A stretch of DNA of 64,000 nucleotides from Rhodococcus sp. KRD197 (GTDB taxonomy: Bacteria; Actinomycetota; Actinomycetes; Mycobacteriales; Mycobacteriaceae): contig NZ_JABFAO010000011.1 in NCBI RefSeq assembly GCF_017168235.1, positions 493,513-557,512 on the forward strand, written 5' to 3'. Position numbers and translations under genes: made by a program. Of the stretch, positions 1 to 64,000 are shown piece by piece. The notes under the pieces are model-generated. The model worked only from the letters and a program-made list of their open reading frames with translations, was not told the DNA's origin and searched no databases. Numbering within the stretch: position 1 is the stretch's first letter; the number at the start of each line of letters is the position of its first letter.

Positions 1-1
1 C

Positions 2-784
2 GATCCCGGTGAGACCGTCGTCGAAGCCGCCGTTCGGGAAGTCACCGAGGAAACAGGGTTCGAAGCCACACTCGGACGCCACCTGTCCAAGGTGACCTAC
101 CCGGTCCCCGGTCATCAGAAGGTGAAGAAGGTCGATTACTGGGCAGCGGAGGCCAAGGACGGGAAGTTCGAGCCCAACGAAGAGGTGGACGTACTACGTT
201 GGGTCTCCACTGACGAGGCAGCGGACCAGCTGTCGTATCGAATGGACCACAAGGTACTCGATCGATTCACCCAACATCCGGCGCACACCCAGACTGTGCT
301 ACTCGTTCGGCACGCCAGGGCCGGTCAACGTTCGCGATACAAAGGCGACGATGCCCTTCGTCCGCTCGATGCAGTCGGGCGAACTCAAGCGGCTGCGCTC
401 GTGCCGCAACTGCTGGCGTTCGGGGCGGAGTCGATACACGCCGCAAACCGTCGCCGATGCGTTCAGACGGTTCAGCCGTTGGCAGAGACCATTTCGGAGC
501 AGATCACGCTCGAACCGATGCTCTCCGAGGAGGGGTACTGGGACGACCCAGAAGCAGGTCGACAGCGAGCGGTAGATATCGCTTCTGCAGGCGGCGTTCG
601 CACGATCTGCAGTCAAGGCAAAGTCATTCCCGACCTGTTGCAGTGGTGGGCGGGCAAGGACGGTGTGACGCTGCCACCGAATCGAAATCGCAAGGGCAGT
701 GTGTGGGTGCTGTCACTGGTGGGTGGAACCCTCGTCGCCGCAGACCATATTGCCAGTCCCCTACCACCGCGTTCCGGCGGCTGA
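2..784 (+). CDS. mutT1: Nudix hydrolase / histidine phosphatase fusion, MutT1-like (5' end outside window)
   Basis: The frame is open from base 2, so the start codon lies upstream of the window. The first visible residues, DPGETVVEAAVREVTEETGF, are the end of a Nudix box (REVTEETGF matches REUXEEXGU). The second half begins LLVRHARAG, the RHG-type phosphohistidine signature of the histidine phosphatase superfamily. This two-domain layout is that of mycobacterial MutT1, which hydrolyses 8-oxo-(d)GTP and diadenosine polyphosphates and so limits oxidative mutagenesis. It converges on hupB, as in M. tuberculosis. Family assignment is firm; substrate is inferred from the homologue. Confidence 0.9.
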   Translation, partial: DPGETVVEAAVREVTEETGFEATLGRHLSKVTYPVPGHQKVKKVDYWAAEAKDGKFEPNEEVDVLRWVSTDEAADQLSYRMDHKVLDRFTQHPAHTQTVLLVRHARAGQRSRYKGDDALRPLDAVGRTQAAALVPQLLAFGAESIHAANRRRCVQTVQPLAETISEQITLEPMLSEEGYWDDPEAGRQRAVDIASAGGVRTICSQGKVIPDLLQWWAGKDGVTLPPNRNRKGSVWVLSLVGGTLVAADHIASPLPPRSGG

Positions 785-817
785 CTGAAGCTTGGTACTC
801 CGGTTCGGAACGTTGCG

Positions 818-860
818 CAAAAAACTCAGGGCCCCGGCGAATATCGCCGGGGCCCTGAGT
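818..860 (-). terminator. Intrinsic terminator of hupB
   Basis: A perfect 17-bp inverted repeat (824-840 with 844-860, loop of 3) starts ACTCAGGGCC. On the minus strand it is followed by a run of T (AAAAAA on the plus strand at 819-824). It lies 34 bases past the hupB stop and could also stop mutT1 read-through from the other side. Confidence 0.9.
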
Positions 861-893
861 TCGCTCGGTGCGCAGTGCTATCTGCGCAGTGAG

Positions 894-1592
894 CTACTTG
901 CGCGCGGTGCGCTTGGCCGGAGCCTTCTTTGCGGTGGTCTTCTTTGCCGCGGTCTTGGCCGGAGCCTTCTTGGCTGCAGCCGCAGTGGTCTTCTTCGCTG
1001 CAGTCTTGGCCGGAGCCTTCTTGGCCGCAGCCGCAGTGGTCTTCTTCGCTGCAGTCTTGGCCGGAGCCTTCTTCGCGGCGGTCTTGCGCGCCGTGGTTTT
1101 CGCGGGCGCGGCCTTCTTGGCTGCGGTCTTCGCCGGAGCAGCCTTGCGTGCCGTGGTCTTTGCCGGCGCTGCCTTCTTCGCCGCGGCCGTCGTCTTACGT
1201 GCAGTTGTCTTGACGGCGGCCTTCTTCGCAGCCGTCTTCTTCGCGGCAGCAGTCTTCTTCGCCGGAGTCGACGCAGATCCGCGCTTGACGGCAGGACCGG
1301 TGGCGGGGAGCTTCTGGCCGCCGGCGATGACAGCCTTGAACTGTGCACCGGGGCGGAATGCGGGGACATTGGTCGGCTTTACCCGAACGGTCTCGCCGGT
1401 ACGGGGATTACGCGCGACGCGAGCTGCACGACGACGCTGCTCGAAAACGCCGAATCCGGTAATGGTGACGCTTTCGCCGCGGTGGACTGCGCGCACGATG
1501 GTGTCGACGATGTTCTCGACAGCCTCTGTGGCGCTCCGCCTGTCAGACCCCAACTTCTCGGTCAGGGCGTCGATCAGCTCTGCCTTGTTCAT
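894..1592 (-). CDS. hupB: Histone-like DNA-binding protein HupB (HU with lysine/alanine-rich tail)
   Basis: Residues 1-93 are a canonical HU/IHF fold ([10 protein letters not shown]..., GFGVFEQR, then the DNA-binding arm RNPRTGETV and FRPG). Residues 94-232 are a basic tail of repeated [14 protein letters not shown] and TTARK units like those of mycobacterial HupB and histone H1. The protein compacts the nucleoid and is an abundant non-specific DNA binder. The start at 1592 was chosen because GGAGGAAATCC precedes it; an in-frame start at 1607 lacks a ribosome site. The tail is encoded by near-identical DNA repeats and may vary in length between strains. It lies downstream of leuCD on the same strand but has its own promoter. 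Confidence 0.95.
952..1080. repeat. hupB: 51-bp tandem repeat inside hupB
   Basis: Two complete 51-bp copies (952-1002 and 1003-1053) and part of a third (from 1054) run in tandem, nearly identical in sequence. Each encodes 17 residues, [17 protein letters not shown] in the protein. The unit is a multiple of three, so gain or loss of a copy keeps the frame. Confidence 0.85.
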
Positions 1593-1633
1593 GGATTTCC
1601 TCCGCAATATTGTGGCCCATCGTCGGACCGACT

Positions 1634-1661
1634 ACTACAACGGTAAACCCCCAGGCGTCAA
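1634..1661 (-). promoter_or_regulatory. Candidate hupB promoter
   Basis: On the minus strand TTGACG (1661-1656) and TGTAGT (1639-1634) are separated by 16 bases and lie 42 bases upstream of the hupB start. This is a near-consensus sigma-70 type promoter. It supports transcription of hupB independent of leuCD. Confidence 0.55.
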
Positions 1662-1671
1662 GAGTCTATGA

Positions 1672-1716
1672 GCCACGCCAATTCTCATCCGGCGTGGCGG
1701 AATGATTTACCGCCAC
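1672..1716 (-). terminator. Possible leuCD terminator (two overlapping hairpins)
   Basis: GCCACGCC (1672-1679) pairs with GGCGTGGC (1691-1698). An alternative stem pairs GTGGCGG (1694-1700) with CCGCCAC (1710-1716). They lie just past leuD, before the hupB promoter. Neither has a clear T run, so function is uncertain. Confidence 0.35.
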
Positions 1717-1741
1717 AATGCGTGTCGGAGGGCCGAAATCG

Positions 1742-2359
1742 TCACCCGTCGGAGGGCTCTTCGATCCGCGCCGGAAGCGTTGCAGGTTTCCATGACGGCC
1801 TTGACCTTTCATACTCCGCAATGGCGTCTACCTGGCGTAATGTCAATCCGATGTCGTCGAGACCTTCCAGCAGACGCCATCTCGTGTAGTCATCAATGGC
1901 AAAGCGCACCACCAAGGTTCCAGCGGTCACGGTCTTCTCGGCGAGATCGACGATTATTTCGAGACCGGGCTGCTCTTCGAGCGCCTTCCAGATCAATTCG
2001 ACGTCGCTCTGATCCACTTCGGCTGCCAGCAATCCCGCCTTTCCGGCGTTGCCGCGGAAAATATCGGCGAACCGGGAAGCGATCACGACACGAAATCCGA
2101 AATCCGACAGCGCCCACACCGCGTGCTCGCGTGAGGAGCCGGTTCCGAAATCCGGTCCGGCGACGAGTACCGAACCCTTGTCGTAGGGCGCGACGTTGAG
2201 CACGAATTCCGGGTCGTTTCGCCAAGCCGAAAACAGCCCGTCCTCGAATCCGGTGCGCGTCACCCTTTTCAGATACGCGGACGGAATGATCTGATCGGTG
2301 TCGACGTTCGACCGACGCAGCGGTACGCCGATCCCCTTGTGCCTAGTGAATGGTTCCAT
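1742..2359 (-). CDS. leuD: 3-isopropylmalate dehydratase small subunit
   Basis: 205 residues, the usual length for LeuD. It begins [14 protein letters not shown], followed by the family hallmark [10 protein letters not shown] and the swivel-domain segment [15 protein letters not shown] that binds substrate. With LeuC it interconverts 2- and 3-isopropylmalate in leucine synthesis. The start at 2359 follows GGAGAGTTTTCG; the open frame continues upstream to 2578 but that part is not LeuD-like. It lies 70 bases downstream of leuC and is presumably co-transcribed with it. Confidence 0.96.
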
Positions 2360-2429
2360 CGAAAACTCTCCTACGATTGACAGGTACCGATACGTCTTCG
2401 GACTTCGGGACGGACTACGTGCGCGAAGT

Positions 2430-3854
2430 TCAGTCCAGGTCGGCGGGAGAGGACAGTGTCCCCCGTACCGCCGTAGCGGCCGCGACCAACGGCGAAACCA
2501 GATGTGTCCTACTGCCCTTACCCTGTCGTCCTTCGAAATTCCGGTTCGAGGTCGACGCCGACCGTTCCCCCACCGCAAGTTGATCGGGGTTCATGCCCAA
2601 GCACATCGAGCAGCCCGCCTGCCGCCACTCCGCTCCCGCGGCAGTGAAGATCTCACCGAGTCCTTCTTTCTCTGCCTGTGCACGCACGCGCATCGAACCC
2701 GGGACGATCAGCATGCGAACACTGTCCGCGACCTTCCTGCCGTCCAGAACCTCCGCTACCGCACGCAGATCCTCGATACGTCCGTTGGTGCACGAGCCGA
2801 CGAAAACCGTGTCGACTGCGATCTCGCGCAGTGCCGTCCCAGGCTCGAGATCCATGTACTGAAGCGCCTTCTCGGCGGAGGTTCGCTCGCTTTCGTCGAC
2901 CATGTCCGCCGGATTCGGCACCCGATCTCCGAGTGGGGCCCCCTGCCCCGGGTTGGTTCCCCACGTGACGAACGGAGTCAACGCGGACGCGTCGATACGA
3001 ACTTCGTTGTCGAACACCGCATCGGGATCGGTCTTCAATTCCTCCCATGCCGCCACTGCCGCGTCCCAGTCGGCGCCGCGCGGAGCGTGCGGCCTGCCCT
3101 TGATGTACTCGTACGTAGTCTCGTCGGGCGCGATCATTCCCGCGCGTGCACCCGCCTCGATCGACATATTGCAGATCGTCATTCGAGCTTCCATGGACAG
3201 CTTCCGAATGGCCTCCCCGCGGTACTCGAGAACGTAGCCCTGCCCGCCACCGGTTCCGATCTTCGCGATGACGGCCAGGATGAGGTCCTTGCTGCTGACT
3301 CCTGGTGCGAGTTCGCCGTCGACTGTGATCGCCATGGTCTTGAACGGACGCAATGACAACGTCTGCGTTGCCATCACGTGCTCGACTTCACTGGTGCCGA
3401 TACCCATCGCCAGCGCCCCGAACGCGCCGTGTGTGGAGGTATGACTGTCGCCACAGACCACCGTCATGCCGGGCTGAGTGAGACCGAGTTGCGGGCCGAT
3501 GATGTGGACGATCCCCTGATCGAGATCCCCCATGGGGTACAGCCGAACTCCGAATTCCGCGCAGTTGCGCCGAAGTGTGTCCACCTGAGTACGCGAAACC
3601 AAATCTTCGATGGGCGAGAAGATGTCGGCTGTGGGGACGTTGTGGTCCTCGGTGGCGATCGTCAGATCCGGTCGGCGGAGCGGTCGATCCGCAAGACGCA
3701 GGCCATCGAAGGCCTGCGGGCTGGTGACCTCGTGCACGAGGTGCAGATCTATGAAGATGAGATCAGGTTCGCGCGCCCCACCTTCGCCACCACCGCGAAC
3801 CACGACGTGCTGATCCCATACTTTCTCAGCCAGAGTGCGTGCTGTGCCGGCCAT
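2430..3854 (-). CDS. leuC: 3-isopropylmalate dehydratase large subunit
   Basis: 474 residues, full length for the aconitase-type large subunit. The three ligands of the [4Fe-4S] cluster are visible: Cys354 in VGSCTNGR, and Cys415 and Cys418 in GCSMCLGMN. The motifs [22 protein letters not shown] and [10 protein letters not shown] are also present. It forms the active isomerase with LeuD. The gene is divergent from ltbR across 147 bases that contain an LtbR-type motif, so regulation by LtbR is very likely. The start at 3854 gives the normal N-terminus ([14 protein letters not shown]). Confidence 0.97.
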
Positions 3855-3972
3855 GCTTCATCACCAACCATTCTTCGAGTGCGTCGCGCCGGTGGACTAC
3901 GGGCTGGCCCACGTCGCGTCATGTCGTCGATACCGGCTACCCCGAAGCGGCGCGCACGCCCTAACGTGCGTT

Positions 3973-3986
3973 CCCACTATGCGAGA
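3973..3986. promoter_or_regulatory. Putative LtbR operator A (leuC/ltbR gap)
   Basis: CCCACTATGCGAGA is an imperfect palindrome matching the motif YYCAYTATGYGAGA, which recurs at 9408-9421 and 17303-17316. On the minus strand it contains CATAGT (3980-3975), a possible leuC -10 box. On the plus strand it lies just upstream of the ltbR -10, so one bound regulator could control both genes. Operator identity is inferred from position and recurrence. Confidence 0.65.
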
Positions 3987-3989
3987 CGT

Positions 3990-4001
3990 TAATATCGACC
4001 T
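3990..4001 (+). promoter_or_regulatory. Candidate leaderless promoter of ltbR
   Basis: TAATAT (3990-3995) ends six bases before the ATG at 4002, the spacing that puts the transcript start on the A of the start codon. No ribosome site precedes the ATG, which fits a leaderless mRNA, common in actinobacteria. Confidence 0.5.
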
Positions 4002-4703
4002 ATGAGACAGCATAGCGGCATCGGCGTCCTCGACAAAGCGATGGGTGTTCTGTACGCGGTTGCCGAAGAACCCTGCACTCTCAGTGATCTCTGCGAACGC
4101 ACCGGCCTGCCGCGTGCGACAGCGCACCGGTTGGCCGTCGGCCTCGAGATTCACCGACTGCTCACCCGCGATACCGGCGGCGTGTGGCGCCCCGGGCCTG
4201 GCCTGGCCGAGCTCGCCGCGAGCGCCTCCGACACCTTGGTCGACGCTGCGGCGGCAGTTCTACCGCGGCTACGCGAGATCACCGGAGAAAGCGTCCAGGT
4301 CTATCGCTGCGAGGGCACCGTCCGCGTGTGCGTCGCCTCGATGGAACCACCCGCGGGGCTTCGTGACACGGTGCTCGTAGGGGCCCGCTTGCCCATGACT
4401 GCCGGCTCCGGGGCCAAGGTCCTGCTCGCGTGGGCCGACCCACAGACTCAGCATGCACTACTGCCGGACGCAGAATTCGGGGAACGGGCTCTGGCCGAAG
4501 TTCGTCGCCGCGGATGGGCGCAGAGTGCCGGTGAACGCGAACCCGGCGTCGCCAGCGTCGCAGCGCCCGTACGCGACGCTGTCGGCAAAGTAGTTGCGGC
4601 CGTGTCTGTTTCCGGTCCGATAGACCGCATCGGCCGGAGACCAGGGGCACGGTGGGCCGCCGACTTGCTCGCCGCTGCCGAAGCAATCCACAAGCGCCTC
4701 TGA
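4002..4703 (+). CDS. ltbR: IclR-family regulator of leucine biosynthesis (LtbR-like)
   Basis: 233 residues. A winged helix-turn-helix occupies residues 1-65 (TLSDLCERTGLPRATAHRL is the recognition region). An IclR effector domain follows (VYRCEGTVRVCVASMEP, LPMTAGSGAKVLLAW, GVASVAAPVRDAVGKVVAAVSVSGP). The position divergent from leuCD is the same as for LtbR of Corynebacterium glutamicum and Rv2989 of M. tuberculosis. LtbR represses leucine and tryptophan genes. The likely operator overlaps its own promoter, so it should be autoregulated. Effector not deducible from sequence. Confidence 0.88.
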   Translation: MRQHSGIGVLDKAMGVLYAVAEEPCTLSDLCERTGLPRATAHRLAVGLEIHRLLTRDTGGVWRPGPGLAELAASASDTLVDAAAAVLPRLREITGESVQVYRCEGTVRVCVASMEPPAGLRDTVLVGARLPMTAGSGAKVLLAWADPQTQHALLPDAEFGERALAEVRRRGWAQSAGEREPGVASVAAPVRDAVGKVVAAVSVSGPIDRIGRRPGARWAADLLAAAEAIHKRL

Positions 4704-4724
4704 GATCCACAACGTAGCCGCGAA

Positions 4725-4739
4725 GGTGACGCAGTCACC
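4725..4739. other. Small hairpin after ltbR
   Basis: GGTGAC (4725-4730) pairs with GTCACC (4734-4739) around a 3-base loop, 21 bases past the ltbR stop. It has no T run. It may be a weak terminator or lie in the 5' region of the next gene. Confidence 0.25.
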
Positions 4740-4771
4740 ATATCGGCCGAAGTTCTGCTAGAGAGTAGAGC

Positions 4772-5275
4772 GTGGGAACCAACCAGCGCACACAGATCAC
4801 CATGACAGACGCCGAAACGACGACGTTTCTCGAACGCAGCCGCATCGCGAATCTCGCGACCCTGGGACGCGACGGCACACCTCACCTCGTGGCCATGTGG
4901 TACGGACTGATCGACGGAGAAATCTGGTTCGAGACCAAGGCGAAGTCGCAGAAGGCAGTCAACCTCCGCAGGGATCCGAGACTGACCGTGCTCATCGAGG
5001 ACGGCCACACCTACGACACGCTTCGTGGGGTGTCCATCGAGGGTCACGCGGAGATCGTCGACGATGCGGAATCGATCTCGAAAGTCGGCATCAGCGTATG
5101 GGAGCGGTACACCGGCCCGTACTCCGAAGAAGTCAAGCCACTCGTGGATCAGATGATGAACAAGAGAATTGCGGTGCGCGTCGCCGTGGATCGCGTCAGA
5201 TCGTGGGACCACCGCAAGCTCGGCCTGCCCGAGATGCCACTGTCCGGCACCACAGCGCGTTACCTCGAGCAATAG
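4772..5275 (+). CDS. PPOX-class (FMN/F420-binding split-barrel) protein
   Basis: 167 residues with the split-barrel signature of the pyridoxamine-5'-phosphate-oxidase-like superfamily: ARIA-type start RIANLATLGRDGTPHLVAMW, then IWFETKAKSQKAVNLRRDPR and the HAEI strand. Actinobacterial proteins of this size often use F420 and reduce or oxidise unknown substrates; a homologue (Rv2991) lies at this place in M. tuberculosis. The GTG start at 4772 gives an N-terminus MGTNQRTQI; an ATG at 4802 (MTDAETTTFL) is the main alternative and would remove ten residues. Cofactor and substrate cannot be told from sequence. Confidence 0.8.
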   Translation: MGTNQRTQITMTDAETTTFLERSRIANLATLGRDGTPHLVAMWYGLIDGEIWFETKAKSQKAVNLRRDPRLTVLIEDGHTYDTLRGVSIEGHAEIVDDAESISKVGISVWERYTGPYSEEVKPLVDQMMNKRIAVRVAVDRVRSWDHRKLGLPEMPLSGTTARYLEQ

Positions 5276-5360
5276 GCCACCGAGGCACACCGAAAAACCG
5301 GGTGATGCAATTTCGCAGGTGAGGTACGTTTTATTCGTCACCGACGTGCGAGGAGCGATC

Positions 5361-5558
5361 ATGACCCCAACAAGCAAGAACCCATCCAGCAAGAACCCGC
5401 CGAGCGACGACGATATGAAGAAGAAGTTCCGCGAGGCACTCGACAAGAAGAACCACAGGGCCACGCCGACCACCGAACACAAGGACGGCGGTCCGAAAGT
5501 GAACAACGTTCACGGGCCGGCCGATCACCAGAAAATGTTTCGGCGCAAGAGCGTCTGA
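5361..5558 (+). CDS. Small conserved actinobacterial protein (DUF5302-like)
   Basis: 65 residues, very hydrophilic, with no membrane segment. The core DDMKKKFREALDKKN and the C-terminal end HGPADHQKMFRRKSV resemble the DUF5302 family of small actinobacterial proteins of unknown function. The start at 5361 follows GAGGAGCGATC, a good ribosome site. It ends just before a strong bidirectional terminator. Not to be confused with the longer frame reaching back to 5169, which overlaps the preceding gene. Confidence 0.75.
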   Translation: MTPTSKNPSSKNPPSDDDMKKKFREALDKKNHRATPTTEHKDGGPKVNNVHGPADHQKMFRRKSV

Positions 5559-5580
5559 GCAAGGCCACGGTACGAACAGA

Positions 5581-5623
5581 AAAGCACCCTCCAAGCCAAA
5601 TGGCTTGGAGGGTGCTTTGTTTT
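5581..5623. terminator. Bidirectional intrinsic terminator
   Basis: A perfect 17-bp stem (5581-5597 with 5602-5618, loop AAAT) is followed by GTTTTG on the plus strand. On the other strand the stem ends in TTT. It separates the small DUF5302-like gene from the convergent tRNA-Glu gene. Confidence 0.9.
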
Positions 5624-5624
5624 G

Positions 5625-5697
5625 TAGCCCCGACGGGATTCGAACCCGCGCTACCGCCTTGAGAGGGCGGCGTCCTAGGCCGCTAGACGACGGGGCC
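5625..5697 (-). tRNA. tRNA-Glu (anticodon CTC)
   Basis: The 73-base cloverleaf folds fully on the minus strand. The acceptor stem is GGCCCCG with CGGGGCT and discriminator A. The anticodon loop is CTCTCAA in the stem CCGCC/GGCGG, and the T loop is TTCGAAT. CCA is not encoded. The gene ends next to the bidirectional terminator. Its cognate synthetase gene, gltX, is about 1.3 kb away. Confidence 0.96.
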
Positions 5698-5818
5698 AGG
5701 AACTTTCATGGTAGCTGCGCTACCTGCACTGCTTTCTACCTGCACTGCTTGCTTCGATGAGAAGCTCGGTCAGTTTAACCGACCCGCGTTCGGCAACAAA
5801 ATCGCTGCCGCTCGCTTG

Positions 5819-5890
5819 CTGGGGTACCAGGACTCGAACCTAGAATGGCGGTACCAGAAACCGCTGTGTTGCCAATTACACCATACCCCA
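5819..5890 (-). tRNA. tRNA-Gln (anticodon CTG)
   Basis: The 72-base cloverleaf folds on the minus strand. Its acceptor stem TGGGGTA/TACCCCA starts with the U1-A72 pair typical of tRNA-Gln. The anticodon loop is TTCTGGT and the T arm is TAGGTTCGAGTCCTG. It lies upstream of tRNA-Glu and the two are probably co-transcribed. With no glnS in view and gatCAB present, it is presumably charged with Glu by GltX and then amidated. Confidence 0.95.
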
Positions 5891-5906
5891 ATGGCTTTGT
5901 TCGAGA

Positions 5907-5928
5907 TCCACATCTCGTCCGATGTGGA
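5907..5928. other. Hairpin between the YihY gene and tRNA-Gln
   Basis: TCCACATC (5907-5914) pairs with GATGTGGA (5921-5928) around a 6-base loop. It may mark the end of the gltX-yihY transcript. It has no T run, so this is tentative. Confidence 0.3.
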
Positions 5929-5996
5929 CCGCGTTTCGGGCCGGGATAGAGACTATCAAACGACACCGGTGTTTCTCCAAATCGCCTGGTCAAGCG

Positions 5997-6980
5997 CTAT
6001 GGAGAACGCTGTTCCTCGTCCGGGCGAGGGCCATCGAACGTCACTTCTATTTCCTCGAACCCCTTGCTGCGCTGCGCCTCGGCCTGCCCGGTGTACGTGA
6101 GCTCGTCGCCCTCGGTCAGTTCCACGTCGTCGGTGAACGGCGTGAGCAACGACCTCGGGTAGAGCCTCCTGACTCTGACGGCGTTGATTTCGACCGAGAT
6201 CACGACGACCGCCGCCGCGATGTACATGAAGGCCAACACCCCGAGTACCACCGCAAACACTCCGTTGGTGATCGACGCGCGCGTGACGACGTACTTGATG
6301 TAGGCGCCGCCGAAGGCCTGCAACAGTTGCCACACCACACCGGCCACCATCGCGCCCGGCAGGACGTCGGTGAGGGACAGCGCTCGCGCCGTGGCAAGCC
6401 GGAAGGCGACCGTGAACACCACGGTGTTCAGCAGGACCATCGCCACGAACACGACGACGCCCGTGACGGGACCGAAGTACCCCGCCGAGCTGACGACGTT
6501 CACCGCGGTGATCGCGAGGACCGCCAGTCCGACGGTGCTGAGCAGAGCGAGACCGCGTACTCGCGCGAAAATGGGATCCGGTCTCAGATTCTTCGGAATC
6601 GCCCACGCAATGTTGGTGGCATTCTGAAGGGCCACGGCGACTCCGAGGCCGCCGTACAGGGACCCGAGAAACCCCACGATCAACCCGATGACTCCGCCGC
6701 CGATGTTCTGCGGCTCACCCAGATCCGTTCCGAGAATCGGGATCTGCTCGAGCGCCGACTCCAGGATTTCCTGCTGCAGTTCGGGATTGCCCGCGAGGAC
6801 GAGGCCGAGAATCGTCGAGCCCAGCAGCAACAGCGGGAACAGCGACACGAAGGCGTAGTAGGCGATCAGGGCGGCAAGATAGCCGCCCTGATCGTCGACG
6901 AACTTGTAGATCACGGCGATGGGAAAGCCGAGCGCAGGATGCCTGCGCTGGGTCCGGTCCAACCAGCCGGAGAAACTCAT
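5997..6980 (-). CDS. YihY/BrkB-family inner-membrane protein
   Basis: 327 residues with about six hydrophobic segments. The family hallmark follows the N-terminus (GGYLAALIAYYAFVSLFPLLLLG), and GAMVAGVVWQLLQAFGGAYIKYV with SVEINA near the end are also typical of YihY/BrkB. These proteins were long mislabelled ribonuclease BN; their true role is unknown. The C-terminal ~45 residues are charged and cytosolic. It follows gltX by 13 bases on the same strand, so it is probably co-transcribed, although no functional link is obvious. Confidence 0.85.
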   Translation of the reverse strand: MSFSGWLDRTQRRHPALGFPIAVIYKFVDDQGGYLAALIAYYAFVSLFPLLLLGSTILGLVLAGNPELQQEILESALEQIPILGTDLGEPQNIGGGVIGLIVGFLGSLYGGLGVAVALQNATNIAWAIPKNLRPDPIFARVRGLALLSTVGLAVLAITAVNVVSSAGYFGPVTGVVVFVAMVLLNTVVFTVAFRLATARALSLTDVLPGAMVAGVVWQLLQAFGGAYIKYVVTRASITNGVFAVVLGVLAFMYIAAAVVVISVEINAVRVRRLYPRSLLTPFTDDVELTEGDELTYTGQAEAQRSKGFEEIEVTFDGPRPDEEQRSP

Positions 6981-6993
6981 CGGGCTTCGGCTG

Positions 6994-8466
6994 TCAACCG
7001 ATGGTGGCGCGCGCAGCGCGCAGCCGAGCCAGTGTCTTCTCCCGACCGAGCAGTTCCATCGATTCGTACAACGGCGGGCTGACGTGTGATCCGGTCACTG
7101 CCACTCGTACGGGTGCGAACGCCTTGCGCGGTTTGAGCTCCATTCGCTCCACCAAGGCGGCCTTGAGCGCTTCTTCCAGATCGGCGGTGCGCCACTGCGC
7201 CAGCTCGGTCAGCGCGTCGATCGTGGCGTCGAGAACCGGGCCCGCGTCGGCGCCCAGGTTCTTCGACGCGGCGGCCGGATCGATTTCGAAGTCGGCGTCG
7301 TCGACGTACAGGAACTTCAGCAAGTCCCATGCATCGGCCAAGACCACGATTCGCGTCTGCACGAGATCCGCCGCAACCGCGAACTTCGTCTCGTCGATTT
7401 CGGCCGGCAGATGACCATGCTCGGTGAGAAATGCGCGGAGCCGCCCAGCGAAGTCTTCCGGCGACAGCAACCGAATGTGCTCGGCGTTGATGGCGTCGGC
7501 CTTCTTCTGGTCGAAACGCGCAGGGTTCGAGTTGACCGAGGAGATGTCGAACGCGGCCACCATCTGATCGAGAGTGAAGACATCGTGGTCGTCGGAGATG
7601 CCCCACCCGAGCAACGCCAGGTAGTTGAGCAGTCCCTCGGGTACGAACCCTCGGTCGCGGTGGATGAACAGATTCGACTCGGGGTCACGCTTGGAGAGCT
7701 TCTTGTTGCCCTGACCCATCACGAACGGCAGATGCCCGAACTCCGGCGCACGCTCGGCGACACCGATCCGCACGAGAGCCTCGTACAGTGCCAGTTGCCT
7801 CGGCGTGGAGGAAAGCAGATCCTCACCGCGCAGCACGTGCGTGATCTTCATCAAGGCATCGTCGACAGGATTGACCAAGGTGTACAACGGAATTCCGTTG
7901 CCGCGAGTCAACGCGAAGTCCGGCACGGTTCCGGCCTTGAAGGTGGTTTCGCCGCGCACCAGGTCGGTCCAGGTCAGGTCGTGATCCGGCATACGCAGGC
8001 GGACAACGGGCTTGCGACCCTCGTCCAGGAAGGCCTGCTTCTGCGCATCGGTCAAATCGCGGTCGAAGTTGTCGTAGCCCAGCTTCGGGTCACGCCCTGC
8101 GGCGCGGTGCCGCGCTTCCACCTCCTCAGGCGTGGAGAAAGACTCGTAGGCCTCCCCGGCCTCGCGGAGCTTCCGAACGACCTCGAGATGCTGATCGCGC
8201 CGAAGCGACTGACGGTACGGCTCGTACGGGCCACCGACCTCAGGGCCCTCGTCCCAGGACAGACCCAGCCACCGCAACGCGTCGAGGATGGCGGCGTAGG
8301 ACTCCTCGGAGTCTCTGGCTGCGTCGGTGTCCTCGATGCGGAAGACGAAACTCCCGCCGTGATGGCGGGCGAACGCCCAGTTGAACAGCGCCGTGCGGAT
8401 CAAACCGACGTGCGGCGTTCCGGTCGGCGACGGACAGAATCGGACTCGTACTTCAGTGGAGGTCAT
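6994..8466 (-). CDS. gltX: Glutamyl-tRNA synthetase (probably non-discriminating)
   Basis: 490 residues, full length class I synthetase. The HIGH-type motif is [15 protein letters not shown] (His19). The KMSKS-type motif is NKKLSKRD. It ligates glutamate to tRNA-Glu. Because gatA, gatB and gatC are in this window and no glutaminyl-tRNA synthetase is seen, it very likely also charges tRNA-Gln with glutamate for later amidation. Cognate tRNA genes lie downstream of the yihY gene. The ATG at 8466 gives the expected N-terminus [16 protein letters not shown]. Confidence 0.96.
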
Positions 8467-8527
8467 GTCTCACTCATCGTCGAGGGGTTGAATTCGCCTT
8501 GGGTCGTGCTCAGCTTTGTGCGGCGCT

Positions 8528-9301
8528 CTACTTCTTTGCGGCGACCGGGTTCGTGAGGGTTCCGATACCTTCTACGGTGACGGACACCGACTGGCCCGAC
8601 GTGATCGGACCGACGCCCTCGGGGGTACCGGTGAGAATGACGTCGCCGGGAAGCAAGGTCATCACCGCCGAGACCCACTCGATGATGTCGGGGATGTCGT
8701 GCAGCAGCAGCGAGGTTCGACTGCGCTGCTTGACCTCACCGTCCACCTCGGTCCTGATCTCGACATCCGAGGGATCGAGGGCGGTCTCGATCCAGGGCCC
8801 GAGCGGACAGAACGTGTCGTGCCCCTTCGCCCTCGTCCACTGCCCGTCCTGCCGCTGATGATCGCGCGCGGAGACATCGTTGGCGACCGTGTATCCGAGC
8901 ACCACATCGAGCGCCTTCGACGCAGGAACATCCTTGCAGGGCCGTCCGATGATCACTGCGAGCTCGCCCTCGTAGTGCACCTCGGAGGAGGTGGGGGGCA
9001 GCACGATCGGGGCGCCGGGGCCGACGATCGATGTGTTCGGCTTGAGGAAGATGACCGGCGAGTCCGGGGCTTCGCTACCCATCTCAGCGGCGTGCGCGGC
9101 ATAGTTCTTGCCGATTGCAATCACTTTGCTCGCGAGAATTGGTGCGAGCAGACGTACGTCGGCGAGTGGCCACGACCGACCGGTGAACGTCGGTGTGCCG
9201 AAGGGATGTTCGGCAATCTCCCGCGCCGTCCGCTCTTCACCCTCTCCCTCGATACTCACGAATGCCACACCATCAGGACTTGCAATTCGACCCAGACGCA
9301 T
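8528..9301 (-). CDS. Fumarylacetoacetate hydrolase (FAH) family protein
   Basis: 257 residues. An N-terminal cap is followed by the FAH fold: KVIAIGKNYAAHAAEMG, then the metal-binding HYEGELAVIIG and the GYTVANDVSARD segment carrying the conserved acidic ligand, and GDVILTGTPEGVGP near the end. FAH-like enzymes of this length include oxaloacetate decarboxylases, acylpyruvases and catabolic hydratases; the substrate is not evident. It is upstream of gltX on the same strand and divergent from the MFS gene, as in the M. tuberculosis order (Rv2993c). Confidence 0.88.
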   Translation of the reverse strand: MRLGRIASPDGVAFVSIEGEGEERTAREIAEHPFGTPTFTGRSWPLADVRLLAPILASKVIAIGKNYAAHAAEMGSEAPDSPVIFLKPNTSIVGPGAPIVLPPTSSEVHYEGELAVIIGRPCKDVPASKALDVVLGYTVANDVSARDHQRQDGQWTRAKGHDTFCPLGPWIETALDPSDVEIRTEVDGEVKQRSRTSLLLHDIPDIIEWVSAVMTLLPGDVILTGTPEGVGPITSGQSVSVTVEGIGTLTNPVAAKK

Positions 9302-9386
9302 GTCGGAAGTCTATCGACCTTCGACGCGCAGTGACGACGGCCGTCCTCACCCGCGACGGTGAAGGTGTGTAAAGTTCGCTTCGATG

Positions 9387-9423
9387 TTCATATTTCAAGA
9401 TTCAGTGTTCACTATGTGAGATC
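9387..9423 (+). promoter_or_regulatory. MFS gene promoter overlapped by putative LtbR operator B
   Basis: TTCATA (9387-9392) and CACTAT (9410-9415) are 17 bases apart and give a likely promoter for the MFS gene. The second box lies inside TTCACTATGTGAGA (9408-9421), a match to the motif seen before leuC/ltbR and ilvB. A regulator bound there would block the -10 region. It could also affect the divergent FAH gene. Confidence 0.6.
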
Positions 9424-9431
9424 GGAATGGA

Positions 9432-10628
9432 ATGACCACCGCGAACCATGTGCAACGCACCGGTGGCGCACGCAAGTGGGTCATGCTCGCTCTCGGGATG
9501 CTCGCGCAGACTGCGGGCGCTGTCTTCATCAACGGCGCCGCCTTTCTCATTCCCGCCTTGCTAGACGACCGCGGTCTCAGCCTTGCTGCCGCAGGACTTC
9601 TCGTCGCAATGCCGACAGTCGGAATCATGCTCACCCTCATCGCCTGGGGAATGCTGGTGGACCGGATCGGTGAGCGCCTCGTCCTGTGCATCGGGCTGGC
9701 ACTGACAGCCGCCGCCAGCGCCACCGCCGTCTTCACCACCTCGTTGCCTCTGCTGGGCCTGTGCCTGCTGATCGGCGGAATGGCTGCAGCAAGCGCGAAC
9801 AGCGCCAGCGGACGCGTGGTCGTGGGATGGTTTCCGCCGCAACGCCGCGGTCTCGCCATGGGGATACGCCAAATGTCCGTACCGCTCGGTGTGGCCATCG
9901 CCGCGATGACGGTGCCCCCTATCGCCCGAGATCACGGGGTGTCCGCGGCGCTGCTCGTGCCGGCATCGATCTGCGCCGTCGGTGCACTGCTGTGCCTCGG
10001 GGTGCTCGACCCCCCGCGGCCCGACCGTGCTGCGGCCGAACACATGGGCTTGCTCAGCAATCCCTACCGCGCCGGATCACAGCTGTGGCGAATTCACTCG
10101 ACGTCGATTCTGCTCGTCGTTCCGCAGTACGTCGTATGGACCTACTCGCTGGTCTGGCTCATGACCGACCGCGCATGGTCGGCGGCGTCCGCAGGAGTTC
10201 TCGTCACCGTCACACAGATCCTCGGGGCCCTGGGGCGCATGGGGGTTGGCGCGCTGTCCGACAGGGTCGGCAGTCGTATGCGCCCGCTGCGCTGGGTGTC
10301 GGCCGCGGCTGCGCTGAGCATGCTCGGATTGGCCCTGACGGACTGGCTGGACTCACCACTGTCCGTCGCGTTTCTGATCGCAGCGTCCATTGCCACGGTT
10401 GCGCCGAACGGGCTCGCGTTCACTGCAGTCGCCGAGTTCTCCGGCCCCTACTGGAGCGGACGTGCACTCGGGGTTCAGAACACCGGCCAGTATGTCGCCG
10501 CGTCGCTGGTACCACCGGGATTCGGTGTGCTGGCAGCGGTGAGTTTCCCGGTGGCCTTCCTCGTATCGGCGGTGTTCCCCGCCCTCGCCATGCCGGTGAT
10601 CCCGGACGATCACCGATCGCCCGGGTAA
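9432..10628 (+). CDS. Major facilitator superfamily transporter
   Basis: 398 residues with about twelve hydrophobic segments. The MFS signature between helices 2 and 3 is visible as GMLVDRIGERL, and the mirrored loop in the second half is GALSDRVGSRMRP. No substrate is evident; residues resemble the actinobacterial group that includes Rv2994. The start at 9432 follows GGAATGG. The promoter carries an LtbR-type motif, suggesting a link to branched-chain amino acid metabolism, for example export of an amino acid or keto acid. That role is inference. Confidence 0.85.
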   Translation: MTTANHVQRTGGARKWVMLALGMLAQTAGAVFINGAAFLIPALLDDRGLSLAAAGLLVAMPTVGIMLTLIAWGMLVDRIGERLVLCIGLALTAAASATAVFTTSLPLLGLCLLIGGMAAASANSASGRVVVGWFPPQRRGLAMGIRQMSVPLGVAIAAMTVPPIARDHGVSAALLVPASICAVGALLCLGVLDPPRPDRAAAEHMGLLSNPYRAGSQLWRIHSTSILLVVPQYVVWTYSLVWLMTDRAWSAASAGVLVTVTQILGALGRMGVGALSDRVGSRMRPLRWVSAAAALSMLGLALTDWLDSPLSVAFLIAASIATVAPNGLAFTAVAEFSGPYWSGRALGVQNTGQYVAASLVPPGFGVLAAVSFPVAFLVSAVFPALAMPVIPDDHRSPG

Positions 10629-10630
10629 GA

Positions 10631-10693
10631 CGGTCACCCCGCGGTGACCGAATGTCACAGTTGGTCACTCTGAGTGACCAACTGTGACATTCG
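10631..10693. terminator. Double palindrome between convergent MFS and leuB genes
   Basis: CGGTCACC/GGTGACCG (10631-10650) is followed by a perfect 22-bp inverted repeat (10649-10670 with 10672-10693) with a single unpaired base at its centre and the apex CACTCTGAGTG. Placed between two convergent genes, it is probably a bidirectional terminator, though it has no T run. Its structure resembles the palindrome at 19753-19798. Confidence 0.65.
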
Positions 10694-10719
10694 CTCCATA
10701 CAACGCGCCGAAAAGACCC

Positions 10720-11730
10720 CTACAGCCTTGCGGCAATCCGATCGCCGACAGCGCTGGTGCTCGCAACACCGGCTCCGCGGTCGGCGAGGTCCGCGGCAAC
10801 GGCAGCCTCGACGCGCTCCGCGTTCGCCGTGTCACCGAGATGCGCGAGCAGCAACGACACCGACAGGATCGCCGCTGTCGGGTCGGCCTTGCCTTGGCCC
10901 GCGATGTCCGGCGCACTGCCGTGCACCGGCTCGAACATGCTCGGGTTGGTCCGCGTGGCATCGATGTTGCCGCTGGCTGCCAGACCGATCCCGCCGCTCA
11001 CCGCCGCGGAGAGGTCGGTGACGATATCGCCGAACAAGTTGTCGGTGACGATGACATCGAAACGACCGGGATCGGTGACGAGGTGGATCATCGCGGCGTC
11101 GATGTGCTGGTAGGCCACCTCGACATCCGGAAATTCCTTCGACACGGCGTCGACCGTGCGCGACCAGAGGCTGCCGGCGAAGGTCAACACATTGGTCTTG
11201 TGCAGCAGGGTGACGTGCTTGCGCCGACCCATTGCCCGTGCGAACCCGTCCCGGACGACCCGTTCCACTCCGTAGCGCGTGTTGACGCTCACTTCGGTGG
11301 CCACCTCGTGGGGGGTGTTCACCCGCAGCGCGCCTCCGTTTCCGGTGTACGGCCCCTCGGTTCCCTCCCGAACCACAACGACGTCGATGTCCTTGTTCCC
11401 ATCGAGCGGACCGACGACCCCTGGGTACAGCTTCGCCGGCCTGAGGTTGATGTGGTGATCGAGCTCGAACCGCGCACGCAGCAAGAGTCCACGTTCGAGG
11501 ATCCCGCTCGGCACGGACGGATCGCCGATCGCGCCGAGCAGGATGGCGTCGTGCCCACGAAGCTCGTCGAGCACCGAGTCCGGGAGAAGCTCACCGGTGG
11601 CGTTGTAGCGGCGCGCACCGAGGTCGTACTCGGTCTTCTCGACCCCTGGGACGACGATATCGAGCACTTTGAGTGCCTCGTCGACGACCTCTGGGCCGAT
11701 TCCATCTCCGGCGATGACGGCGAGCTTCAT
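10720..11730 (-). CDS. leuB: 3-isopropylmalate dehydrogenase
   Basis: 336 residues of the isocitrate/isopropylmalate dehydrogenase family. Visible motifs include [15 protein letters not shown] at the N-terminus, the [15 protein letters not shown] substrate loop, and [15 protein letters not shown] with [18 protein letters not shown] (metal and NAD binding). It oxidatively decarboxylates 3-isopropylmalate to 2-oxoisocaproate in leucine synthesis. It lies 44 bases downstream of serA on the same strand and may be co-transcribed with it. The length (about 20 residues under the E. coli type) is normal for actinobacteria. Confidence 0.96.
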
Positions 11731-11774
11731 GGACTCCTCGTTCTTCTCAGGCGCTTGCTTGGACGGTGACGCGA

Positions 11775-13370
11775 TCAGGACAGGTCGACGAGCTCGATCG
11801 TCGACGCGCCCACCGACTCGGCGATGCTCGCCCTCAATTCGGCCGATACATCTTTGTCGACGCGCAGCAGGATGGTCGCGCCGCTGCCCTCGGAGTCCTG
11901 ACTGAGTGCAGCTGCCTGGATGTCGATTCCGGCGTCACCGAGCAGCGTGCCGATACGGCCGAGGCTTCCGGGCTGATCGGCGTAGTTGACGATGAGGTTC
12001 TTGCCCTCGGCACGGAGCTCGAAGTTGCGGCCGTTGATGTTGACGATCTTCTCGACCTGCTGCGTGCCGGTGAGCGTGCCCGCGACATTGAGCACCGAAC
12101 CGTCCCCGTAGACAGCGCGCACGTCGACGACGCTTCGGTGATTCTCGCTCTCGCTGGCCTTCGTCACCTCGGCGCTGACGCCCCGCTCCTGCGCGAGCGA
12201 CGGCGCGTTGACGAAGGTGACCGAATCCTCGATGACAGCTGAGAACAATCCGCGCAGTGCCGAGAGCTTCAGAATCTCGACCTCTTCGGCAGCGAGTTCT
12301 CCGCGGACATCGACCGACAGGGACGTAGGGAGCTCGTCCGACAGCGCACCCAGGAGCACGCCCTGCTTGCGGACGATCTCGAGCCAAGGCGAGACCTCTT
12401 CGCCGACGGCCCCGCCCTTGACGTTGACTGCGTCGGGAACGAACTCGCCTGCCAGAGCCAGCAGAACGGACTTCGCGACATCGGTGCCGGCCCGGTCCTG
12501 CGCTTCGGTGGTGGAGGCGCCGAGGTGCGGGGTGACGACGACCTGCGGGAGCTCGAAGAGCGGGCTGTCGGTGCAGGGTTCGGTGGCATACACATCGATG
12601 CCCGCTGCGAACACGTGACCGCTGACAATCGCGTCGGCGAGGGCTTGCTCGTCCACCAGGCCACCGCGTGCGGCGTTGACGACGATGACGCCCGGCTTGG
12701 TTTTGGCCAGCGCTTCCTTGCCGATGATGCCCTTGGTCTCGGGCGTCTTGGGCAGGTGGACGGAGAACATGTCGGCGCGAGTCAACAGTTCGTCGAGAGT
12801 TACCAGCTCGATTCCGAGCTGCGCGGCGCGGGCGGCGGAGACGTAGGGGTCGTAGGCGATGACGTGGGTCTCGAACGCGGCGACACGCTGCGCGAACAGC
12901 TGTCCGATACGTCCGAGGCCCACGACACCGACCGTCTTGCCGAACAACTCGACGCCGTTGAACTTGCTGCGCTTCCACTCGTGCTGACGGAGGGTGGCGT
13001 CGGCCGCGGGGATCTGCCGGGCCGCGGCGAGCAGCAGCGTGACGGCGTGTTCTGCCGCGGTGTGAATGTTCGAGGTCGGCGCGTTCACGACGAGTACTCC
13101 GCGCTCGGTGGCGGCGGGCACGTCGACGTTGTCCAGGCCGACGCCCGCACGCGCGACGATCTTCAGTTTGGTTCCGGCCGCGAGGACCTCGGCGTCGACC
13201 GTGGTGGCCGAGCGAACGAGGATGGCGTCGGCTTCTGGAACAGCGGCCAACAGAGCCGGGCGGTCCGGGCCGTCGACCCAACGGACCTCGACGCCGTCGC
13301 CGAGTGCCTCGACTGTGGACTGCGCAAGTTTGTCGGCGATCAGAACGACAGGACGGCCTGGCTGGCTCAC
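11775..13370 (-). CDS. serA: D-3-phosphoglycerate dehydrogenase
   Basis: 531 residues, the long form. The catalytic and NAD-binding parts come first ([15 protein letters not shown] as the Rossmann motif, [10 protein letters not shown] with the catalytic Arg region, and [10 protein letters not shown] with the catalytic His). An ASB-type intervening domain and a C-terminal ACT domain ([17 protein letters not shown]) follow, as in M. tuberculosis SerA1, which is feedback-inhibited by serine. It starts the phosphorylated serine pathway, whose phosphatase step is encoded by serB at 56454. GTG start preceded by AGGGAG. Confidence 0.96.
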
Positions 13371-13456
13371 GTGGAAAACTCCCTATGTAGGTCGTGATGA
13401 ATCTTTGGGCGAGCTGAAGTGCATGTGTGCAGGACGAGTTTAAGCGTCGCCTTGCG

Positions 13457-13508
13457 ACCGAAGGGCACCCGACCCGCGCCTGGCAGCGCGTGCCGGGCGC
13501 CCTTCGGT
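13457..13508. terminator. Large hairpin after ilvC
   Basis: ACCGAAGGGC (13457-13466) pairs with GCCCTTCGGT (13499-13508). The arms between them (ACCCG and GCCGGGC, then GCGC pairs) extend the stem. It lies 24 bases past the ilvC stop and upstream of serA. There is no T run, but it is a plausible end for the ilvBNC transcript. Confidence 0.55.
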
Positions 13509-13532
13509 GGTACTACCGACGATTCGCCGGAA

Positions 13533-14549
<1,017 letters not shown>

Positions 14550-14615
14550 TTAGTACCTTTCCTCTGGGGTCTGTTCAACTCTTCGGCGGCGCGCTGGCGC
14601 GACGCCGTCATCGCG

Positions 14616-14637
14616 GGCGTCTCGCTAGCGAGACGCC
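14616..14637. other. Perfect 22-bp palindrome across the ilvN stop codon
   Basis: GGCGTCTCGCT (14616-14626) is the exact reverse complement of AGCGAGACGCC (14627-14637). The palindrome contains the ilvN stop codon (14625-14627). In the mRNA it would form a stable hairpin at the 3' end of ilvN, ahead of ilvC. It could be a partial terminator, an RNA-stability element or a protein-binding site. Confidence 0.5.
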
Positions 14638-15128
14638 GTGATCGATTTGGGTCCACGTCCGACGGCAACGACTCCCGACTGGACAATTTCTCGAATTCCG
14701 TAGGGATCCAACATTTTCAACAGCGCATCGAGTTTCGACCGTGTTCCCGTCGCCTCGACGGTGACAGCCTCGGGCGAGACATCGATGACCTTGGCGCGGA
14801 AAAGATTGACGGTCTCGATGACCTCACTGCGCACACTTGCATCGGCGCGAACCTTGATGAGCACGAGTTCGCGGGCCACCGACGAATCATCGTCCTGCTC
14901 GACGATCTTGATGACGTTGATGAGCTTGTTGAGCTGCTTCGTCACCTGCTCGAGCGGGAATTCGTCGACCGTCACCACGATCGTCATTCGGGAAATTCCA
15001 GGAACCTCGGTTCCGCCGACCGCGAGCGAGGAGATGTTGAATCCCCGCCGCGAGAACAACGCCGCGACGCGTGCCAGAACACCTGGCGTGTCCTCGACGA
15101 GAACGCTGAGGGTATGGCTGGTGCTCAC
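14625..15128 (-). CDS. ilvN: Acetolactate synthase regulatory (small) subunit
   Basis: 167 residues. An N-terminal ACT domain ([25 protein letters not shown]) binds the inhibitor valine. The C-terminal ALS small-subunit domain contains the ARELVLIKV segment and ends near [13 protein letters not shown]. It activates IlvB and confers feedback control. The GTG start overlaps the ilvB stop in a GTGA, indicating translational coupling. Confidence 0.96.
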
Positions 15129-17089
15129 TTGTCGGCGCCTTTCGCCTCGTCGGTACCGGCGTGCTCGCCGAGTGCCTGCTCGCGTTCCATCGACTCTGCG
15201 ATGCCGGGCACGTGGCCATCGGCCTCGTCATCGTCGAACAGCGGGCGGATTCCGCGCGCAGCCATGATTTCGTCGTTTCCGGTGCCCGCGGCAACCATCG
15301 GCCACACCTGAGCATCCGCACCGACGATGAAGTCGATGACAACCGGACGGTCATTGATGGCACGAGCCTCGGCGATCACCGCATCGACGTCTTCCTCGCG
15401 TTCGCAGCGCAGGCCGACGCAACCCAATGCCTCGGCCAACTTCACGAAGTCGGGGATCCGGACGGCACCGTGGGTGCCGAGGTTGGTGTTGGAGTAACGC
15501 TCCTCGTAGAACAGTGTCTGCCACTGCCGCACCATGCCGAGGTTGCCGTTGTTGATCAGCGCGACCTTGATCGGGATGCCCTCGACAGCACACGTCGCGA
15601 GTTCCTGATTGGTCATCTGGAAGCACCCGTCACCGTCGATCGCCCACACCTCGGCGTCGGGCAGACCCATCTTCGCACCCATCGCGGCGGGCACCGCGTA
15701 ACCCATGGTGCCCAGACCGCCGGAGTTGAGCCACGTCCGCGGCTTCTCGTAGTCGATGAACTGTGCGGCCCACATCTGGTGCTGGCCGACGCCGGCACAG
15801 TAGATCGCGTCGGGTCCGGCGAACTTTCCGACCGAGGAGATGACGAACTCGGGTGACATGCTGCCGTCGCTGGGACGGTCGTAGCTGAGCGGGTAGGTCC
15901 TGCGAATGCCGTTCAGATACACCCACCAGTCCTCCAAATCGAGGGTGGTGCCGGTGGCGCGGTCGGCGCGGATGGCTTCGATCAGTTCGGTGATGACCTC
16001 TTTGCAGTCACCGACGATCGGGACGTCCGCATACCTGTTCTTGCCGATCTCTGCCGGATCGATGTCCGCGTGAATCACCTTGGCACCCGGCGCGAACGAG
16101 GACAGCTGACCGGTGACACGGTCGTCGAACCGCGCGCCGAGGGTGATGAGGAGATCGCTTCGCTGCAGGCCGGCAACTGCGGCGACCGTTCCGTGCATTC
16201 CGGGCATGCCCAGGTTCAAGTTGTGGCTGTCAGGGAAGGCGCCGCGAGCCATCAGCGTCGTGACGACGGGGATTCCGGTGAGCTCGGCCAGCTCCATCAG
16301 CTCGGCCGAGGCGTTCGCCTTGATGACGCCGCCACCGACGTAGAGCACAGGCTGCTTGGCGTCGGCGATGTAACGCGCTGCTTCACGAACCTGCTTGCCG
16401 TGCGGCTTCGTCACCGGCCGGTAGCCGGGCAGGCGCATCTCCGGCGGCCACGAGAACGTGGTCTGCGCCTGCAGCACGTCCTTGGGGATGTCGACGAGCA
16501 CGGCGCCGGGCCGACCCGAGGAGGCGAGGTAGAAGGCCTCGGCCATGATTCGCGGGATGTCGGCGCCGTCGGTGATCAGGAAGTTGTGCTTGGTGATCGG
16601 CATCGTGATGCCGGAGATGTCGGCTTCCTGGAATCCGTCGGTGCCGATCAAGCTGCGAGCGACCTGGCCGGTGATCGCGACGACCGGGACCGAGTCCATC
16701 TGCGCGTCGGCGAGCGGGGTGACGAGGTTGGTGGCACCGGGACCCGACGTTGCCATGCAGACCCCGACGCGTCCGGTTGCCTGCGCGTAGCCGGTGGCGG
16801 CGTGACCTGCACCCTGCTCGTGGCGCACTAGGACGTGCCGGACCTTCTTCGAGTCGAAGAGTGGGTCGTACACCGGGAGCACGGCTCCACCCGGAATGCC
16901 GAATACCGTGTCGACCTCGAGCTCTTCGAGAGCCCGGACGACGGACTGTGCGCCGGTCACCTTTTCGGGGGCGACATGGCGACGCGACCCGTCGATGGTG
17001 ACTGCGGCCGTTGTCTCCGGCACGGACGAGCTGTTGGCTGCCCCCGACTTACGTGTCGCGGGCCCTGGGCGTGCGGTTGGTGCGCTCAC
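15125..17089 (-). CDS. ilvB: Acetolactate synthase catalytic (large) subunit
   Basis: 654 residues. The N-terminal ThDP domain contains [16 protein letters not shown] and [14 protein letters not shown] with the catalytic Glu. A central FAD-binding domain follows. The C-terminal ThDP-binding motif is [17 protein letters not shown]. It condenses pyruvate with pyruvate or 2-oxobutyrate, the first common step of valine, leucine and isoleucine synthesis. The GTG at 17089 was chosen over a TTG at 17134: AGGAAG lies five bases upstream, and the protein then starts MSAPTARPG, like the mycobacterial homologue. Expression is probably controlled by attenuation in its 5' leader. Confidence 0.96.
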
Positions 17090-17135
17090 TGCTGCTTCCT
17101 CAGGATTTTCGGTTGCTGGACGATCTCTGGGCAAG

Positions 17136-17170
17136 AAAAAACCCCCGTCAGCCGAGGCTGGACGAGGGTG
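17136..17170 (-). terminator. Attenuator (terminator) in the ilvB leader
   Basis: On the minus strand CCCTCGTCCAGC pairs with GCTGACGGGGG around a CTCG loop with one bulged C. Six T residues follow (17141-17136). It lies 47 bases upstream of the ilvB start, downstream of a leader peptide rich in Ile/Leu/Val codons. This is the standard layout of a transcription attenuator. Confidence 0.85.
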
Positions 17171-17217
17171 GCGCGTCGATGCGAGTAGGGATTAACCGGC
17201 TCAGGCGACGACGCGCC
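17170..17217 (-). promoter_or_regulatory. Leader-peptide hairpin competing in ilvB attenuation
   Basis: GGCGCGTCG inside the leader peptide gene (17217-17209) is exactly complementary to CGACGCGCC (17178-17170), which abuts the terminator stem. A ribosome stalled at the two Val codons (17212-17207) would cover the first arm and release the second. A clear antiterminator partner for the released arm was not found by eye. Confidence 0.6.
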
Positions 17218-17248
17218 GGCCGATTACGAGTATCCATGTTCGCTTCAC
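17201..17248 (-). CDS. ilvB leader peptide (attenuation)
   Basis: A 15-codon frame beginning with GTG reads MKRTWILVIGRRVVA and stops with TGA. Six of its 15 residues are Ile, Leu or Val: ATA CTC GTA ATC in a row, then GTC GTC. It is followed after 30 bases by a terminator hairpin and then by ilvB. The established leader peptide of C. glutamicum ilvBNC is also 15 residues with a run of branched-chain residues. Low charged branched-chain tRNA would stall translation here and prevent termination. The ribosome site is weak (GAGCGC). Confidence 0.82.
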   Translation of the reverse strand: MKRTWILVIGRRVVA

Positions 17249-17302
17249 GCGCTCGACGTTAGGCGCGCAGGTAGCGAACAGTCAAACTCCTCACGACGCA
17301 AT

Positions 17303-17316
17303 CCCATTATGTGAGA
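17303..17316. promoter_or_regulatory. Putative LtbR operator C (ilvB/PH-protein gap)
   Basis: CCCATTATGTGAGA matches the motif found before leuC/ltbR and before the MFS gene. On the minus strand it contains CATAAT (17311-17306), the best -10 candidate for ilvB. This would place the transcript start about 50 bases before the leader peptide. Binding there would give ilvBNC repression on top of attenuation. Confidence 0.6.
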
Positions 17317-17324
17317 TCACGTAG

Positions 17325-17840
17325 ATGCAATGCGAAGATGAAGGGGTGTCACCTTCGCAGCAGTCCGAACCACCGGACACATCATCCCATACTCCTGCTC
17401 CGTCTCCGCAGGTCATCCGTCTCCCCCGCTTGGCGCTGGTCGGCGTGGGGATGCTCCTGTTCGGAGTGTCCTTCGCCGCGGCCAGCTGGCCGCTGGCCCT
17501 CGGGTGGCTGTTCGCCCTCCCCGTCGTCGCGGCCGTCTGGGTACTTCGCGTGCGCACGGTGGTGAGCACGGACGGGCTCGCCATGCGCCGTTTCGTGGGC
17601 TCCGATTTCGTGTCCTGGGACAACGTTCGCGGAATCCACTTCCCGGACCGACGGTGGGCACGAGTGGTCCTCGAGGACGACTCGGAGAAGTCCCTGCCGC
17701 TGGTGCGGTTCGATCGCCTACCTCAGCTGGCGGCCGCGAGTGGCGGACGCATCACCGACCCCTATGCGGCCGCCGCTGCTGACGTGGCAGTGGACGAGGA
17801 GCGGGACGAGGAGCCCACGCCGCACACGGAGAACTCGTAG
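17325..17840 (+). CDS. PH-domain membrane protein (Cfp6/Rv3004-like)
   Basis: 171 residues. A short polar N-terminus is followed by two close hydrophobic segments (about residues 35-75) and a small bacterial PH-like domain (TDGLAMRRFVGSDFVSWDNVRGIHFPDRRWARVVLEDDSEKSLPLVRF is its span). The C-terminal 25 residues are acidic. Homologues include the low-molecular-weight antigen Cfp6 at the same position in M. tuberculosis; function unknown. The start could instead be the GTG at 17346, which would remove seven residues. It is divergent from ilvB across the attenuator leader. Confidence 0.75.
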   Translation: MQCEDEGVSPSQQSEPPDTSSHTPAPSPQVIRLPRLALVGVGMLLFGVSFAAASWPLALGWLFALPVVAAVWVLRVRTVVSTDGLAMRRFVGSDFVSWDNVRGIHFPDRRWARVVLEDDSEKSLPLVRFDRLPQLAAASGGRITDPYAAAAADVAVDEERDEEPTPHTENS

Positions 17841-17897
17841 CGCGGGAGTAACCTTTTCCGCGCGACAATCGCACACGCCGAATCGAGGAACCTACAC

Positions 17898-19739
17898 ATG
17901 CCGCCGCTACGGTCACGAGTCACCACTGTCGGACGAGGCGCTGCCGGCGCACGCTCGCTCTGGCGCGCAACCGGAATGACCGATTCCGACTTCGGCAAAC
18001 CGATTGTCGCGATCGCGAATTCGTACACCCAGTTCGTACCCGGCCACGTGCATCTGAAGAACGTCGGCGAGATCGTTGCCGATGCCGTCCGCGCCGCAGG
18101 CGGCGTTCCCCGTGAATTCCACACGATCGCCGTCGACGACGGGATCGCGATGGGCCACGGCGGCATGCTCTACTCGCTGCCCAGTCGCGAAATCATCGCC
18201 GACTCCGTCGAATACATGGCCAACGCCCACACCGCCGACGCCCTGGTCTGCATTTCCAACTGCGACAAGATCACTCCCGGAATGCTCAATGCGGCCATGC
18301 GGCTCAACATTCCATCCGTCTTCGTCTCGGGCGGGCCGATGGAAGCAGGCAAGGCTGTTGTCGTCGGTGGCGTCGCGCAGGCACCGACCGACCTCATCAC
18401 CGCGATCTCGGCGAGTGCAAACGACGCAGTGTCCGAGGACGGACTGGACGAGGTCGAGCGCAGCGCGTGCCCGACGTGCGGATCATGTTCGGGCATGTTC
18501 ACCGCCAACTCCATGAACTGCCTCACCGAGGCTCTCGGCTTGGCGCTGCCCGGCAACGGCTCTACGCTCGCCACCCACAAGGCCAGGTACGCGCTGTTCC
18601 AGCGTGCGGGTACCACCGTCGTCGAGGCCGCACTCAAGTACTACCGCGACGAGGACGAGTCCGTTCTGCCGCGCAACATCGCGACGCCTGCCGCCTTCCG
18701 CAACGCGATGGCACTCGATGTGGCCATGGGGGGGTCCACCAACACCGTGCTGCACACCCTCGCAGCCGCGCAGGAGGGCGAGGTCGACTTCGATCTCGAC
18801 ACCATCGACGCCATCAGCCGTAAGGTGCCGTGCCTGTCCAAGGTCTCTCCCAACTCGGATTACCACATGGAAGATGTGCACCGGGCCGGCGGAATCCCGG
18901 CTCTGCTCGGCGAGCTTCGTCGTGCGAATCTGCTGGAAACCGACGTGTCGACCGTGCACACGAAGAGCTTCGACGAGTGGCTGGACACGTGGGACATTCG
19001 CTCCGGCAAGGCCTCGGACGAAGCACTCGAGCTCTTCCACGCTGCTCCCGGCGGAGTTCGCACCATCGAACCGTTCTCGACGGAGAACCGGTGGTCCTCG
19101 CTCGACACCGACGCCGCCGGAGGTTGCATCCGCGACAAGGAACACGCGTACACCGTCGAGGGCGGCCTGGTTGTGCTGCGCGGGAACATCGCACTCGACG
19201 GAGCGATTCTCAAGACGGCAGGAATCGACGAGGATCTGTTCAGCTTTCAGGGCCCGGCGCTCGTCGTCGAGTCACAAGAAGAGGCCGTCTCGGCGATTCT
19301 GCAGAAGAAGATCAAGGCGGGCGACGTGCTCGTCGTGCGCTACGAGGGGCCCAAGGGCGGCCCCGGCATGCAGGAGATGTTGCACCCGACCGCGTTCCTC
19401 AAAGGCGCTGGTCTCGGGAAGGTCTGCGCCTTGATCACCGACGGTCGATTCTCCGGCGGAACATCGGGACTGTCCATCGGCCACATCTCCCCCGAGGCGG
19501 CCGCGGGCGGAGTCATCGGTCTCGTCGAGAACGGTGATCAGGTCCGCATCGATGTCGCTTCGCGCACGCTCGAGATCCTCGTCGACGACGCGACGCTGCA
19601 GACCCGTCGCGCAAAGATGGATGCCTCCGAGCGGCCCTGGCAGCCGGTGGATCGTCAGCGCACCGTCACCACGGCACTGCGCGCTTACGCCGCCCTGGCC
19701 ACCTCGGCAGACAAGGGCGCAGTGCGCTATGTGCCCTGA
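17898..19739 (+). CDS. ilvD: Dihydroxy-acid dehydratase, long (E. coli-type) form
   Basis: 613 residues. Cluster and active-site segments are [13 protein letters not shown] (Cys122) and [19 protein letters not shown] (Cys194/Cys197 region). The segment [14 protein letters not shown] lacks the extra cysteine that the short [2Fe-2S] forms carry, so this is the oxygen-sensitive E. coli type. It makes the keto acids of valine and isoleucine, completing the set with ilvBNC. M. tuberculosis keeps its ilvD elsewhere, so the placement here is a difference from that map. It ends at a strong palindrome opposite doxX. Confidence 0.95.
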
Positions 19740-19740
19740 G

Positions 19741-19798
19741 GCGGCTTCGCCGCATGTGAGTGGAAATACGTGCTCTGGCACGTATTTCCACGCACATG
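19741..19798. terminator. Palindrome between convergent ilvD and doxX
   Basis: A small hairpin (GCGG/CCGC, 19741-19753) precedes a long inverted repeat. GTGGAAATACGTGC (19760-19773) pairs with GCACGTATTTCCAC (19778-19791), extended by CATGTG/CACATG with one mismatch. The apex is GCTCTGGC. There is no T run. Its position between convergent genes suggests a bidirectional terminator; its design resembles 10649-10693. Confidence 0.65.
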
Positions 19799-19810
19799 AC
19801 GCGGAGCGTC

Positions 19811-20677
19811 CTACTGGACCAACGGATTGGCGCCGTTGAGGAAGATCCACATGCATACTCCGCCTGCAATACCGGCGGCGAGCGCGAGGAACGAACCGTA
19901 GCTCGGGCGGGTCGCCCAGCCTCGGCGCCCGTCGAACGCGATCTTGCCGGGACCGGTAAGGATGATCGCAGCAGCCGCGACGGCCAACAATGTCTCGTAC
20001 TCGATGCCATCAGGGGCGAAAAACTGCAAGCCCGGTTCGGCGGCCTGCTTGAAGCACCATGCGTTGATGATGACGGCCAGCACGGCCGCGCCGGCGAACG
20101 GAGTTGCCAGTCCCATGATCAGCAGCGCACCGCCTGCGGTCTCACCGACGGCTCCGGCTATGGCGAGCAGATTTGCCTGCTCGTAGCCAGATTCCTCGAG
20201 CAACGATCGGAAACCGTCGAGACCGGGGCCGTTCCAGATGCCGGTGAGCTTCTGCAGGCCGTGCACGAGAAAGATCCCACCAACGACCAGTCGTAGCAAG
20301 AACAGCCCTACATCGGTGGTGCCGCGACGTGCCGGAACCTCCACGGTTTCGGTGCGTATCACCGGTTCGGGCGCATCTACTGTCGCCGAGGTTGCCGCGG
20401 CGGACGCCGGGGCCCCGGTCTTCAGATGGTCGGAGTCCAAGAACTCGGTGGGCTGATCGGAATAGGCGCCGCGGCTGTCGGGCGCGATGGGCTCATCGAA
20501 CTGCGACGGCCGGTACGACGGGATCTGCTCCGTCGGGTACGAGCCCGAACCGGCTCGCCCGAAGTCGAGTTCATCCTCGGTCTTCGGCTGCAGCTGCTCG
20601 GTCGGCTGGTCGTACGGACTCGATGCGGGTTCGTAGCTGGGATCGGGTTGTTCAGGGTCTCGAGGCTTGTCGGTCAC
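19811..20677 (-). CDS. DoxX-family membrane protein with acidic N-terminal extension
   Basis: 288 residues. The first ~115 are polar and Pro/Gln/Asp-rich, with repeated short motifs (DQPTEQL, DQPTEFL, YPTEQIPSY). The DoxX fold of four membrane helices follows (VGLFLLRLVVGGIFLVHGLQKLTG marks the first). The layout is that of M. tuberculosis Rv3005c, which forms a membrane oxidoreductase complex with SodA and SseA that resists oxidative stress; whether that complex exists here is inference. GTG start. It converges on ilvD. Confidence 0.86.
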   Translation of the reverse strand: MTDKPRDPEQPDPSYEPASSPYDQPTEQLQPKTEDELDFGRAGSGSYPTEQIPSYRPSQFDEPIAPDSRGAYSDQPTEFLDSDHLKTGAPASAAATSATVDAPEPVIRTETVEVPARRGTTDVGLFLLRLVVGGIFLVHGLQKLTGIWNGPGLDGFRSLLEESGYEQANLLAIAGAVGETAGGALLIMGLATPFAGAAVLAVIINAWCFKQAAEPGLQFFAPDGIEYETLLAVAAAAIILTGPGKIAFDGRRGWATRPSYGSFLALAAGIAGGVCMWIFLNGANPLVQ

Positions 20678-20793
20678 AATGTCAACAGTAAGGCGAAGAC
20701 GTGTTCATTCGGCTGCATTGCATTTTGGCGCGGCGCGGGAGAGACATACACCGAATGGCGAACCCCGGCGCGCTTTCCGTAACGTCGGAGTAC

Positions 20794-21933
20794 ATGAAGC
20801 CGGTGCGAGTGTCCTGGAGAACTGCAACCGTAGGTGCCGCACTCGGCCTGACAGTGTTGCTGACCGGGAGTTGCGCACGCTTCGACGATTCGACCACAAC
20901 GCCGTTCAGCCCCGAACCGTCGTTCGGCGCAGCGGAAATCGCGCCACGCGACCCCGATGCGGCACCGACGACCACACCCGAGGACCTGGACAGGCCGGAT
21001 GGGCCGTGTATCGACCCGGACCCCAACGTGATCGCGACCTGCCTCGACACCACCGGCGGGCTGGTGATGCTTCCGGACGGGATGTCCGCCTTGGTGGCCG
21101 AGCGCCGCACCGGCCGCATCATGCAGGTCGCGCCAGGGCAGACGCCCGTCGAGGTCGCCACCATCGATGTCGATGCAGGCGCGGACGGCGGGCTACTCGA
21201 CCTTGCGTTGTCCCCCAGTTATCTCGAGGACGGACTCCTCTACGCCTACATCACCACCGCCTCGGACAATCGCGTCGTACGCATCGCCCCCGGTGACACA
21301 CCCAAGAACATCCTCACCGGCATTCCGAAGGGCACCCAGGGCAATCGCGGCGCACTCGACTTCTACAGCCCGAACCAACTTCTGGTGCTCACCGGGGATG
21401 CGGGCAGTCCGGCTTCGGCCACGGATCCTTCCTCCCTGGCCGGTAAACTCCTCCGAGTCGAGTCGCTCGTACCCGCGCAAAGCGGACCTGCGCCGCAAGT
21501 CGCCCTGAGTGGAATCGGCACGGCCGGTGACGTCTGCATCGATCCGACGGGTGGCATCTGGGTCACCGATCGCACAGCGGTGGAGGATCGTCTACAGCGC
21601 ATCGACCCGCTCGGTACCGTCATCTCACCCGTCTGGACCTGGCCGGACCGACCCGGCGTCGCGGGTTGCGGGGCAGGTCCAGGTGCCGTGGCGATCTCAC
21701 TGACAGGCGGTCAGGCGGTCGCAGTGCTCGTGACCGACCCGGAGAGCGGCGCGGTATCAGCAGCGCCGACCCTGCTGGTTGAGGGTCGATACGGACAGCT
21801 GAACGGTGCCGCGCTCGCACCGGACGGCCAGATCTGGGCCGGTACCGTCAACAAGAACGGCGACGCGCCCGGACCCAACGACGACCGTGTGGTCAAGATT
21901 CCTGTTCCCGCGGGGGGCGGTGGGTTCGACTAG
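20794..21933 (+). CDS. lppZ: Lipoprotein LppZ-like, sorbosone/glucose dehydrogenase-type beta-propeller
   Basis: 379 residues. The N-terminus is a lipoprotein signal (basic start, hydrophobic AALGLTVLLTGSC; the lipid-modified Cys is in TGSCARF). The body is a PQQ sugar dehydrogenase-like beta-propeller (LVAERRTGRIMQV, DGGLLDLALSP, NRVVRI, GNRGALDFYSPNQLLVLTGDAG). It matches LppZ (Rv3006) motif by motif and in position. Enzymatic activity has not been shown for the family to my knowledge. The start at 20794 follows GGAG; the frame extends to 20701 without a signal peptide. Its 3' end overlaps the convergent antiporter gene by 41 bases. Confidence 0.88.
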   Translation: MKPVRVSWRTATVGAALGLTVLLTGSCARFDDSTTTPFSPEPSFGAAEIAPRDPDAAPTTTPEDLDRPDGPCIDPDPNVIATCLDTTGGLVMLPDGMSALVAERRTGRIMQVAPGQTPVEVATIDVDAGADGGLLDLALSPSYLEDGLLYAYITTASDNRVVRIAPGDTPKNILTGIPKGTQGNRGALDFYSPNQLLVLTGDAGSPASATDPSSLAGKLLRVESLVPAQSGPAPQVALSGIGTAGDVCIDPTGGIWVTDRTAVEDRLQRIDPLGTVISPVWTWPDRPGVAGCGAGPGAVAISLTGGQAVAVLVTDPESGAVSAAPTLLVEGRYGQLNGAALAPDGQIWAGTVNKNGDAPGPNDDRVVKIPVPAGGGGFD

Positions 21934-23107
21934 CCTCACTCGCTTCGTCACCGCCGAGGACCGTGGCCAGCATCGGCAATGCCAATACTGTGATCGCGCC
22001 GGCCGCGACGAGTATCGACGCGTTGGCCGAGGACATCTCCCCGGCTTCGACGGCGACTCCGGTGACGGCGACGATCAGCGGCAGCCCGGTCGTCGCATAG
22101 AGAGCCACTCGCATCTGTTCTCGGGTGGAGAAATTGTCTACCCGGTCCAACCTGGTCGCCACGAAAACCGGAACGCCGCGAACCAGCAGCAGCAACACCA
22201 GGAACGCCACGAGCGCGCCGGGTGCCGAGAGCACGGCCGCGATGTCGATGGACATGCCGGAGGTGACGAAAAAGATCGGGATCAGGAAGCCGAAGGCCAG
22301 CCCACCCAGTTTCGTCTCCAGCTGCTCGTCCCCCTCGGGCATCACCCGGCGAAGAATGAATCCGGCGGCGAAGGCACCGAGAATGATGTCCAAACCGAAT
22401 GCAGTTGCGACGGCGGTCAACGTGATGAGCAACAGCATCGTCAGCCGTACGGTCGTCTGCGCGGTCGTGTCGGACCCCCGCTGCACGACCGCGAGTACTC
22501 GCGATCCCTCGCGGAAGACCCACAGCGGCACCATACCCACCGCGACCGCGACCACCACGAACAGAGCGAGGACCACCACGGATTCGATATCGCCGCGCGA
22601 ACCCAACAGCACCGCCATGGCGACAACCGGACCCAATTCGCCGATCGCACCGTGATTCATCACCGTTCGCCCGAGCGCAGTGTTCTGTAGTCCACTGTCT
22701 TTCAGAATGGGCAGCAGCGTCCCGAGTGCAGTCGAGGTCAACGCAATCGCAACGGCGATCTCGGCCGTGATGGCGCCGGTGTGCCCGAGCAAGAGCACAG
22801 CGGCGAAGGCCGCGCCCAGGCTGAAGAGCCAGGTCACCAGGGCTCGGCGACCACCACGGCCGGTGATCTCCTCGACGTCGATTTCGAAGCCGGCGAGCAG
22901 AAACAACATTCCCAAGCCCAGTTCGCGCAGCAGGTCCACTTCGCTACCGTCGACGGCCCAGTTGAGCACGTTTGGTCCGACGACCATCCCGAGCACGAGC
23001 AGCAGGACGACCTCCGGCACGAGCCTGCGCGGAACGAAGCCGGCCAACAACGGTGCCAGAACAGCGATCACCGCTATCCAGAAGAGCGACGCTTCCGACG
23101 ATGGCAT
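21893..23107 (-). CDS. Cation:proton antiporter (CPA2/KefB-type)
   Basis: 404 residues with about twelve membrane segments and no C-terminal TrkA/RCK domain. The CPA2 hallmark GLGMLFLLAGFEID and the later VAIALTSTALGTLLPILKDSG segment (ion-binding helix pair) are visible. It probably exchanges K+ or Na+ for protons across the membrane. The 3' end overlaps lppZ tail to tail. It lies 14 bases downstream of gatB on the same strand, so it may be read through from there. Confidence 0.86.
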   Translation of the reverse strand: MPSSEASLFWIAVIAVLAPLLAGFVPRRLVPEVVLLLVLGMVVGPNVLNWAVDGSEVDLLRELGLGMLFLLAGFEIDVEEITGRGGRRALVTWLFSLGAAFAAVLLLGHTGAITAEIAVAIALTSTALGTLLPILKDSGLQNTALGRTVMNHGAIGELGPVVAMAVLLGSRGDIESVVVLALFVVVAVAVGMVPLWVFREGSRVLAVVQRGSDTTAQTTVRLTMLLLITLTAVATAFGLDIILGAFAAGFILRRVMPEGDEQLETKLGGLAFGFLIPIFFVTSGMSIDIAAVLSAPGALVAFLVLLLLVRGVPVFVATRLDRVDNFSTREQMRVALYATTGLPLIVAVTGVAVEAGEMSSANASILVAAGAITVLALPMLATVLGGDEASEASRTHRPPREQES

Positions 23108-23121
23108 CGAATGACTCCAGC

Positions 23122-24618
23122 TCAGCTACATGCCGCCAGCACCAGTTCTTTGACTCGGGCTGCATCCGCCTGTCCGCGAGTGGCTTTCATGACGGCACCG
23201 ACTATGGCACCGGCCGCCGCAACCTTGCCTGCGCGGATCTTTTCTGCCACACCGGGATTGGCAGCGAGCGCCTCGTCCACTGCAGCCTGGAGCTTGGTGT
23301 CGTCCTTCTCCACGACGAGACCGCGGGCCGCCATGACCTCGGCCGGCTCACCTTCACCGGCCAGCACACCGTCGACGATTTGGCGGGCTCCGTTGTTGTT
23401 GACTTTGCCACCCGATACGAGCTCGACGACCTCGGCGACCTGCGCCGGAGTGATGGCGAGCTCGGTGAGCTCGACACCGGCGATGTTCGCCTGTTGCGCC
23501 AGGTAGGACACCCACCAGGAGCGGGCGGACTGTGCGGAGGCACCGGCGTCGACCGTCGCTGCGACGAGATCGAGCGCCCCCGAGTTGACGAGGTCACGCA
23601 TCTCTTCGTCGGAAACACCCCAGTCGGCCTGGATACGCGCCCGGCGAAGCCACGGTAGCTCCGGCAGAGTCGCGCGCAGTTCTTCGATCCATGCTGCGTC
23701 GGGCGCAACCGGCGCCAGGTCGGGCTCGGGGAAGTAGCGGTAGTCCTCGGCGGTCTCCTTCTTTCGTCCCGGCGTGGTGGTGCCGTCGGACTCCTGGAAG
23801 TGACGCGTCTCCTGTGTGATCTCGCCGCCGGACTGCAGAACCGCTGCCTGCCTGCGCATCTCGTAGCGCACGGCAACCTCGACACTCTTGAGCGAATTGA
23901 CGTTCTTGGTTTCGGTGCGGGTGCCGAATTCCGTGGCGGACTTCTCCATGAGCGAGACGTTGGCGTCGCAGCGCAACGAACCCTGATCCATGCGGACATC
24001 GGAGACGTTCAGTGCCTTCAGCAGGTCACGGAGTGCAGTGACGTAGGCGCGGGCGACCTCGGGTGCACGTTCACCTGTTCCGGTGATGGGTTTGGTGACG
24101 ATCTCGACGAGCGGGACACCCGCTCTGTTGTAGTCCAGCAGCGAATGGCTGGCGCCCTCGATGCGGCCCGTCGCGCCGCCCACGTGGGTGGACTTCCCGG
24201 TGTCCTCCTCCATATGGGCGCGCTCGATCTGCACACGGAAGGTGCTGCCGTCGTCGAGCAGCACGTCCAGGTAGCCCTCGGTGGCGATCGGCTCGTCGTA
24301 CTGCGAGATCTGGTAGTTCTTCGGCTGATCCGGGTAGAAGTAGTTCTTCCGCGCGAACCGCCCCCACGGGGTGATCGAGCAGTTCAGCGCGAGGCCGATG
24401 CGTATCGCCGACTCGACGGCGGCGGCGTTGACCACCGGCAGCGCTCCAGGCAGAGACAGGCACACTGGGCACACCTGAGTGTTCGGTTCGGCCCCGAAGG
24501 CCGTCGGGCAACCGCAGAACATCTTCGTGGCCGTGCCCAACTCGACGTGGACCTCCATACCCAGAACGGGGTCGAAGCGGGTCAGAACGTCGTCGTAATC
24601 GACCATGGCGGCAGTCAT
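23122..24618 (-). CDS. gatB: Aspartyl/glutamyl-tRNA amidotransferase subunit B
   Basis: 498 residues. The GatB signature is [18 protein letters not shown], with the zinc-binding cysteines CGC and [20 protein letters not shown] is also diagnostic, and the C-terminal YqeY-like domain binds tRNA. With GatA and GatC it amidates Glu-tRNA-Gln (and Asp-tRNA-Asn). The start at 24618 ([12 protein letters not shown]) matches relatives and is preceded by TAAACT with a 7-base gap, suggesting a leaderless transcript; the frame extends further to 24645. Confidence 0.95.
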
Positions 24619-24631
24619 GCAGGGAAGTTTA
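24619..24631 (-). promoter_or_regulatory. Candidate leaderless promoter of gatB
   Basis: On the minus strand TAAACT (24631-24626) is followed by seven bases and then the ATG at 24618. There is no ribosome site in the gap. This spacing is typical of leaderless transcription. Confidence 0.45.
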
Positions 24632-24682
24632 TGCGCTGCGTGCAACGCGCGAGTAACCCCGGGTGCTCGCTAAGCTCGGGAG

Positions 24683-25219
24683 GTGACGGACTCCGCGAAA
24701 CAGACACTGTCCATGACCGTGCTCATGACACCGGACATGGCCAATTTCTCCGGCAACGTGCACGGCGGCACCATACTGAAGTTTCTCGATCAGGTCGCCT
24801 ACGCCTGCGCGAGCCGGTACGCGCGGGCATACGTGGTCACGCTCTCGGTCGATCGCGTCGTATTTCGAGAGCCGATTCACGTCGGCGAGCTCGTCACCTT
24901 CTGCGCGTCGGTCAACTACACCGGACGGACGTCGATGGAAGTCGGTATCCGCGTCGAGACCGAGAACATCCAGCGCGGCGACACCAGGCACACCAACAGC
25001 TGCTATTTCACGATGGTGGCCGTGGACGACGCGGGCGCACCGCTCGAGTTGCCGCCGTTGACGCCGACGAGCGAACTCGGCCGACAACGTTTCCAAGCCG
25101 CCGAACGACGGCGTGAGCTGCGGCGTGAGACCGAGCGGCGCGAATCGGAAATCCAGCGAGGAACCGAGAACGTCCCACTGACGGACCGACGTGCTGACAG
25201 TGAAGTCGAGGCGAACTAG
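24683..25219 (+). CDS. Acyl-CoA thioesterase, hotdog fold (YciA/BACH type)
   Basis: 178 residues. The hotdog helix carries the motif [19 protein letters not shown] with the conserved Asn and Asp of YciA/BACH-type thioesterases, then [15 protein letters not shown]. It hydrolyses acyl-CoA; chain length is not predictable. The C-terminal ~45 residues are charged and probably disordered. GTG start directly after CGGGAG. It is divergent from gatB. The stop codon shares a CTAG with that of the convergent pfkA. Confidence 0.88.
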
Positions 25220-26247
25220 CCGAAGAAGGCTGCTGCGTCCACGTACCGACTCTCCGGTACCCGTTTGAGCTTGGTCACCGCCTCAGCCAGAGACACCAGG
25301 CCGATCTCGGCGCCCCGGAGAGAGACCATCTTTCCGAAATCGCCGGCATGCGCGGCGTCGACGGCGTTGACACCGAACCGCGTGGCCAGGACCCGGTCGT
25401 ACGGCGTCGGGGTACCGCCCCTCTGCACGTGTCCGAGGACGGTCGTCCGCACTTCCTTGTTGATCCGACGCTCGATCTCCTGGCCGAGTTGGTGTGCGAC
25501 GCCGGTGAACTTCACATGCCCGAACTCGTCGATGCCGCCGTCGAGCAGCGACATCGAGCCCTCCTTGGGCATGGCCCCCTCCGCGACGACACAGATGAAG
25601 TGCGAGTCGCCTCGCTGAAATCTCTTGCGCACCATGTCGCAGACCTCGTCGACGTCGAACGGCTGCTCGGGAATGAGCGTCATGTGCGAGCCCGACGCCA
25701 GCCCCGCATGCAAGGCAATCCACCCGGCGTGACGGCCCATCACCTCGACGAGCATGACGCGCTGATGCGATTCGGCGGTGCTGTGCAGACGGTCGATCGC
25801 GTCGGTTGCGATGGTCAGTGCGGTGTCGAAGCCGAACGTGACGTCGGTGCAATCGATGTCGTTGTCGATGGTCTTGGGGACACCGACAACCGGAACGCCC
25901 TCCTCGGACAGCCAGTGCGCCGCCGTGAGTGTGCCCTCACCGCCGATCGGAATCAACACATCGATGCCGTTGTCCTCGAGAGTCTGCTCGATCCGGCTCA
26001 ATCCAGCGCGCAGCACCTCGGGATTGGTGCGTGCCGTACCGAGCATGGTTCCGCCCTTGGTGAGCAGACGGTCGTTGCGGTCGTCGTTGCGCAACTGGAT
26101 GCGGCGGTCTTCGAGCAGCCCTCGCCACCCGTCTTGGAAGCCGACAACGGCCGATCCGTACCGAGCATCGGCAGTGCGAACGACAGCCCTGATCACCGCA
26201 TTGAGGCCGGGGCAGTCGCCACCGCCGGTAAGAACTCCGATGCGCAT
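25216..26247 (-). CDS. pfkA: 6-phosphofructokinase
   Basis: 343 residues. Visible motifs are [20 protein letters not shown] (nucleotide site start), [21 protein letters not shown] (catalytic Asp) and [12 protein letters not shown] with [15 protein letters not shown]. The glycine in GGEGT at the position where PPi-dependent enzymes have Asp favours ATP as donor. It phosphorylates fructose 6-phosphate in glycolysis. The start at 26247 gives the family N-terminus; the frame extends to 26442 through the end of the response-regulator gene but that part is not PFK-like. Confidence 0.94.
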
Positions 26248-26326
26248 CGATTTCTCGCTTCTCGTCGACTCCATGACCATTACCGTAATCTTGCCGCCTC
26301 GCACCTGTGTCGGCAGTGCGAGCCGA

Positions 26327-26989
26327 TCACCCGGGCCCGACAACTCCGGTTTCGTACGCGAGCACCACCGCTTGCGCGCGGTCACGAAGGCCGAGCTTCC
26401 CCAGCACTTTCCCGACATGAGTCTTGACGGTCTGCTCGGCAACGAAGAGGGCAGCGGCGATCTCGAGATTGGACATTCCCTTGGCTATGAGCTCGAGCAC
26501 TTCGCGTTCACGTGGGGTGAGCGAGGTCAGAGCAGAGGGGCGCGTGCGGACCCGCCCACGCCGCGAAGTCACATCGGCGATCAACCGACGCGTCACCGAC
26601 GGGGCAAGCAAGGCCTCACCGGCCGCTACGACGCGCACTCCCCGGATCAGTTCCTCCGCGGGGGCATCCTTGAGCATGAAGCCGCTCGCGCCCAGAGTGA
26701 GAGCCTCGTAGACGTAGTCGTCGATGTCGAAGGTGGTCAACATCAAGATGCGTACAGGCGGATCGAGCGCGGCGCCGAGGATGGCTCGCGCTGCATCGAG
26801 TCCGTTCATCTGCGGCATCCGTACATCCATGAGAACCACGTCCGGGTGCAGGCGCTTCACCTCGTCGACTGCGGTCGCGCCGTTGTCGGCGTCGCCGATC
26901 ACACTGATGTCGTGCTGAGCTGTCAGCAGTGCGCCGAATCCCTGCCGAACCATCGCCTGATCGTCGGCGATGAATACCGTGATAGCCAC
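26327..26989 (-). CDS. NarL/LuxR-family response regulator
   Basis: 220 residues. The receiver domain has the acidic pair in FIADD, the phosphorylation site Asp55 in [10 protein letters not shown], and the conserved Lys in FMLKDAP. The C-terminal LuxR helix-turn-helix is [15 protein letters not shown]...SNLEIA...TVKTHV. It pairs with the histidine kinase gene 11 bases upstream. The GTG at 26989 was chosen because [11 protein letters not shown] is the normal receiver start. Targets unknown; the nearest candidates are the divergent phospholipase/hydrolase genes. Confidence 0.93.
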
Positions 26990-27000
26990 GAACAGAGACC

Positions 27001-28290
27001 TTATGCGGTGAAGGCGGTTGTGTGGTCGGACACGACGTGCGCTGACGGGGTGGTCGGTAGCCGAGCCACCACTTCGAATCCCCCGTCCGGACGAACTCTG
27101 GCGTCGAGCCACCCGGACACGCCCAAGGCGCGCTCACGCATACCGCGGAGGCCGTGCCCTCCGGTTCCCATCTGCACAGGAACGTCACCGTTGCCTGGCG
27201 TCTTTCCGTTGACGACCTCGACATAGACGACGTCGAGTCCGTAATCCAGTCGCACCCGAACGTCGGTATCCGGTGCGTGCCGAGAGGCATTGGACAGCGA
27301 CTCCTGCAGTATGCGATAGAGCGCGAGCCCGGTCGTGGCGGAGATTGCCGCCGGGCTGCCCGTCGATTCCCAGCTCAATCGAACCCCGGCGCGCGCACTG
27401 CTCTCGAGCAATGCAGGCACGTCGGCCGTACCCGGTTGCGGTGAGTTCTCAGCGAGAACTCCGTCACTGCGCAGCACACCGAGCATTCCCCGAATCTCGT
27501 TCAGCGCCTCGCGAGCGGTGGCTCCGATGGCCTCGAATTCTGCTGCTGCGCTGGGTGACACATCCTCGATTCGGTAGGGCGCGCTCTGCGCCTGTACGAC
27601 GACGAGGGACATGTGATGGGCGACGACGTCGTGTAGATCGCGCGCGATCCTCGCCTTCTCCTCCAGGACGGTGCGCCGCGCACGCTCCAGTTCGCTGACT
27701 TCTTCCTGCTTGGCCAGTTCGCGCCTGGACAGCACGAGCCAACGGATCAACAGGGCGAACAAGACGATCGCGCTCAGTCCCACCGCCCAACCGACCCCGT
27801 CGTTACCCGGGGTGAAACCCAGAAACAGCAGAACTGTCGAGAGCCAGACGACGACGACCACCGGGAAAGCACAACGCAGGCTCACCGTCGACACGAGTAC
27901 CAACAACACGATGAGATGGGTGACCTGCCAAGGAAAGTCGTATCCAGGAAGCCGATCGAAAGCCACCGGGACCACCACTGCCGATGCAGCTGAAATCGCC
28001 CACCCGAGAGCAGGGTTGGCACGCACGAGCACAAGTGGGAACACTGCGAGCGCAGACACGATCGGCATGATCGGGATCGGTACGTCGTGCGTGAGTTGGA
28101 GCGTCGGCCACGCCACTGAATACAGGATCGCAGTCACGACGAATATCGTGATGTCGATTCTGCGGCCAGGCGGGATTGCGCGGGCAGCCCGCGTCACGAC
28201 TCCCCCTGGCCTGCCGACCGGAGCCTTGTTCCTGGTTCTGCTTCTGATACCCACCCTCAGAACACTAGGAACCCAGCGCCGAAAAGTCAT
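27001..28290 (-). CDS. Sensor histidine kinase, DesK/NarX type
   Basis: 429 residues. After a basic N-terminus come about five or six membrane helices (residues 45-185) with very short outside loops, then a HisKA_3 dimerisation domain with His220 in ARIARDLHDVVAHHM, and a short HATPase domain (LSNASRHAPD as the N box, GGHGLRGMRERA as the G box). Such kinases sense signals within or at the membrane. It forms a two-component system with the next gene and is divergent from a phospholipase A2-like gene across 130 bases. The signal is unknown. Confidence 0.92.
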   Translation of the reverse strand: MTFRRWVPSVLRVGIRSRTRNKAPVGRPGGVVTRAARAIPPGRRIDITIFVVTAILYSVAWPTLQLTHDVPIPIMPIVSALAVFPLVLVRANPALGWAISAASAVVVPVAFDRLPGYDFPWQVTHLIVLLVLVSTVSLRCAFPVVVVVWLSTVLLFLGFTPGNDGVGWAVGLSAIVLFALLIRWLVLSRRELAKQEEVSELERARRTVLEEKARIARDLHDVVAHHMSLVVVQAQSAPYRIEDVSPSAAAEFEAIGATAREALNEIRGMLGVLRSDGVLAENSPQPGTADVPALLESSARAGVRLSWESTGSPAAISATTGLALYRILQESLSNASRHAPDTDVRVRLDYGLDVVYVEVVNGKTPGNGDVPVQMGTGGHGLRGMRERALGVSGWLDARVRPDGGFEVVARLPTTPSAHVVSDHTTAFTA

Positions 28291-28420
28291 CGTACCCAGG
28301 AGTGAGATCGCGGCGCCCCTTCGGTATCAGTGCCGAGCGTCGGCAGCACCGAGAAGGCAGGGAGGATCGGCACCGCAGACCGATTACCTGCACCGCAGGT
28401 CATTCATAGCGTCGGTCACC

Positions 28421-29032
28421 ATGAAGAACAGGACTGGGATATTCGGGACGGGGACACGCGCAGCGCAAGTGGGCATCGGGACGCTAGCCGTCGGCGCCGT
28501 TCTCGGGATCGGTGCCACCATCACACCGCCGACAGCGGTCGCCGACGTACCGGCCGGCCGAGCCTCCGCGGCCGTACCCGCCGGATTCACCGAGCGGTTC
28601 TACGTCCCCTCTGTCGAGAACGGGGTGTTGGTCGATCCTGACGGAGACTGCTCGTCGCCGATTCCGCTTCCATCCGAGTTCGACGGGCCATGCAAAGCAC
28701 ACGATCTGGGATACGACCTACTCCGCTTCGGCGGGGCATCCGAGTCTACGGCGACCGCTCGCCAGGAACTCGACACGCAACTCGGCGAGAGAATGAACGA
28801 AAGCTGTAGCGCGCGTTCGGGAATCCGGTCTCGCACCTCGTGCCAGGTCATGGCCGAGATAGCAACCACGGCCGTCCGGTTCAATTCGTGGCGTCAGCAC
28901 TACGGCACGCCAGAGCCAGAACCCGCGCTTCCGTACCTCCTCGCAATCGGCATCGGCGGCGTCATCGCGGCAATTGGCGCGTCCGCCATGTCGATCACAG
29001 CTCCTCTACGACTGCGTGGGGTGCAAGCATGA
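28421..29032 (+). CDS. Secreted/membrane-anchored phospholipase A2-like protein
   Basis: 203 residues. A signal-type segment (residues 14-42) is followed by a domain with the prokaryotic phospholipase A2 pattern: DPDGDCSSP, then FDGPCKAHDLGYDLLRFGG with the catalytic His94-Asp95 pair, and further cysteines at 129 and 141 for disulphides. A hydrophobic stretch at residues 169-192 may anchor it. It would cleave the sn-2 acyl chain of phospholipids outside the cytoplasm; activity is inferred. The stop overlaps the next start (ATGA), so the two products are made together. Confidence 0.72.
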   Translation: MKNRTGIFGTGTRAAQVGIGTLAVGAVLGIGATITPPTAVADVPAGRASAAVPAGFTERFYVPSVENGVLVDPDGDCSSPIPLPSEFDGPCKAHDLGYDLLRFGGASESTATARQELDTQLGERMNESCSARSGIRSRTSCQVMAEIATTAVRFNSWRQHYGTPEPEPALPYLLAIGIGGVIAAIGASAMSITAPLRLRGVQA

Positions 29033-30414
29033 GCGCCGAGATTCTCGACGCCCCAGTGATCCTCGGCCCGCCGACCACTCGATCGGCCCGTCCTGCAGTA
29101 CCCCGAACTGCCACCTCGATCATCCTCTCGATGACGGTAATCGCATCACTGGCACCAGGATTGCTGCCACGATCCTCGTTGACACAGGCACTCGTCACCG
29201 GAATCGCGGCCGCCCTCGGGCTCGCATTGTCCGCGATTGCTCACCGCATCGTCTCCCGTGTATTCATTCCGTCCGTTCACCCGGTGGCTCGTCGCATTGC
29301 ACTCTGCGGCAGCGTGACTGCGATCTTCGCTGCGGCTGTGAGCGAAGCCGGATGGCAGAACGATCTCCGCTCAGCGATGGGCACCGAACCGACGCCACCG
29401 ATGCACTGGGTCGAGGTGTGGTGCGGAGCAATCTCGATCTGCGCGATCTCGGTGGTGATCGGGGTGGGACTCAGGCGCGGCGGAAGAAGGCTCGGCCGCA
29501 CCCGAACCGTCTGCGTGATTCTGGTGACAGGACTCGCCGGATATCTCGTCGTACTGCCCGCTGTGTGGGCGTCGTTGACGGATCGTTTCGCAGCATCCAA
29601 TGCGATGATCGATTCATCGCTGACCACTCCTCTGACACCCAGCAAGTCCGGAAGCATCGGATCACTCGTCGGGTGGGACGATCTCGGCCGAGAGGGACGC
29701 AAGTTCGTCTCCGGTGGCACCGACGCCGACGCTGTACGCACCTACGTCGCACTCGACGCCGCGTCGAGCGCCACGGCACGCGCACAGATCGCCGTCGACG
29801 AACTCGAACACTCGGGCGGTCTCACGAAATCGCATGTCGTGGTGGCTGTTCCGACCGGATCCGGGTGGGTCGACGAGAACGCGACGAGCGGAATCGAGGA
29901 TCGCTTCCAAGGAGACGTCGCCACGGTGGCACTTCAGTACTCATACCGACCGAGTTGGGCTACGTTCCTACTCGCGAGGACAGAGGCCGAGGACTCGGCG
30001 ACGGCACTGCTCGACGCCGTACGCACACGTATCGCAGCGCTGCCTGCCGCATCGAGGCCCGACCTGTACGTCTACGGTCAAAGCCTCGGTGCCATCGGCG
30101 GCAGCGCGGCGGTGGCGGCGAATCCGGAGGGGATCTGCGGGACTCTGTGGGCCGGTCCGCCCGCCGGAGAGGTCGAATCGGGTTCGGCAGTGGTGCTCGC
30201 GAACACGTCGGACCCGGTTGTTCGATGGTCGACCGAGCTCCTTACGTCACCGCCGAAGCTCGACGACACCCAGGCGGATGCGCCCATGCCGCAGTGGATC
30301 CCAGTCGTCAGCTATCTGCAGACCACCGTCGACCTGATGTCGGCTCTGAATGCTCCCACCGGACACGGGCACCGCTACGGTGCCGATCAAGGATCTCTGC
30401 TACCGGAGTGCTAG
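29029..30414 (+). CDS. Membrane-anchored alpha/beta hydrolase (Abhydrolase_9-type)
   Basis: 461 residues. Four predicted membrane helices (about 30-47, 52-73, 88-106, 130-180 as two) precede an outside or periplasmic hydrolase domain. The nucleophile elbow [10 protein letters not shown] puts the catalytic Ser at 352. This architecture is that of the actinobacterial Abhydrolase_9 family, whose substrates are unknown. It is translationally coupled to the phospholipase-like gene, which suggests a joint role in lipid turnover. Its stop shares a CTAG with that of the convergent gatA. Confidence 0.8.
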
Positions 30415-31883
30415 CGAAGCGGCCCGCGAGCCGACTCGTACGCCGCTCCGACACGGTAGAGACGGTCATCGGCAAATGCCGGTGCCATGATCTGCAATCC
30501 GACGGGAAGTGCGTCCTCCGAGGCGAGACCGGACGGAACCGACATTGCACAGTGCCCGGCCAGGTTCGTCGGCAACGTGCACAGGTCGTTGAGATACATC
30601 GCGATGGGATCGTCGACCTTGTCCCCCAATGGGAACGCAGTGGTCGGGGTAGTCGGCGAGACCAACACGTCCACCTGCTCGTATGCACGGTCGAAGTCGC
30701 GGGCAATGAGTGTACGAACCTTGAGCGCCTGACCGTAGTACTCGTCGTAGTATCCGGCCGAGAGTGCGTAGGTTCCGATCATGATGCGGCGCTTGACTTC
30801 TGCGCCGAATCCCTCGGCGCGCGTGATGGCCATGACCTGGTCGGCGCTGTGGGTGCCGTCGTCCCCGGCGCGTGCGCCGTACCGCATGCCGTCGAATCGC
30901 GCGAGATTGGACGACACCTCGGACGGAAGGATCAGGTAGTACGCCGCCAGGGCGTGCACGAAGTTGGGGCACGAGACCTCCACGACCTCTGCACCCAGCG
31001 ACGTCAACGTGGCGACGGCGGCGTCGAAGGACGAGATGACGCCGGGCTGATAGCTGTCGGAATGCAGTTCCTTGACGATTCCTACCCGTACCCCGGTCAG
31101 ATCACCGTTCGCGCCCGCTCGGGCGGCGGCGACCATCGAGGCCACTTCCACATCGACCGACGTCGAGTCGCGCGGGTCGTGCCCGGCGATGACATCGTGC
31201 AGCAGAGCTGTGTCGAGCACGGTGCGGCCACACGGCCCGCCCTGATCGAGGGAGGACGCGCATGCGATGAGGCCGTAGCGGGACACGGTCCCATAGGTCG
31301 GCTTGGTGCCGACGGTTCCTGTCAGAGCAGCGGGCTGTCTGATGGATCCACCGGTATCGGTGCCGATCGCCAGGGGTGCCTGCCGAGAGGCGAGAGCCGC
31401 GGCACTACCGCCACCCGAGCCACCCGGTATGCGCGTGGTGTCCCAGGGGTTCTTGGTCGGCCCGTAGGCGGAGTTCTCCGTCGAGGAGCCCATCGCGAAC
31501 TCGTCCATATTGGTCTTGCCCAGCAACGGAATTCCTGCCGACCGGAGCTTCGAGGTGACCGCCGCATCGTAGGGCGAGATCCACCCCTCGAGCATCTTCG
31601 ACGCACAGGTGGTGGGCATATCGGTCGTGGTGAACACGTCCTTCAATGCCAGTGGCACCCCTGCCAGTGCCGACGCGGGAGGCTCCCCCGCCGACAGTGC
31701 ATCGTCGACTTCCTTCGCAGCAACCAGCGCGTTCGCGCCGGACACGTGCAGGAAGGCGTGATACTCACCGTCGACCTGATCGATACGGTCCAGATGCGCC
31801 TGGGTGACCTCCACCGCAGACACCTCGCGGGCATGAATACGCCCCGCGAGTTCGGAGGCGTCGAGGGCAGTCAGGTCGGTCAT
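30411..31883 (-). CDS. gatA: Aspartyl/glutamyl-tRNA amidotransferase subunit A
   Basis: 490 residues of the amidase-signature family. The catalytic Lys is in [10 protein letters not shown]. The Ser-cisSer region is [13 protein letters not shown] followed by [15 protein letters not shown]. GatA hydrolyses glutamine and passes ammonia to GatB. The ATG overlaps the gatC stop (ATGA), so gatC-gatA form one unit. gatB is 6 kb away in a separate transcript. Confidence 0.96.
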
Positions 31884-32179
31884 TCGCTCTCTCCCAAAAT
31901 CTGTGGCACTGCGAAGCGGTCGTCCTCGGCGTTCGGTGCACCCGATAGCGCCTGCAACGGCGTCAGACCGGGCACGATCACGTCCGGGCGCGTTACGTTC
32001 GCGATAGCACCGGGGTTAGCGGTCGGAGGCACCTCGTCTGCAGCGACCTCAGCGACTGCCTTCACATGGTGAAGAATCGAATCGAGCTGGCCGGCGAACT
32101 CGTCCAACTCGGCTTCGCTCAGAGCCAGCCGGGACAGCCGGGCGAGGTGAGCAACCTCGTCGCGGGAAATATCAGGCAC
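31880..32179 (-). CDS. gatC: Aspartyl/glutamyl-tRNA amidotransferase subunit C
   Basis: 99 residues, the normal GatC length. It has the motif [23 protein letters not shown] and the C-terminal LRPD-like [11 protein letters not shown] region. It acts as a belt holding GatA and GatB together. The GTG at 32179 was chosen because GAAAGGGG lies upstream and the protein then starts at the conserved region; the frame itself runs to 32233. Confidence 0.93.
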
Positions 32180-32453
32180 CGCGTAGACCCCTTTCACACA
32201 TGTATCGAAGCTGCCGCACAGACACGCGACCACGTAATCGTAGTAGCCAACCGGCGCGCCGACTCATCCAGCGGTCGCCGCGCCGTCGGAAGGTGTCCGA
32301 AAGATCACCGCCGGAGCCGTCCGTGTCGAGAAGGGGAGCAGACAATGCAAGGATGACTCGCGGTGCTCGCGCATGCGGGTGTGCGCGAAACTCACGCACC
32401 CCGATGCCGTCGGTGCCCACGATGTCCGCACTGTGTGATCGAAAGGGAGCGTC
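32180..32453. other. Intergenic region between gatC and the ACT-domain gene
   Basis: These 274 bases hold the promoters of two divergent genes. No convincing small gene, strong hairpin or known riboswitch was found. A good ribosome site (AAAGGGAG) precedes the ACT gene. Confidence 0.5.
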
Positions 32454-33104
32454 ATGTCGTACCTGCTCCGCGTTCAACTCCCCGATCGCCCCGGAAGCCT
32501 CGGGGCGCTCGCCGTTGCTCTCGGCTCGGTCGGTGCAGACATCCTGTCGCTCGACGTCATCGAACGCGGCCCCGACTTCGCCGTCGACGACCTGGTGGTC
32601 GACGTTCCCCCGGGCGCTCTACCCGATACCCTCATCACCGCCGCCGAACGCCTGACCGATGTGCGAGTGGATTCCATTCGGCCGTACACCGGAGTTCTCG
32701 ACACCCATCGCGAACTCGAGCTGATCGATCGGGTCGCCGCCGCGTTGGACGATCGTCTGCAGGTACTCGTCGACGGCGCGCCCCGGGTGCTCCGAGTGGG
32801 ATGGTCCATCGTGGTGGCCTCGGGCAGGCACGGCGCGTATCGCGTCGTCGGCAGCTCCGGGGCTCCGGAGACGCACGCAGCCGACATGCCATGGATGCCA
32901 CTTGCTCACCCCGCGGCGCTGGACTCCGAGGCCGACTGGGTCCCGCAGGTGTGGCGCGACATGGACACCAAGATCGCGGCTGCACCACTCGGTTCGACCG
33001 GCACCGTATTGGTCCTCGGCCGCCCCGGTGGTCCGGGGTTCCGCCCGTCGGAAGTGGCGCGGTTGGGCTACCTCGCCGGGATCGTCGCGACCGTGCTCGG
33101 GTGA
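32454..33104 (+). CDS. ACT-domain amino-acid-binding protein
   Basis: 216 residues. Residues 1-70 are an ACT domain (YLLRVQLPDRPGSLGALAVALGSVGADILSLDVIER). The rest has no catalytic signature I recognise; the segment at about 75-210 resembles a small GAF-like fold (VVASGRHGAYRVVGSSGAP). A homologue, Rv3013, occupies the same place in M. tuberculosis. A regulatory or sensing role for an amino acid is inferred. It ends two bases before the ligA stop (convergent). Confidence 0.8.
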   Translation: MSYLLRVQLPDRPGSLGALAVALGSVGADILSLDVIERGPDFAVDDLVVDVPPGALPDTLITAAERLTDVRVDSIRPYTGVLDTHRELELIDRVAAALDDRLQVLVDGAPRVLRVGWSIVVASGRHGAYRVVGSSGAPETHAADMPWMPLAHPAALDSEADWVPQVWRDMDTKIAAAPLGSTGTVLVLGRPGGPGFRPSEVARLGYLAGIVATVLG

Positions 33105-33105
33105 C

Positions 33106-35310
<2,205 letters not shown>

Positions 35311-35385
35311 TCCGACGCGACCGACACCTCCGGCGCGACAACACCGGCCCCGGCCCTGATGCCGACGTCCTCGGCGATGAGGCGC

Positions 35386-36405
35386 TCAGAGCGAGTCGGG
35401 AGCGTCCTGGAAGACCTCGGCGATCGCGGAGGCCAATTCGAGTGCCGTGCGCGCCCACGGCACCGATGCGCCGGCCAACCCGCAGGACGGCGTGACGGAG
35501 CACTGTGTAGCCAGCACAGATCGCGGAAACCCGAGCCGATCGACGAGCGAGACTGCCGGTGCCGCCAGCTCGCGCCAGGTCGGTACTCGATCCGGCTCGA
35601 CGGCGGGCACGAGGCCCAACATCAGTGTCTTGCCCGCTTGCAAGAACTCCCCGACGTCGTCGAGATCACTCGCCCGAAGCAGCGCAGGGTCGATAGCTGC
35701 AGCCTCGGCGAGACTGCGACGGAACATCTTCAGCGGAGCGTCGACGGCGCAGCAGTGGATCGCAGCGGGGGCACCGACGTTGCGGAGCACCGTGTCGAGC
35801 AGGTCCAGTGCTTCGGGTTCGGGTACTGCGCGGACAGGATCGAGCCGAGTGACCCCGGACAACGAGCCCGCGAGCACCGCAGGCAGGCTCGGCTCGTCGA
35901 ACTGAACGACTACCTCGACGCCGAGCCGCGCGGTGATCTCCGCGCAGTGCTGGCGTACTCCTTCGGCGAGCGATTCGGCGAAGCCGCGAACCGCGCCTCG
36001 ATCGGTCAGAATGCGGTGTCCGCCACGCAATTCGACTTGCGCCGCCATGGTGAAGACTCCGGCCGCCTGCACCTTGAACAGACTGCGCGTCCCAGCGTGA
36101 CCGCCTGTCTCCCAAAGCTCTTCGAGCACATCGAGATCCTCGCGCAGCAAGTCTGTTGCTCGACGACTCGACAACGTTCTGCGCGGTGAGACGCGATATC
36201 CCGACGTCCGAACATCGAGTTCGACATCGGCCATCAAAGCGCCGGTCCGCCCGATCAGGTCCGCACCGAGCCCTCTGGCCGGCAGCTCGACGAGGTGCGG
36301 CAGAACAGGTAGCTCCCCGAGAACGATTGACACGGACTCACGGATATCCGTGCCCGGCCAGGAACCCAAGCCTGTCGAGAGGGCGCCGAAGACGCTCGCG
36401 CTCAC
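35386..36405 (-). CDS. Methionine-synthase-like protein (cobalamin-independent C-terminal fold)
   Basis: 339 residues. The start [34 protein letters not shown] is typical of the Rv3015c-type proteins that share the MetE/UROD barrel. [18 protein letters not shown] carries the conserved acidic residue, and [11 protein letters not shown] corresponds to the zinc-ligand region. It is far shorter than MetE and lacks the N-terminal half, so it may act on a different methyl donor or be non-catalytic. Its GTG overlaps the mnmA stop (GTGA), making it the third gene of an iscS-mnmA unit. Confidence 0.82.
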
Positions 36406-37490
36406 GTGTTCTCGGAACGAGTGCCCGCGATGGTCGCACTTCCGATGACGATGTCACCGAGTACGTCCCTCCGGTACAGCACTGCGGCCTGACCTTTCGC
36501 GACCCCGGCGAGTGGGGTCCGCAGCTGGATATCCATACCACCCTCGGTTGCCTCGGCGACAGCCTCCGACATACCGCCGTGTGCCCGCACCTGAACCACG
36601 CACTCGATCGGCCCGACGGGCGCTGAGCCCTCGGTCCAGATCGCTCGGTCACCAGTTATTCCCCACACATCCAGACGTGTTGCGGAACCGACGATGACAT
36701 TGCCACTGTCTGGTTCGATTGCCGTCACGTAACGCGGCTTGCCGTCGATCGTCGGTCCTTCGACGCCGAGCCCCTTCCGCTGACCGATCGTGAAGCCGTG
36801 CACCCCTTCGTGATCGGCGAGTTCCGCGCCGGTGTCCGCATCGACGACCTTGCCCGGGCGAATACCGATCTTGGCGCCGAGAAACGCGCGAGTGTCACCG
36901 GAGGGAATGAAGCAGATGTCGTGACTGTCGGGCTTGTCCGCGACCGCGAGACCTCGCTCAGCGGCTTCGGCTCGAATCTCGGACTTGGGTGTGTCGCCGA
37001 TCGGGAACATCGCCCGGGACAACTGCGCGGGCGTCAGGACGGCGAGCACATAGGACTGGTCCTTGTCGGCATCGACTGCCCGACGCAGGACACCATCGTG
37101 CAACTGGGCATAGTGCCCGGTGGCGACGGCGTCGAATCCCAGAGCCAGCGCACGGTCCGCGAGTGCGGAGAATTTGATCTTCTCGTTGCATCGCAGGCAC
37201 GGATTCGGTGTTTCACCGGCGGCATAGGACTCGATGAAGTCGTCGATGACGTCTTCCTTGAACCGATCGGCGAAATCCCACACATAGAACGGGATGCCGA
37301 GGACGTCGGCGGCACGGCGTGCATCCCCGGCGTCCTCCTTCGAGCAGCAGCCCCGCGAACCGGTACGCAGCGTCCCGGGCTCGGTGGACAGCGCAAGGTG
37401 TACACCGACGACATCATGACCGTCGTCGACGGCACGAGCCGCCGCAACAGCCGAATCCACTCCACCGCTCATGGCAGCCAAAATACGCAT
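36402..37490 (-). CDS. mnmA: tRNA-specific 2-thiouridylase
   Basis: 362 residues. The PP-loop is [13 protein letters not shown]. The two catalytic cysteines are in [12 protein letters not shown] and [11 protein letters not shown]. It thiolates U34 of Lys, Glu and Gln tRNAs, using sulphur relayed from IscS, encoded immediately upstream (TGATG overlap). The start at 37490 gives the usual [10 protein letters not shown]; the longer frame to 37715 lies over iscS. Confidence 0.95.
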
Positions 37491-38728
37491 CAGCGTTGTC
37501 CTCCCCGAGCTCCTACGCTCGCCAATCCCGCAGCGCGGGCTCGTTCGATCACGTGCGGCAACGCTGCCAGCAGTGCGTCCACATCCGATTCGGAGGAATC
37601 CGACCCCAGCGAAAACCGCAACGAGCCCCGGGCGGTGAACGGATCCGCACCCATCGCGATCAACACGTGACTCGCGCTGGCCACACCTGCGGTGCACGCG
37701 GACCCCGTAGAACATTCTATTCCCGCGGCGTCGAGCAACATCAACAGGGAATCACCCTCGCAGCCGGGGAAGGTGAAGTGCGCGTTTCCTGCGAGCCGGT
37801 CGGCGCCGTCCGGGCCGTTGACGATCACGTCGGGGTCGAGCGCCCGCACACCTGCGATCATCTTCTCGCGCAAGCGGGTGAGCTGGGTGTGTCGTTCCGC
37901 GAGTCCGTCGACAGTATCGGTGAGGGCGGCGGCCATGGCGACGATCGACGCCGTGTCGTGCGTGCCCGACCGCACGTCGCGCTCGTGTCCGCCGCCGTGC
38001 AGCAACGGTACGCACGAGACGGTTCGGCCCAGGAGAAGCGCTCCGACGCCCTGCGGGCCGCCGAACTTGTGAGCTGCGATGCTCATGGCTGACAGCCCGC
38101 TGGAGGCGAAGTCGAGGGGTAGGTGCGGCACTGCCTGAATGGCGTCACTATGCATGGGAACGCCGTAGTCGCGGGCGACCACCGCGAGTTCGCGGATCGG
38201 CATGATGGTTCCGACCTCGTTGTTCGCCCACATCACCGTGACCAGTGCGGTCTCGTCGGCATGGAGGGCGAGTTCGGCGCGCAGGGCGTCCGGATGCACC
38301 CGACCTTCGGAGTCGACCGGCAACCAGGTGATGCGGGCGCCCTCGTTCTCGGCCAGCCACTCGACCGCATCCAGCACCGCATGGTGTTCCACCGCGCTGG
38401 CGACGATCCGCGTGCGCGCTGGATCGGCGTTCCGACGAGCTGCGAAAATCCCTTTCACCGCGAGGTTGTCACTCTCGGTGCCGCCTGAGGTGAAGATCAC
38501 TTCGGACGGGCGCGCCCCGAGGTGCGCCGCGATCGATTCGCGAGATTCTTCGACGCGACGCCTCGCAGCGCGGCCGGACCCGTGTAGCGAGGACGCGTTG
38601 CCGACAGTCGCGAAGACTGCGGTCATGGCCTCGATCGCGGCGGGCGACATGGGCGTCGTTGCAGCGTGGTCGAGGTAGACGGGCGCACTCGCGTGTTGGT
38701 TGGCAGACGAACTGCGGGCTGAAGGCAT
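37490..38728 (-). CDS. iscS: Cysteine desulfurase
   Basis: 412 residues, class V aminotransferase fold. [13 protein letters not shown] begins the domain; [13 protein letters not shown] binds PLP; the PLP lysine is in [13 protein letters not shown]; the mobile loop with the active Cys is STGSACTAG. It supplies persulphide sulphur, here most directly for MnmA, whose start codon overlaps its stop. The start at 38728 follows GAAGAG and matches relatives in length; the frame extends to 38905. Confidence 0.93.
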
Positions 38729-38804
38729 AACGCTCTTCAGGATAGCCGGTCGGCGCCGGTATCCCGTCCCTGCGCGATACCGGCACCCACCCCAGCAAGC
38801 CTTG

Positions 38805-39719
38805 TCAGCGTCCGATGTGCAGTTCTGGTGCGCGAACGGCGTCGTCGAGTGCAACGGCATGCATGGACGGGTCGTGTGTTTCTCCGGCCCGCGCCGAGAG
38901 TTCACATCGACTCGCCAGATCGCGGCGGTCGTTGCCGGGCGGCTCGGGTGCAGGCAGTTCGACCTGTGCGGTGATTCCTTTGAGCCGGAAGATTCGGCTG
39001 ATCGACTGTCCGATTGTTTCGTCGCCGACGAAGCAGGTGGCGGTGGTGAGGCCGTCGTCTGCGTCGGTGTACCGCAGCCGGACGGGCTGTACCCATGTTT
39101 CGGTGTCGATGGCCGCCTGGAACATCGCAGGCCGGAACGATCCGTATGCCCGTCCGCACCATGTCGTCGCCTCTGGAAACGCGACCACGGCGGAGCCGCT
39201 GTCGAGACGTCGACTCACCTGTTCCACGGTTCCGGGCAAGGCCCGTAGGTTTGCGCGATCGATCGGAAGCACCTTCATCGCGCGGGCGAGCAGTCCGAGA
39301 ACGGGCCAGTCGATGAGGTCGCCGCGCGCGACAAAGGTCGCCGGACGCAGGGCGGTGAGGACGAGCACATCGGTCCACGAGACGTGAGCGGCGACGAACA
39401 GCGCGCCCGCGTCGGTTCGGGAACGTTCACGGTCGGATCGCAAGTCCGATACGCGCAGATCGATGCCGACCGCGAACAACAGGAGCCTCGCACCGAATCT
39501 CGTCACTCCGTGACGGGCACGCGGTGAGGCCAATCCGACGAGGATCAGAATCGGGAGCAGGCCGAATGCGATGATCGCGACGAGTATGCGCAGCAGCACC
39601 GTCACGCGCATCACGGTTGCCGAGTCACGGCCGATGCATCCGGTTCCGCAGGGGCTCGAAGGCATCCACGCGTGATCCGTTCGTGGTTCGACCGGTGCGA
39701 GGTCTTTCGACGGACTCAT
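38805..39719 (-). CDS. 1-acylglycerol-phosphate/lyso-ornithine-lipid-type acyltransferase (PlsC fold)
   Basis: 304 residues. A membrane segment (about 40-62) precedes the acyltransferase motifs: HVSWTD (block I, HX4D), [13 protein letters not shown], and [20 protein letters not shown] (blocks III-IV). It esterifies an acyl chain to a lipid acceptor at the membrane. It overlaps the upstream GNAT-type gene by ATGA. A coupled pair of this make-up resembles OlsB-OlsA of ornithine-lipid synthesis, so the acceptor may be a lyso-ornithine lipid; phosphatidic acid synthesis is the alternative. Confidence 0.85.
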
Positions 39720-40570
39720 GCGCCCGCTTTCGTCTCGTAGGTGGTGGCTGCGCTTCGCAGTCGGTCGAGGTATCTGGTGTTGGCCTCGTGCAAACCGAGT
39801 AGCGCGACGAAGTCCGCAACACCGAACGCCGGGTCATGCGCCGGCTCTCCGCAGATCTGGGCGCCCAGTCTGAGGTAGCCCCGCAGGAGCGGCGGCATGG
39901 TCGTACGTGCGGGGGCAGCAATCTCGTCGAGGGTTCGACCGTCGACAATCACCGGGTTGTACGGCACAGCTCGTCGGTCGAGTGCAGATCCGTGTCTGTT
40001 GAGGAGTTGGTCGCGGACTCCCCGGACGTTCGCCCCGGCGGGTTCGTCGGGTGCGGACTGCATGGGAACCGATACACATCCCATCACCCATTCCAGTCCG
40101 GTGACTTCGAGGTAGTGCAGAATTCCGGCCCACATCAGTCCGAGGACGGATCCGGAGCGGTGATCGGGATGGACGACGGCTCGGCCCATCTCGACCACTC
40201 TGGAGGCAGCGGGGTCCAGCGCGCGGAGATCGAATTCGGTTGCGGTGTAGTAGCCGCCGGCGGCGATTGCGGCGTCGGGCGGGAGCATGCGGTAGCAACC
40301 GACGAAGACGTCGGTCTTGTTGTCGCGGACGAGCAGGTGGTCGCAGAACTCGTCGAAGCGGTCGGCGTCGAGGCCGTCGGTGTCCTCTTCGATGGCGAAC
40401 CCTGGTTCGGAGGCGAACACGTCGTACCGGAGTCGCTGCGCGGCGCGGCGGTGGTCTCGGTCGGTGGAGAGCACGAGCGAATACCGATCGGTGGCAGGAG
40501 GGGAGCCTGCGGAACGACCGGCTTCGGCTGGGTTGATTACCGTTCGAGACGTCATGACTGAACTGGTCAT
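39716..40570 (-). CDS. GNAT-fold N-acyltransferase, OlsB-like
   Basis: 284 residues. The fold is that of the hemolysin-like/autoinducer-synthase-like acyltransferases (RLRYDVFASEPGFAIE, DEFCDHLLVRD, VGCYRMLPPDAA, GRAVVHPDHRSGSVLGLMWAGIL). OlsB of rhizobia has the same order and moves a 3-hydroxyacyl chain from ACP to the amino group of ornithine. The M. tuberculosis gene here is Rv3027c. It is directly coupled to a PlsC-type gene. Substrate assignment is inference. Two start ATGs (40570 and five codons on) are close. Confidence 0.8.
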   Translation of the reverse strand: MTSSVMTSRTVINPAEAGRSAGSPPATDRYSLVLSTDRDHRRAAQRLRYDVFASEPGFAIEEDTDGLDADRFDEFCDHLLVRDNKTDVFVGCYRMLPPDAAIAAGGYYTATEFDLRALDPAASRVVEMGRAVVHPDHRSGSVLGLMWAGILHYLEVTGLEWVMGCVSVPMQSAPDEPAGANVRGVRDQLLNRHGSALDRRAVPYNPVIVDGRTLDEIAAPARTTMPPLLRGYLRLGAQICGEPAHDPAFGVADFVALLGLHEANTRYLDRLRSAATTYETKAGA

Positions 40571-40657
40571 GACGTGTGTCTAACGAATCAGAACGGCCTC
40601 AGTGCGTCGGGAGGGTAACGCCGCCGCAGATGTTGTGTGAACGGCTGCGGCAAGCAA

Positions 40658-40690
40658 CAGGCCCCCACATCCGACGGATGTGGGGGCCTG
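40658..40690 (-). terminator. Terminator hairpin after etfA
   Basis: A perfect 15-bp stem (CAGGCCCCCACATCC, 40658-40672, with 40676-40690) has a 3-base loop. It lies 12 bases past the etfA stop. The tract after it (TTGCTTG on the minus strand) is only moderately T-rich. Confidence 0.75.
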
Positions 40691-40702
40691 GGAGCTGTGT
40701 GA

Positions 40703-41659
40703 TCAGCCCTTGTGCTTCTTGACGGACTCGGTCAGCTGCGGTGCGACGTTGAACAGGTCGCCCACGATGCCGTAGTCGGCGATCTCGAAGATGGGTGCTT
40801 CCTCGTCCTTGTTGACCGCGACGATGGTCTTCGAGGTCTGCATCCCTGCGCGGTGCTGGATGGCACCGGAGATGCCCAGTGCGATGTACAGCTGCGGTGA
40901 GACGGTCTTGCCGGTCTGGCCGACCTGGAACTGGCCCGGATAGTAGCCCGAGTCGACGGCTGCGCGCGATGCGCCGACTGCTGCACCGAGCGAATCGGCC
41001 AGGTCTTCGACGACGCTGAACTTGTCTGCGCTGCCGACTCCGCGACCACCGGACACGACGACGCTGGCTTCGGTGAGTTCCGGGCGGTCGCCTCCGACGA
41101 TCGGATCACGCGAGGTGATCTTCACGACGGCTTCTTCCTGGGCTGGGACCTCGACGCTCTCGCGTGTGCCTGCTCCGGCCTTGGGCTCGGCCTCGACCGC
41201 ACCGGGGCGAAGCGAGATGACGGGAACATCGCCATTGGCCTTGGCCTCGACGGTGAACGCACCACCGAAGATGGAGTAGGTGGCGCTGCCGTCAGCGGCG
41301 ATGGCGACGACGTCGTTGTGGTAGCCGGAGCCGAGGCGAGCTGCGAGACGACCCGCAACCTCTTTGCCCTCGATGCTTGCGGCGGTCATGATTGCGGCTG
41401 GGCTGACCGATTCTGCAAGGCCTGCCAGTACGTCGATCTTGGGGGTGACGAGGAATCCGTCGATGTCGTCGGACTCTGCGGCGTAGATCTTCTCGGCGCC
41501 GGCCTCGGTCAGCGCGTCGGCGACCTTGTCGGTGGTGCCGGACGGGCCGGTGACGACTGCCGACGGCTCGCCGAGGGCGCGAGCGGCGGTGATCAGCTCG
41601 GCGCTGACCTTCTTCAGAGTTCCGTCGACGTGCTCCACGAGCACGAGTACTTCTGCCAT
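40703..41659 (-). CDS. etfA: Electron transfer flavoprotein alpha subunit
   Basis: 318 residues. The C-terminal FAD-binding part shows [47 protein letters not shown] and [21 protein letters not shown], all diagnostic of EtfA. With EtfB it accepts electrons from acyl-CoA dehydrogenases and passes them to ETF-quinone oxidoreductase. It lies 44 bases downstream of etfB, in one operon ending in a hairpin. Confidence 0.97.
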
Positions 41660-41703
41660 GTCTTGCTCTCCTTGAGTGGTCTCGAGTGGCTCGGGTGCTT
41701 GGA

Positions 41704-42504
41704 TCAGATGATCTTTTGGCCGACGAGGTAGCTGGCGATCTTCTGGCCGCCGTCGCCTTCGTCGGTGACCCGCTCGCCCGCAGTCTTGGGAGGCTTCGGC
41801 GTGGACGACGTCACGGTCGTTCCCGCGTTCTCGACACCGACGATGCCGTCTTCGACACCGATATCCGAAAGGGTGATCGTCTGCACCGTCTTCTTCTTCG
41901 CGGCCATGATGCCCTTGAAGGAGGGGAAGCGCGGTTCGTTGATCTTCTCGGTGACGCTCACGATGGCGGGAAGCGTTGCTTCGAGGCCGAAGATGCCCTC
42001 GTCCGTCTCGCGCTCACCGGAGACCTTGCCGTCGGCGACAGTCACCTTGCGCATCTGCGTGAGCGCGGGGATCTGCAGGTACTCGGCGATGATGGCCGGT
42101 ACGGCGCCGGTGCGTCCGTCGGTTGCTTCGTTGCCGGCGATGATGAGGTCGGCCGGCTCGTCGTTCTCGAACGCGACGTTCCCGAGCGCTGCCGCGAGTG
42201 CGTAGCCCGTCTGGATTGCGTCGGAGCCGTGCATCGACGGGTCGTTCAGGTGTACTGCACTGTCCGCGCCCATGGACAGGGCTTTGCGGATGGCGTCGGT
42301 CGCGCGGTCGGGGCCTGCGGACAGAACCTTCACCTCGCCGCCCTGTGCTTCCTTGATGAGCAGGGCTTCCTCGACGGCGCGCTCGTTGATCTCGTCGAGC
42401 ACTGCGTCGGCTGCCTCGCGGTCGAGGGTGAAGTCACCGTCGGTGAGCTTGCGCTCGGACCACGTGTCGGGAACCTGCTTGATCAAAACAACGATGTTCG
42501 TCAT
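41704..42504 (-). CDS. etfB: Electron transfer flavoprotein beta subunit
   Basis: 266 residues. MTNIVVLIKQVPDTWSERKL begins the EtfB domain. The AMP-binding and signature regions VAAALGNVAFENDEPADLIIAGNEATDGRTGAVPAIIAEYL are present (span about 107-148). The recognition loop follows. It holds AMP and docks the dehydrogenases. First gene of the etfBA pair; a palindromic operator-like site lies about 100 bases upstream. Confidence 0.97.
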   Translation of the reverse strand: MTNIVVLIKQVPDTWSERKLTDGDFTLDREAADAVLDEINERAVEEALLIKEAQGGEVKVLSAGPDRATDAIRKALSMGADSAVHLNDPSMHGSDAIQTGYALAAALGNVAFENDEPADLIIAGNEATDGRTGAVPAIIAEYLQIPALTQMRKVTVADGKVSGERETDEGIFGLEATLPAIVSVTEKINEPRFPSFKGIMAAKKKTVQTITLSDIGVEDGIVGVENAGTTVTSSTPKPPKTAGERVTDEGDGGQKIASYLVGQKII

Positions 42505-42584
42505 GGGTCTGCGTCGACCTCCTGGTCATGGTTCGCTTCAATCGGGGCGTACTAATGGGTTCTTGCTGTTCTAGGCCTTGTCGT

Positions 42585-42617
42585 AGATTACCCCATGTTT
42601 AGTTACTGGCGGGTAAC
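42585..42617 (-). promoter_or_regulatory. etfB promoter region with operator-like palindrome
   Basis: GTTACTGGCGGGTAAC (42602-42617) is an imperfect palindrome (GTTAC...GTAAC, 12 of 16 positions symmetric). On the minus strand TAATCT (42590-42585) makes a plausible etfB -10 and the palindrome covers the -35 zone. Its form suits a TetR-type repressor of fatty-acid oxidation genes, but the regulator is not in this window. Confidence 0.45.
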
Positions 42618-42713
42618 TTACGACACTTCCGGTTCGACCATACATCCGACCCACTCCGACCCCACCGCACAGCCGATGGTTCTTTCACCCCGTGAGGCAC
42701 TACCCTCTCGTCG

Positions 42714-43565
42714 GTGAGCGATTCATCGAACGCAACGCCGACCCCCACAGCGCCACGGACCGTCGAAGCGTCACCGACCCCCGCGACAGCGGATGCCCCT
42801 GCGCTTGCGCTGACCGGGGAGCGGACGGTGCCGGGTATCGCCGAGGAGAACTACTGGTTCCGTCGGCACGAAGTCGCCTACGAAGCCCTGGCGAAGCGCT
42901 GCATCGATCGCGTCGTTCTCGAGGCGGGATCCGGAGAAGGCTACGGCGCCAACATGATCGCCGATGTGGCGTCCGTGGTGGTCGGACTGGACTACGACCT
43001 GTCCGCGGCCACGCACGTCAGTACCCGGTACCCCAGGGTCCGCATGCTGCGCGGCAATCTTGCTCGACTCCCGCTACGGGATGCATCGGTCGATGTCGTC
43101 GTCAATTTCCAGGTGATCGAGCATCTGTGGGACCAGGCGCAGTTCTTGAGCGAGTGCTTCCGAGTCCTGACTCCGGGCGGCGCACTGTTGATCAGCACCC
43201 CCAATCGGATCACCTTCTCCCCCGGCCGTGATACGCCGTTGAACCCGTTCCACACCCGAGAACTCGATGCCGGTGAGCTGATCGAACTGCTGGTCGAAGC
43301 GGGCTTCACCGTGGAAACGATGACGGGTGTCCATCACGGTCGAGCGCTCCGCGAGTTGGACGCGAAACACGGCGGATCGTTCATCGACGCACAGATCGAG
43401 CGGTCGCTCGCCGGTGAGCCGTGGCCGCAGGACCTGACCGAGGATGTCGCGTCCGTCGGGGTGGCCGACTTCGAGGTGGACCCCTCCGACATCGACGCCA
43501 GCCTCGACCTGGTGGCGATCGCGATCAAACCGGCAGCGGCCGGGACGTCTCCGGTGAGCGGGTGA
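42714..43565 (+). CDS. SAM-dependent methyltransferase (Rv3030-like)
   Basis: 283 residues, class I methyltransferase. SAM motif I is VLEAGSGEGYGANMIA; VVNFQVIEHLWDQ and LSECFRVLTPGGALLISTPN are the later motifs. GTG start; the first ~30 residues are Thr/Pro/Ala-rich and may be disordered. It overlaps the GH57 gene by GTGA. In mycobacteria this gene belongs to the methylglucose lipopolysaccharide (MGLP) cluster, where it methylates glucose units. The stable four-gene context supports the same role here. Confidence 0.84.
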   Translation: MSDSSNATPTPTAPRTVEASPTPATADAPALALTGERTVPGIAEENYWFRRHEVAYEALAKRCIDRVVLEAGSGEGYGANMIADVASVVVGLDYDLSAATHVSTRYPRVRMLRGNLARLPLRDASVDVVVNFQVIEHLWDQAQFLSECFRVLTPGGALLISTPNRITFSPGRDTPLNPFHTRELDAGELIELLVEAGFTVETMTGVHHGRALRELDAKHGGSFIDAQIERSLAGEPWPQDLTEDVASVGVADFEVDPSDIDASLDLVAIAIKPAAAGTSPVSG

Positions 43566-45109
43566 GCACACCGGTACCCTCCGTGACCGAACCGGGGATG
43601 TTCTCCCTGGTTCTGCACTCCCACCTCCCCTGGCTCGCCAACCACGGCCGCTGGCCGGTGGGTGAGGAATGGCTCTACCAATCGTGGGCCGGTTCGTACC
43701 TGCCGCTGACGACGATGCTGAGCACTCTCGCCGACGAGGGCCGAACCAATCTTCTTTCGCTCGGAATCACCCCGGTACTGGCAGCACAGTTGGACGATCC
43801 GCACTGCTTGTCCGGCATGCATCACTGGCTCGGCAACTGGCAGTTGCGTGCACACGAGGCTCGGGATCGGGAGTTGGCGAGGCGCGAACACCGCGCTGCC
43901 GCGGGATCGCTCGAGACCTTCGAAAAGCATTGGCGGCACGGCGGTTCAGCTCTGTTCCGCAGTCTGATCGATGCCCGAGCCATCGAATTGCTGGGTGGCC
44001 CTCTCGCACATCCGTTTCAGCCGTTGATGGACCCGCGGTTGCGCGAATTCTCCTTGGCGGAAGGACTTTCCGACGCCGAGGCTCGTTGGGGCACACGACC
44101 GACTGGAATCTGGGCCCCGGAGTGCGCGTACGCGCCGGGTATGGAGAAAGGTTATGCCGCAGCAGGAGTCACCCACTTCATGGTCGACGGGCCGGCGCTG
44201 CGCGGAGACACCACGTTGGCAAGGCCGGTGTACGACTCCGACGTTCTGGCTTTCGGTCGCGACCTGAAGGTCAGTTACCGGGTGTGGTCACCGAAATCCG
44301 GCTATCCGGGGCATGCTGCCTATCGCGATTTCCACACCTACGATCACGCCACCGGCCTCAAACATGCACGCGTGACCGGACGGGCAGTGGCGTCACAGGA
44401 CAAGGCCCCGTACGACCCCGAGGCGGCATCAGCGGCAATCGACAAGCACGTCGTGGACTTCGTGGACTCCGTCAGGCGACGTCTACGCGAGGAGTCGAGC
44501 AGAATCGGCCGTCCCGCGCTCGTCGTGGCCGCGTTCGACACCGAATTGTTCGGTCACTGGTGGTTCGAGGGCCCGATCTGGCTCGAACGTGTCCTTCGTG
44601 CTCTACCGGAAGCCGGCATCGATGTCGGCACACTTGCCGACGCCCGGTCGAGGGGATATGTCGGCGCTCCAGTCGAGCTCGAGCGGTCCTCGTGGGGATC
44701 GGGTAAGGACTGGCGGGTGTGGGCCGGCGACGCAGTACAGGACCTGGTGGCGCTCAACGAAGAGGTGGTCGACACTGCTCTGAGCACCGTGGATGCCGGG
44801 CGCGGCGCGACCTCGAACGGACGACCAGAATTACGCAACCCGGTCAACGATCAGATTTTGCGTGAGACACTTCTGGCTATCGCCAGCGACTGGGCATTCA
44901 TGGTCAGCAAGGATTCCGCCGCCGAGTACGCCCGTCGGCGCGCGCACATCCACGCGCACGCTCTGCGCGAGATCGCCGACACGGCGACACGGGGGCATGA
45001 CGTTCGCGCCGCCGAACTCGCAGCGCAGTGGAATCGGGCAGACGGGTTGTTCCCGGCCCTCGACGCCCGGCGACTGCGTAGGGATCGGCCGCAAGGAGGG
45101 GAACGATAA
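43562..45109 (+). CDS. GH57 alpha-glucan branching enzyme (Rv3031-like)
   Basis: 515 residues. The GH57 start LVLHSHLPWLANHGRWPVGE is diagnostic. The nucleophile is Glu187 in GIWAPECAYAPG and the acid/base is Asp326 in AFDTELFGHWW. It would form alpha-1,6 branches in an alpha-1,4 glucan. The GTG at 43562 overlaps the methyltransferase stop, and its stop TAA directly abuts the next start (TAAGTG), so three genes are tightly coupled. The MGLP role is by homology of the cluster. Confidence 0.9.
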   Translation: MSTPVPSVTEPGMFSLVLHSHLPWLANHGRWPVGEEWLYQSWAGSYLPLTTMLSTLADEGRTNLLSLGITPVLAAQLDDPHCLSGMHHWLGNWQLRAHEARDRELARREHRAAAGSLETFEKHWRHGGSALFRSLIDARAIELLGGPLAHPFQPLMDPRLREFSLAEGLSDAEARWGTRPTGIWAPECAYAPGMEKGYAAAGVTHFMVDGPALRGDTTLARPVYDSDVLAFGRDLKVSYRVWSPKSGYPGHAAYRDFHTYDHATGLKHARVTGRAVASQDKAPYDPEAASAAIDKHVVDFVDSVRRRLREESSRIGRPALVVAAFDTELFGHWWFEGPIWLERVLRALPEAGIDVGTLADARSRGYVGAPVELERSSWGSGKDWRVWAGDAVQDLVALNEEVVDTALSTVDAGRGATSNGRPELRNPVNDQILRETLLAIASDWAFMVSKDSAAEYARRRAHIHAHALREIADTATRGHDVRAAELAAQWNRADGLFPALDARRLRRDRPQGGER

Positions 45110-46357
45110 GTGAAGATTCTGATGGTGTCGTGGGAGTACCCGCCGGTGGTGGTGGGCGGCCTCGGTCGCCATGTGCATCACCTCGCCACCGAACTCGTGC
45201 GAAGTGGCCACGAGGTCGTGGTTCTCTCTCGCCGTCCCACCGGAACCGACGCCTCGACCCATCCGACGCTCCATCGCATCGAGGACGGTGTTCTCGTCGT
45301 CGCGGTCGCAGAGGATCCCCCGCACTTCGTGTTCGGCGAGGACATGCTCGCCTGGACACTCGCCATGGGCCACGCCATGGTGCGGGCAGGAATTGCGCTG
45401 GGCAAGCCCGGACTGGGCGAGGGTTGGCACCCCGAGGTCGTCCACGCACACGATTGGCTCGTCGCGCACCCTGCGATCGCGCTGGCCGAGCACTTCGACG
45501 TCCCCCTGGTCTCGACCATTCACGCCACCGAGGCCGGCCGCCACAGCGGCTGGATCTCCGGTCCGGTCAATCGGCAGGTCCACTCCATCGAATGGTGGCT
45601 CGCCAACGACTCCGATGCCGTCATCACATGTTCGGCCTCCATGAAAGACGAGGTCACCCGACTGTTCGGGATTCGCGACGCGGCGGTGACCGTCATTCGC
45701 AACGGAATCGACATTCGCACGTGGACCTTCCGACGCCGACAGCCGCGCCACGAACCGGCGAAACTGCTCTACGTCGGCCGCCTCGAGTACGAAAAGGGCA
45801 TTCAGGATGCCATCGCTGCACTGCCACGCATCCGTCGCAGTCATCCGGGAACGACGCTTCACATTGCCGGCGAAGGCACCCAGTACGCCTGGCTCGCTCA
45901 GCTTGCCCGCACCCACCGCGTCGCTCGGGCGGTCTCGTTCATGGGCACGCTCGATCACGCCGAACTGTTGGGTTGGCTCCACGGCGCCGACGCCATCGTC
46001 CTACCGAGCCGCTACGAACCTTTCGGGATCATCGCCCTCGAAGCCGCCGCAGCGGGCATTCCGCTCGTGGCGTCCACGGCCGGTGGCCTCGGAGAGGCCA
46101 TCGTCGACTCGGTGACTGGGCTGTCCTTCGAGCCGGCCGACGTCGCAGGGCTGGCGTCCTCGGTTCGGCAGGTCCTCGACAACGTCGATGCCGCCCAAGA
46201 GCGCGCCGAAGCTGCGCGTGCCCGACTCACGGTCGACTTCGACTGGAAGCACGTTGCCGACGCCACCGCGCAGGTCTACCTCTCGGCCAAACGCAAGGTC
46301 CGGTTTCCCCTGGGCCGTCCGACCATCATCGAGCGAGCCCTACCCGAACGAAGCTGA
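45110..46357 (+). CDS. GT4-family alpha-glucosyltransferase (Rv3032-like)
   Basis: 415 residues, GT-B fold. The N-terminal Gly-rich loop is YPPVVVGGLGRHVHHLATEL. The C-terminal nucleotide-sugar site has LLYVGRLEYEKGIQDAI and the EX7E motif in RYEPFGIIALEAAAAG. In mycobacteria the homologue elongates the alpha-1,4-glucan of MGLP and of glycogen-like polymers. GTG start preceded by AAGGAGGGG. It overlaps the convergent acyltransferase gene by 18 bases. Confidence 0.92.
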   Translation: MKILMVSWEYPPVVVGGLGRHVHHLATELVRSGHEVVVLSRRPTGTDASTHPTLHRIEDGVLVVAVAEDPPHFVFGEDMLAWTLAMGHAMVRAGIALGKPGLGEGWHPEVVHAHDWLVAHPAIALAEHFDVPLVSTIHATEAGRHSGWISGPVNRQVHSIEWWLANDSDAVITCSASMKDEVTRLFGIRDAAVTVIRNGIDIRTWTFRRRQPRHEPAKLLYVGRLEYEKGIQDAIAALPRIRRSHPGTTLHIAGEGTQYAWLAQLARTHRVARAVSFMGTLDHAELLGWLHGADAIVLPSRYEPFGIIALEAAAAGIPLVASTAGGLGEAIVDSVTGLSFEPADVAGLASSVRQVLDNVDAAQERAEAARARLTVDFDWKHVADATAQVYLSAKRKVRFPLGRPTIIERALPERS

Positions 46358-47116
46358 TTCGCCACGAGTCTGCTCGGCAGCTTTGAGCGCTTTCTTCCGC
46401 TCGATGTCTTCGAGCGCCGCGATGTACTCGGCGCGTTCCGCGGCCCCGGCCTCCCAGTCGGCTTTCCTGTTGCGCACGACCTTCGCGGGCGCCCCGACGG
46501 CGATGCTGTAGTCGGGCACGACGCCTTTGACGACTGCGTGCGCACCGAGCACACAACCGCGCCCCACGCTGGTCTCGCGCAACACGGTGACCTTGGTGGC
46601 GATCCAGGTGTCCGGCCCGATCCGCACGGGCCCCTTGACGATGCCCTGGTCCTTGATGGGGATGTTCACATCATCCATTCGATGGTCGAAGTCGCAGATA
46701 TAGCACCAGTCGGCTACGAGCGTCGACGCGCCGATCTCGATGTCGAGGTAGGTGTTGACGACGTTGTCCTTACCGAAGACAACCTTGTCGCCGATGCGTA
46801 GCGAACCCTCGTGACACCGGATCGCGTTCCCGTCGCCGATGTGAACCCAGCGGCCGATCTCGAGCCTCGACAACTCCGGGGTGGAGTGAATCTCGACGTT
46901 CTTGCCCAAAAACAGCATCCCCCGCAGAATCACGTGCGGGTTGGCAGCCTTGAACCGCGCCAACCTGGCGTAACGAACCAGATACCAGGGGGTGTAGGCC
47001 TTGTTCCGCAGCACCCATCGGAGCGAGTCGAGGGTGAGAAACCGAGCTTGATCGGTGTCCCGTCGTCTCGATCCACGCCACCGTGAACGGAGTGGGGCAT
47101 TCCACATGCTCGTCAT
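46340..47116 (-). CDS. Hexapeptide-repeat acyltransferase (Rv3034c-like)
   Basis: 258 residues. A basic N-terminal region is followed by a left-handed beta-helix of hexapeptide repeats (VILRGMLFLGKNVEI, IGRWVHIGDGNAIRCHEG, LRIGDKVVFGKDNVV, VRIGPDTWIATKVTVLRETSVGRG are stretches of it). It is a soluble acetyl- or acyl-transferase using CoA donors. In mycobacteria the homologue is assigned to acylation of MGLP. The charged C-terminal 45 residues may pack against the trimer. Convergent with the GT4 gene. Confidence 0.87.
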   Translation of the reverse strand: MTSMWNAPLRSRWRGSRRRDTDQARFLTLDSLRWVLRNKAYTPWYLVRYARLARFKAANPHVILRGMLFLGKNVEIHSTPELSRLEIGRWVHIGDGNAIRCHEGSLRIGDKVVFGKDNVVNTYLDIEIGASTLVADWCYICDFDHRMDDVNIPIKDQGIVKGPVRIGPDTWIATKVTVLRETSVGRGCVLGAHAVVKGVVPDYSIAVGAPAKVVRNRKADWEAGAAERAEYIAALEDIERKKALKAAEQTRGESASFG

Positions 47117-47288
47117 AGACAGTCACCCTAGTTTCGCGAGCGCGGTGAACCAACTTCCCCTCCGGCCGCTGCTGCGCGCCCCGCGGGCACCGGGATAGTC
47201 TCTTGCGGCAGGGGACATCCGCGAGCGCGGGGCTCCCGGCGAACTGCTACGACCCTGAACTGCCACTTCCGACGAAGGAGAACACCAC

Positions 47289-48599
47289 GTGCTTGGCGGC
47301 AGAGCTGGCCTCGCCCGCACAGCGACGCTGGCTACCGTAGCTGTGCTGACAGTCGCCGCGTGCAGCAGCGGAAGCGATACCGTCGAGGCGCTCGACTCCA
47401 GCGGCTGGCCGGCCGCGCATGCGGATGCCCGAAACAGCAACTCGACCGAACACAGCGGTCTCGAAAACGCCACCTTCGATTGGTCGCGTCCGCTGGGCGG
47501 CCCCGTGGTGTCACCGGTGTCGATAGCCTCGACCGGACAGATGTTCGTTTCCACCTACACCGACGCCGGATGCAATCTGTTCTCCTTCGAGATCGACTCC
47601 GGTAGGAAACGGTGGTGCAACCGGTCCGGGCCGTCGGTGGCGACCGCAACGCCGCTCGTCGATTCTGTCGCCAACACCTACATCGGCGACGACGGAGGGT
47701 TCTCGTCGTTCAACGATCACGGCCAGCTTCGTTGGCGAACACCGGTGTACGGAGTGCCTCGCTCGGCGCAGTTCCTCGGTGACGGCAGCGTGCTGGCCGT
47801 TACTCAACTCGGCCAGGTCAACATCCTCGACACTCAGACCGGCCGAACCACCGTGCCGATTCACGACTTGATCAGCCCGCCCGAATTCCTCGAAGCGCCG
47901 AACACCGACTTCCTGCCACCCGACACAGGCCTCGAGGCCTGCGCGACCGGTTCGTCGCAGTGCCCGGTCGCGGCCGCACCCGCAGTGGACCTGGACGCCT
48001 CGAACATCTATCTGGTTCTCTGGCGCGCGGGAGCTATTGCACCTCAACTTGTTTCGCTGCACTACGACGCCGATGCCACCCCCGCCGTCACCGAACGGTG
48101 GTCCTCCGAGTTGCTTCCAGCGGCGGTCACGTCGAGCCCAGTGCTTTCCGCTGACGGCGAATCGGTCTATCTCGCGGATGTCGACGGTCGGTTGAGCGCG
48201 TACAACACCTCCGACGGCACCGCCAAGTGGACCTACGGCGCCGGCTTCGGGGCATCGGGGACGCCATCGGTCTCCTCGAACGGATCCATCGTCCCCACCG
48301 GAGGCGATGCCGGATTGCGCAGCCTACGCGACGAGGGAGACCGCGCAACGCTGGAGTGGGAACGAAACGACCTGCAGCAGTTGGGGACTCCGGTACACAC
48401 TGCGGACGACACAATCGTGACAGTCACTGGCCGCGGCAACGACTTGGTGATCTCGACGGTCGACGCGAACACCGGCGACACCGTCGCGGATCGCCCGCTG
48501 CCCGGGGCCACGGGCTTCACCGTGGGGACGTCGATCGGCCCGGACGGTCAGGTCGTTACCTCGACCTACCTCGGGGAGATCTTCACCTATTCGTCCTGA
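47289..48599 (+). CDS. PQQ-type beta-propeller lipoprotein (Rv3035-like)
   Basis: 436 residues. The signal TATLATVAVLTVAACSSGS has a clear lipobox (VAAC). The rest is a beta-propeller with WTYGAGFG/GTAKW-type blades (quinoprotein alcohol dehydrogenase-like repeats). No catalytic residues could be assigned; a binding or structural role in the envelope is likely. GTG start preceded by GAAGGAG. The position between the MGLP genes and two methyltransferases is conserved with M. tuberculosis. The 3' end overlaps the next, convergent gene by 17 bases. Confidence 0.84.
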   Translation: MLGGRAGLARTATLATVAVLTVAACSSGSDTVEALDSSGWPAAHADARNSNSTEHSGLENATFDWSRPLGGPVVSPVSIASTGQMFVSTYTDAGCNLFSFEIDSGRKRWCNRSGPSVATATPLVDSVANTYIGDDGGFSSFNDHGQLRWRTPVYGVPRSAQFLGDGSVLAVTQLGQVNILDTQTGRTTVPIHDLISPPEFLEAPNTDFLPPDTGLEACATGSSQCPVAAAPAVDLDASNIYLVLWRAGAIAPQLVSLHYDADATPAVTERWSSELLPAAVTSSPVLSADGESVYLADVDGRLSAYNTSDGTAKWTYGAGFGASGTPSVSSNGSIVPTGGDAGLRSLRDEGDRATLEWERNDLQQLGTPVHTADDTIVTVTGRGNDLVISTVDANTGDTVADRPLPGATGFTVGTSIGPDGQVVTSTYLGEIFTYSS

Positions 48600-49764
48600 A
48601 ATCCCCGGGTTCACGGGCCGCGCACACGAATGCGACCGCGGACCGTTCGATGCGCGTGATGATCACCGACAGCGCGAGGTTGCCGCGCAATTTGAGTCGG
48701 GGGCGCAGCACTGCCGGATCGACGTCGACCCCGCGCACCAGGATTTCGACGGAACCGCAATCGAGCGCCGTCAGCGCCTGACGGAGCACCTTTTCGGAAT
48801 ATTTGATGCGGTCGAGCACGCGAAACCCGTTCACGCCCGCCGGCACCGAGTCACCCGTGAGGTACGCAATCCGAGGATCGAGTTGCCACAGTCCGTGTTT
48901 GGCGGCGTAGTGCCGAACCAGCCCGGCCCTGACGACGGCCCCGTCCGGATCGATCAACCATGCGCCGGGAGCGGCGGCTTCGATATCGTCCGGATCGGCG
49001 TCGGTGATGTCGTAGCCGGAACCATCCGCGGCCAGGACCGTTGCCCGCCTGCGGACTGGTGGCCGCGCCAGTCCAGGTGACCACAGGCACGCCTCCCGAA
49101 CACCGCCGCTCACCGAGACCACCTCGACCTCGCCGTCCCACCCCAGACGGTCGTAGTCCAGTCCGGGCGCGCACTTGACCACGAGGTCGCGGCCGGCATA
49201 GACATCGAGCAACGCGGAAAGCGGTGGCTCGAGCGCTTCGGGATCGTGTGTCCGCCGGCCACCTGCACGCCGGCCGGGATCGGCGAGCACGACCGTCCCC
49301 CGCGTGGTGGGGGTCAGCGCATCGGCACGGAACACGCCCGCGGCGGGAACATTGTGCTGCGCCATCAGTACGCGAATCGGATCGAGATCACTACCGAGTA
49401 CCGCGCCCGGCGTGGCGACCAGCGCGGCCAGTTCGGTACCGATCGAGCAGGTCACATCGTGCACGTCCCGACCGGCAAGTCGCTGCGCTCGGCGCTGCGC
49501 CACCACCGACGGTGTCGCCTGCTGGACGGCGTCGTCGGTGAGCAACCAACCCTCGGCATCGGAGATCTTTGCTCGGGCCCTACGCCTGAGCGTCGTGGTC
49601 TCGATCAACACGCCCACTCTGTCCCCGTGTCTACCCCGCACGAGGGCGACGTCGGTGAGCATCGACGCTTTGGTCAGTGGCAGTCGCTCCGTCTCCCGCA
49701 ACGCAGCGACGCCGACATCGCTGCGGAGGTAGTCGATGTCGGCGCCGGAAAAGGCATAACCCAT
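48583..49764 (-). CDS. Class I methyltransferase with THUMP-like C-terminal domain (Rv3037c-like)
   Basis: 393 residues. The SAM-binding motif is VTCSIGTELAALVATPGAVLGSDLDP, followed by TVVLADPGRRAGGRRTHDP. The C-terminal third (about 300-390) resembles a THUMP-like domain (FRVLDRIKYSEKVLRQALTALDCGSVEILVRG). Such proteins may methylate RNA, but the position next to MGLP genes leaves a sugar substrate possible. The preceding methyltransferase gene is 30 bases upstream on the same strand. Confidence 0.8.
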   Translation of the reverse strand: MGYAFSGADIDYLRSDVGVAALRETERLPLTKASMLTDVALVRGRHGDRVGVLIETTTLRRRARAKISDAEGWLLTDDAVQQATPSVVAQRRAQRLAGRDVHDVTCSIGTELAALVATPGAVLGSDLDPIRVLMAQHNVPAAGVFRADALTPTTRGTVVLADPGRRAGGRRTHDPEALEPPLSALLDVYAGRDLVVKCAPGLDYDRLGWDGEVEVVSVSGGVREACLWSPGLARPPVRRRATVLAADGSGYDITDADPDDIEAAAPGAWLIDPDGAVVRAGLVRHYAAKHGLWQLDPRIAYLTGDSVPAGVNGFRVLDRIKYSEKVLRQALTALDCGSVEILVRGVDVDPAVLRPRLKLRGNLALSVIITRIERSAVAFVCAAREPGDFRTNR

Positions 49765-49794
49765 GTCGGAGGCGTGTAGTCCGGCGGAGTCGGC

Positions 49795-50838
49795 TCAGCT
49801 GGACTTTCTGCCGGTGATCATGACGTTGTAGAAGAAGCCGCGGGGTACGACGTGCCCCAACACGTTCTCGTCGACCCAGCTCAGCGACTTCCACCCGCCG
49901 AAAGCGAACTTCGCCCAGTTCCAGCCCAGTTTCTCGGCGGGGACGGCAGCTTCGAACGTTCGAACCGGCCACCCCAACAGTGCCGCCGCGAACTCCTCGG
50001 TCTGCGCCTGCACATCGACGGCACCGGCGCTGCGCGCAATGTCTTCGAGATCGGCGGGATCGAAGGTGTGAAGGTCGACCACTGCCTCCAGCGCAGCCGC
50101 ACGCGAGGACTCGTCGAGTTCTTCCTGCGGCTTGCGCCAGCTCGCCAGGAACGGAAGCTTGGTGACGCGAGTCGTCGCCTCCCAGGTCAATCGTCCGAGC
50201 CAGCGGGCGTAGAAGTTACCGACAGTGGTGGGCTCCCCCGCGAAGACGAAACGCCCGCCGGGCTTGAGCACTCGGAGCACCTCACGGAGTGAGAGCTCGA
50301 CGTCGGGAATGTGATGCAACACCGCGTGTCCGACGACCAGATCGAACGTGTTGTCCTCGTAAGGGATGGTCTCGGCATCGGCCACCCGACCGTCCACATC
50401 GAGCTTCAGGTGCTCCGCATTGCGCAGCGCGACCTTCACCATGCCCGGCGACAGGTCGGTGACAGACCCCTTCTCCGCTACACCGGCCTGCATCAGGTTC
50501 AGCAAGAAGAACCCGGTGCCGCAGCCGAGCTCGAGGGCCCGACCGTACGGCAGTGCCTCCTGCGCCTCGTCCTGCCCGAGCACAGCGCGATCGAAGCGGC
50601 CGCGGGCGTAGTCGATGCAGCGCTCATCGTAAGAGATGGACCACTTGTCGTCGTACGTTTCCGCTTCCCAGTCGTGGTAGAGGACCTGAGCCAGTTTGGT
50701 GTCGCTTCGTGCCGCCTCGACCTGCTCGGCCGTGGCATGCGGGTTGGGCGCGGGGTCGCTCGAGGCATCCGACACCACGTGCAGACCGGAGTCGGCGCGG
50801 CCGGTGGCAGAAGTACCGTCGTGGGGGCTTGCAGTCAT
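49795..50838 (-). CDS. SAM-dependent methyltransferase (Rv3038c-like)
   Basis: 347 residues. A long polar N-terminus (about 75) is followed by a Methyltransf_11-type domain: ALELGCGTGFFLLNLMQAG (motif I), TDLSPGMV, and DLVVGHAVLHHIPDVELSLREVLRVLKPGGRFVFAGEP. The C-terminal 100 residues are extra and may select substrate. The substrate is unknown. It and the next gene form a same-strand pair with a 30-base gap. Confidence 0.84.
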   Translation of the reverse strand: MTASPHDGTSATGRADSGLHVVSDASSDPAPNPHATAEQVEAARSDTKLAQVLYHDWEAETYDDKWSISYDERCIDYARGRFDRAVLGQDEAQEALPYGRALELGCGTGFFLLNLMQAGVAEKGSVTDLSPGMVKVALRNAEHLKLDVDGRVADAETIPYEDNTFDLVVGHAVLHHIPDVELSLREVLRVLKPGGRFVFAGEPTTVGNFYARWLGRLTWEATTRVTKLPFLASWRKPQEELDESSRAAALEAVVDLHTFDPADLEDIARSAGAVDVQAQTEEFAAALLGWPVRTFEAAVPAEKLGWNWAKFAFGGWKSLSWVDENVLGHVVPRGFFYNVMITGRKSS

Positions 50839-50893
50839 GAGGGCAGCCTACTATCCAGTAGAGAATGAACAAGTTCTAGTTCTTGCTTAACGG

Positions 50894-51673
50894 TCACTCG
50901 CCGGTGAACTCGGCCTTTCCCGGTCCATTGGCGATGAACGATTCCATACCGATCGTGCGATCAGAGGTCGCGAACAGCGCGGCGAACTGCTGAGCCTCGA
51001 TCCTCAGACCCGTGTGCAGATCGGTGTCCAGCCCCGAATCGATTGATGCCTTCGCTGCTGCCAGAGCTCGCGAGGCACCCGTAGTGAACTGCGATGCCCA
51101 GGCGCGGGCGGCGTTGTACACCTCGTCGGGTGCGACCACCTCGTCGACCAGACCGATGCGCAGGGCTTCGTCGGCGCCCACGAAACGGCCGGTGAACACC
51201 ATGTCCTTGGCCCTGCTCGGCCCGATCAAACGAGCCAGTCGCTGTGTCCCACCGCCGCCGGGGATGACGCCCAGCAGCACCTCGGGGACACCGAGCTTGA
51301 CGTTGTCGCCCACGATCCGGCGATCGGCACCGAGCGCAACCTCCAACCCGCCACCGAGTGCATATCCGGTCACGGCCGCGACGACGGGCTTCGGGATCTC
51401 GGCCAACGAACCCAGCGCGGACTGCAGCTCGCCAGCGATGGCGGCCATCTGAGCCGCCGACAGCTCTGCCATCTCCTTGATGTCCGCACCGGCAGCGAAC
51501 ACCTTCTCGCCGCCGTAGACGATGACCGCCTTGACGGAGGAATCGACACTCGCTGCCCGCGCCGCAGCTCGTATTTCCTCCTGCAGCTGACGGTTCAGAG
51601 CATTCATGGGAGGGCGGTCCAGCCGAATCGTGCCGATGCCGTCTGATACCTCGAGAGTCACGAACTCAGCCAT
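50894..51673 (-). CDS. echA17: Enoyl-CoA hydratase/isomerase (EchA17-like)
   Basis: 259 residues, crotonase fold. The oxyanion region is FAAGADIKEMA and the second site is VVAAVTGYALGGGLEVALGADRRI with GVIPGGGGTQRLARL. The conserved Glu of hydratases appears in LGVPEVLLG (E at about 145) and the second candidate Gly-rich segment follows, so hydratase activity is likely. It takes part in beta-oxidation and fits with etfBA nearby. Confidence 0.92.
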   Translation of the reverse strand: MAEFVTLEVSDGIGTIRLDRPPMNALNRQLQEEIRAAARAASVDSSVKAVIVYGGEKVFAAGADIKEMAELSAAQMAAIAGELQSALGSLAEIPKPVVAAVTGYALGGGLEVALGADRRIVGDNVKLGVPEVLLGVIPGGGGTQRLARLIGPSRAKDMVFTGRFVGADEALRIGLVDEVVAPDEVYNAARAWASQFTTGASRALAAAKASIDSGLDTDLHTGLRIEAQQFAALFATSDRTIGMESFIANGPGKAEFTGE

Positions 51674-51698
51674 GCTTCACACGCTACCGGTGTGGGCC

Positions 51699-52556
51699 CT
51701 ACCGCCCGGTCCACGGGTGCGCGCTGCCTTCGTAGTACCCCTGCTGCCCTGGGAAGTCGACCCGCAATTCTCCGTCGACGCGGTACAGATCAGGCTGGAT
51801 CGGTGCGATCTGGGGACGTGCCGCGAGCACATCCGCCACCGATTCGAATTCGAGTAGGCCGGACAGCTGACTCCACGTCGGCGGAAGCAGGATCGTCTGC
51901 CCGCCGCGCCAGTCTTCGAGCGCAGCGGAGACGGACCGCCAGCCCACCGATGCTGCTTCGCTGCACGCCCCGTCCGCGTCCTGTCCGCTCGGCGCAGCGG
52001 CCACGAAGAACCTCGTGTCGTACCGCCGCTTCTCGCCCACCGGAGTGATCCAGTTCGACCACGGCCTGAGCAGATCCGCCCGCAGCACCAGACCGTTGCG
52101 AACCAGAAACTCACCGAAGGTCTGCTCGCGCCGCTCGAGCCGTCCTCTATCAGTGGAATAGCCGGAGGTGTCGGAGACGACCGAGTCCGTCGTCGGACCG
52201 GCAAGCAAGATTCCGCATTCCTCGAACATCTCGCGTGCGGCCGCGCATACAAGCGCCATCGCCTTGCGTTCGTCGACACCGAACTGCACAGCCCACCATG
52301 CAGCATCCGGTCCGGCCCACGCGAGATCGGCGTCGGCGTCGGAAAGGTCGACGCCGCCGCCAGGGAAGACCGTCATGCCGCCGGCGAAGGCCATCCCGCC
52401 CACCCGTTCGAGCAAGAAGACCTCGATGCCCTCGGACTGCCCGGCGGGTTCGCTGTCACGAACGAGGATCACCGTCGAGGCATCACGCACCGGAAGGGAG
52501 CCGTCGGTCGTCCCCGACGCCGGGCCGTCGGTCGGGGGAAGTGGTGTGGGGGTCAT
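51699..52556 (-). CDS. Nudix hydrolase with interrupted Nudix box (Rv3040c-like)
   Basis: 285 residues. MTVFPGGGVDLSD and, about 30 residues on, AAREMFEECGILL are the two halves of a Nudix box; the usual GX5E and REUXEEXGU are separated by an insertion (AWAGPDAAWWAVQFGVDE region). This form is also seen in peroxisomal CoA-pyrophosphatase relatives (NUDT19 type). A CoA-like or nucleotide substrate is a guess. The order echA17-Nudix-ABC is conserved with M. tuberculosis. Confidence 0.85.
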   Translation of the reverse strand: MTPTPLPPTDGPASGTTDGSLPVRDASTVILVRDSEPAGQSEGIEVFLLERVGGMAFAGGMTVFPGGGVDLSDADADLAWAGPDAAWWAVQFGVDERKAMALVCAAAREMFEECGILLAGPTTDSVVSDTSGYSTDRGRLERREQTFGEFLVRNGLVLRADLLRPWSNWITPVGEKRRYDTRFFVAAAPSGQDADGACSEAASVGWRSVSAALEDWRGGQTILLPPTWSQLSGLLEFESVADVLAARPQIAPIQPDLYRVDGELRVDFPGQQGYYEGSAHPWTGR

Positions 52557-52590
52557 CTTCGAAAACTACAACGACCGCCGCGGGCGATGA

Positions 52591-53412
52591 TCAGCGGCGG
52601 TGCTGACCGGCTGCCCTGGTGCGTCGCGCGAAGAAGCGACCGTCGACTCGATCGAGTGTGATCGACTGGCTGAATGCCTCGGTGAGGTTCTCCGCGGTGA
52701 TCACGTCATCGACGAGTCCCTGCGCGACGACACCACCCTCCTTGAGCAACAACGCGTGGCTGAATCCCGGCGGGATCTCCTCCACGTGATGGGTGATCAG
52801 GACCGTCGCCGGAGCGTCGGGGTCGGCGGCCAGGTCGGCCAACCGGGCGACGAGTTCCTCGCGCCCGCCGAGATCGAGTCCGGCCGCCGGCTCGTCGAGC
52901 AGCAGCAACTCCGGATCGGTCATCAGCGCGCGTGCAATGAGCACGCGTTTGCGCTCCCCCTCGGAAAGCGTTCCGTACGTTCGCTGCGCCAGGTGCTCGG
53001 CACCGAGACTTTCGAGCATGTCGACAGCACGCTCGGTGTCGATCTCGTCGTAGCGCTCACGCCACCGTCCGAGCACGCTGTACCCCGCCGAAACCACCAG
53101 GTCGATCACTGTTTCGTCAGCGGGAATGCGATGAGCGAGCGCAGACGAGGAGAGCCCGATCCGCGTCTTCAGATCGGCGACGTTGGACTTGCCCATCACT
53201 TCGCCCAGCACATGTGCGACGCCGGATGTCGGATGCACCTCGGCCGCAGCGATCCGCATCAACGATGTCTTTCCGGCGCCGTTCGGCCCCAGCACCACCC
53301 ACCGTTCGTCCAACTCGACCTGCCAGGTCACCGGTCCGACGAGGGTTACCCCGCCTCGCCTGATGAGAACGTCTTTGAAATCGATGAGCAGATCGGGATC
53401 CGGTTCAGACAC
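52591..53412 (-). CDS. ABC transporter ATP-binding protein (Rv3041c-like)
   Basis: 273 residues. Walker A is GPNGAGKTSL, the signature is LSEGERKRVLIARAL, Walker B is LLLLDEPAAGLD and the switch His is in VLITHHVEE. No permease gene is next to it, as in M. tuberculosis, so its partner (or a soluble role) is unknown. The GTG at 53412 (MSEPDPDLLIDF) is favoured because AGGGACC precedes it; an ATG at 53433 would collide with the glgX promoter and start. Confidence 0.88.
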   Translation of the reverse strand: MSEPDPDLLIDFKDVLIRRGGVTLVGPVTWQVELDERWVVLGPNGAGKTSLMRIAAAEVHPTSGVAHVLGEVMGKSNVADLKTRIGLSSSALAHRIPADETVIDLVVSAGYSVLGRWRERYDEIDTERAVDMLESLGAEHLAQRTYGTLSEGERKRVLIARALMTDPELLLLDEPAAGLDLGGREELVARLADLAADPDAPATVLITHHVEEIPPGFSHALLLKEGGVVAQGLVDDVITAENLTEAFSQSITLDRVDGRFFARRTRAAGQHRR

Positions 53413-53418
53413 GGTCCC

Positions 53419-53431
53419 TATCTTGTCGCAC
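53419..53431 (+). promoter_or_regulatory. Candidate leaderless promoter of glgX
   Basis: TATCTT (53419-53424) is followed by seven bases and then the ATG at 53432. No ribosome site lies between. The box sits within 10 bases of the divergent ABC gene's GTG start. Confidence 0.45.
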
Positions 53432-55603
53432 ATGAGGCCACCGAACACGGCAAGATCTCCATGCGTGTCGTCCAATTCACATCACAACGCCCTCGGGGAA
53501 CTCCCCGCGCCCGGTTCACCCTTTCCACTGGGAGCCACAGCCACCGAGAGTGGAATCCAATTTGCAGTCCACTCCCCCGAGGCAGACGGACTCGAGATCT
53601 GTCTGATCGACCCGGATGGAGGTGAGCGCCGCGTCGAACTGGGCAGTCGCACCTACGGGATCTGGCACGGTGTGATCAGAGATGTCGACGCCGGCGCGAC
53701 ATACGGGATAAGAGCGCACGGGCCGTGGAATCCGAGCCGCGGGCTCCGATTCAACTCGCACAAGCTTCTTCTCGACCCCGCAACGCGCCAGATCTCGGGA
53801 CAGCTGGGGGCGGCGGCAGCTCTGCTGTCCTACGAGGACGACCCGTTCGGACACGCGAGCACTGTCGACTCGCTCGGACACGTTCCGCTCTCGGTCGTCA
53901 CCGCGTCGGCCAACCGGCCGCCCAGCCCCAGGCCGGAGGTGCCGTGGGATCAGACCGTACTCTACGAAATGCACGTCGGTGCCTATACGGCGCGTCATCC
54001 GGGCGTACCGCCGGAACATCGCGGAACCTATCTCGGCCTCACCGCCCCCGCGGTCCTCGAACATCTACGACGCATCGGTGTCACCACAATCGAACTACTC
54101 CCGGTGCAGGCGATGCTGACGGAACCGGATGTGCGGTCCCGGGGCATGCGCAACCACTGGGGATACTCGACGGGAGCCTTCTTCGCACCCGACCCGCGAT
54201 TCGCCTCGACGCCCGGCGCCGAGATCACCGAGTTCAGAACGATGGTCGACGCCGTACATGCGGCGGGCATCGAGATCGTGCTCGACGTCGTGTACAACCA
54301 CACATGCGAATCCTCCGTCGCCGGCCCGTCGATCAGTTGGCGCGGACTCGATGCGCCCGGCTACTACTTGCTCGACGGACGAGGTCAGGACGTCGACCTG
54401 ACCGGCTGCGGGAACACCGTCGACTCCGCCTCGCCTGCAGTGGTGCGCATGGTGTGCGACAGCCTCCGATACTGGGTGACCGAGATGGGCGTCGATGGAT
54501 TCCGCTTCGATCTGGCAAGCGCGCTCGGACGCCCCGGCGGTTGGCGCTTCGATGCTCGCGCACCGCTACTCACAGCGATCACCACCGATCCTGTTCTGTC
54601 CCGAACGAAACTGATCGCCGAGCCATGGGACGCCACCGGCGCCGGCTACGAAGTGGGCGGCTTCGGGAGTATGTGGTCGGAATGGAACGATCGTTATCGC
54701 GATACGATCCGCCGATTCTGGGCCGGCCAGAGCGGTGTGCGCGAGCTCGCGTCGAGGCTCGCCGGTTCCGAGGACATCTATGGCGGCGGCAGCCGAAAGC
54801 CCTGGGCGTCGGTCAATTTCATCAGTGCCCACGACGGATTCACCGTCCGCGACCTCGTGTCCTACGCAGCGAAGCACAACGAGGTCAACGGTGAGGAGAA
54901 TCGGGACGGAACCAACCACAACATCTCGGTCAACCACGGCGCAGAGGGCCCGACGAACGATCCGGCGATCTTGTCCGCACGCGCTCGTCACGTTCGCGCG
55001 CTGCTGGCCACGCTGGCGCTGTCCACCGGAACACCGATGCTCTTGGCCGGAGACGAATTGGGCCATACACAGGGCGGCAACAACAACGCCTACTGCGTTC
55101 CCGAGGACACACCCGCCGCTCTTGCTTGGGCAATCGACTGGTCGACGGCCGATGACGATCTCGTCGCCTTCGTCTCGCGTCTTCTGCGTGTCCGCCGAGG
55201 CGCTCCGGCGCTGCGCCAGCAGGAATTCTTCATCGGACGCGACACACCCAGCGGCCGTCCGGATCTGGTGTGGTTCGATGCGGCCGGTCACGAGCTGAGC
55301 ATCGAAGCCTGGAACGACGATTCGGTCCGCACGCTGCAGGCGTGGGTCGATGGCGGCGACATTCGCTCCTTCGAGCCGGAAGGACTACCGGTAGCCGATG
55401 TCAGCGCATTGCTGATCGTGCACTCCGGCGGCCCAATCGAACTCACACTCGCGTGTCCGGCCTGGGCCGCGTCGCAGTTCGTTCCCATCTTCGATTCCTC
55501 CACCGTCGACGGTGCACCCTCGAGCACGTCGACGGTGCAGGCCGGGTCGGTGATCCCGTTGTCAGGGCCCACAGTGATGGTCCTGCGCAGCGAGGGAACA
55601 TGA
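53432..55603 (+). CDS. glgX: Glycogen debranching enzyme
   Basis: 723 residues, GH13 isoamylase-type. An N-terminal CBM48-like domain is followed by the barrel: the LDVVYNHT region (region I), DGFRFDLASALGR with the nucleophile Asp (region II), LIAEPWDA with the acid/base Glu (region III) and FISAHDGFTVRDLV (region IV). It hydrolyses alpha-1,6 branches of phosphorylase-trimmed glycogen. The ATG at 53432 is preceded by a leaderless-type -10; a GTG at 53465 is the alternative. It extends the alpha-glucan theme of the GH57/GT4 genes but is absent from the M. tuberculosis order here. Confidence 0.92.
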   Translation: MRPPNTARSPCVSSNSHHNALGELPAPGSPFPLGATATESGIQFAVHSPEADGLEICLIDPDGGERRVELGSRTYGIWHGVIRDVDAGATYGIRAHGPWNPSRGLRFNSHKLLLDPATRQISGQLGAAAALLSYEDDPFGHASTVDSLGHVPLSVVTASANRPPSPRPEVPWDQTVLYEMHVGAYTARHPGVPPEHRGTYLGLTAPAVLEHLRRIGVTTIELLPVQAMLTEPDVRSRGMRNHWGYSTGAFFAPDPRFASTPGAEITEFRTMVDAVHAAGIEIVLDVVYNHTCESSVAGPSISWRGLDAPGYYLLDGRGQDVDLTGCGNTVDSASPAVVRMVCDSLRYWVTEMGVDGFRFDLASALGRPGGWRFDARAPLLTAITTDPVLSRTKLIAEPWDATGAGYEVGGFGSMWSEWNDRYRDTIRRFWAGQSGVRELASRLAGSEDIYGGGSRKPWASVNFISAHDGFTVRDLVSYAAKHNEVNGEENRDGTNHNISVNHGAEGPTNDPAILSARARHVRALLATLALSTGTPMLLAGDELGHTQGGNNNAYCVPEDTPAALAWAIDWSTADDDLVAFVSRLLRVRRGAPALRQQEFFIGRDTPSGRPDLVWFDAAGHELSIEAWNDDSVRTLQAWVDGGDIRSFEPEGLPVADVSALLIVHSGGPIELTLACPAWAASQFVPIFDSSTVDGAPSSTSTVQAGSVIPLSGPTVMVLRSEGT

Positions 55604-55698
55604 ATACTGGCCCTGCTTCCGATATCCACTGACGCGCGCGTGGACCCGTCAGGCTCGGAGCGGTTCGCGCAGCCGAGAATCCAACTATCCGATCGAAA

Positions 55699-57734
<2,036 letters not shown>

Positions 57735-57759
57735 CTAGATCATGAATTGTCGCAAGCCA

Positions 57760-57791
57760 AGAGCCCCGCCCGTGTAGTCGGGAGGGGCTCT
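57760..57791 (-). terminator. Retained terminator hairpin of the ctaD remnant
   Basis: AGAGCCCCGCCCG (57760-57772) pairs with CGGGAGGGGCTCT (57779-57791) with one mismatch, just past the remnant's stop codon on the minus strand. There is no long T run. Its presence suggests that the native 3' end of the ctaD locus was kept. Confidence 0.6.
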
Positions 57792-57810
57792 TCGATCACT
57801 GCGTGTTGAT

Positions 57811-57996
57811 TTACTTCGGGTCTGGATCCCCGGAGCCTTCGTGGTCGCTGGTGGCGATGGGTGCCCTGCGTGCCTGTTCGAGGACTTCGGTGCTCTCGCC
57901 GCCATGTGTGCCGGGACCGACGTGGGCTTCGGCGCGCATCCGGTCGACCATGTGCGGGTAATGCAACTCGAACGCCGGACGCTCGGAACGGATAAC
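57811..57996 (-). pseudogene. ctaD: 3' remnant of cytochrome c oxidase subunit I (ctaD)
   Basis: The minus strand encodes 61 in-frame residues ending in TAA. They begin [20 protein letters not shown] and continue RAEAHVG, matching the cytosolic C-terminal end of mycobacterial CtaD. The remaining ~35 residues are polar. No membrane helices or heme ligands are present. In M. tuberculosis ctaD (Rv3043c) lies directly upstream of serB2, so this is its expected place. The break falls at 57996, where the reading continues into an oppositely oriented transposase fragment. A full copy must exist elsewhere if the aa3 oxidase works. Confidence 0.8.
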
Positions 57997-58098
57997 CGAC
58001 TCGTCGGACTACTGCACGGCTGCCTACGACACCGCACCAAATACGACGAACACATCGCCTGGGCACACCGAACGGAACAACAACCCACCGCCGCTTGA
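57991..58098 (+). pseudogene. C-terminal remnant of a transposase (IS110-like)
   Basis: About 35 codons read [17 protein letters not shown], then DEHIAWAHRT, and end in TGA. This resembles the C-terminus of actinobacterial IS110-type transposases; family assignment is tentative. No 5' part, no catalytic residues and no second IS end are present. It is fused head-on to the ctaD remnant at 57996. Confidence 0.5.
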
Positions 58099-58836
58099 CA
58101 AATTACGGCCCTGGGATGTCTGACCTCGATGGAACGAGCCGTGGGCATGTGGGCGACGCTGCGGCGCGATGCCGACACCATCATCAATGCAGGTGGAGAG
58201 ACCCGTACCCGCGACCAGATCATGGCCGACCTCGTATTCGAACGGATAACGGGAGTCTCCGCCGCTGCAGGTTCACCGGTCACCGTCAACGTTGTGTTGC
58301 CGGACACCGCACTATTGAGCGGCAACGCCGGGTCCGCGCACCTGCAGGGCTACGGCGATATTCCCTCCGATGTCGCCCAGAAACTGGTACGTGAGGCACT
58401 CGACAGTGAGACGCGCGTCGCACTTCGCAGGCTCTATGCCAACCCTGAGACCGGGGCGCTCACCGCGATGGAATCGAAATCGCGGACCTTCCCGACGGCA
58501 CTCGCGCGCCTGATCGATGTTCGCGACCGGACATGCCGCACCCCGTGGTGCGACGCACCCATCCGGCACCACGACCACATCGTGCCGCACGCTGCCGGTG
58601 GCAGGACAACAGCCGAAAACGGGGCAGGCCTCTGTGCCGCATGCAATTACGCGAAGGAAGGCGAAGGCTGGAAAGCAAGACCGGAACGCACCGGTCGCCG
58701 CGAGCTTCACAAGTACGGGGTTATGACACCTACCGGGCACACCTACATATCCACAGCGTCAGGGGTGTCGGTTATCGAGCATTACACCTCACAGATCGAG
58801 AACGGCATCGTCTTCGACATCGGTGTGGTGGCGTGA
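58099..58836 (+). pseudogene. 5'-truncated HNH endonuclease of the 13E12/DUF222 family
   Basis: The open frame has a possible ATG at 58129 (235 residues) but the homologous reading goes back to 58099, right after the transposase stop. It retains the end of the DUF222 domain (TRDQIMADLVFERITG) and the HNH nuclease (CRTPWCDAPIRHHDHIVPHAAGG, with LCAACN near the end). Full family members have about 430 or more residues, so roughly half is missing. These genes are multicopy and often occur near rearrangements. It may still give a short protein. Confidence 0.75.
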
Positions 58837-59063
58837 CGATGCCGATGACTCGGTTACACTTGTCGACGACGCGCGTAGCTGCTCGTCAGACGTCGTGGAA
58901 TGCTTCTACTTCCGCCCGGCTCCGGCCGCGTAGTCCATGTGCACCCTGCACAGGCTTTTCTTACGGCGATCGAAACTGCCCACCGGCAGTCTCGCCACCC
59001 TTTGCATCTGACGGCCATCGGCCATGGGTGCAACACCCTGCCCGAAAGGCACATCTCATCGTT
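58837..59063 (+). promoter_or_regulatory. Long leader of the DEAD-box helicase gene
   Basis: TACACT (58855-58860) preceded by GTGACG (58833-58838) is a plausible promoter; it would give a leader of about 200 bases. CGAAAGG lies 13-19 bases before the ATG at 59064. Long leaders are common for cold-inducible RNA helicase genes. No coding frame or strong hairpin stood out in it. Confidence 0.4.
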
Positions 59064-60371
59064 ATGACTACTTTTGCTTCGCTCGGCGTACCGCACGCAC
59101 TCGCCGATGTCCTCTCCGCACAGGGCAAGTCCGAACCGTTTCCCATCCAGGCCGACACCCTTCCCGACACACTCGCGGGACGTGACGTGCTCGGACGTGG
59201 AAAGACCGGAAGCGGCAAGACCCTCGCCTTCTCCATCCCGATGGTGGCCCGCCTCGCCGGACAGCTGCCCGGCAACCGCAAGCCCGGCCGTCCGCGCGGA
59301 CTGATCCTGGCTCCCACCCGCGAACTGGCCACCCAGATCGCCGTCGCCATCGAACCGTTGGCGGCCGCATACAAGCTCAGGGTCACCACCATCTTCGGTG
59401 GCGTCTCGCAGAACCGCCAGGTCTCCGCACTCAACGGTGGCGTCGACATCGTCGTCGCCTGCCCCGGCCGTCTCGAAGACCTGATGAAGCAGCGCCACGT
59501 CACCCTCGACGGCGTGCAGATCACTGTCCTCGACGAGGCCGACCACATGGCCGACCTCGGCTTCCTCCCCGTCGTGACACGAATCCTCGCTGCCACCCCG
59601 CCGAAGGGTCAGCGCCTGCTGTTCTCGGCGACGCTGGACAACGGTGTCGACAAGCTGGTCAAGCGTTTCCTCACCGACCAGGTCACTCACTCCGTCGACG
59701 AGGTCAACTCACACGTCGAAGCCATGACACACAGTGTGTTCGAGGTCGACGGTGTCGAGGCGAAGAAGAAGCTGGTGCAGCAGCTCGCATCGGGCACGGG
59801 TCGCCGAATCCTGTTCATGCGTACCAAGCATCAGGCGCGCAAGCTCGCCAAGCAGCTCACCGAAGCGGGAATTCCGTCGGTCGACCTGCACGGCAACCTG
59901 TCTCAGGCTGCGCGCGATCGCAACCTGTTGGCGTTCTCCTCGGGTGCAGCTCGGGTCCTCGTCGCCACCGACGTCGCCGCGCGCGGCGTCCACGTCGACG
60001 ACGTCCAGCTGGTCGTGCACGTCGATCCGCCCGCCGAGCACAAGGCTTACCTGCACCGCTCGGGCCGTACGGCACGCGCCGGGAGCGCCGGAGACGTCGT
60101 CACCGTCGTACTTCCGGAGCAGCGCCGAGACACCGCAGTCCTGCTACGCAAGGCCGACATCAAGGTCACACCCGTTCGGGTCACCTCGACGTCACCTCAG
60201 GTCGCCGAACTCGTCGGCGAGCAGGCCCGCTACGTCGAGCCCGTCAAGGTCGCACCGCAGCAGCAGCCGCGGCAAGGAAGCCCACGCAACGGTTCGCCGC
60301 GCCAGCACGCCGCCGGCGGCGGACGTCGGCGTCGTCCCGCCGGTCCTGCCACCAGCCAGCGGTCGCGCTAG
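59064..60371 (+). CDS. DEAD-box ATP-dependent RNA helicase
   Basis: 435 residues. The Q motif is PFPIQADTLP; motif I GRGKTGSGKT; motif Ia PTRELATQI; motif II LDEADHM; motif III SAT; motif VI HRSGRTARAG. The C-terminal ~45 residues are Gln/Arg/Gly-rich and probably bind RNA (ending RRRRPAGPATSQRSR). It is RhlE-like in length and should remodel mRNA or rRNA, possibly in the cold. The ATG at 59064 gives the usual short N-terminus; the frame extends back through the leader without helicase motifs. The ECF transporter genes follow 12 bases later. Confidence 0.92.
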   Translation: MTTFASLGVPHALADVLSAQGKSEPFPIQADTLPDTLAGRDVLGRGKTGSGKTLAFSIPMVARLAGQLPGNRKPGRPRGLILAPTRELATQIAVAIEPLAAAYKLRVTTIFGGVSQNRQVSALNGGVDIVVACPGRLEDLMKQRHVTLDGVQITVLDEADHMADLGFLPVVTRILAATPPKGQRLLFSATLDNGVDKLVKRFLTDQVTHSVDEVNSHVEAMTHSVFEVDGVEAKKKLVQQLASGTGRRILFMRTKHQARKLAKQLTEAGIPSVDLHGNLSQAARDRNLLAFSSGAARVLVATDVAARGVHVDDVQLVVHVDPPAEHKAYLHRSGRTARAGSAGDVVTVVLPEQRRDTAVLLRKADIKVTPVRVTSTSPQVAELVGEQARYVEPVKVAPQQQPRQGSPRNGSPRQHAAGGGRRRRPAGPATSQRSR

Positions 60372-60383
60372 GGACCGACGAGG

Positions 60384-62390
60384 TTGCGCAAGTCCTTGGC
60401 TCTGACGCCCGCCGAAACGGCGACAGCAGCGGTGATGAGCAGCATCGCGGTGGCGCTGTCGGTCGTTGCCATGGTCGTTCCGATGGCATCGGCCCTGCAG
60501 ATCGTCGCCGCCGTCCCGTTGGCAGTGGTGATCCAGCGTCACCGCACACGTGCGCTGGTCGCGGCTGCCGCCGCCGGGATCCTCGTCGCATTCGTCGCCG
60601 CAGGTACCACCACGGCCTTCACGGTGGCCACGTCGGCGTTGCTCGGCGGCATCGTGGGGCGGGCGAAACGCAAGAAACAGGGGCTGCTCTCGGTCCTTGC
60701 GACGGCTACCATCATCGGCCCGTCGCTGGGCCTGTTCACGGTGGGGATGCTGTTCGTTCTGACGCCGCTGCGCGAGCTGTTCCTGCGAACCATCGAGAAC
60801 ACCATCGAAGGTGTTGCACGCATGATGTCGCGCGCCGAGATGCTCGTGACGCCCGCAGATGTGCTGCGCTCGAGCGTCGGCGCCGTACTGGACAACTGGT
60901 GGTGGTGGATTCTCGGCACGATGTCGTTCAGCATCATCTTCGGCGCCCTGTTCACGTGGTTGATCCTCGGCGCCGTCCTCGATCGCCTCGCTACCATTCC
61001 GGTAGTCGAGCACCTGCCCGCGGCGGGTGACGGTGTGGTCAAGCCCCTTCCGCTCCGATTGACCGGCGTCGGCTTCCGCTACGACAACGCCCGCGCGGCC
61101 GCGCTCGAGAACATCGACCTCACCATCGACATCGGTGAATTCGTAGCCGTGGTGGGACACAACGGTTCAGGCAAGTCCACCCTCGCCCGCATCCTGGCCG
61201 GAACCCTGCCCACATCGGGAACCGTCGAACGTCCGGGTATCGCGGGCCTCGGACTCGAAGGCGGCACCGCCGTTGTGCTGCAGCGCCCCGAAAGCCAGGT
61301 GCTCGGCAGTCGGGTCGCGGACGACGTGGTGTGGGGACTCGCACCGGGCGTAGACCTCGATGTCGAGAAGTTGCTCGCCGAGGTCGGACTCGCTGGAATG
61401 GGCACACGCGAGACATCGTCGCTGTCCGGTGGCGAACTTCAACGCCTTGCTGTCGCCTCGGCCCTCGCTCGCCGACCTACACTGCTGATCGCCGACGAGG
61501 CAACAGCCATGATCGACGCCGAAGGCCGGAGGTCGCTGGTCGCGCTGCTCGCTGCACTGCCGAAGCGGCACCGGATGTCAGTTGTGCTTGTGACACATCA
61601 GGATGCGGAAACAACGGCAGCCGATCGAGTGATCCATCTGCACGACGGCATGCAGGTGGAACACACACCGGAGTGGATGCGCGGACCGTACCAGGACTCC
61701 GACGCCATCGAATTCCGTACCGGCAAACCGTTGCTCGAACTGCGCGGTGTGGAACACACCTACAATCGCCGCACCCCCTGGGCGCAACGCGCACTCGACG
61801 GCATCGACCTGCAAATCCACCGGGGCGACGGCATCCTGATGCTCGGTGGAAACGGGTCCGGGAAGTCCACCCTCGCATGGATAATGGCCGGCCTGACCAA
61901 GCCGACCGCAGGGACAGCCACCATCGACGGCACAGACATGAGCGACAAAGTCGGCGCTGTCGGGCTCGCCTTCCAACATTCGCGGCTACAGCTTCAAAGA
62001 CGCACAGTCGCCGAGGACATCGAAGCAGCCGGAGGTCCCGAGGTGGGGTCGGCGAAGGTCGCTCGGGCAATGGACGCCGTCGGCCTGGACCGGATGCTCG
62101 CCGGCCGCGAGATCGACTCGCTCAGCGGCGGCCAGATGCGACGCGTCGTCATCGCCGGTCTCGTGGTAAACAGCCGACCACTTCTGGTCCTCGACGAACC
62201 ACTCGCCGGGCTGGATCCGCCCGGCCGCAGCGAGATCATCGACGTCCTCGGTTCACTGCGCAGTCAGGGCATCGCGATTGTCGTGATCTCCCACGACGTC
62301 GACGGTATGGACCGGATCTGCGACAGAACCATCACCCTTGACAGCGGCCGCATCGTGTCGGAACTGTCGACGAGAGGAGTGCCCTCGTGA
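60384..62390 (+). CDS. ECF-type transporter: membrane domain fused to two ATPase domains
   Basis: 668 residues. About 200 N-terminal residues form five or six membrane helices of DUF2232 type. Two ABC ATPase domains follow: Walker A GHNGSGKST with LSGGELQRL, then GGNGSGKST with LSGGQMRRV and Walker B LLVLDEPLAGLD. It is like Rv2326c of M. tuberculosis. Together with the next gene it forms an energy-coupling factor module, with the membrane part possibly acting as the substrate-binding component. The first ATPase has ADEATAMID, a good Walker B. TTG start is assumed (no ATG/GTG nearby). Substrate unknown. Confidence 0.86.
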   Translation: MRKSLALTPAETATAAVMSSIAVALSVVAMVVPMASALQIVAAVPLAVVIQRHRTRALVAAAAAGILVAFVAAGTTTAFTVATSALLGGIVGRAKRKKQGLLSVLATATIIGPSLGLFTVGMLFVLTPLRELFLRTIENTIEGVARMMSRAEMLVTPADVLRSSVGAVLDNWWWWILGTMSFSIIFGALFTWLILGAVLDRLATIPVVEHLPAAGDGVVKPLPLRLTGVGFRYDNARAAALENIDLTIDIGEFVAVVGHNGSGKSTLARILAGTLPTSGTVERPGIAGLGLEGGTAVVLQRPESQVLGSRVADDVVWGLAPGVDLDVEKLLAEVGLAGMGTRETSSLSGGELQRLAVASALARRPTLLIADEATAMIDAEGRRSLVALLAALPKRHRMSVVLVTHQDAETTAADRVIHLHDGMQVEHTPEWMRGPYQDSDAIEFRTGKPLLELRGVEHTYNRRTPWAQRALDGIDLQIHRGDGILMLGGNGSGKSTLAWIMAGLTKPTAGTATIDGTDMSDKVGAVGLAFQHSRLQLQRRTVAEDIEAAGGPEVGSAKVARAMDAVGLDRMLAGREIDSLSGGQMRRVVIAGLVVNSRPLLVLDEPLAGLDPPGRSEIIDVLGSLRSQGIAIVVISHDVDGMDRICDRTITLDSGRIVSELSTRGVPS

Positions 62391-63118
62391 CCACAGTGGT
62401 ACTCCGGCAGGTGCCGGGAAATTCACCTATCCACCGACTCTGGGCCGGCACGAAACTGATCGCCGTCCTGCTTATCAGCATCACCATCGTGGTGGCACCG
62501 TCGTGGCCCGCGATCGGGGTGATCGTCGGCCTGCTTCTCGTCACCGCGGTGATCGCACGAGTACCGCCGGGCGCGGTACCACGACCACCCCTGTGGATCT
62601 GGGGCCTGTTCCTGTTGGGGGCGTTGCTCAACCTGCCCATCGGCCTCGACGCCGTACTACTGTTCGCTCGCTCGACCGTCTTCGCGTTCGTCCTGCTCGG
62701 GGCCTCGGTGATGATCGGGTGGACCACATCGATGAGCGACATCGCCCCTGCCGTCGCGGTTCTCGGGTCCCCGCTGAAGAAGTTGAGGGTGCCGGTCGAC
62801 GAGTGGGCGGCGACGGTGGCACTGTGCCTGCGCTCGCTGCCACTGCTCATCGAGGAGATGCGCACGATGAACGCGGCACGCAAACTGCGACCGAAGTCCG
62901 TCCTCAACAGCGCGTCCGACAACTCCATCGTCGACCTCATCACGGCGACGATGTCCATCGCGATCAGGCGGGCCACAGAGATGGGTGCGGCGATCACCGC
63001 CCGCGGGGGAACCGGCAAGATCACCGCCTACCCGCGCGGACCCTCTTTCGCCGACGCGATCGCGATTGCCATCGTGATCGCGTGCTGCGCAGCGGGAATC
63101 GTTCTGACCTTCGTGTGA
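62387..63118 (+). CDS. ecfT: Energy-coupling factor transmembrane protein EcfT (CbiQ family)
   Basis: 243 residues with four to five membrane helices. The two coupling helices with the Ala-Arg-X motifs that contact the ATPases are visible as MNAARKLRPKS and EMGAAITARGGTG. GTG start overlaps the ATPase gene stop (GTGA). It completes the ECF module; no separate S-component, vitamin pathway gene or riboswitch is close by. Its end is one base from the stop of the convergent VWA gene. Confidence 0.9.
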   Translation: MTTVVLRQVPGNSPIHRLWAGTKLIAVLLISITIVVAPSWPAIGVIVGLLLVTAVIARVPPGAVPRPPLWIWGLFLLGALLNLPIGLDAVLLFARSTVFAFVLLGASVMIGWTTSMSDIAPAVAVLGSPLKKLRVPVDEWAATVALCLRSLPLLIEEMRTMNAARKLRPKSVLNSASDNSIVDLITATMSIAIRRATEMGAAITARGGTGKITAYPRGPSFADAIAIAIVIACCAAGIVLTFV

Positions 63119-63119
63119 G

Positions 63120-64000
63120 TCACTCTCCGCCGATGCGCTGGGTACGGCTGTTGAGTGCCTTGACGAAGACGTCCGGAATATCGCGGGGATCCTCTGCGAT
63201 GTAGCTGGTTCCGCCGGTGGCCGCCGCGATTGCCTGCAGCGCTACCGGATCGGCGTCGGTGGTGACTCCCACGGTCACGATCACCACGGGCCGCACCGGG
63301 TCCTGCTCTCGTTGAAGAGTGTCGACCAACTCGTCCAGGCTCGGGCTGCCCTCGTCCTCGTTCGAGCCGTCGGTCAACAGAATAACGCTGTTGACGAAGT
63401 TGGGATCGTATCCCTCCTTCACCCTGCGGAACGCGGCGAGAGTCGTGTCGTACAGGCCTGTTCCGCCGCCGACCAGCGAAGGCAGCGACCGAACAGCCGA
63501 GAGAATCGCTTCCCGCTGAGGCAGACCGTTGACGACGTTGCTGACCGGGCCGAGTGGCACCAGTTCTCGATAGTCCTGGTCACCACCGCCCAACCCGATC
63601 GAGAACGCCCACAAACCCATCTCCGTGCGATCACTGAAGAGTGCGTTCGCCCCGAGGCTGGCATCGACAGTCAGCGCTATTCGAGTCGAATCCCCCGAAG
63701 CCGCGGCCATCGACCCGGAAACATCCTCGACGACCAGCGTGCGCAGCGGCAGCGCCAGCACCGACCAGTCACGCAGCGTGCTCTCGATGGCCAACGGGTT
63801 CTTCAACTCGAGCGAGGCGGCCGATCCGACACCTCGGCCGTCGGCCAGCGGAACTGCGCTCGATGGCCGAAAACCGGCCTCGGACAGGCTTTCTGCTGCA
63901 GCGACGGTGGACAATACCGATGCGAGCGCAGCTCCCGCGTCCCTCGCCGTGCCGTAACGCGGCCCAGCCTCGGCCGTCACCGCCAGGGGATAGTTCAGGA
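63120..64000 (-). CDS. VWA-domain protein (5' end outside window)
   Basis: The frame is open past base 63980 to the window edge (codons for LNYPLAVTAEAG), so the start is beyond it; an internal GTG at 63980 is probably not the start. About 290 residues are visible. The C-terminal ~220 form a von Willebrand factor A domain: MIDAS DVSGSM with TDGSNEDEG later and the conserved GGGTGLYDT. The part before it resembles the end of a solute-binding-like domain. Such proteins are usually secreted or lipid-anchored and bind partners with a metal; the ligand is unknown. Confidence 0.82.
   Translation of the reverse strand, partial: LNYPLAVTAEAGPRYGTARDAGAALASVLSTVAAAESLSEAGFRPSSAVPLADGRGVGSAASLELKNPLAIESTLRDWSVLALPLRTLVVEDVSGSMAAASGDSTRIALTVDASLGANALFSDRTEMGLWAFSIGLGGGDQDYRELVPLGPVSNVVNGLPQREAILSAVRSLPSLVGGGTGLYDTTLAAFRRVKEGYDPNFVNSVILLTDGSNEDEGSPSLDELVDTLQREQDPVRPVVIVTVGVTTDADPVALQAIAAATGGTSYIAEDPRDIPDVFVKALNSRTQRIGGE

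Follow-up and report, generated by a model that had tools for sequence, protein, structure and literature searches.

A 15-bp inverted repeat and a predicted LtbR regulon of leu, ilv and transporter genes in Rhodococcus

LtbR of Corynebacterium glutamicum was reportedly described by Brune and co-workers in 2007 as an IclR-type repressor of leucine genes. Deletion of ltbR in that species raised isopropylmalate isomerase activity 4.5-fold (PMC6515235, excerpt). The regulator, its type of motif and its leu and ilv targets are known from NdgR of Streptomyces: the excerpted ChIP-seq study of S. coelicolor NdgR gives a 15-bp imperfect palindrome and targets at ndgR-leuCD, ilvBNC, ilvD and leuB (PMC4340878). 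A survey of the IclR family lists KTYCRSMWYSYGRRM as the NdgR/LtbR motif of Actinobacteria (PMC8222616, excerpt). Sites before leuA and trp genes have been reported for some species with LtbR or NdgR, and are not a defining feature.

The window analysed here is a 64,000-nucleotide stretch of the Rhodococcus sp. KRD197 genome, and all positions below count from its first letter. It has in common with Streptomyces an IclR-family gene divergent from leuCD, a 15-bp imperfect palindrome and sites, predicted in our case, at regulator-leuCD, ilvBNC and ilvD (PMC4340878, excerpt). The arms differ, being approximately TCYCA/TGRGA in the window and GTCCAC/GTGGAC for NdgR. Further, NdgR binds at leuB, whereas the serA-leuB gap of the window holds no box among the 15 best window positions by a matrix of ltbR boxes and none lies before leuA; and no gene in Table 2 of the excerpted NdgR study is named as an MFS transporter (PMC4340878).

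We consider it very likely that three sites in the window serve as operators for LtbR, an IclR regulator of the NdgR type whose gene adjoins leuC, and that they control leuCD/ltbR, ilvBNC with a bPH-ilvD pair, and an MFS transporter gene. That LtbR is the bound protein we infer from the position of its gene next to one box, the occurrence of ltbR in all 61 family genomes, the conserved helix-turn-helix of LtbR and the Streptomyces NdgR ChIP-seq data (PMC4340878, excerpt). The likely LtbR operator of Mycobacteriales can thereby be stated as a clear sequence. A possible but tentative extension is that in Rhodococcus, Nocardia and mycobacteria the transporter gene is an ancient part of the regulon and makes up its third arm. 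The transporter would then be a valve through which branched-chain amino acids or the corresponding 2-oxo acids pass, and its tandem-operator promoter would integrate more regulator than the promoters of the biosynthetic genes. Such a conserved transporter arm may be new; the full regulon lists of the excerpted PMC8222616 may include it.

The box in genome and family

The earlier note had reported a 14-bp motif shared by three promoter regions. The pattern YYCAYTATGYGAGA does match without mismatch at 3973-3986, 9408-9421 and 17303-17316, and a scan of the whole 5,564,651-base genome returned these 3 exact matches, all inside 13.3 kb, with none elsewhere and 0 for the reversed-pattern control. 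Since the pattern was derived from those three sites, this count is a weak test by itself, and hence the comparative tests bear the case for the motif. The sites are real, but the actual unit is slightly longer: an inverted repeat of 15 bp, approximately TCYCAnnnnnYGRGA, whose first base lies one position before the 14-mer (at 3972, 9407 and 17302) and whose conservation is symmetrical and highest in the outer arms. The exact 14-mer fits 18 of 80 ltbR sites (the best 80 of 418 confirmed relatives) because the middle of the box is variable. The published KTYCRSMWYSYGRRM is of equal length, the ltbR and ilv boxes having C rather than T at position 2 (PMC8222616, excerpt). The three sites match it at 12-14 of 15, yet 14 window positions reach 14, and it was dropped as a discriminating test because of these too numerous matches.

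Loosening the motif brings little enrichment: with up to 3 mismatches the genome holds 238 forward and 221 reverse matches versus 180 and 178 for the control, and TCYCANNNNNTGRGA occurs at 8 places versus 6. Of the two one-mismatch matches, one (L006) is intragenic and the other (L007) is flanked by genes for a retron-like reverse transcriptase and a MerR-like protein. Among the 26 two-mismatch matches with loci (L008-L033; 12 more had no locus), L014 is the MFS site itself, and L009, L018, L022, L024, L027, L030, L032 and L033 are likewise intergenic according to the gene finder. The neighbours searched were those of L009 (ctaJ), L022 (a hydrolase and a UspA-like gene), L024 (a Bcr/CflA efflux gene), L032 (a DMT transporter and groEL) and L033 (no family), and no leu, ilv or trp gene was among them. 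R1, a sequence-only model of 103 boxes (alignment A2 holds 103 of the 104 listed), had zero matches genome-wide, 15 positions carrying too little information; in the window it recovered the three sites only, at E 0.36 to 9.7, and its training boxes include those sites.

For the comparative tests a matrix was built from ltbR boxes alone and then applied to MFS promoters and ilvB upstream regions. With it 66 of 67 MFS promoters exceed the 99th percentile of random 120-mers, and 24 of 27 ilvB upstream regions that of random windows, whereas 200 column-permuted matrices gave means of 4.8 (MFS) and 0.9 (ilvB) and maxima of 53 and 15, none equalling the real counts. Perfect matches to TCYCANNATGYGRGA number 86 in the 61 family genomes, against 6 for the reversed pattern; 47 of these lie at most 500 bp upstream of ltbR (24) or ilvB (23), and 39 lie elsewhere. 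An extension of the regulon to leuA and trp genes is not supported: in the own genome this matrix found no box before leuA (best score -2.2) or trpE (1.4), the latter in distinction to C. glutamicum, where trp genes are also reported as LtbR targets. A weak candidate box before ilvE scores 8.0 at -167.

The leu and ilv loci

The features of the ltbR-leuCD locus are:

1742..2359 (start approximate), minus strand: leuD, from Aconitase_C and its place after leuC
2430..3854, minus strand: leuC (TIGR00170 / PRK05478)
3972..3986, unstranded: putative LtbR box TCCCACTATGCGAGA, in the gap separating minus-strand leuC from plus-strand ltbR
3976..3981, minus strand: putative leuC -10, CATAGT, inside the box
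3990..3995, plus strand: putative ltbR -10, TAATAT, just downstream of the box and conserved as TARTAT
4002..4703, plus strand: ltbR, IclR-family regulator of 233 aa (HTH_IclR and IclR_C)

In the window this box ranks 1st or 2nd by the ltbR-box matrix. Relative to the ltbR start it occupies -30 to -16 in all of the 80 loci compared, which come from Rhodococcus, Nocardia, Mycolicibacterium and others; these are the best 80 of 418 confirmed relatives, kin by descent and picked by similarity to the window's ltbR. Across this set T-30, C-29, C-27, A-26, T-22, G-19 and A-16 are invariant, every residue of the LPRATAHRLA helix-turn-helix of LtbR is identical in at least 75, and the ltbR -10 retains T-9, A-8 and T-7 in 78-79, T-12 in 71 and A-11 in 62. 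The ltbR mRNA is probably leaderless.

The ilv locus comprises:

13533..14546, minus strand: ilvC (KARI_N, KARI_C)
14625..15128, minus strand: ilvN (ALS_ss_C, ACT)
15125..17089, minus strand: ilvB (PRK07789, TIGR00118), start set by eye; gene finder 17023
17141..17169, minus strand: attenuator terminator hairpin followed by a U-run, from a terminator scan; conserved
17201..17248, minus strand: ilvB leader peptide MKRTWILVIGRRVVA, ILV-rich
17302..17316, unstranded: putative LtbR box TCCCATTATGTGAGA, in the gap separating minus-strand ilvBNC from plus-strand bPH-ilvD
17306..17311, minus strand: putative ilvB -10, CATAAT, inside the box
17331..17840 (start 17325 or 17331), plus strand: bPH-domain protein (bPH_6), first plus-strand gene past the box
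17898..19739, plus strand: ilvD (TIGR00110, PRK12448)

The ilv box is identical in 30 of 30 aligned genus loci, own included (the 30 most similar of 37 genomes). It is present in 24 of 27 further family loci of the 61 genomes, of which 26 are loci from other genera and one is L182; the latter, from the same genus as the window, has the diverged box TCCCGGGATGTGGGA, and L192, L197 and L200 lack it. A simple promoter scan of 17000-17400 found no sigma-70-type pair. An ILV-rich leader followed by a T-run precedes ilvB in 55 of 57 loci, and the 56-nt attenuator stretch folds at -23.2 kcal/mol (z -2.53), with no Rfam family above threshold at the leader. Actinobacterial ilvB attenuators combine a leader peptide containing Ile/Leu/Val codons with a terminator ahead of ilvB (PMC1262725, excerpt), an arrangement also found here; the available main text of that paper has 0 occurrences of Rhodococcus.

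The earlier note had assigned the third site to ilvB and had each site covering a likely -10 box. A box does precede ilvB, but this gene is on the minus strand, and the plus-strand neighbours are the bPH-domain gene and ilvD. Similarly, sequence alone places a likely -10 in the boxes of leuC, ilvB and the MFS gene (CACTAT in the last), whereas the TARTAT of ltbR lies downstream of its box.

The transporter promoter and alternative readings of the boxes

9386..9400, unstranded: box A GTTCATATTTCAAGA, weak second box in the MFS promoter, preceding box B by 21 bp, score 3.5
9407..9421, unstranded: box B GTTCACTATGTGAGA, putative LtbR box of the MFS promoter, a weak copy with support from relatives
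9432..10628, plus strand: MFS transporter of 398 aa (MFS_1), between the Rv2993c-like gene and leuB

Box B is the weakest of the three in the window, ranking 3rd or 4th; its scores of 11.2-11.5 do not stand out from those of 20 shuffles, and with the one-strand ltbR-box matrix one window shuffle hit 21.2, exceeding the ilv box at 20.9. The MFS tests cover 67 of the 80 loci, 13 being without an MFS match. The CA of box A precedes that of box B by exactly 21 bp in 30 of 30 genus loci, own included (the 30 most similar of 37), and over the 67 loci the sole secondary peak is at -21 (mean score 0.1 versus -17.5 at the next offset), where the second box scores >2.9 in 35. Box A was absent from the earlier note, as was the ilvB attenuator.

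Gene and box are also lost together: five erythropolis-group loci without the MFS gene (L059, L062-L065, full-length and with leuB) have no box within 300 bases ahead of the Rv2993c-like gene, their best scores of -0.1 to 4.5 comparing with a threshold of 10.97, the 99th percentile of random 300-base windows. All 5 retain the Rv2993c-like gene and leuB, the FAH-leuB gap seen for L059 and L063 being <100 bases in each, and they are a single clade, perhaps a single event. A sixth MFS-less row, L108 (-3.5), was excluded because its contig is short; L034, L045, L050, L060, L070, L090 and L110 are likewise MFS-less shorter contigs or loci.

The shared sequence might be mere promoter core, that is, a -10 with its surroundings kept for RNA polymerase, as each of the three boxes has a -10-like hexamer for an adjoining gene and AT-rich promoters are usual in a GC-rich genome. 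This is very improbable given the symmetrical conservation strongest in the outer arms, the separation of box and TARTAT as distinct conserved blocks before ltbR, the second copy exactly 21 bp off in the MFS promoter and the far fewer sites detected by column-permuted matrices of the same composition. Alternatively, the boxes could be operators of another regulator that also acts on ltbR, e.g. another IclR-family protein: related regulators have overlapping motifs (PMC8222616, Table 1, excerpt), and of the 86 perfect matches in the family 39 are neither before ltbR nor before ilvB. We give this a small chance, considering the fixed box before ltbR in 80 of 80 loci (best 80 of 418), the universal presence of ltbR in the 61 family genomes and the Streptomyces ortholog, which binds a palindrome of 15 bp at the corresponding leu and ilv genes (PMC4340878, excerpt). 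It is similarly unlikely that site 2 governs the divergent Rv2993c-like/gltX genes rather than the transporter; they have the intergenic region in common, with plus- and minus-strand starts ~130 bp apart, but the MFS start is 10 bases past the box end, and in the five MFS-less loci, where the Rv2993c-like gene and leuB persist, the 300 bases ahead of the former show no box.

Proposed regulation and the transporter protein

The earlier proposal that LtbR controls leuC/ltbR, ilvBNC and the transporter is supported by the comparative tests, with LtbR as the presumed binder. In this scheme LtbR would bind the 15-bp inverted repeat (~TCYCA-N5-YGRGA). At the leuCD, ilvBNC and MFS promoters the repeat overlaps the likely -10, and at ltbR itself it directly precedes the -10; with the box over or beside the -10, binding should therefore close the promoters. 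This position, together with Corynebacterium LtbR, suggests that LtbR is a repressor at these promoters, which is not certain because S. coelicolor NdgR is described as an ilv-gene activator (PMC10331944). When branched-chain amino acid supply is low LtbR would release, via a presumed signal molecule, and expression of leuCD, of ilvBNC together with bPH-ilvD, and of the transporter gene would rise in concert. LtbR would regulate its own gene, and the leader-peptide attenuator behind the shared promoter would add a second layer of control to ilvBNC. The spacing of the two MFS boxes by two helical turns suggests two dimers side by side.

The MFS protein has a near-full-length match of at least 62% identity in 37 of 37 genus genomes. 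Its AlphaFold model (mean pLDDT 89.4; 35 aligned sequences) resembles G6PT, DgoT, OxlT and sialin, and also NorA, in the PDB, and as a general MFS fold leans to organic anions, with no specific substrate indicated. A branched-chain amino acid or the corresponding 2-oxo acid is the probable cargo of the transporter. The adjoining gene carries an Rv2993c-like_N domain, in keeping with the gene order around Rv2994 in Mycobacterium tuberculosis. The window protein is likely an ortholog of Rv2994, an MFS protein listed as an efflux pump (PMC6300501, PMC4335044, PMC7803423, excerpts). The cited tuberculosis literature places its probable relatives in drug efflux, whereas the promoter described here would link this conserved transporter to branched-chain amino acid supply. 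If true, such transporters would have a physiological role besides drug efflux, and the regulon would offer a handle for amino acid production strains. The best matches of three published Rv2994 nonamers (starts 223, 100 and 307) are identical at 4-7 of 9 residues; over 8 loci all three lie at the colinear place in 1 (L096), two in 4, one in 2 and none in 1, and in the window MFS protein two of the three find their best match there.

A box shared by the ltbR, ilvB and transporter promoters

A 14-mer, YYCAYTATGYGAGA, had been claimed in three promoter regions of this stretch, and our search confirmed exact matches with zero mismatches at 3973, 9408 and 17303, this exact sequence being absent from the rest of the whole genome (5,564,651 bases). 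The genes and sites concerned are arranged as follows:

Features of the window, in plain words
minus strand: leuC and leuD
3972-3986: ltbR box
plus strand: ltbR
5625-5697 and 5819-5890, both on the minus strand: a pair of tRNA genes close to gltX
minus strand: Rv2993c-like hydrolase gene and gltX
9386-9400: MFS box A
9407-9421: MFS box B
9432-10628, plus strand: MFS gene (predicted transporter)
minus strand, after the MFS gene: leuB, serA, ilvC, ilvN and ilvB
17169-17141, minus strand: terminator hairpin and U-run of the predicted ilvB attenuator
17248-17201, minus strand: predicted ilvB leader peptide MKRTWILVIGRRVVA, downstream of the ilv box
17302-17316: ilv box
plus strand: bPH-domain gene and ilvD

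For comparison we used the best 80 of 418 confirmed loci related to ltbR, among which the closest named relatives of the gene come from Rhodococcus and Rhodococcoides strains. In all 80 a 15-bp imperfect palindrome lies at exactly -30 to -16 from the ltbR start, with a conserved TARTAT downstream of it at -12 to -7. This box combines seven invariant positions with a variable centre, and because the centre is not invariant the exact 14-mer of the earlier note fits just 18 of the 80 sites. The box has the same form as the NdgR motif defined by ChIP-seq in Streptomyces coelicolor, likewise a 15-bp imperfect palindrome (PMC4340878). The ltbR mRNA is probably leaderless (window 3990-4002), since 78-79 of the 80 loci share the final three bases of its -10 (-9 to -7).

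Transfer of the ltbR-box matrix to the other promoters

A symmetric matrix trained on the relatives' ltbR boxes alone ranked the ilv box first in the window (19.7) and the ltbR box second (19.1), the next score being 11.5, while the top scores in 20 shuffles of the window had a mean of 12.8 and reached 17.5 at most. A one-strand matrix gave the ilv box 20.9 and the ltbR box 23.3, and one shuffle hit 21.2. The window's MFS box came third or fourth (11.5 or 11.2), a level that shuffled sequence attains too. Among the relatives, 66/67 MFS promoters and 24/27 ilvB upstream regions scored above the 99th percentile of random windows; none of 200 column-permuted matrices equalled these counts (means 4.8 and 0.9, maxima 53 and 15, respectively). 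The ilv box is identical across 30 aligned genus loci and has diverged in L182, a locus from a more distant genus member. Across 61 family genomes, TCYCANNATGYGRGA matches perfectly at 86 places and its reversed pattern at 6. Of the 86, ltbR has 24 in the 500 bp preceding it and ilvB has 23; the other 39 are elsewhere and could include some MFS promoters or additional targets. This comparison, with its matrix derived from ltbR boxes, supports the earlier proposal that LtbR would control leuC/ltbR, ilvBNC and the transporter. The ilvB locus of one relative, L183, shows two box-like palindromes, TCCCAGAGTGTGAGA and TCCCATCATGTGGGT, 17 bp apart before the gene.

The transporter promoter and its gene

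The MFS promoter carries two boxes, the weaker second copy (9386-9400) lying 21 bp, or two helical turns, upstream of the MFS box. Across the 67 loci -21 is the sole offset with a secondary peak (mean score 0.1, next best -17.5); the second box there scores above 2.9 in 35 of them, and in 30/30 genus loci the CA of box B is preceded by another CA at a distance of exactly 21 bp. Five loci of the erythropolis group (L059, L062, L063, L064 and L065) have no MFS match, retain the Rv2993c-like gene and leuB, and have no box remaining (best scores -0.1 to 4.5, where the 67 MFS-bearing loci have a median of 14.9). Since gene and box are missing together while the Rv2993c-like gene is kept, the box goes with the transporter rather than its neighbor, though this joint loss represents one clade and perhaps one event.

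The best family matches of the MFS protein are organic-anion types, all far under their cut-offs, and a fold search returned G6PT, DgoT, OxlT and sialin, with NorA listed too. It probably belongs to the Rv2994 family, because the neighboring gene encodes an Rv2993c-like_N domain and the published Rv2994 nonamers are partially matched: all three are colinear in one of the eight loci shown, and two of three in four of the eight and likewise in the window. Rv2994 is listed as an efflux pump in PMC6300501, PMC4335044 and PMC7803423. In a literature search covering open-access main texts, no paper named both Rv2989 and Rv2994, a single paper mentioned Rv2994 and leucine but in separate places, and among papers on NdgR or LtbR with transporters or Rhodococcus, judged mostly by title, none addressed such a link. 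Most of the regulon is of an already known kind; the transporter arm, tandem boxes included, may be new.

Predicted mode of control and extent of the regulon

LtbR is found in 61/61 family genomes, and every residue of its LPRATAHRLA segment, taken to be the putative recognition helix, is identical in at least 75 of the 80 loci. A likely -10 had been placed within each box; this holds for leuC, ilvB and the MFS gene, whose -10-like hexamers are overlapped, and not for ltbR, whose -10 the box adjoins. LtbR would then block promoters by occlusion at the -10 regions, and repression of this kind is the simplest reading. It is consistent with LtbR of Corynebacterium glutamicum, where ltbR deletion raised isopropylmalate isomerase activity 4.5-fold (PMC6515235), but differs from the activation of ilv genes reported for S. 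coelicolor NdgR (PMC10331944). At ilvB the predicted attenuator is a second layer behind the ilv box: an ILV-rich leader precedes a T-run in 55/57 loci (all but L189 and L192), and attenuators of this leader-peptide kind have been described in other Actinobacteria (PMC1262725).

The anticipated concentration of genomic hits before leu, ilv and trp genes was not borne out at leuA or trpE, which have no upstream box in this genome by the ltbR-box matrix (best scores -2.2 and 1.4). The locus of ilvE (L243) offers a weak candidate, TCTCGTTAGATAGGA, scoring 8.0 at about -167 from the ilvE match. Loosened motif versions were barely above controls in number in a genome-wide pattern search. The absence of leuA and trpE boxes, together with this scant enrichment, makes the LtbR regulon here look small and mostly local, part of the loose matches having been examined. 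Elsewhere in the same genome (L007:97-2356, contig C14), a one-mismatch palindromic box lies between a retron-like reverse transcriptase gene and a MerR-like gene.
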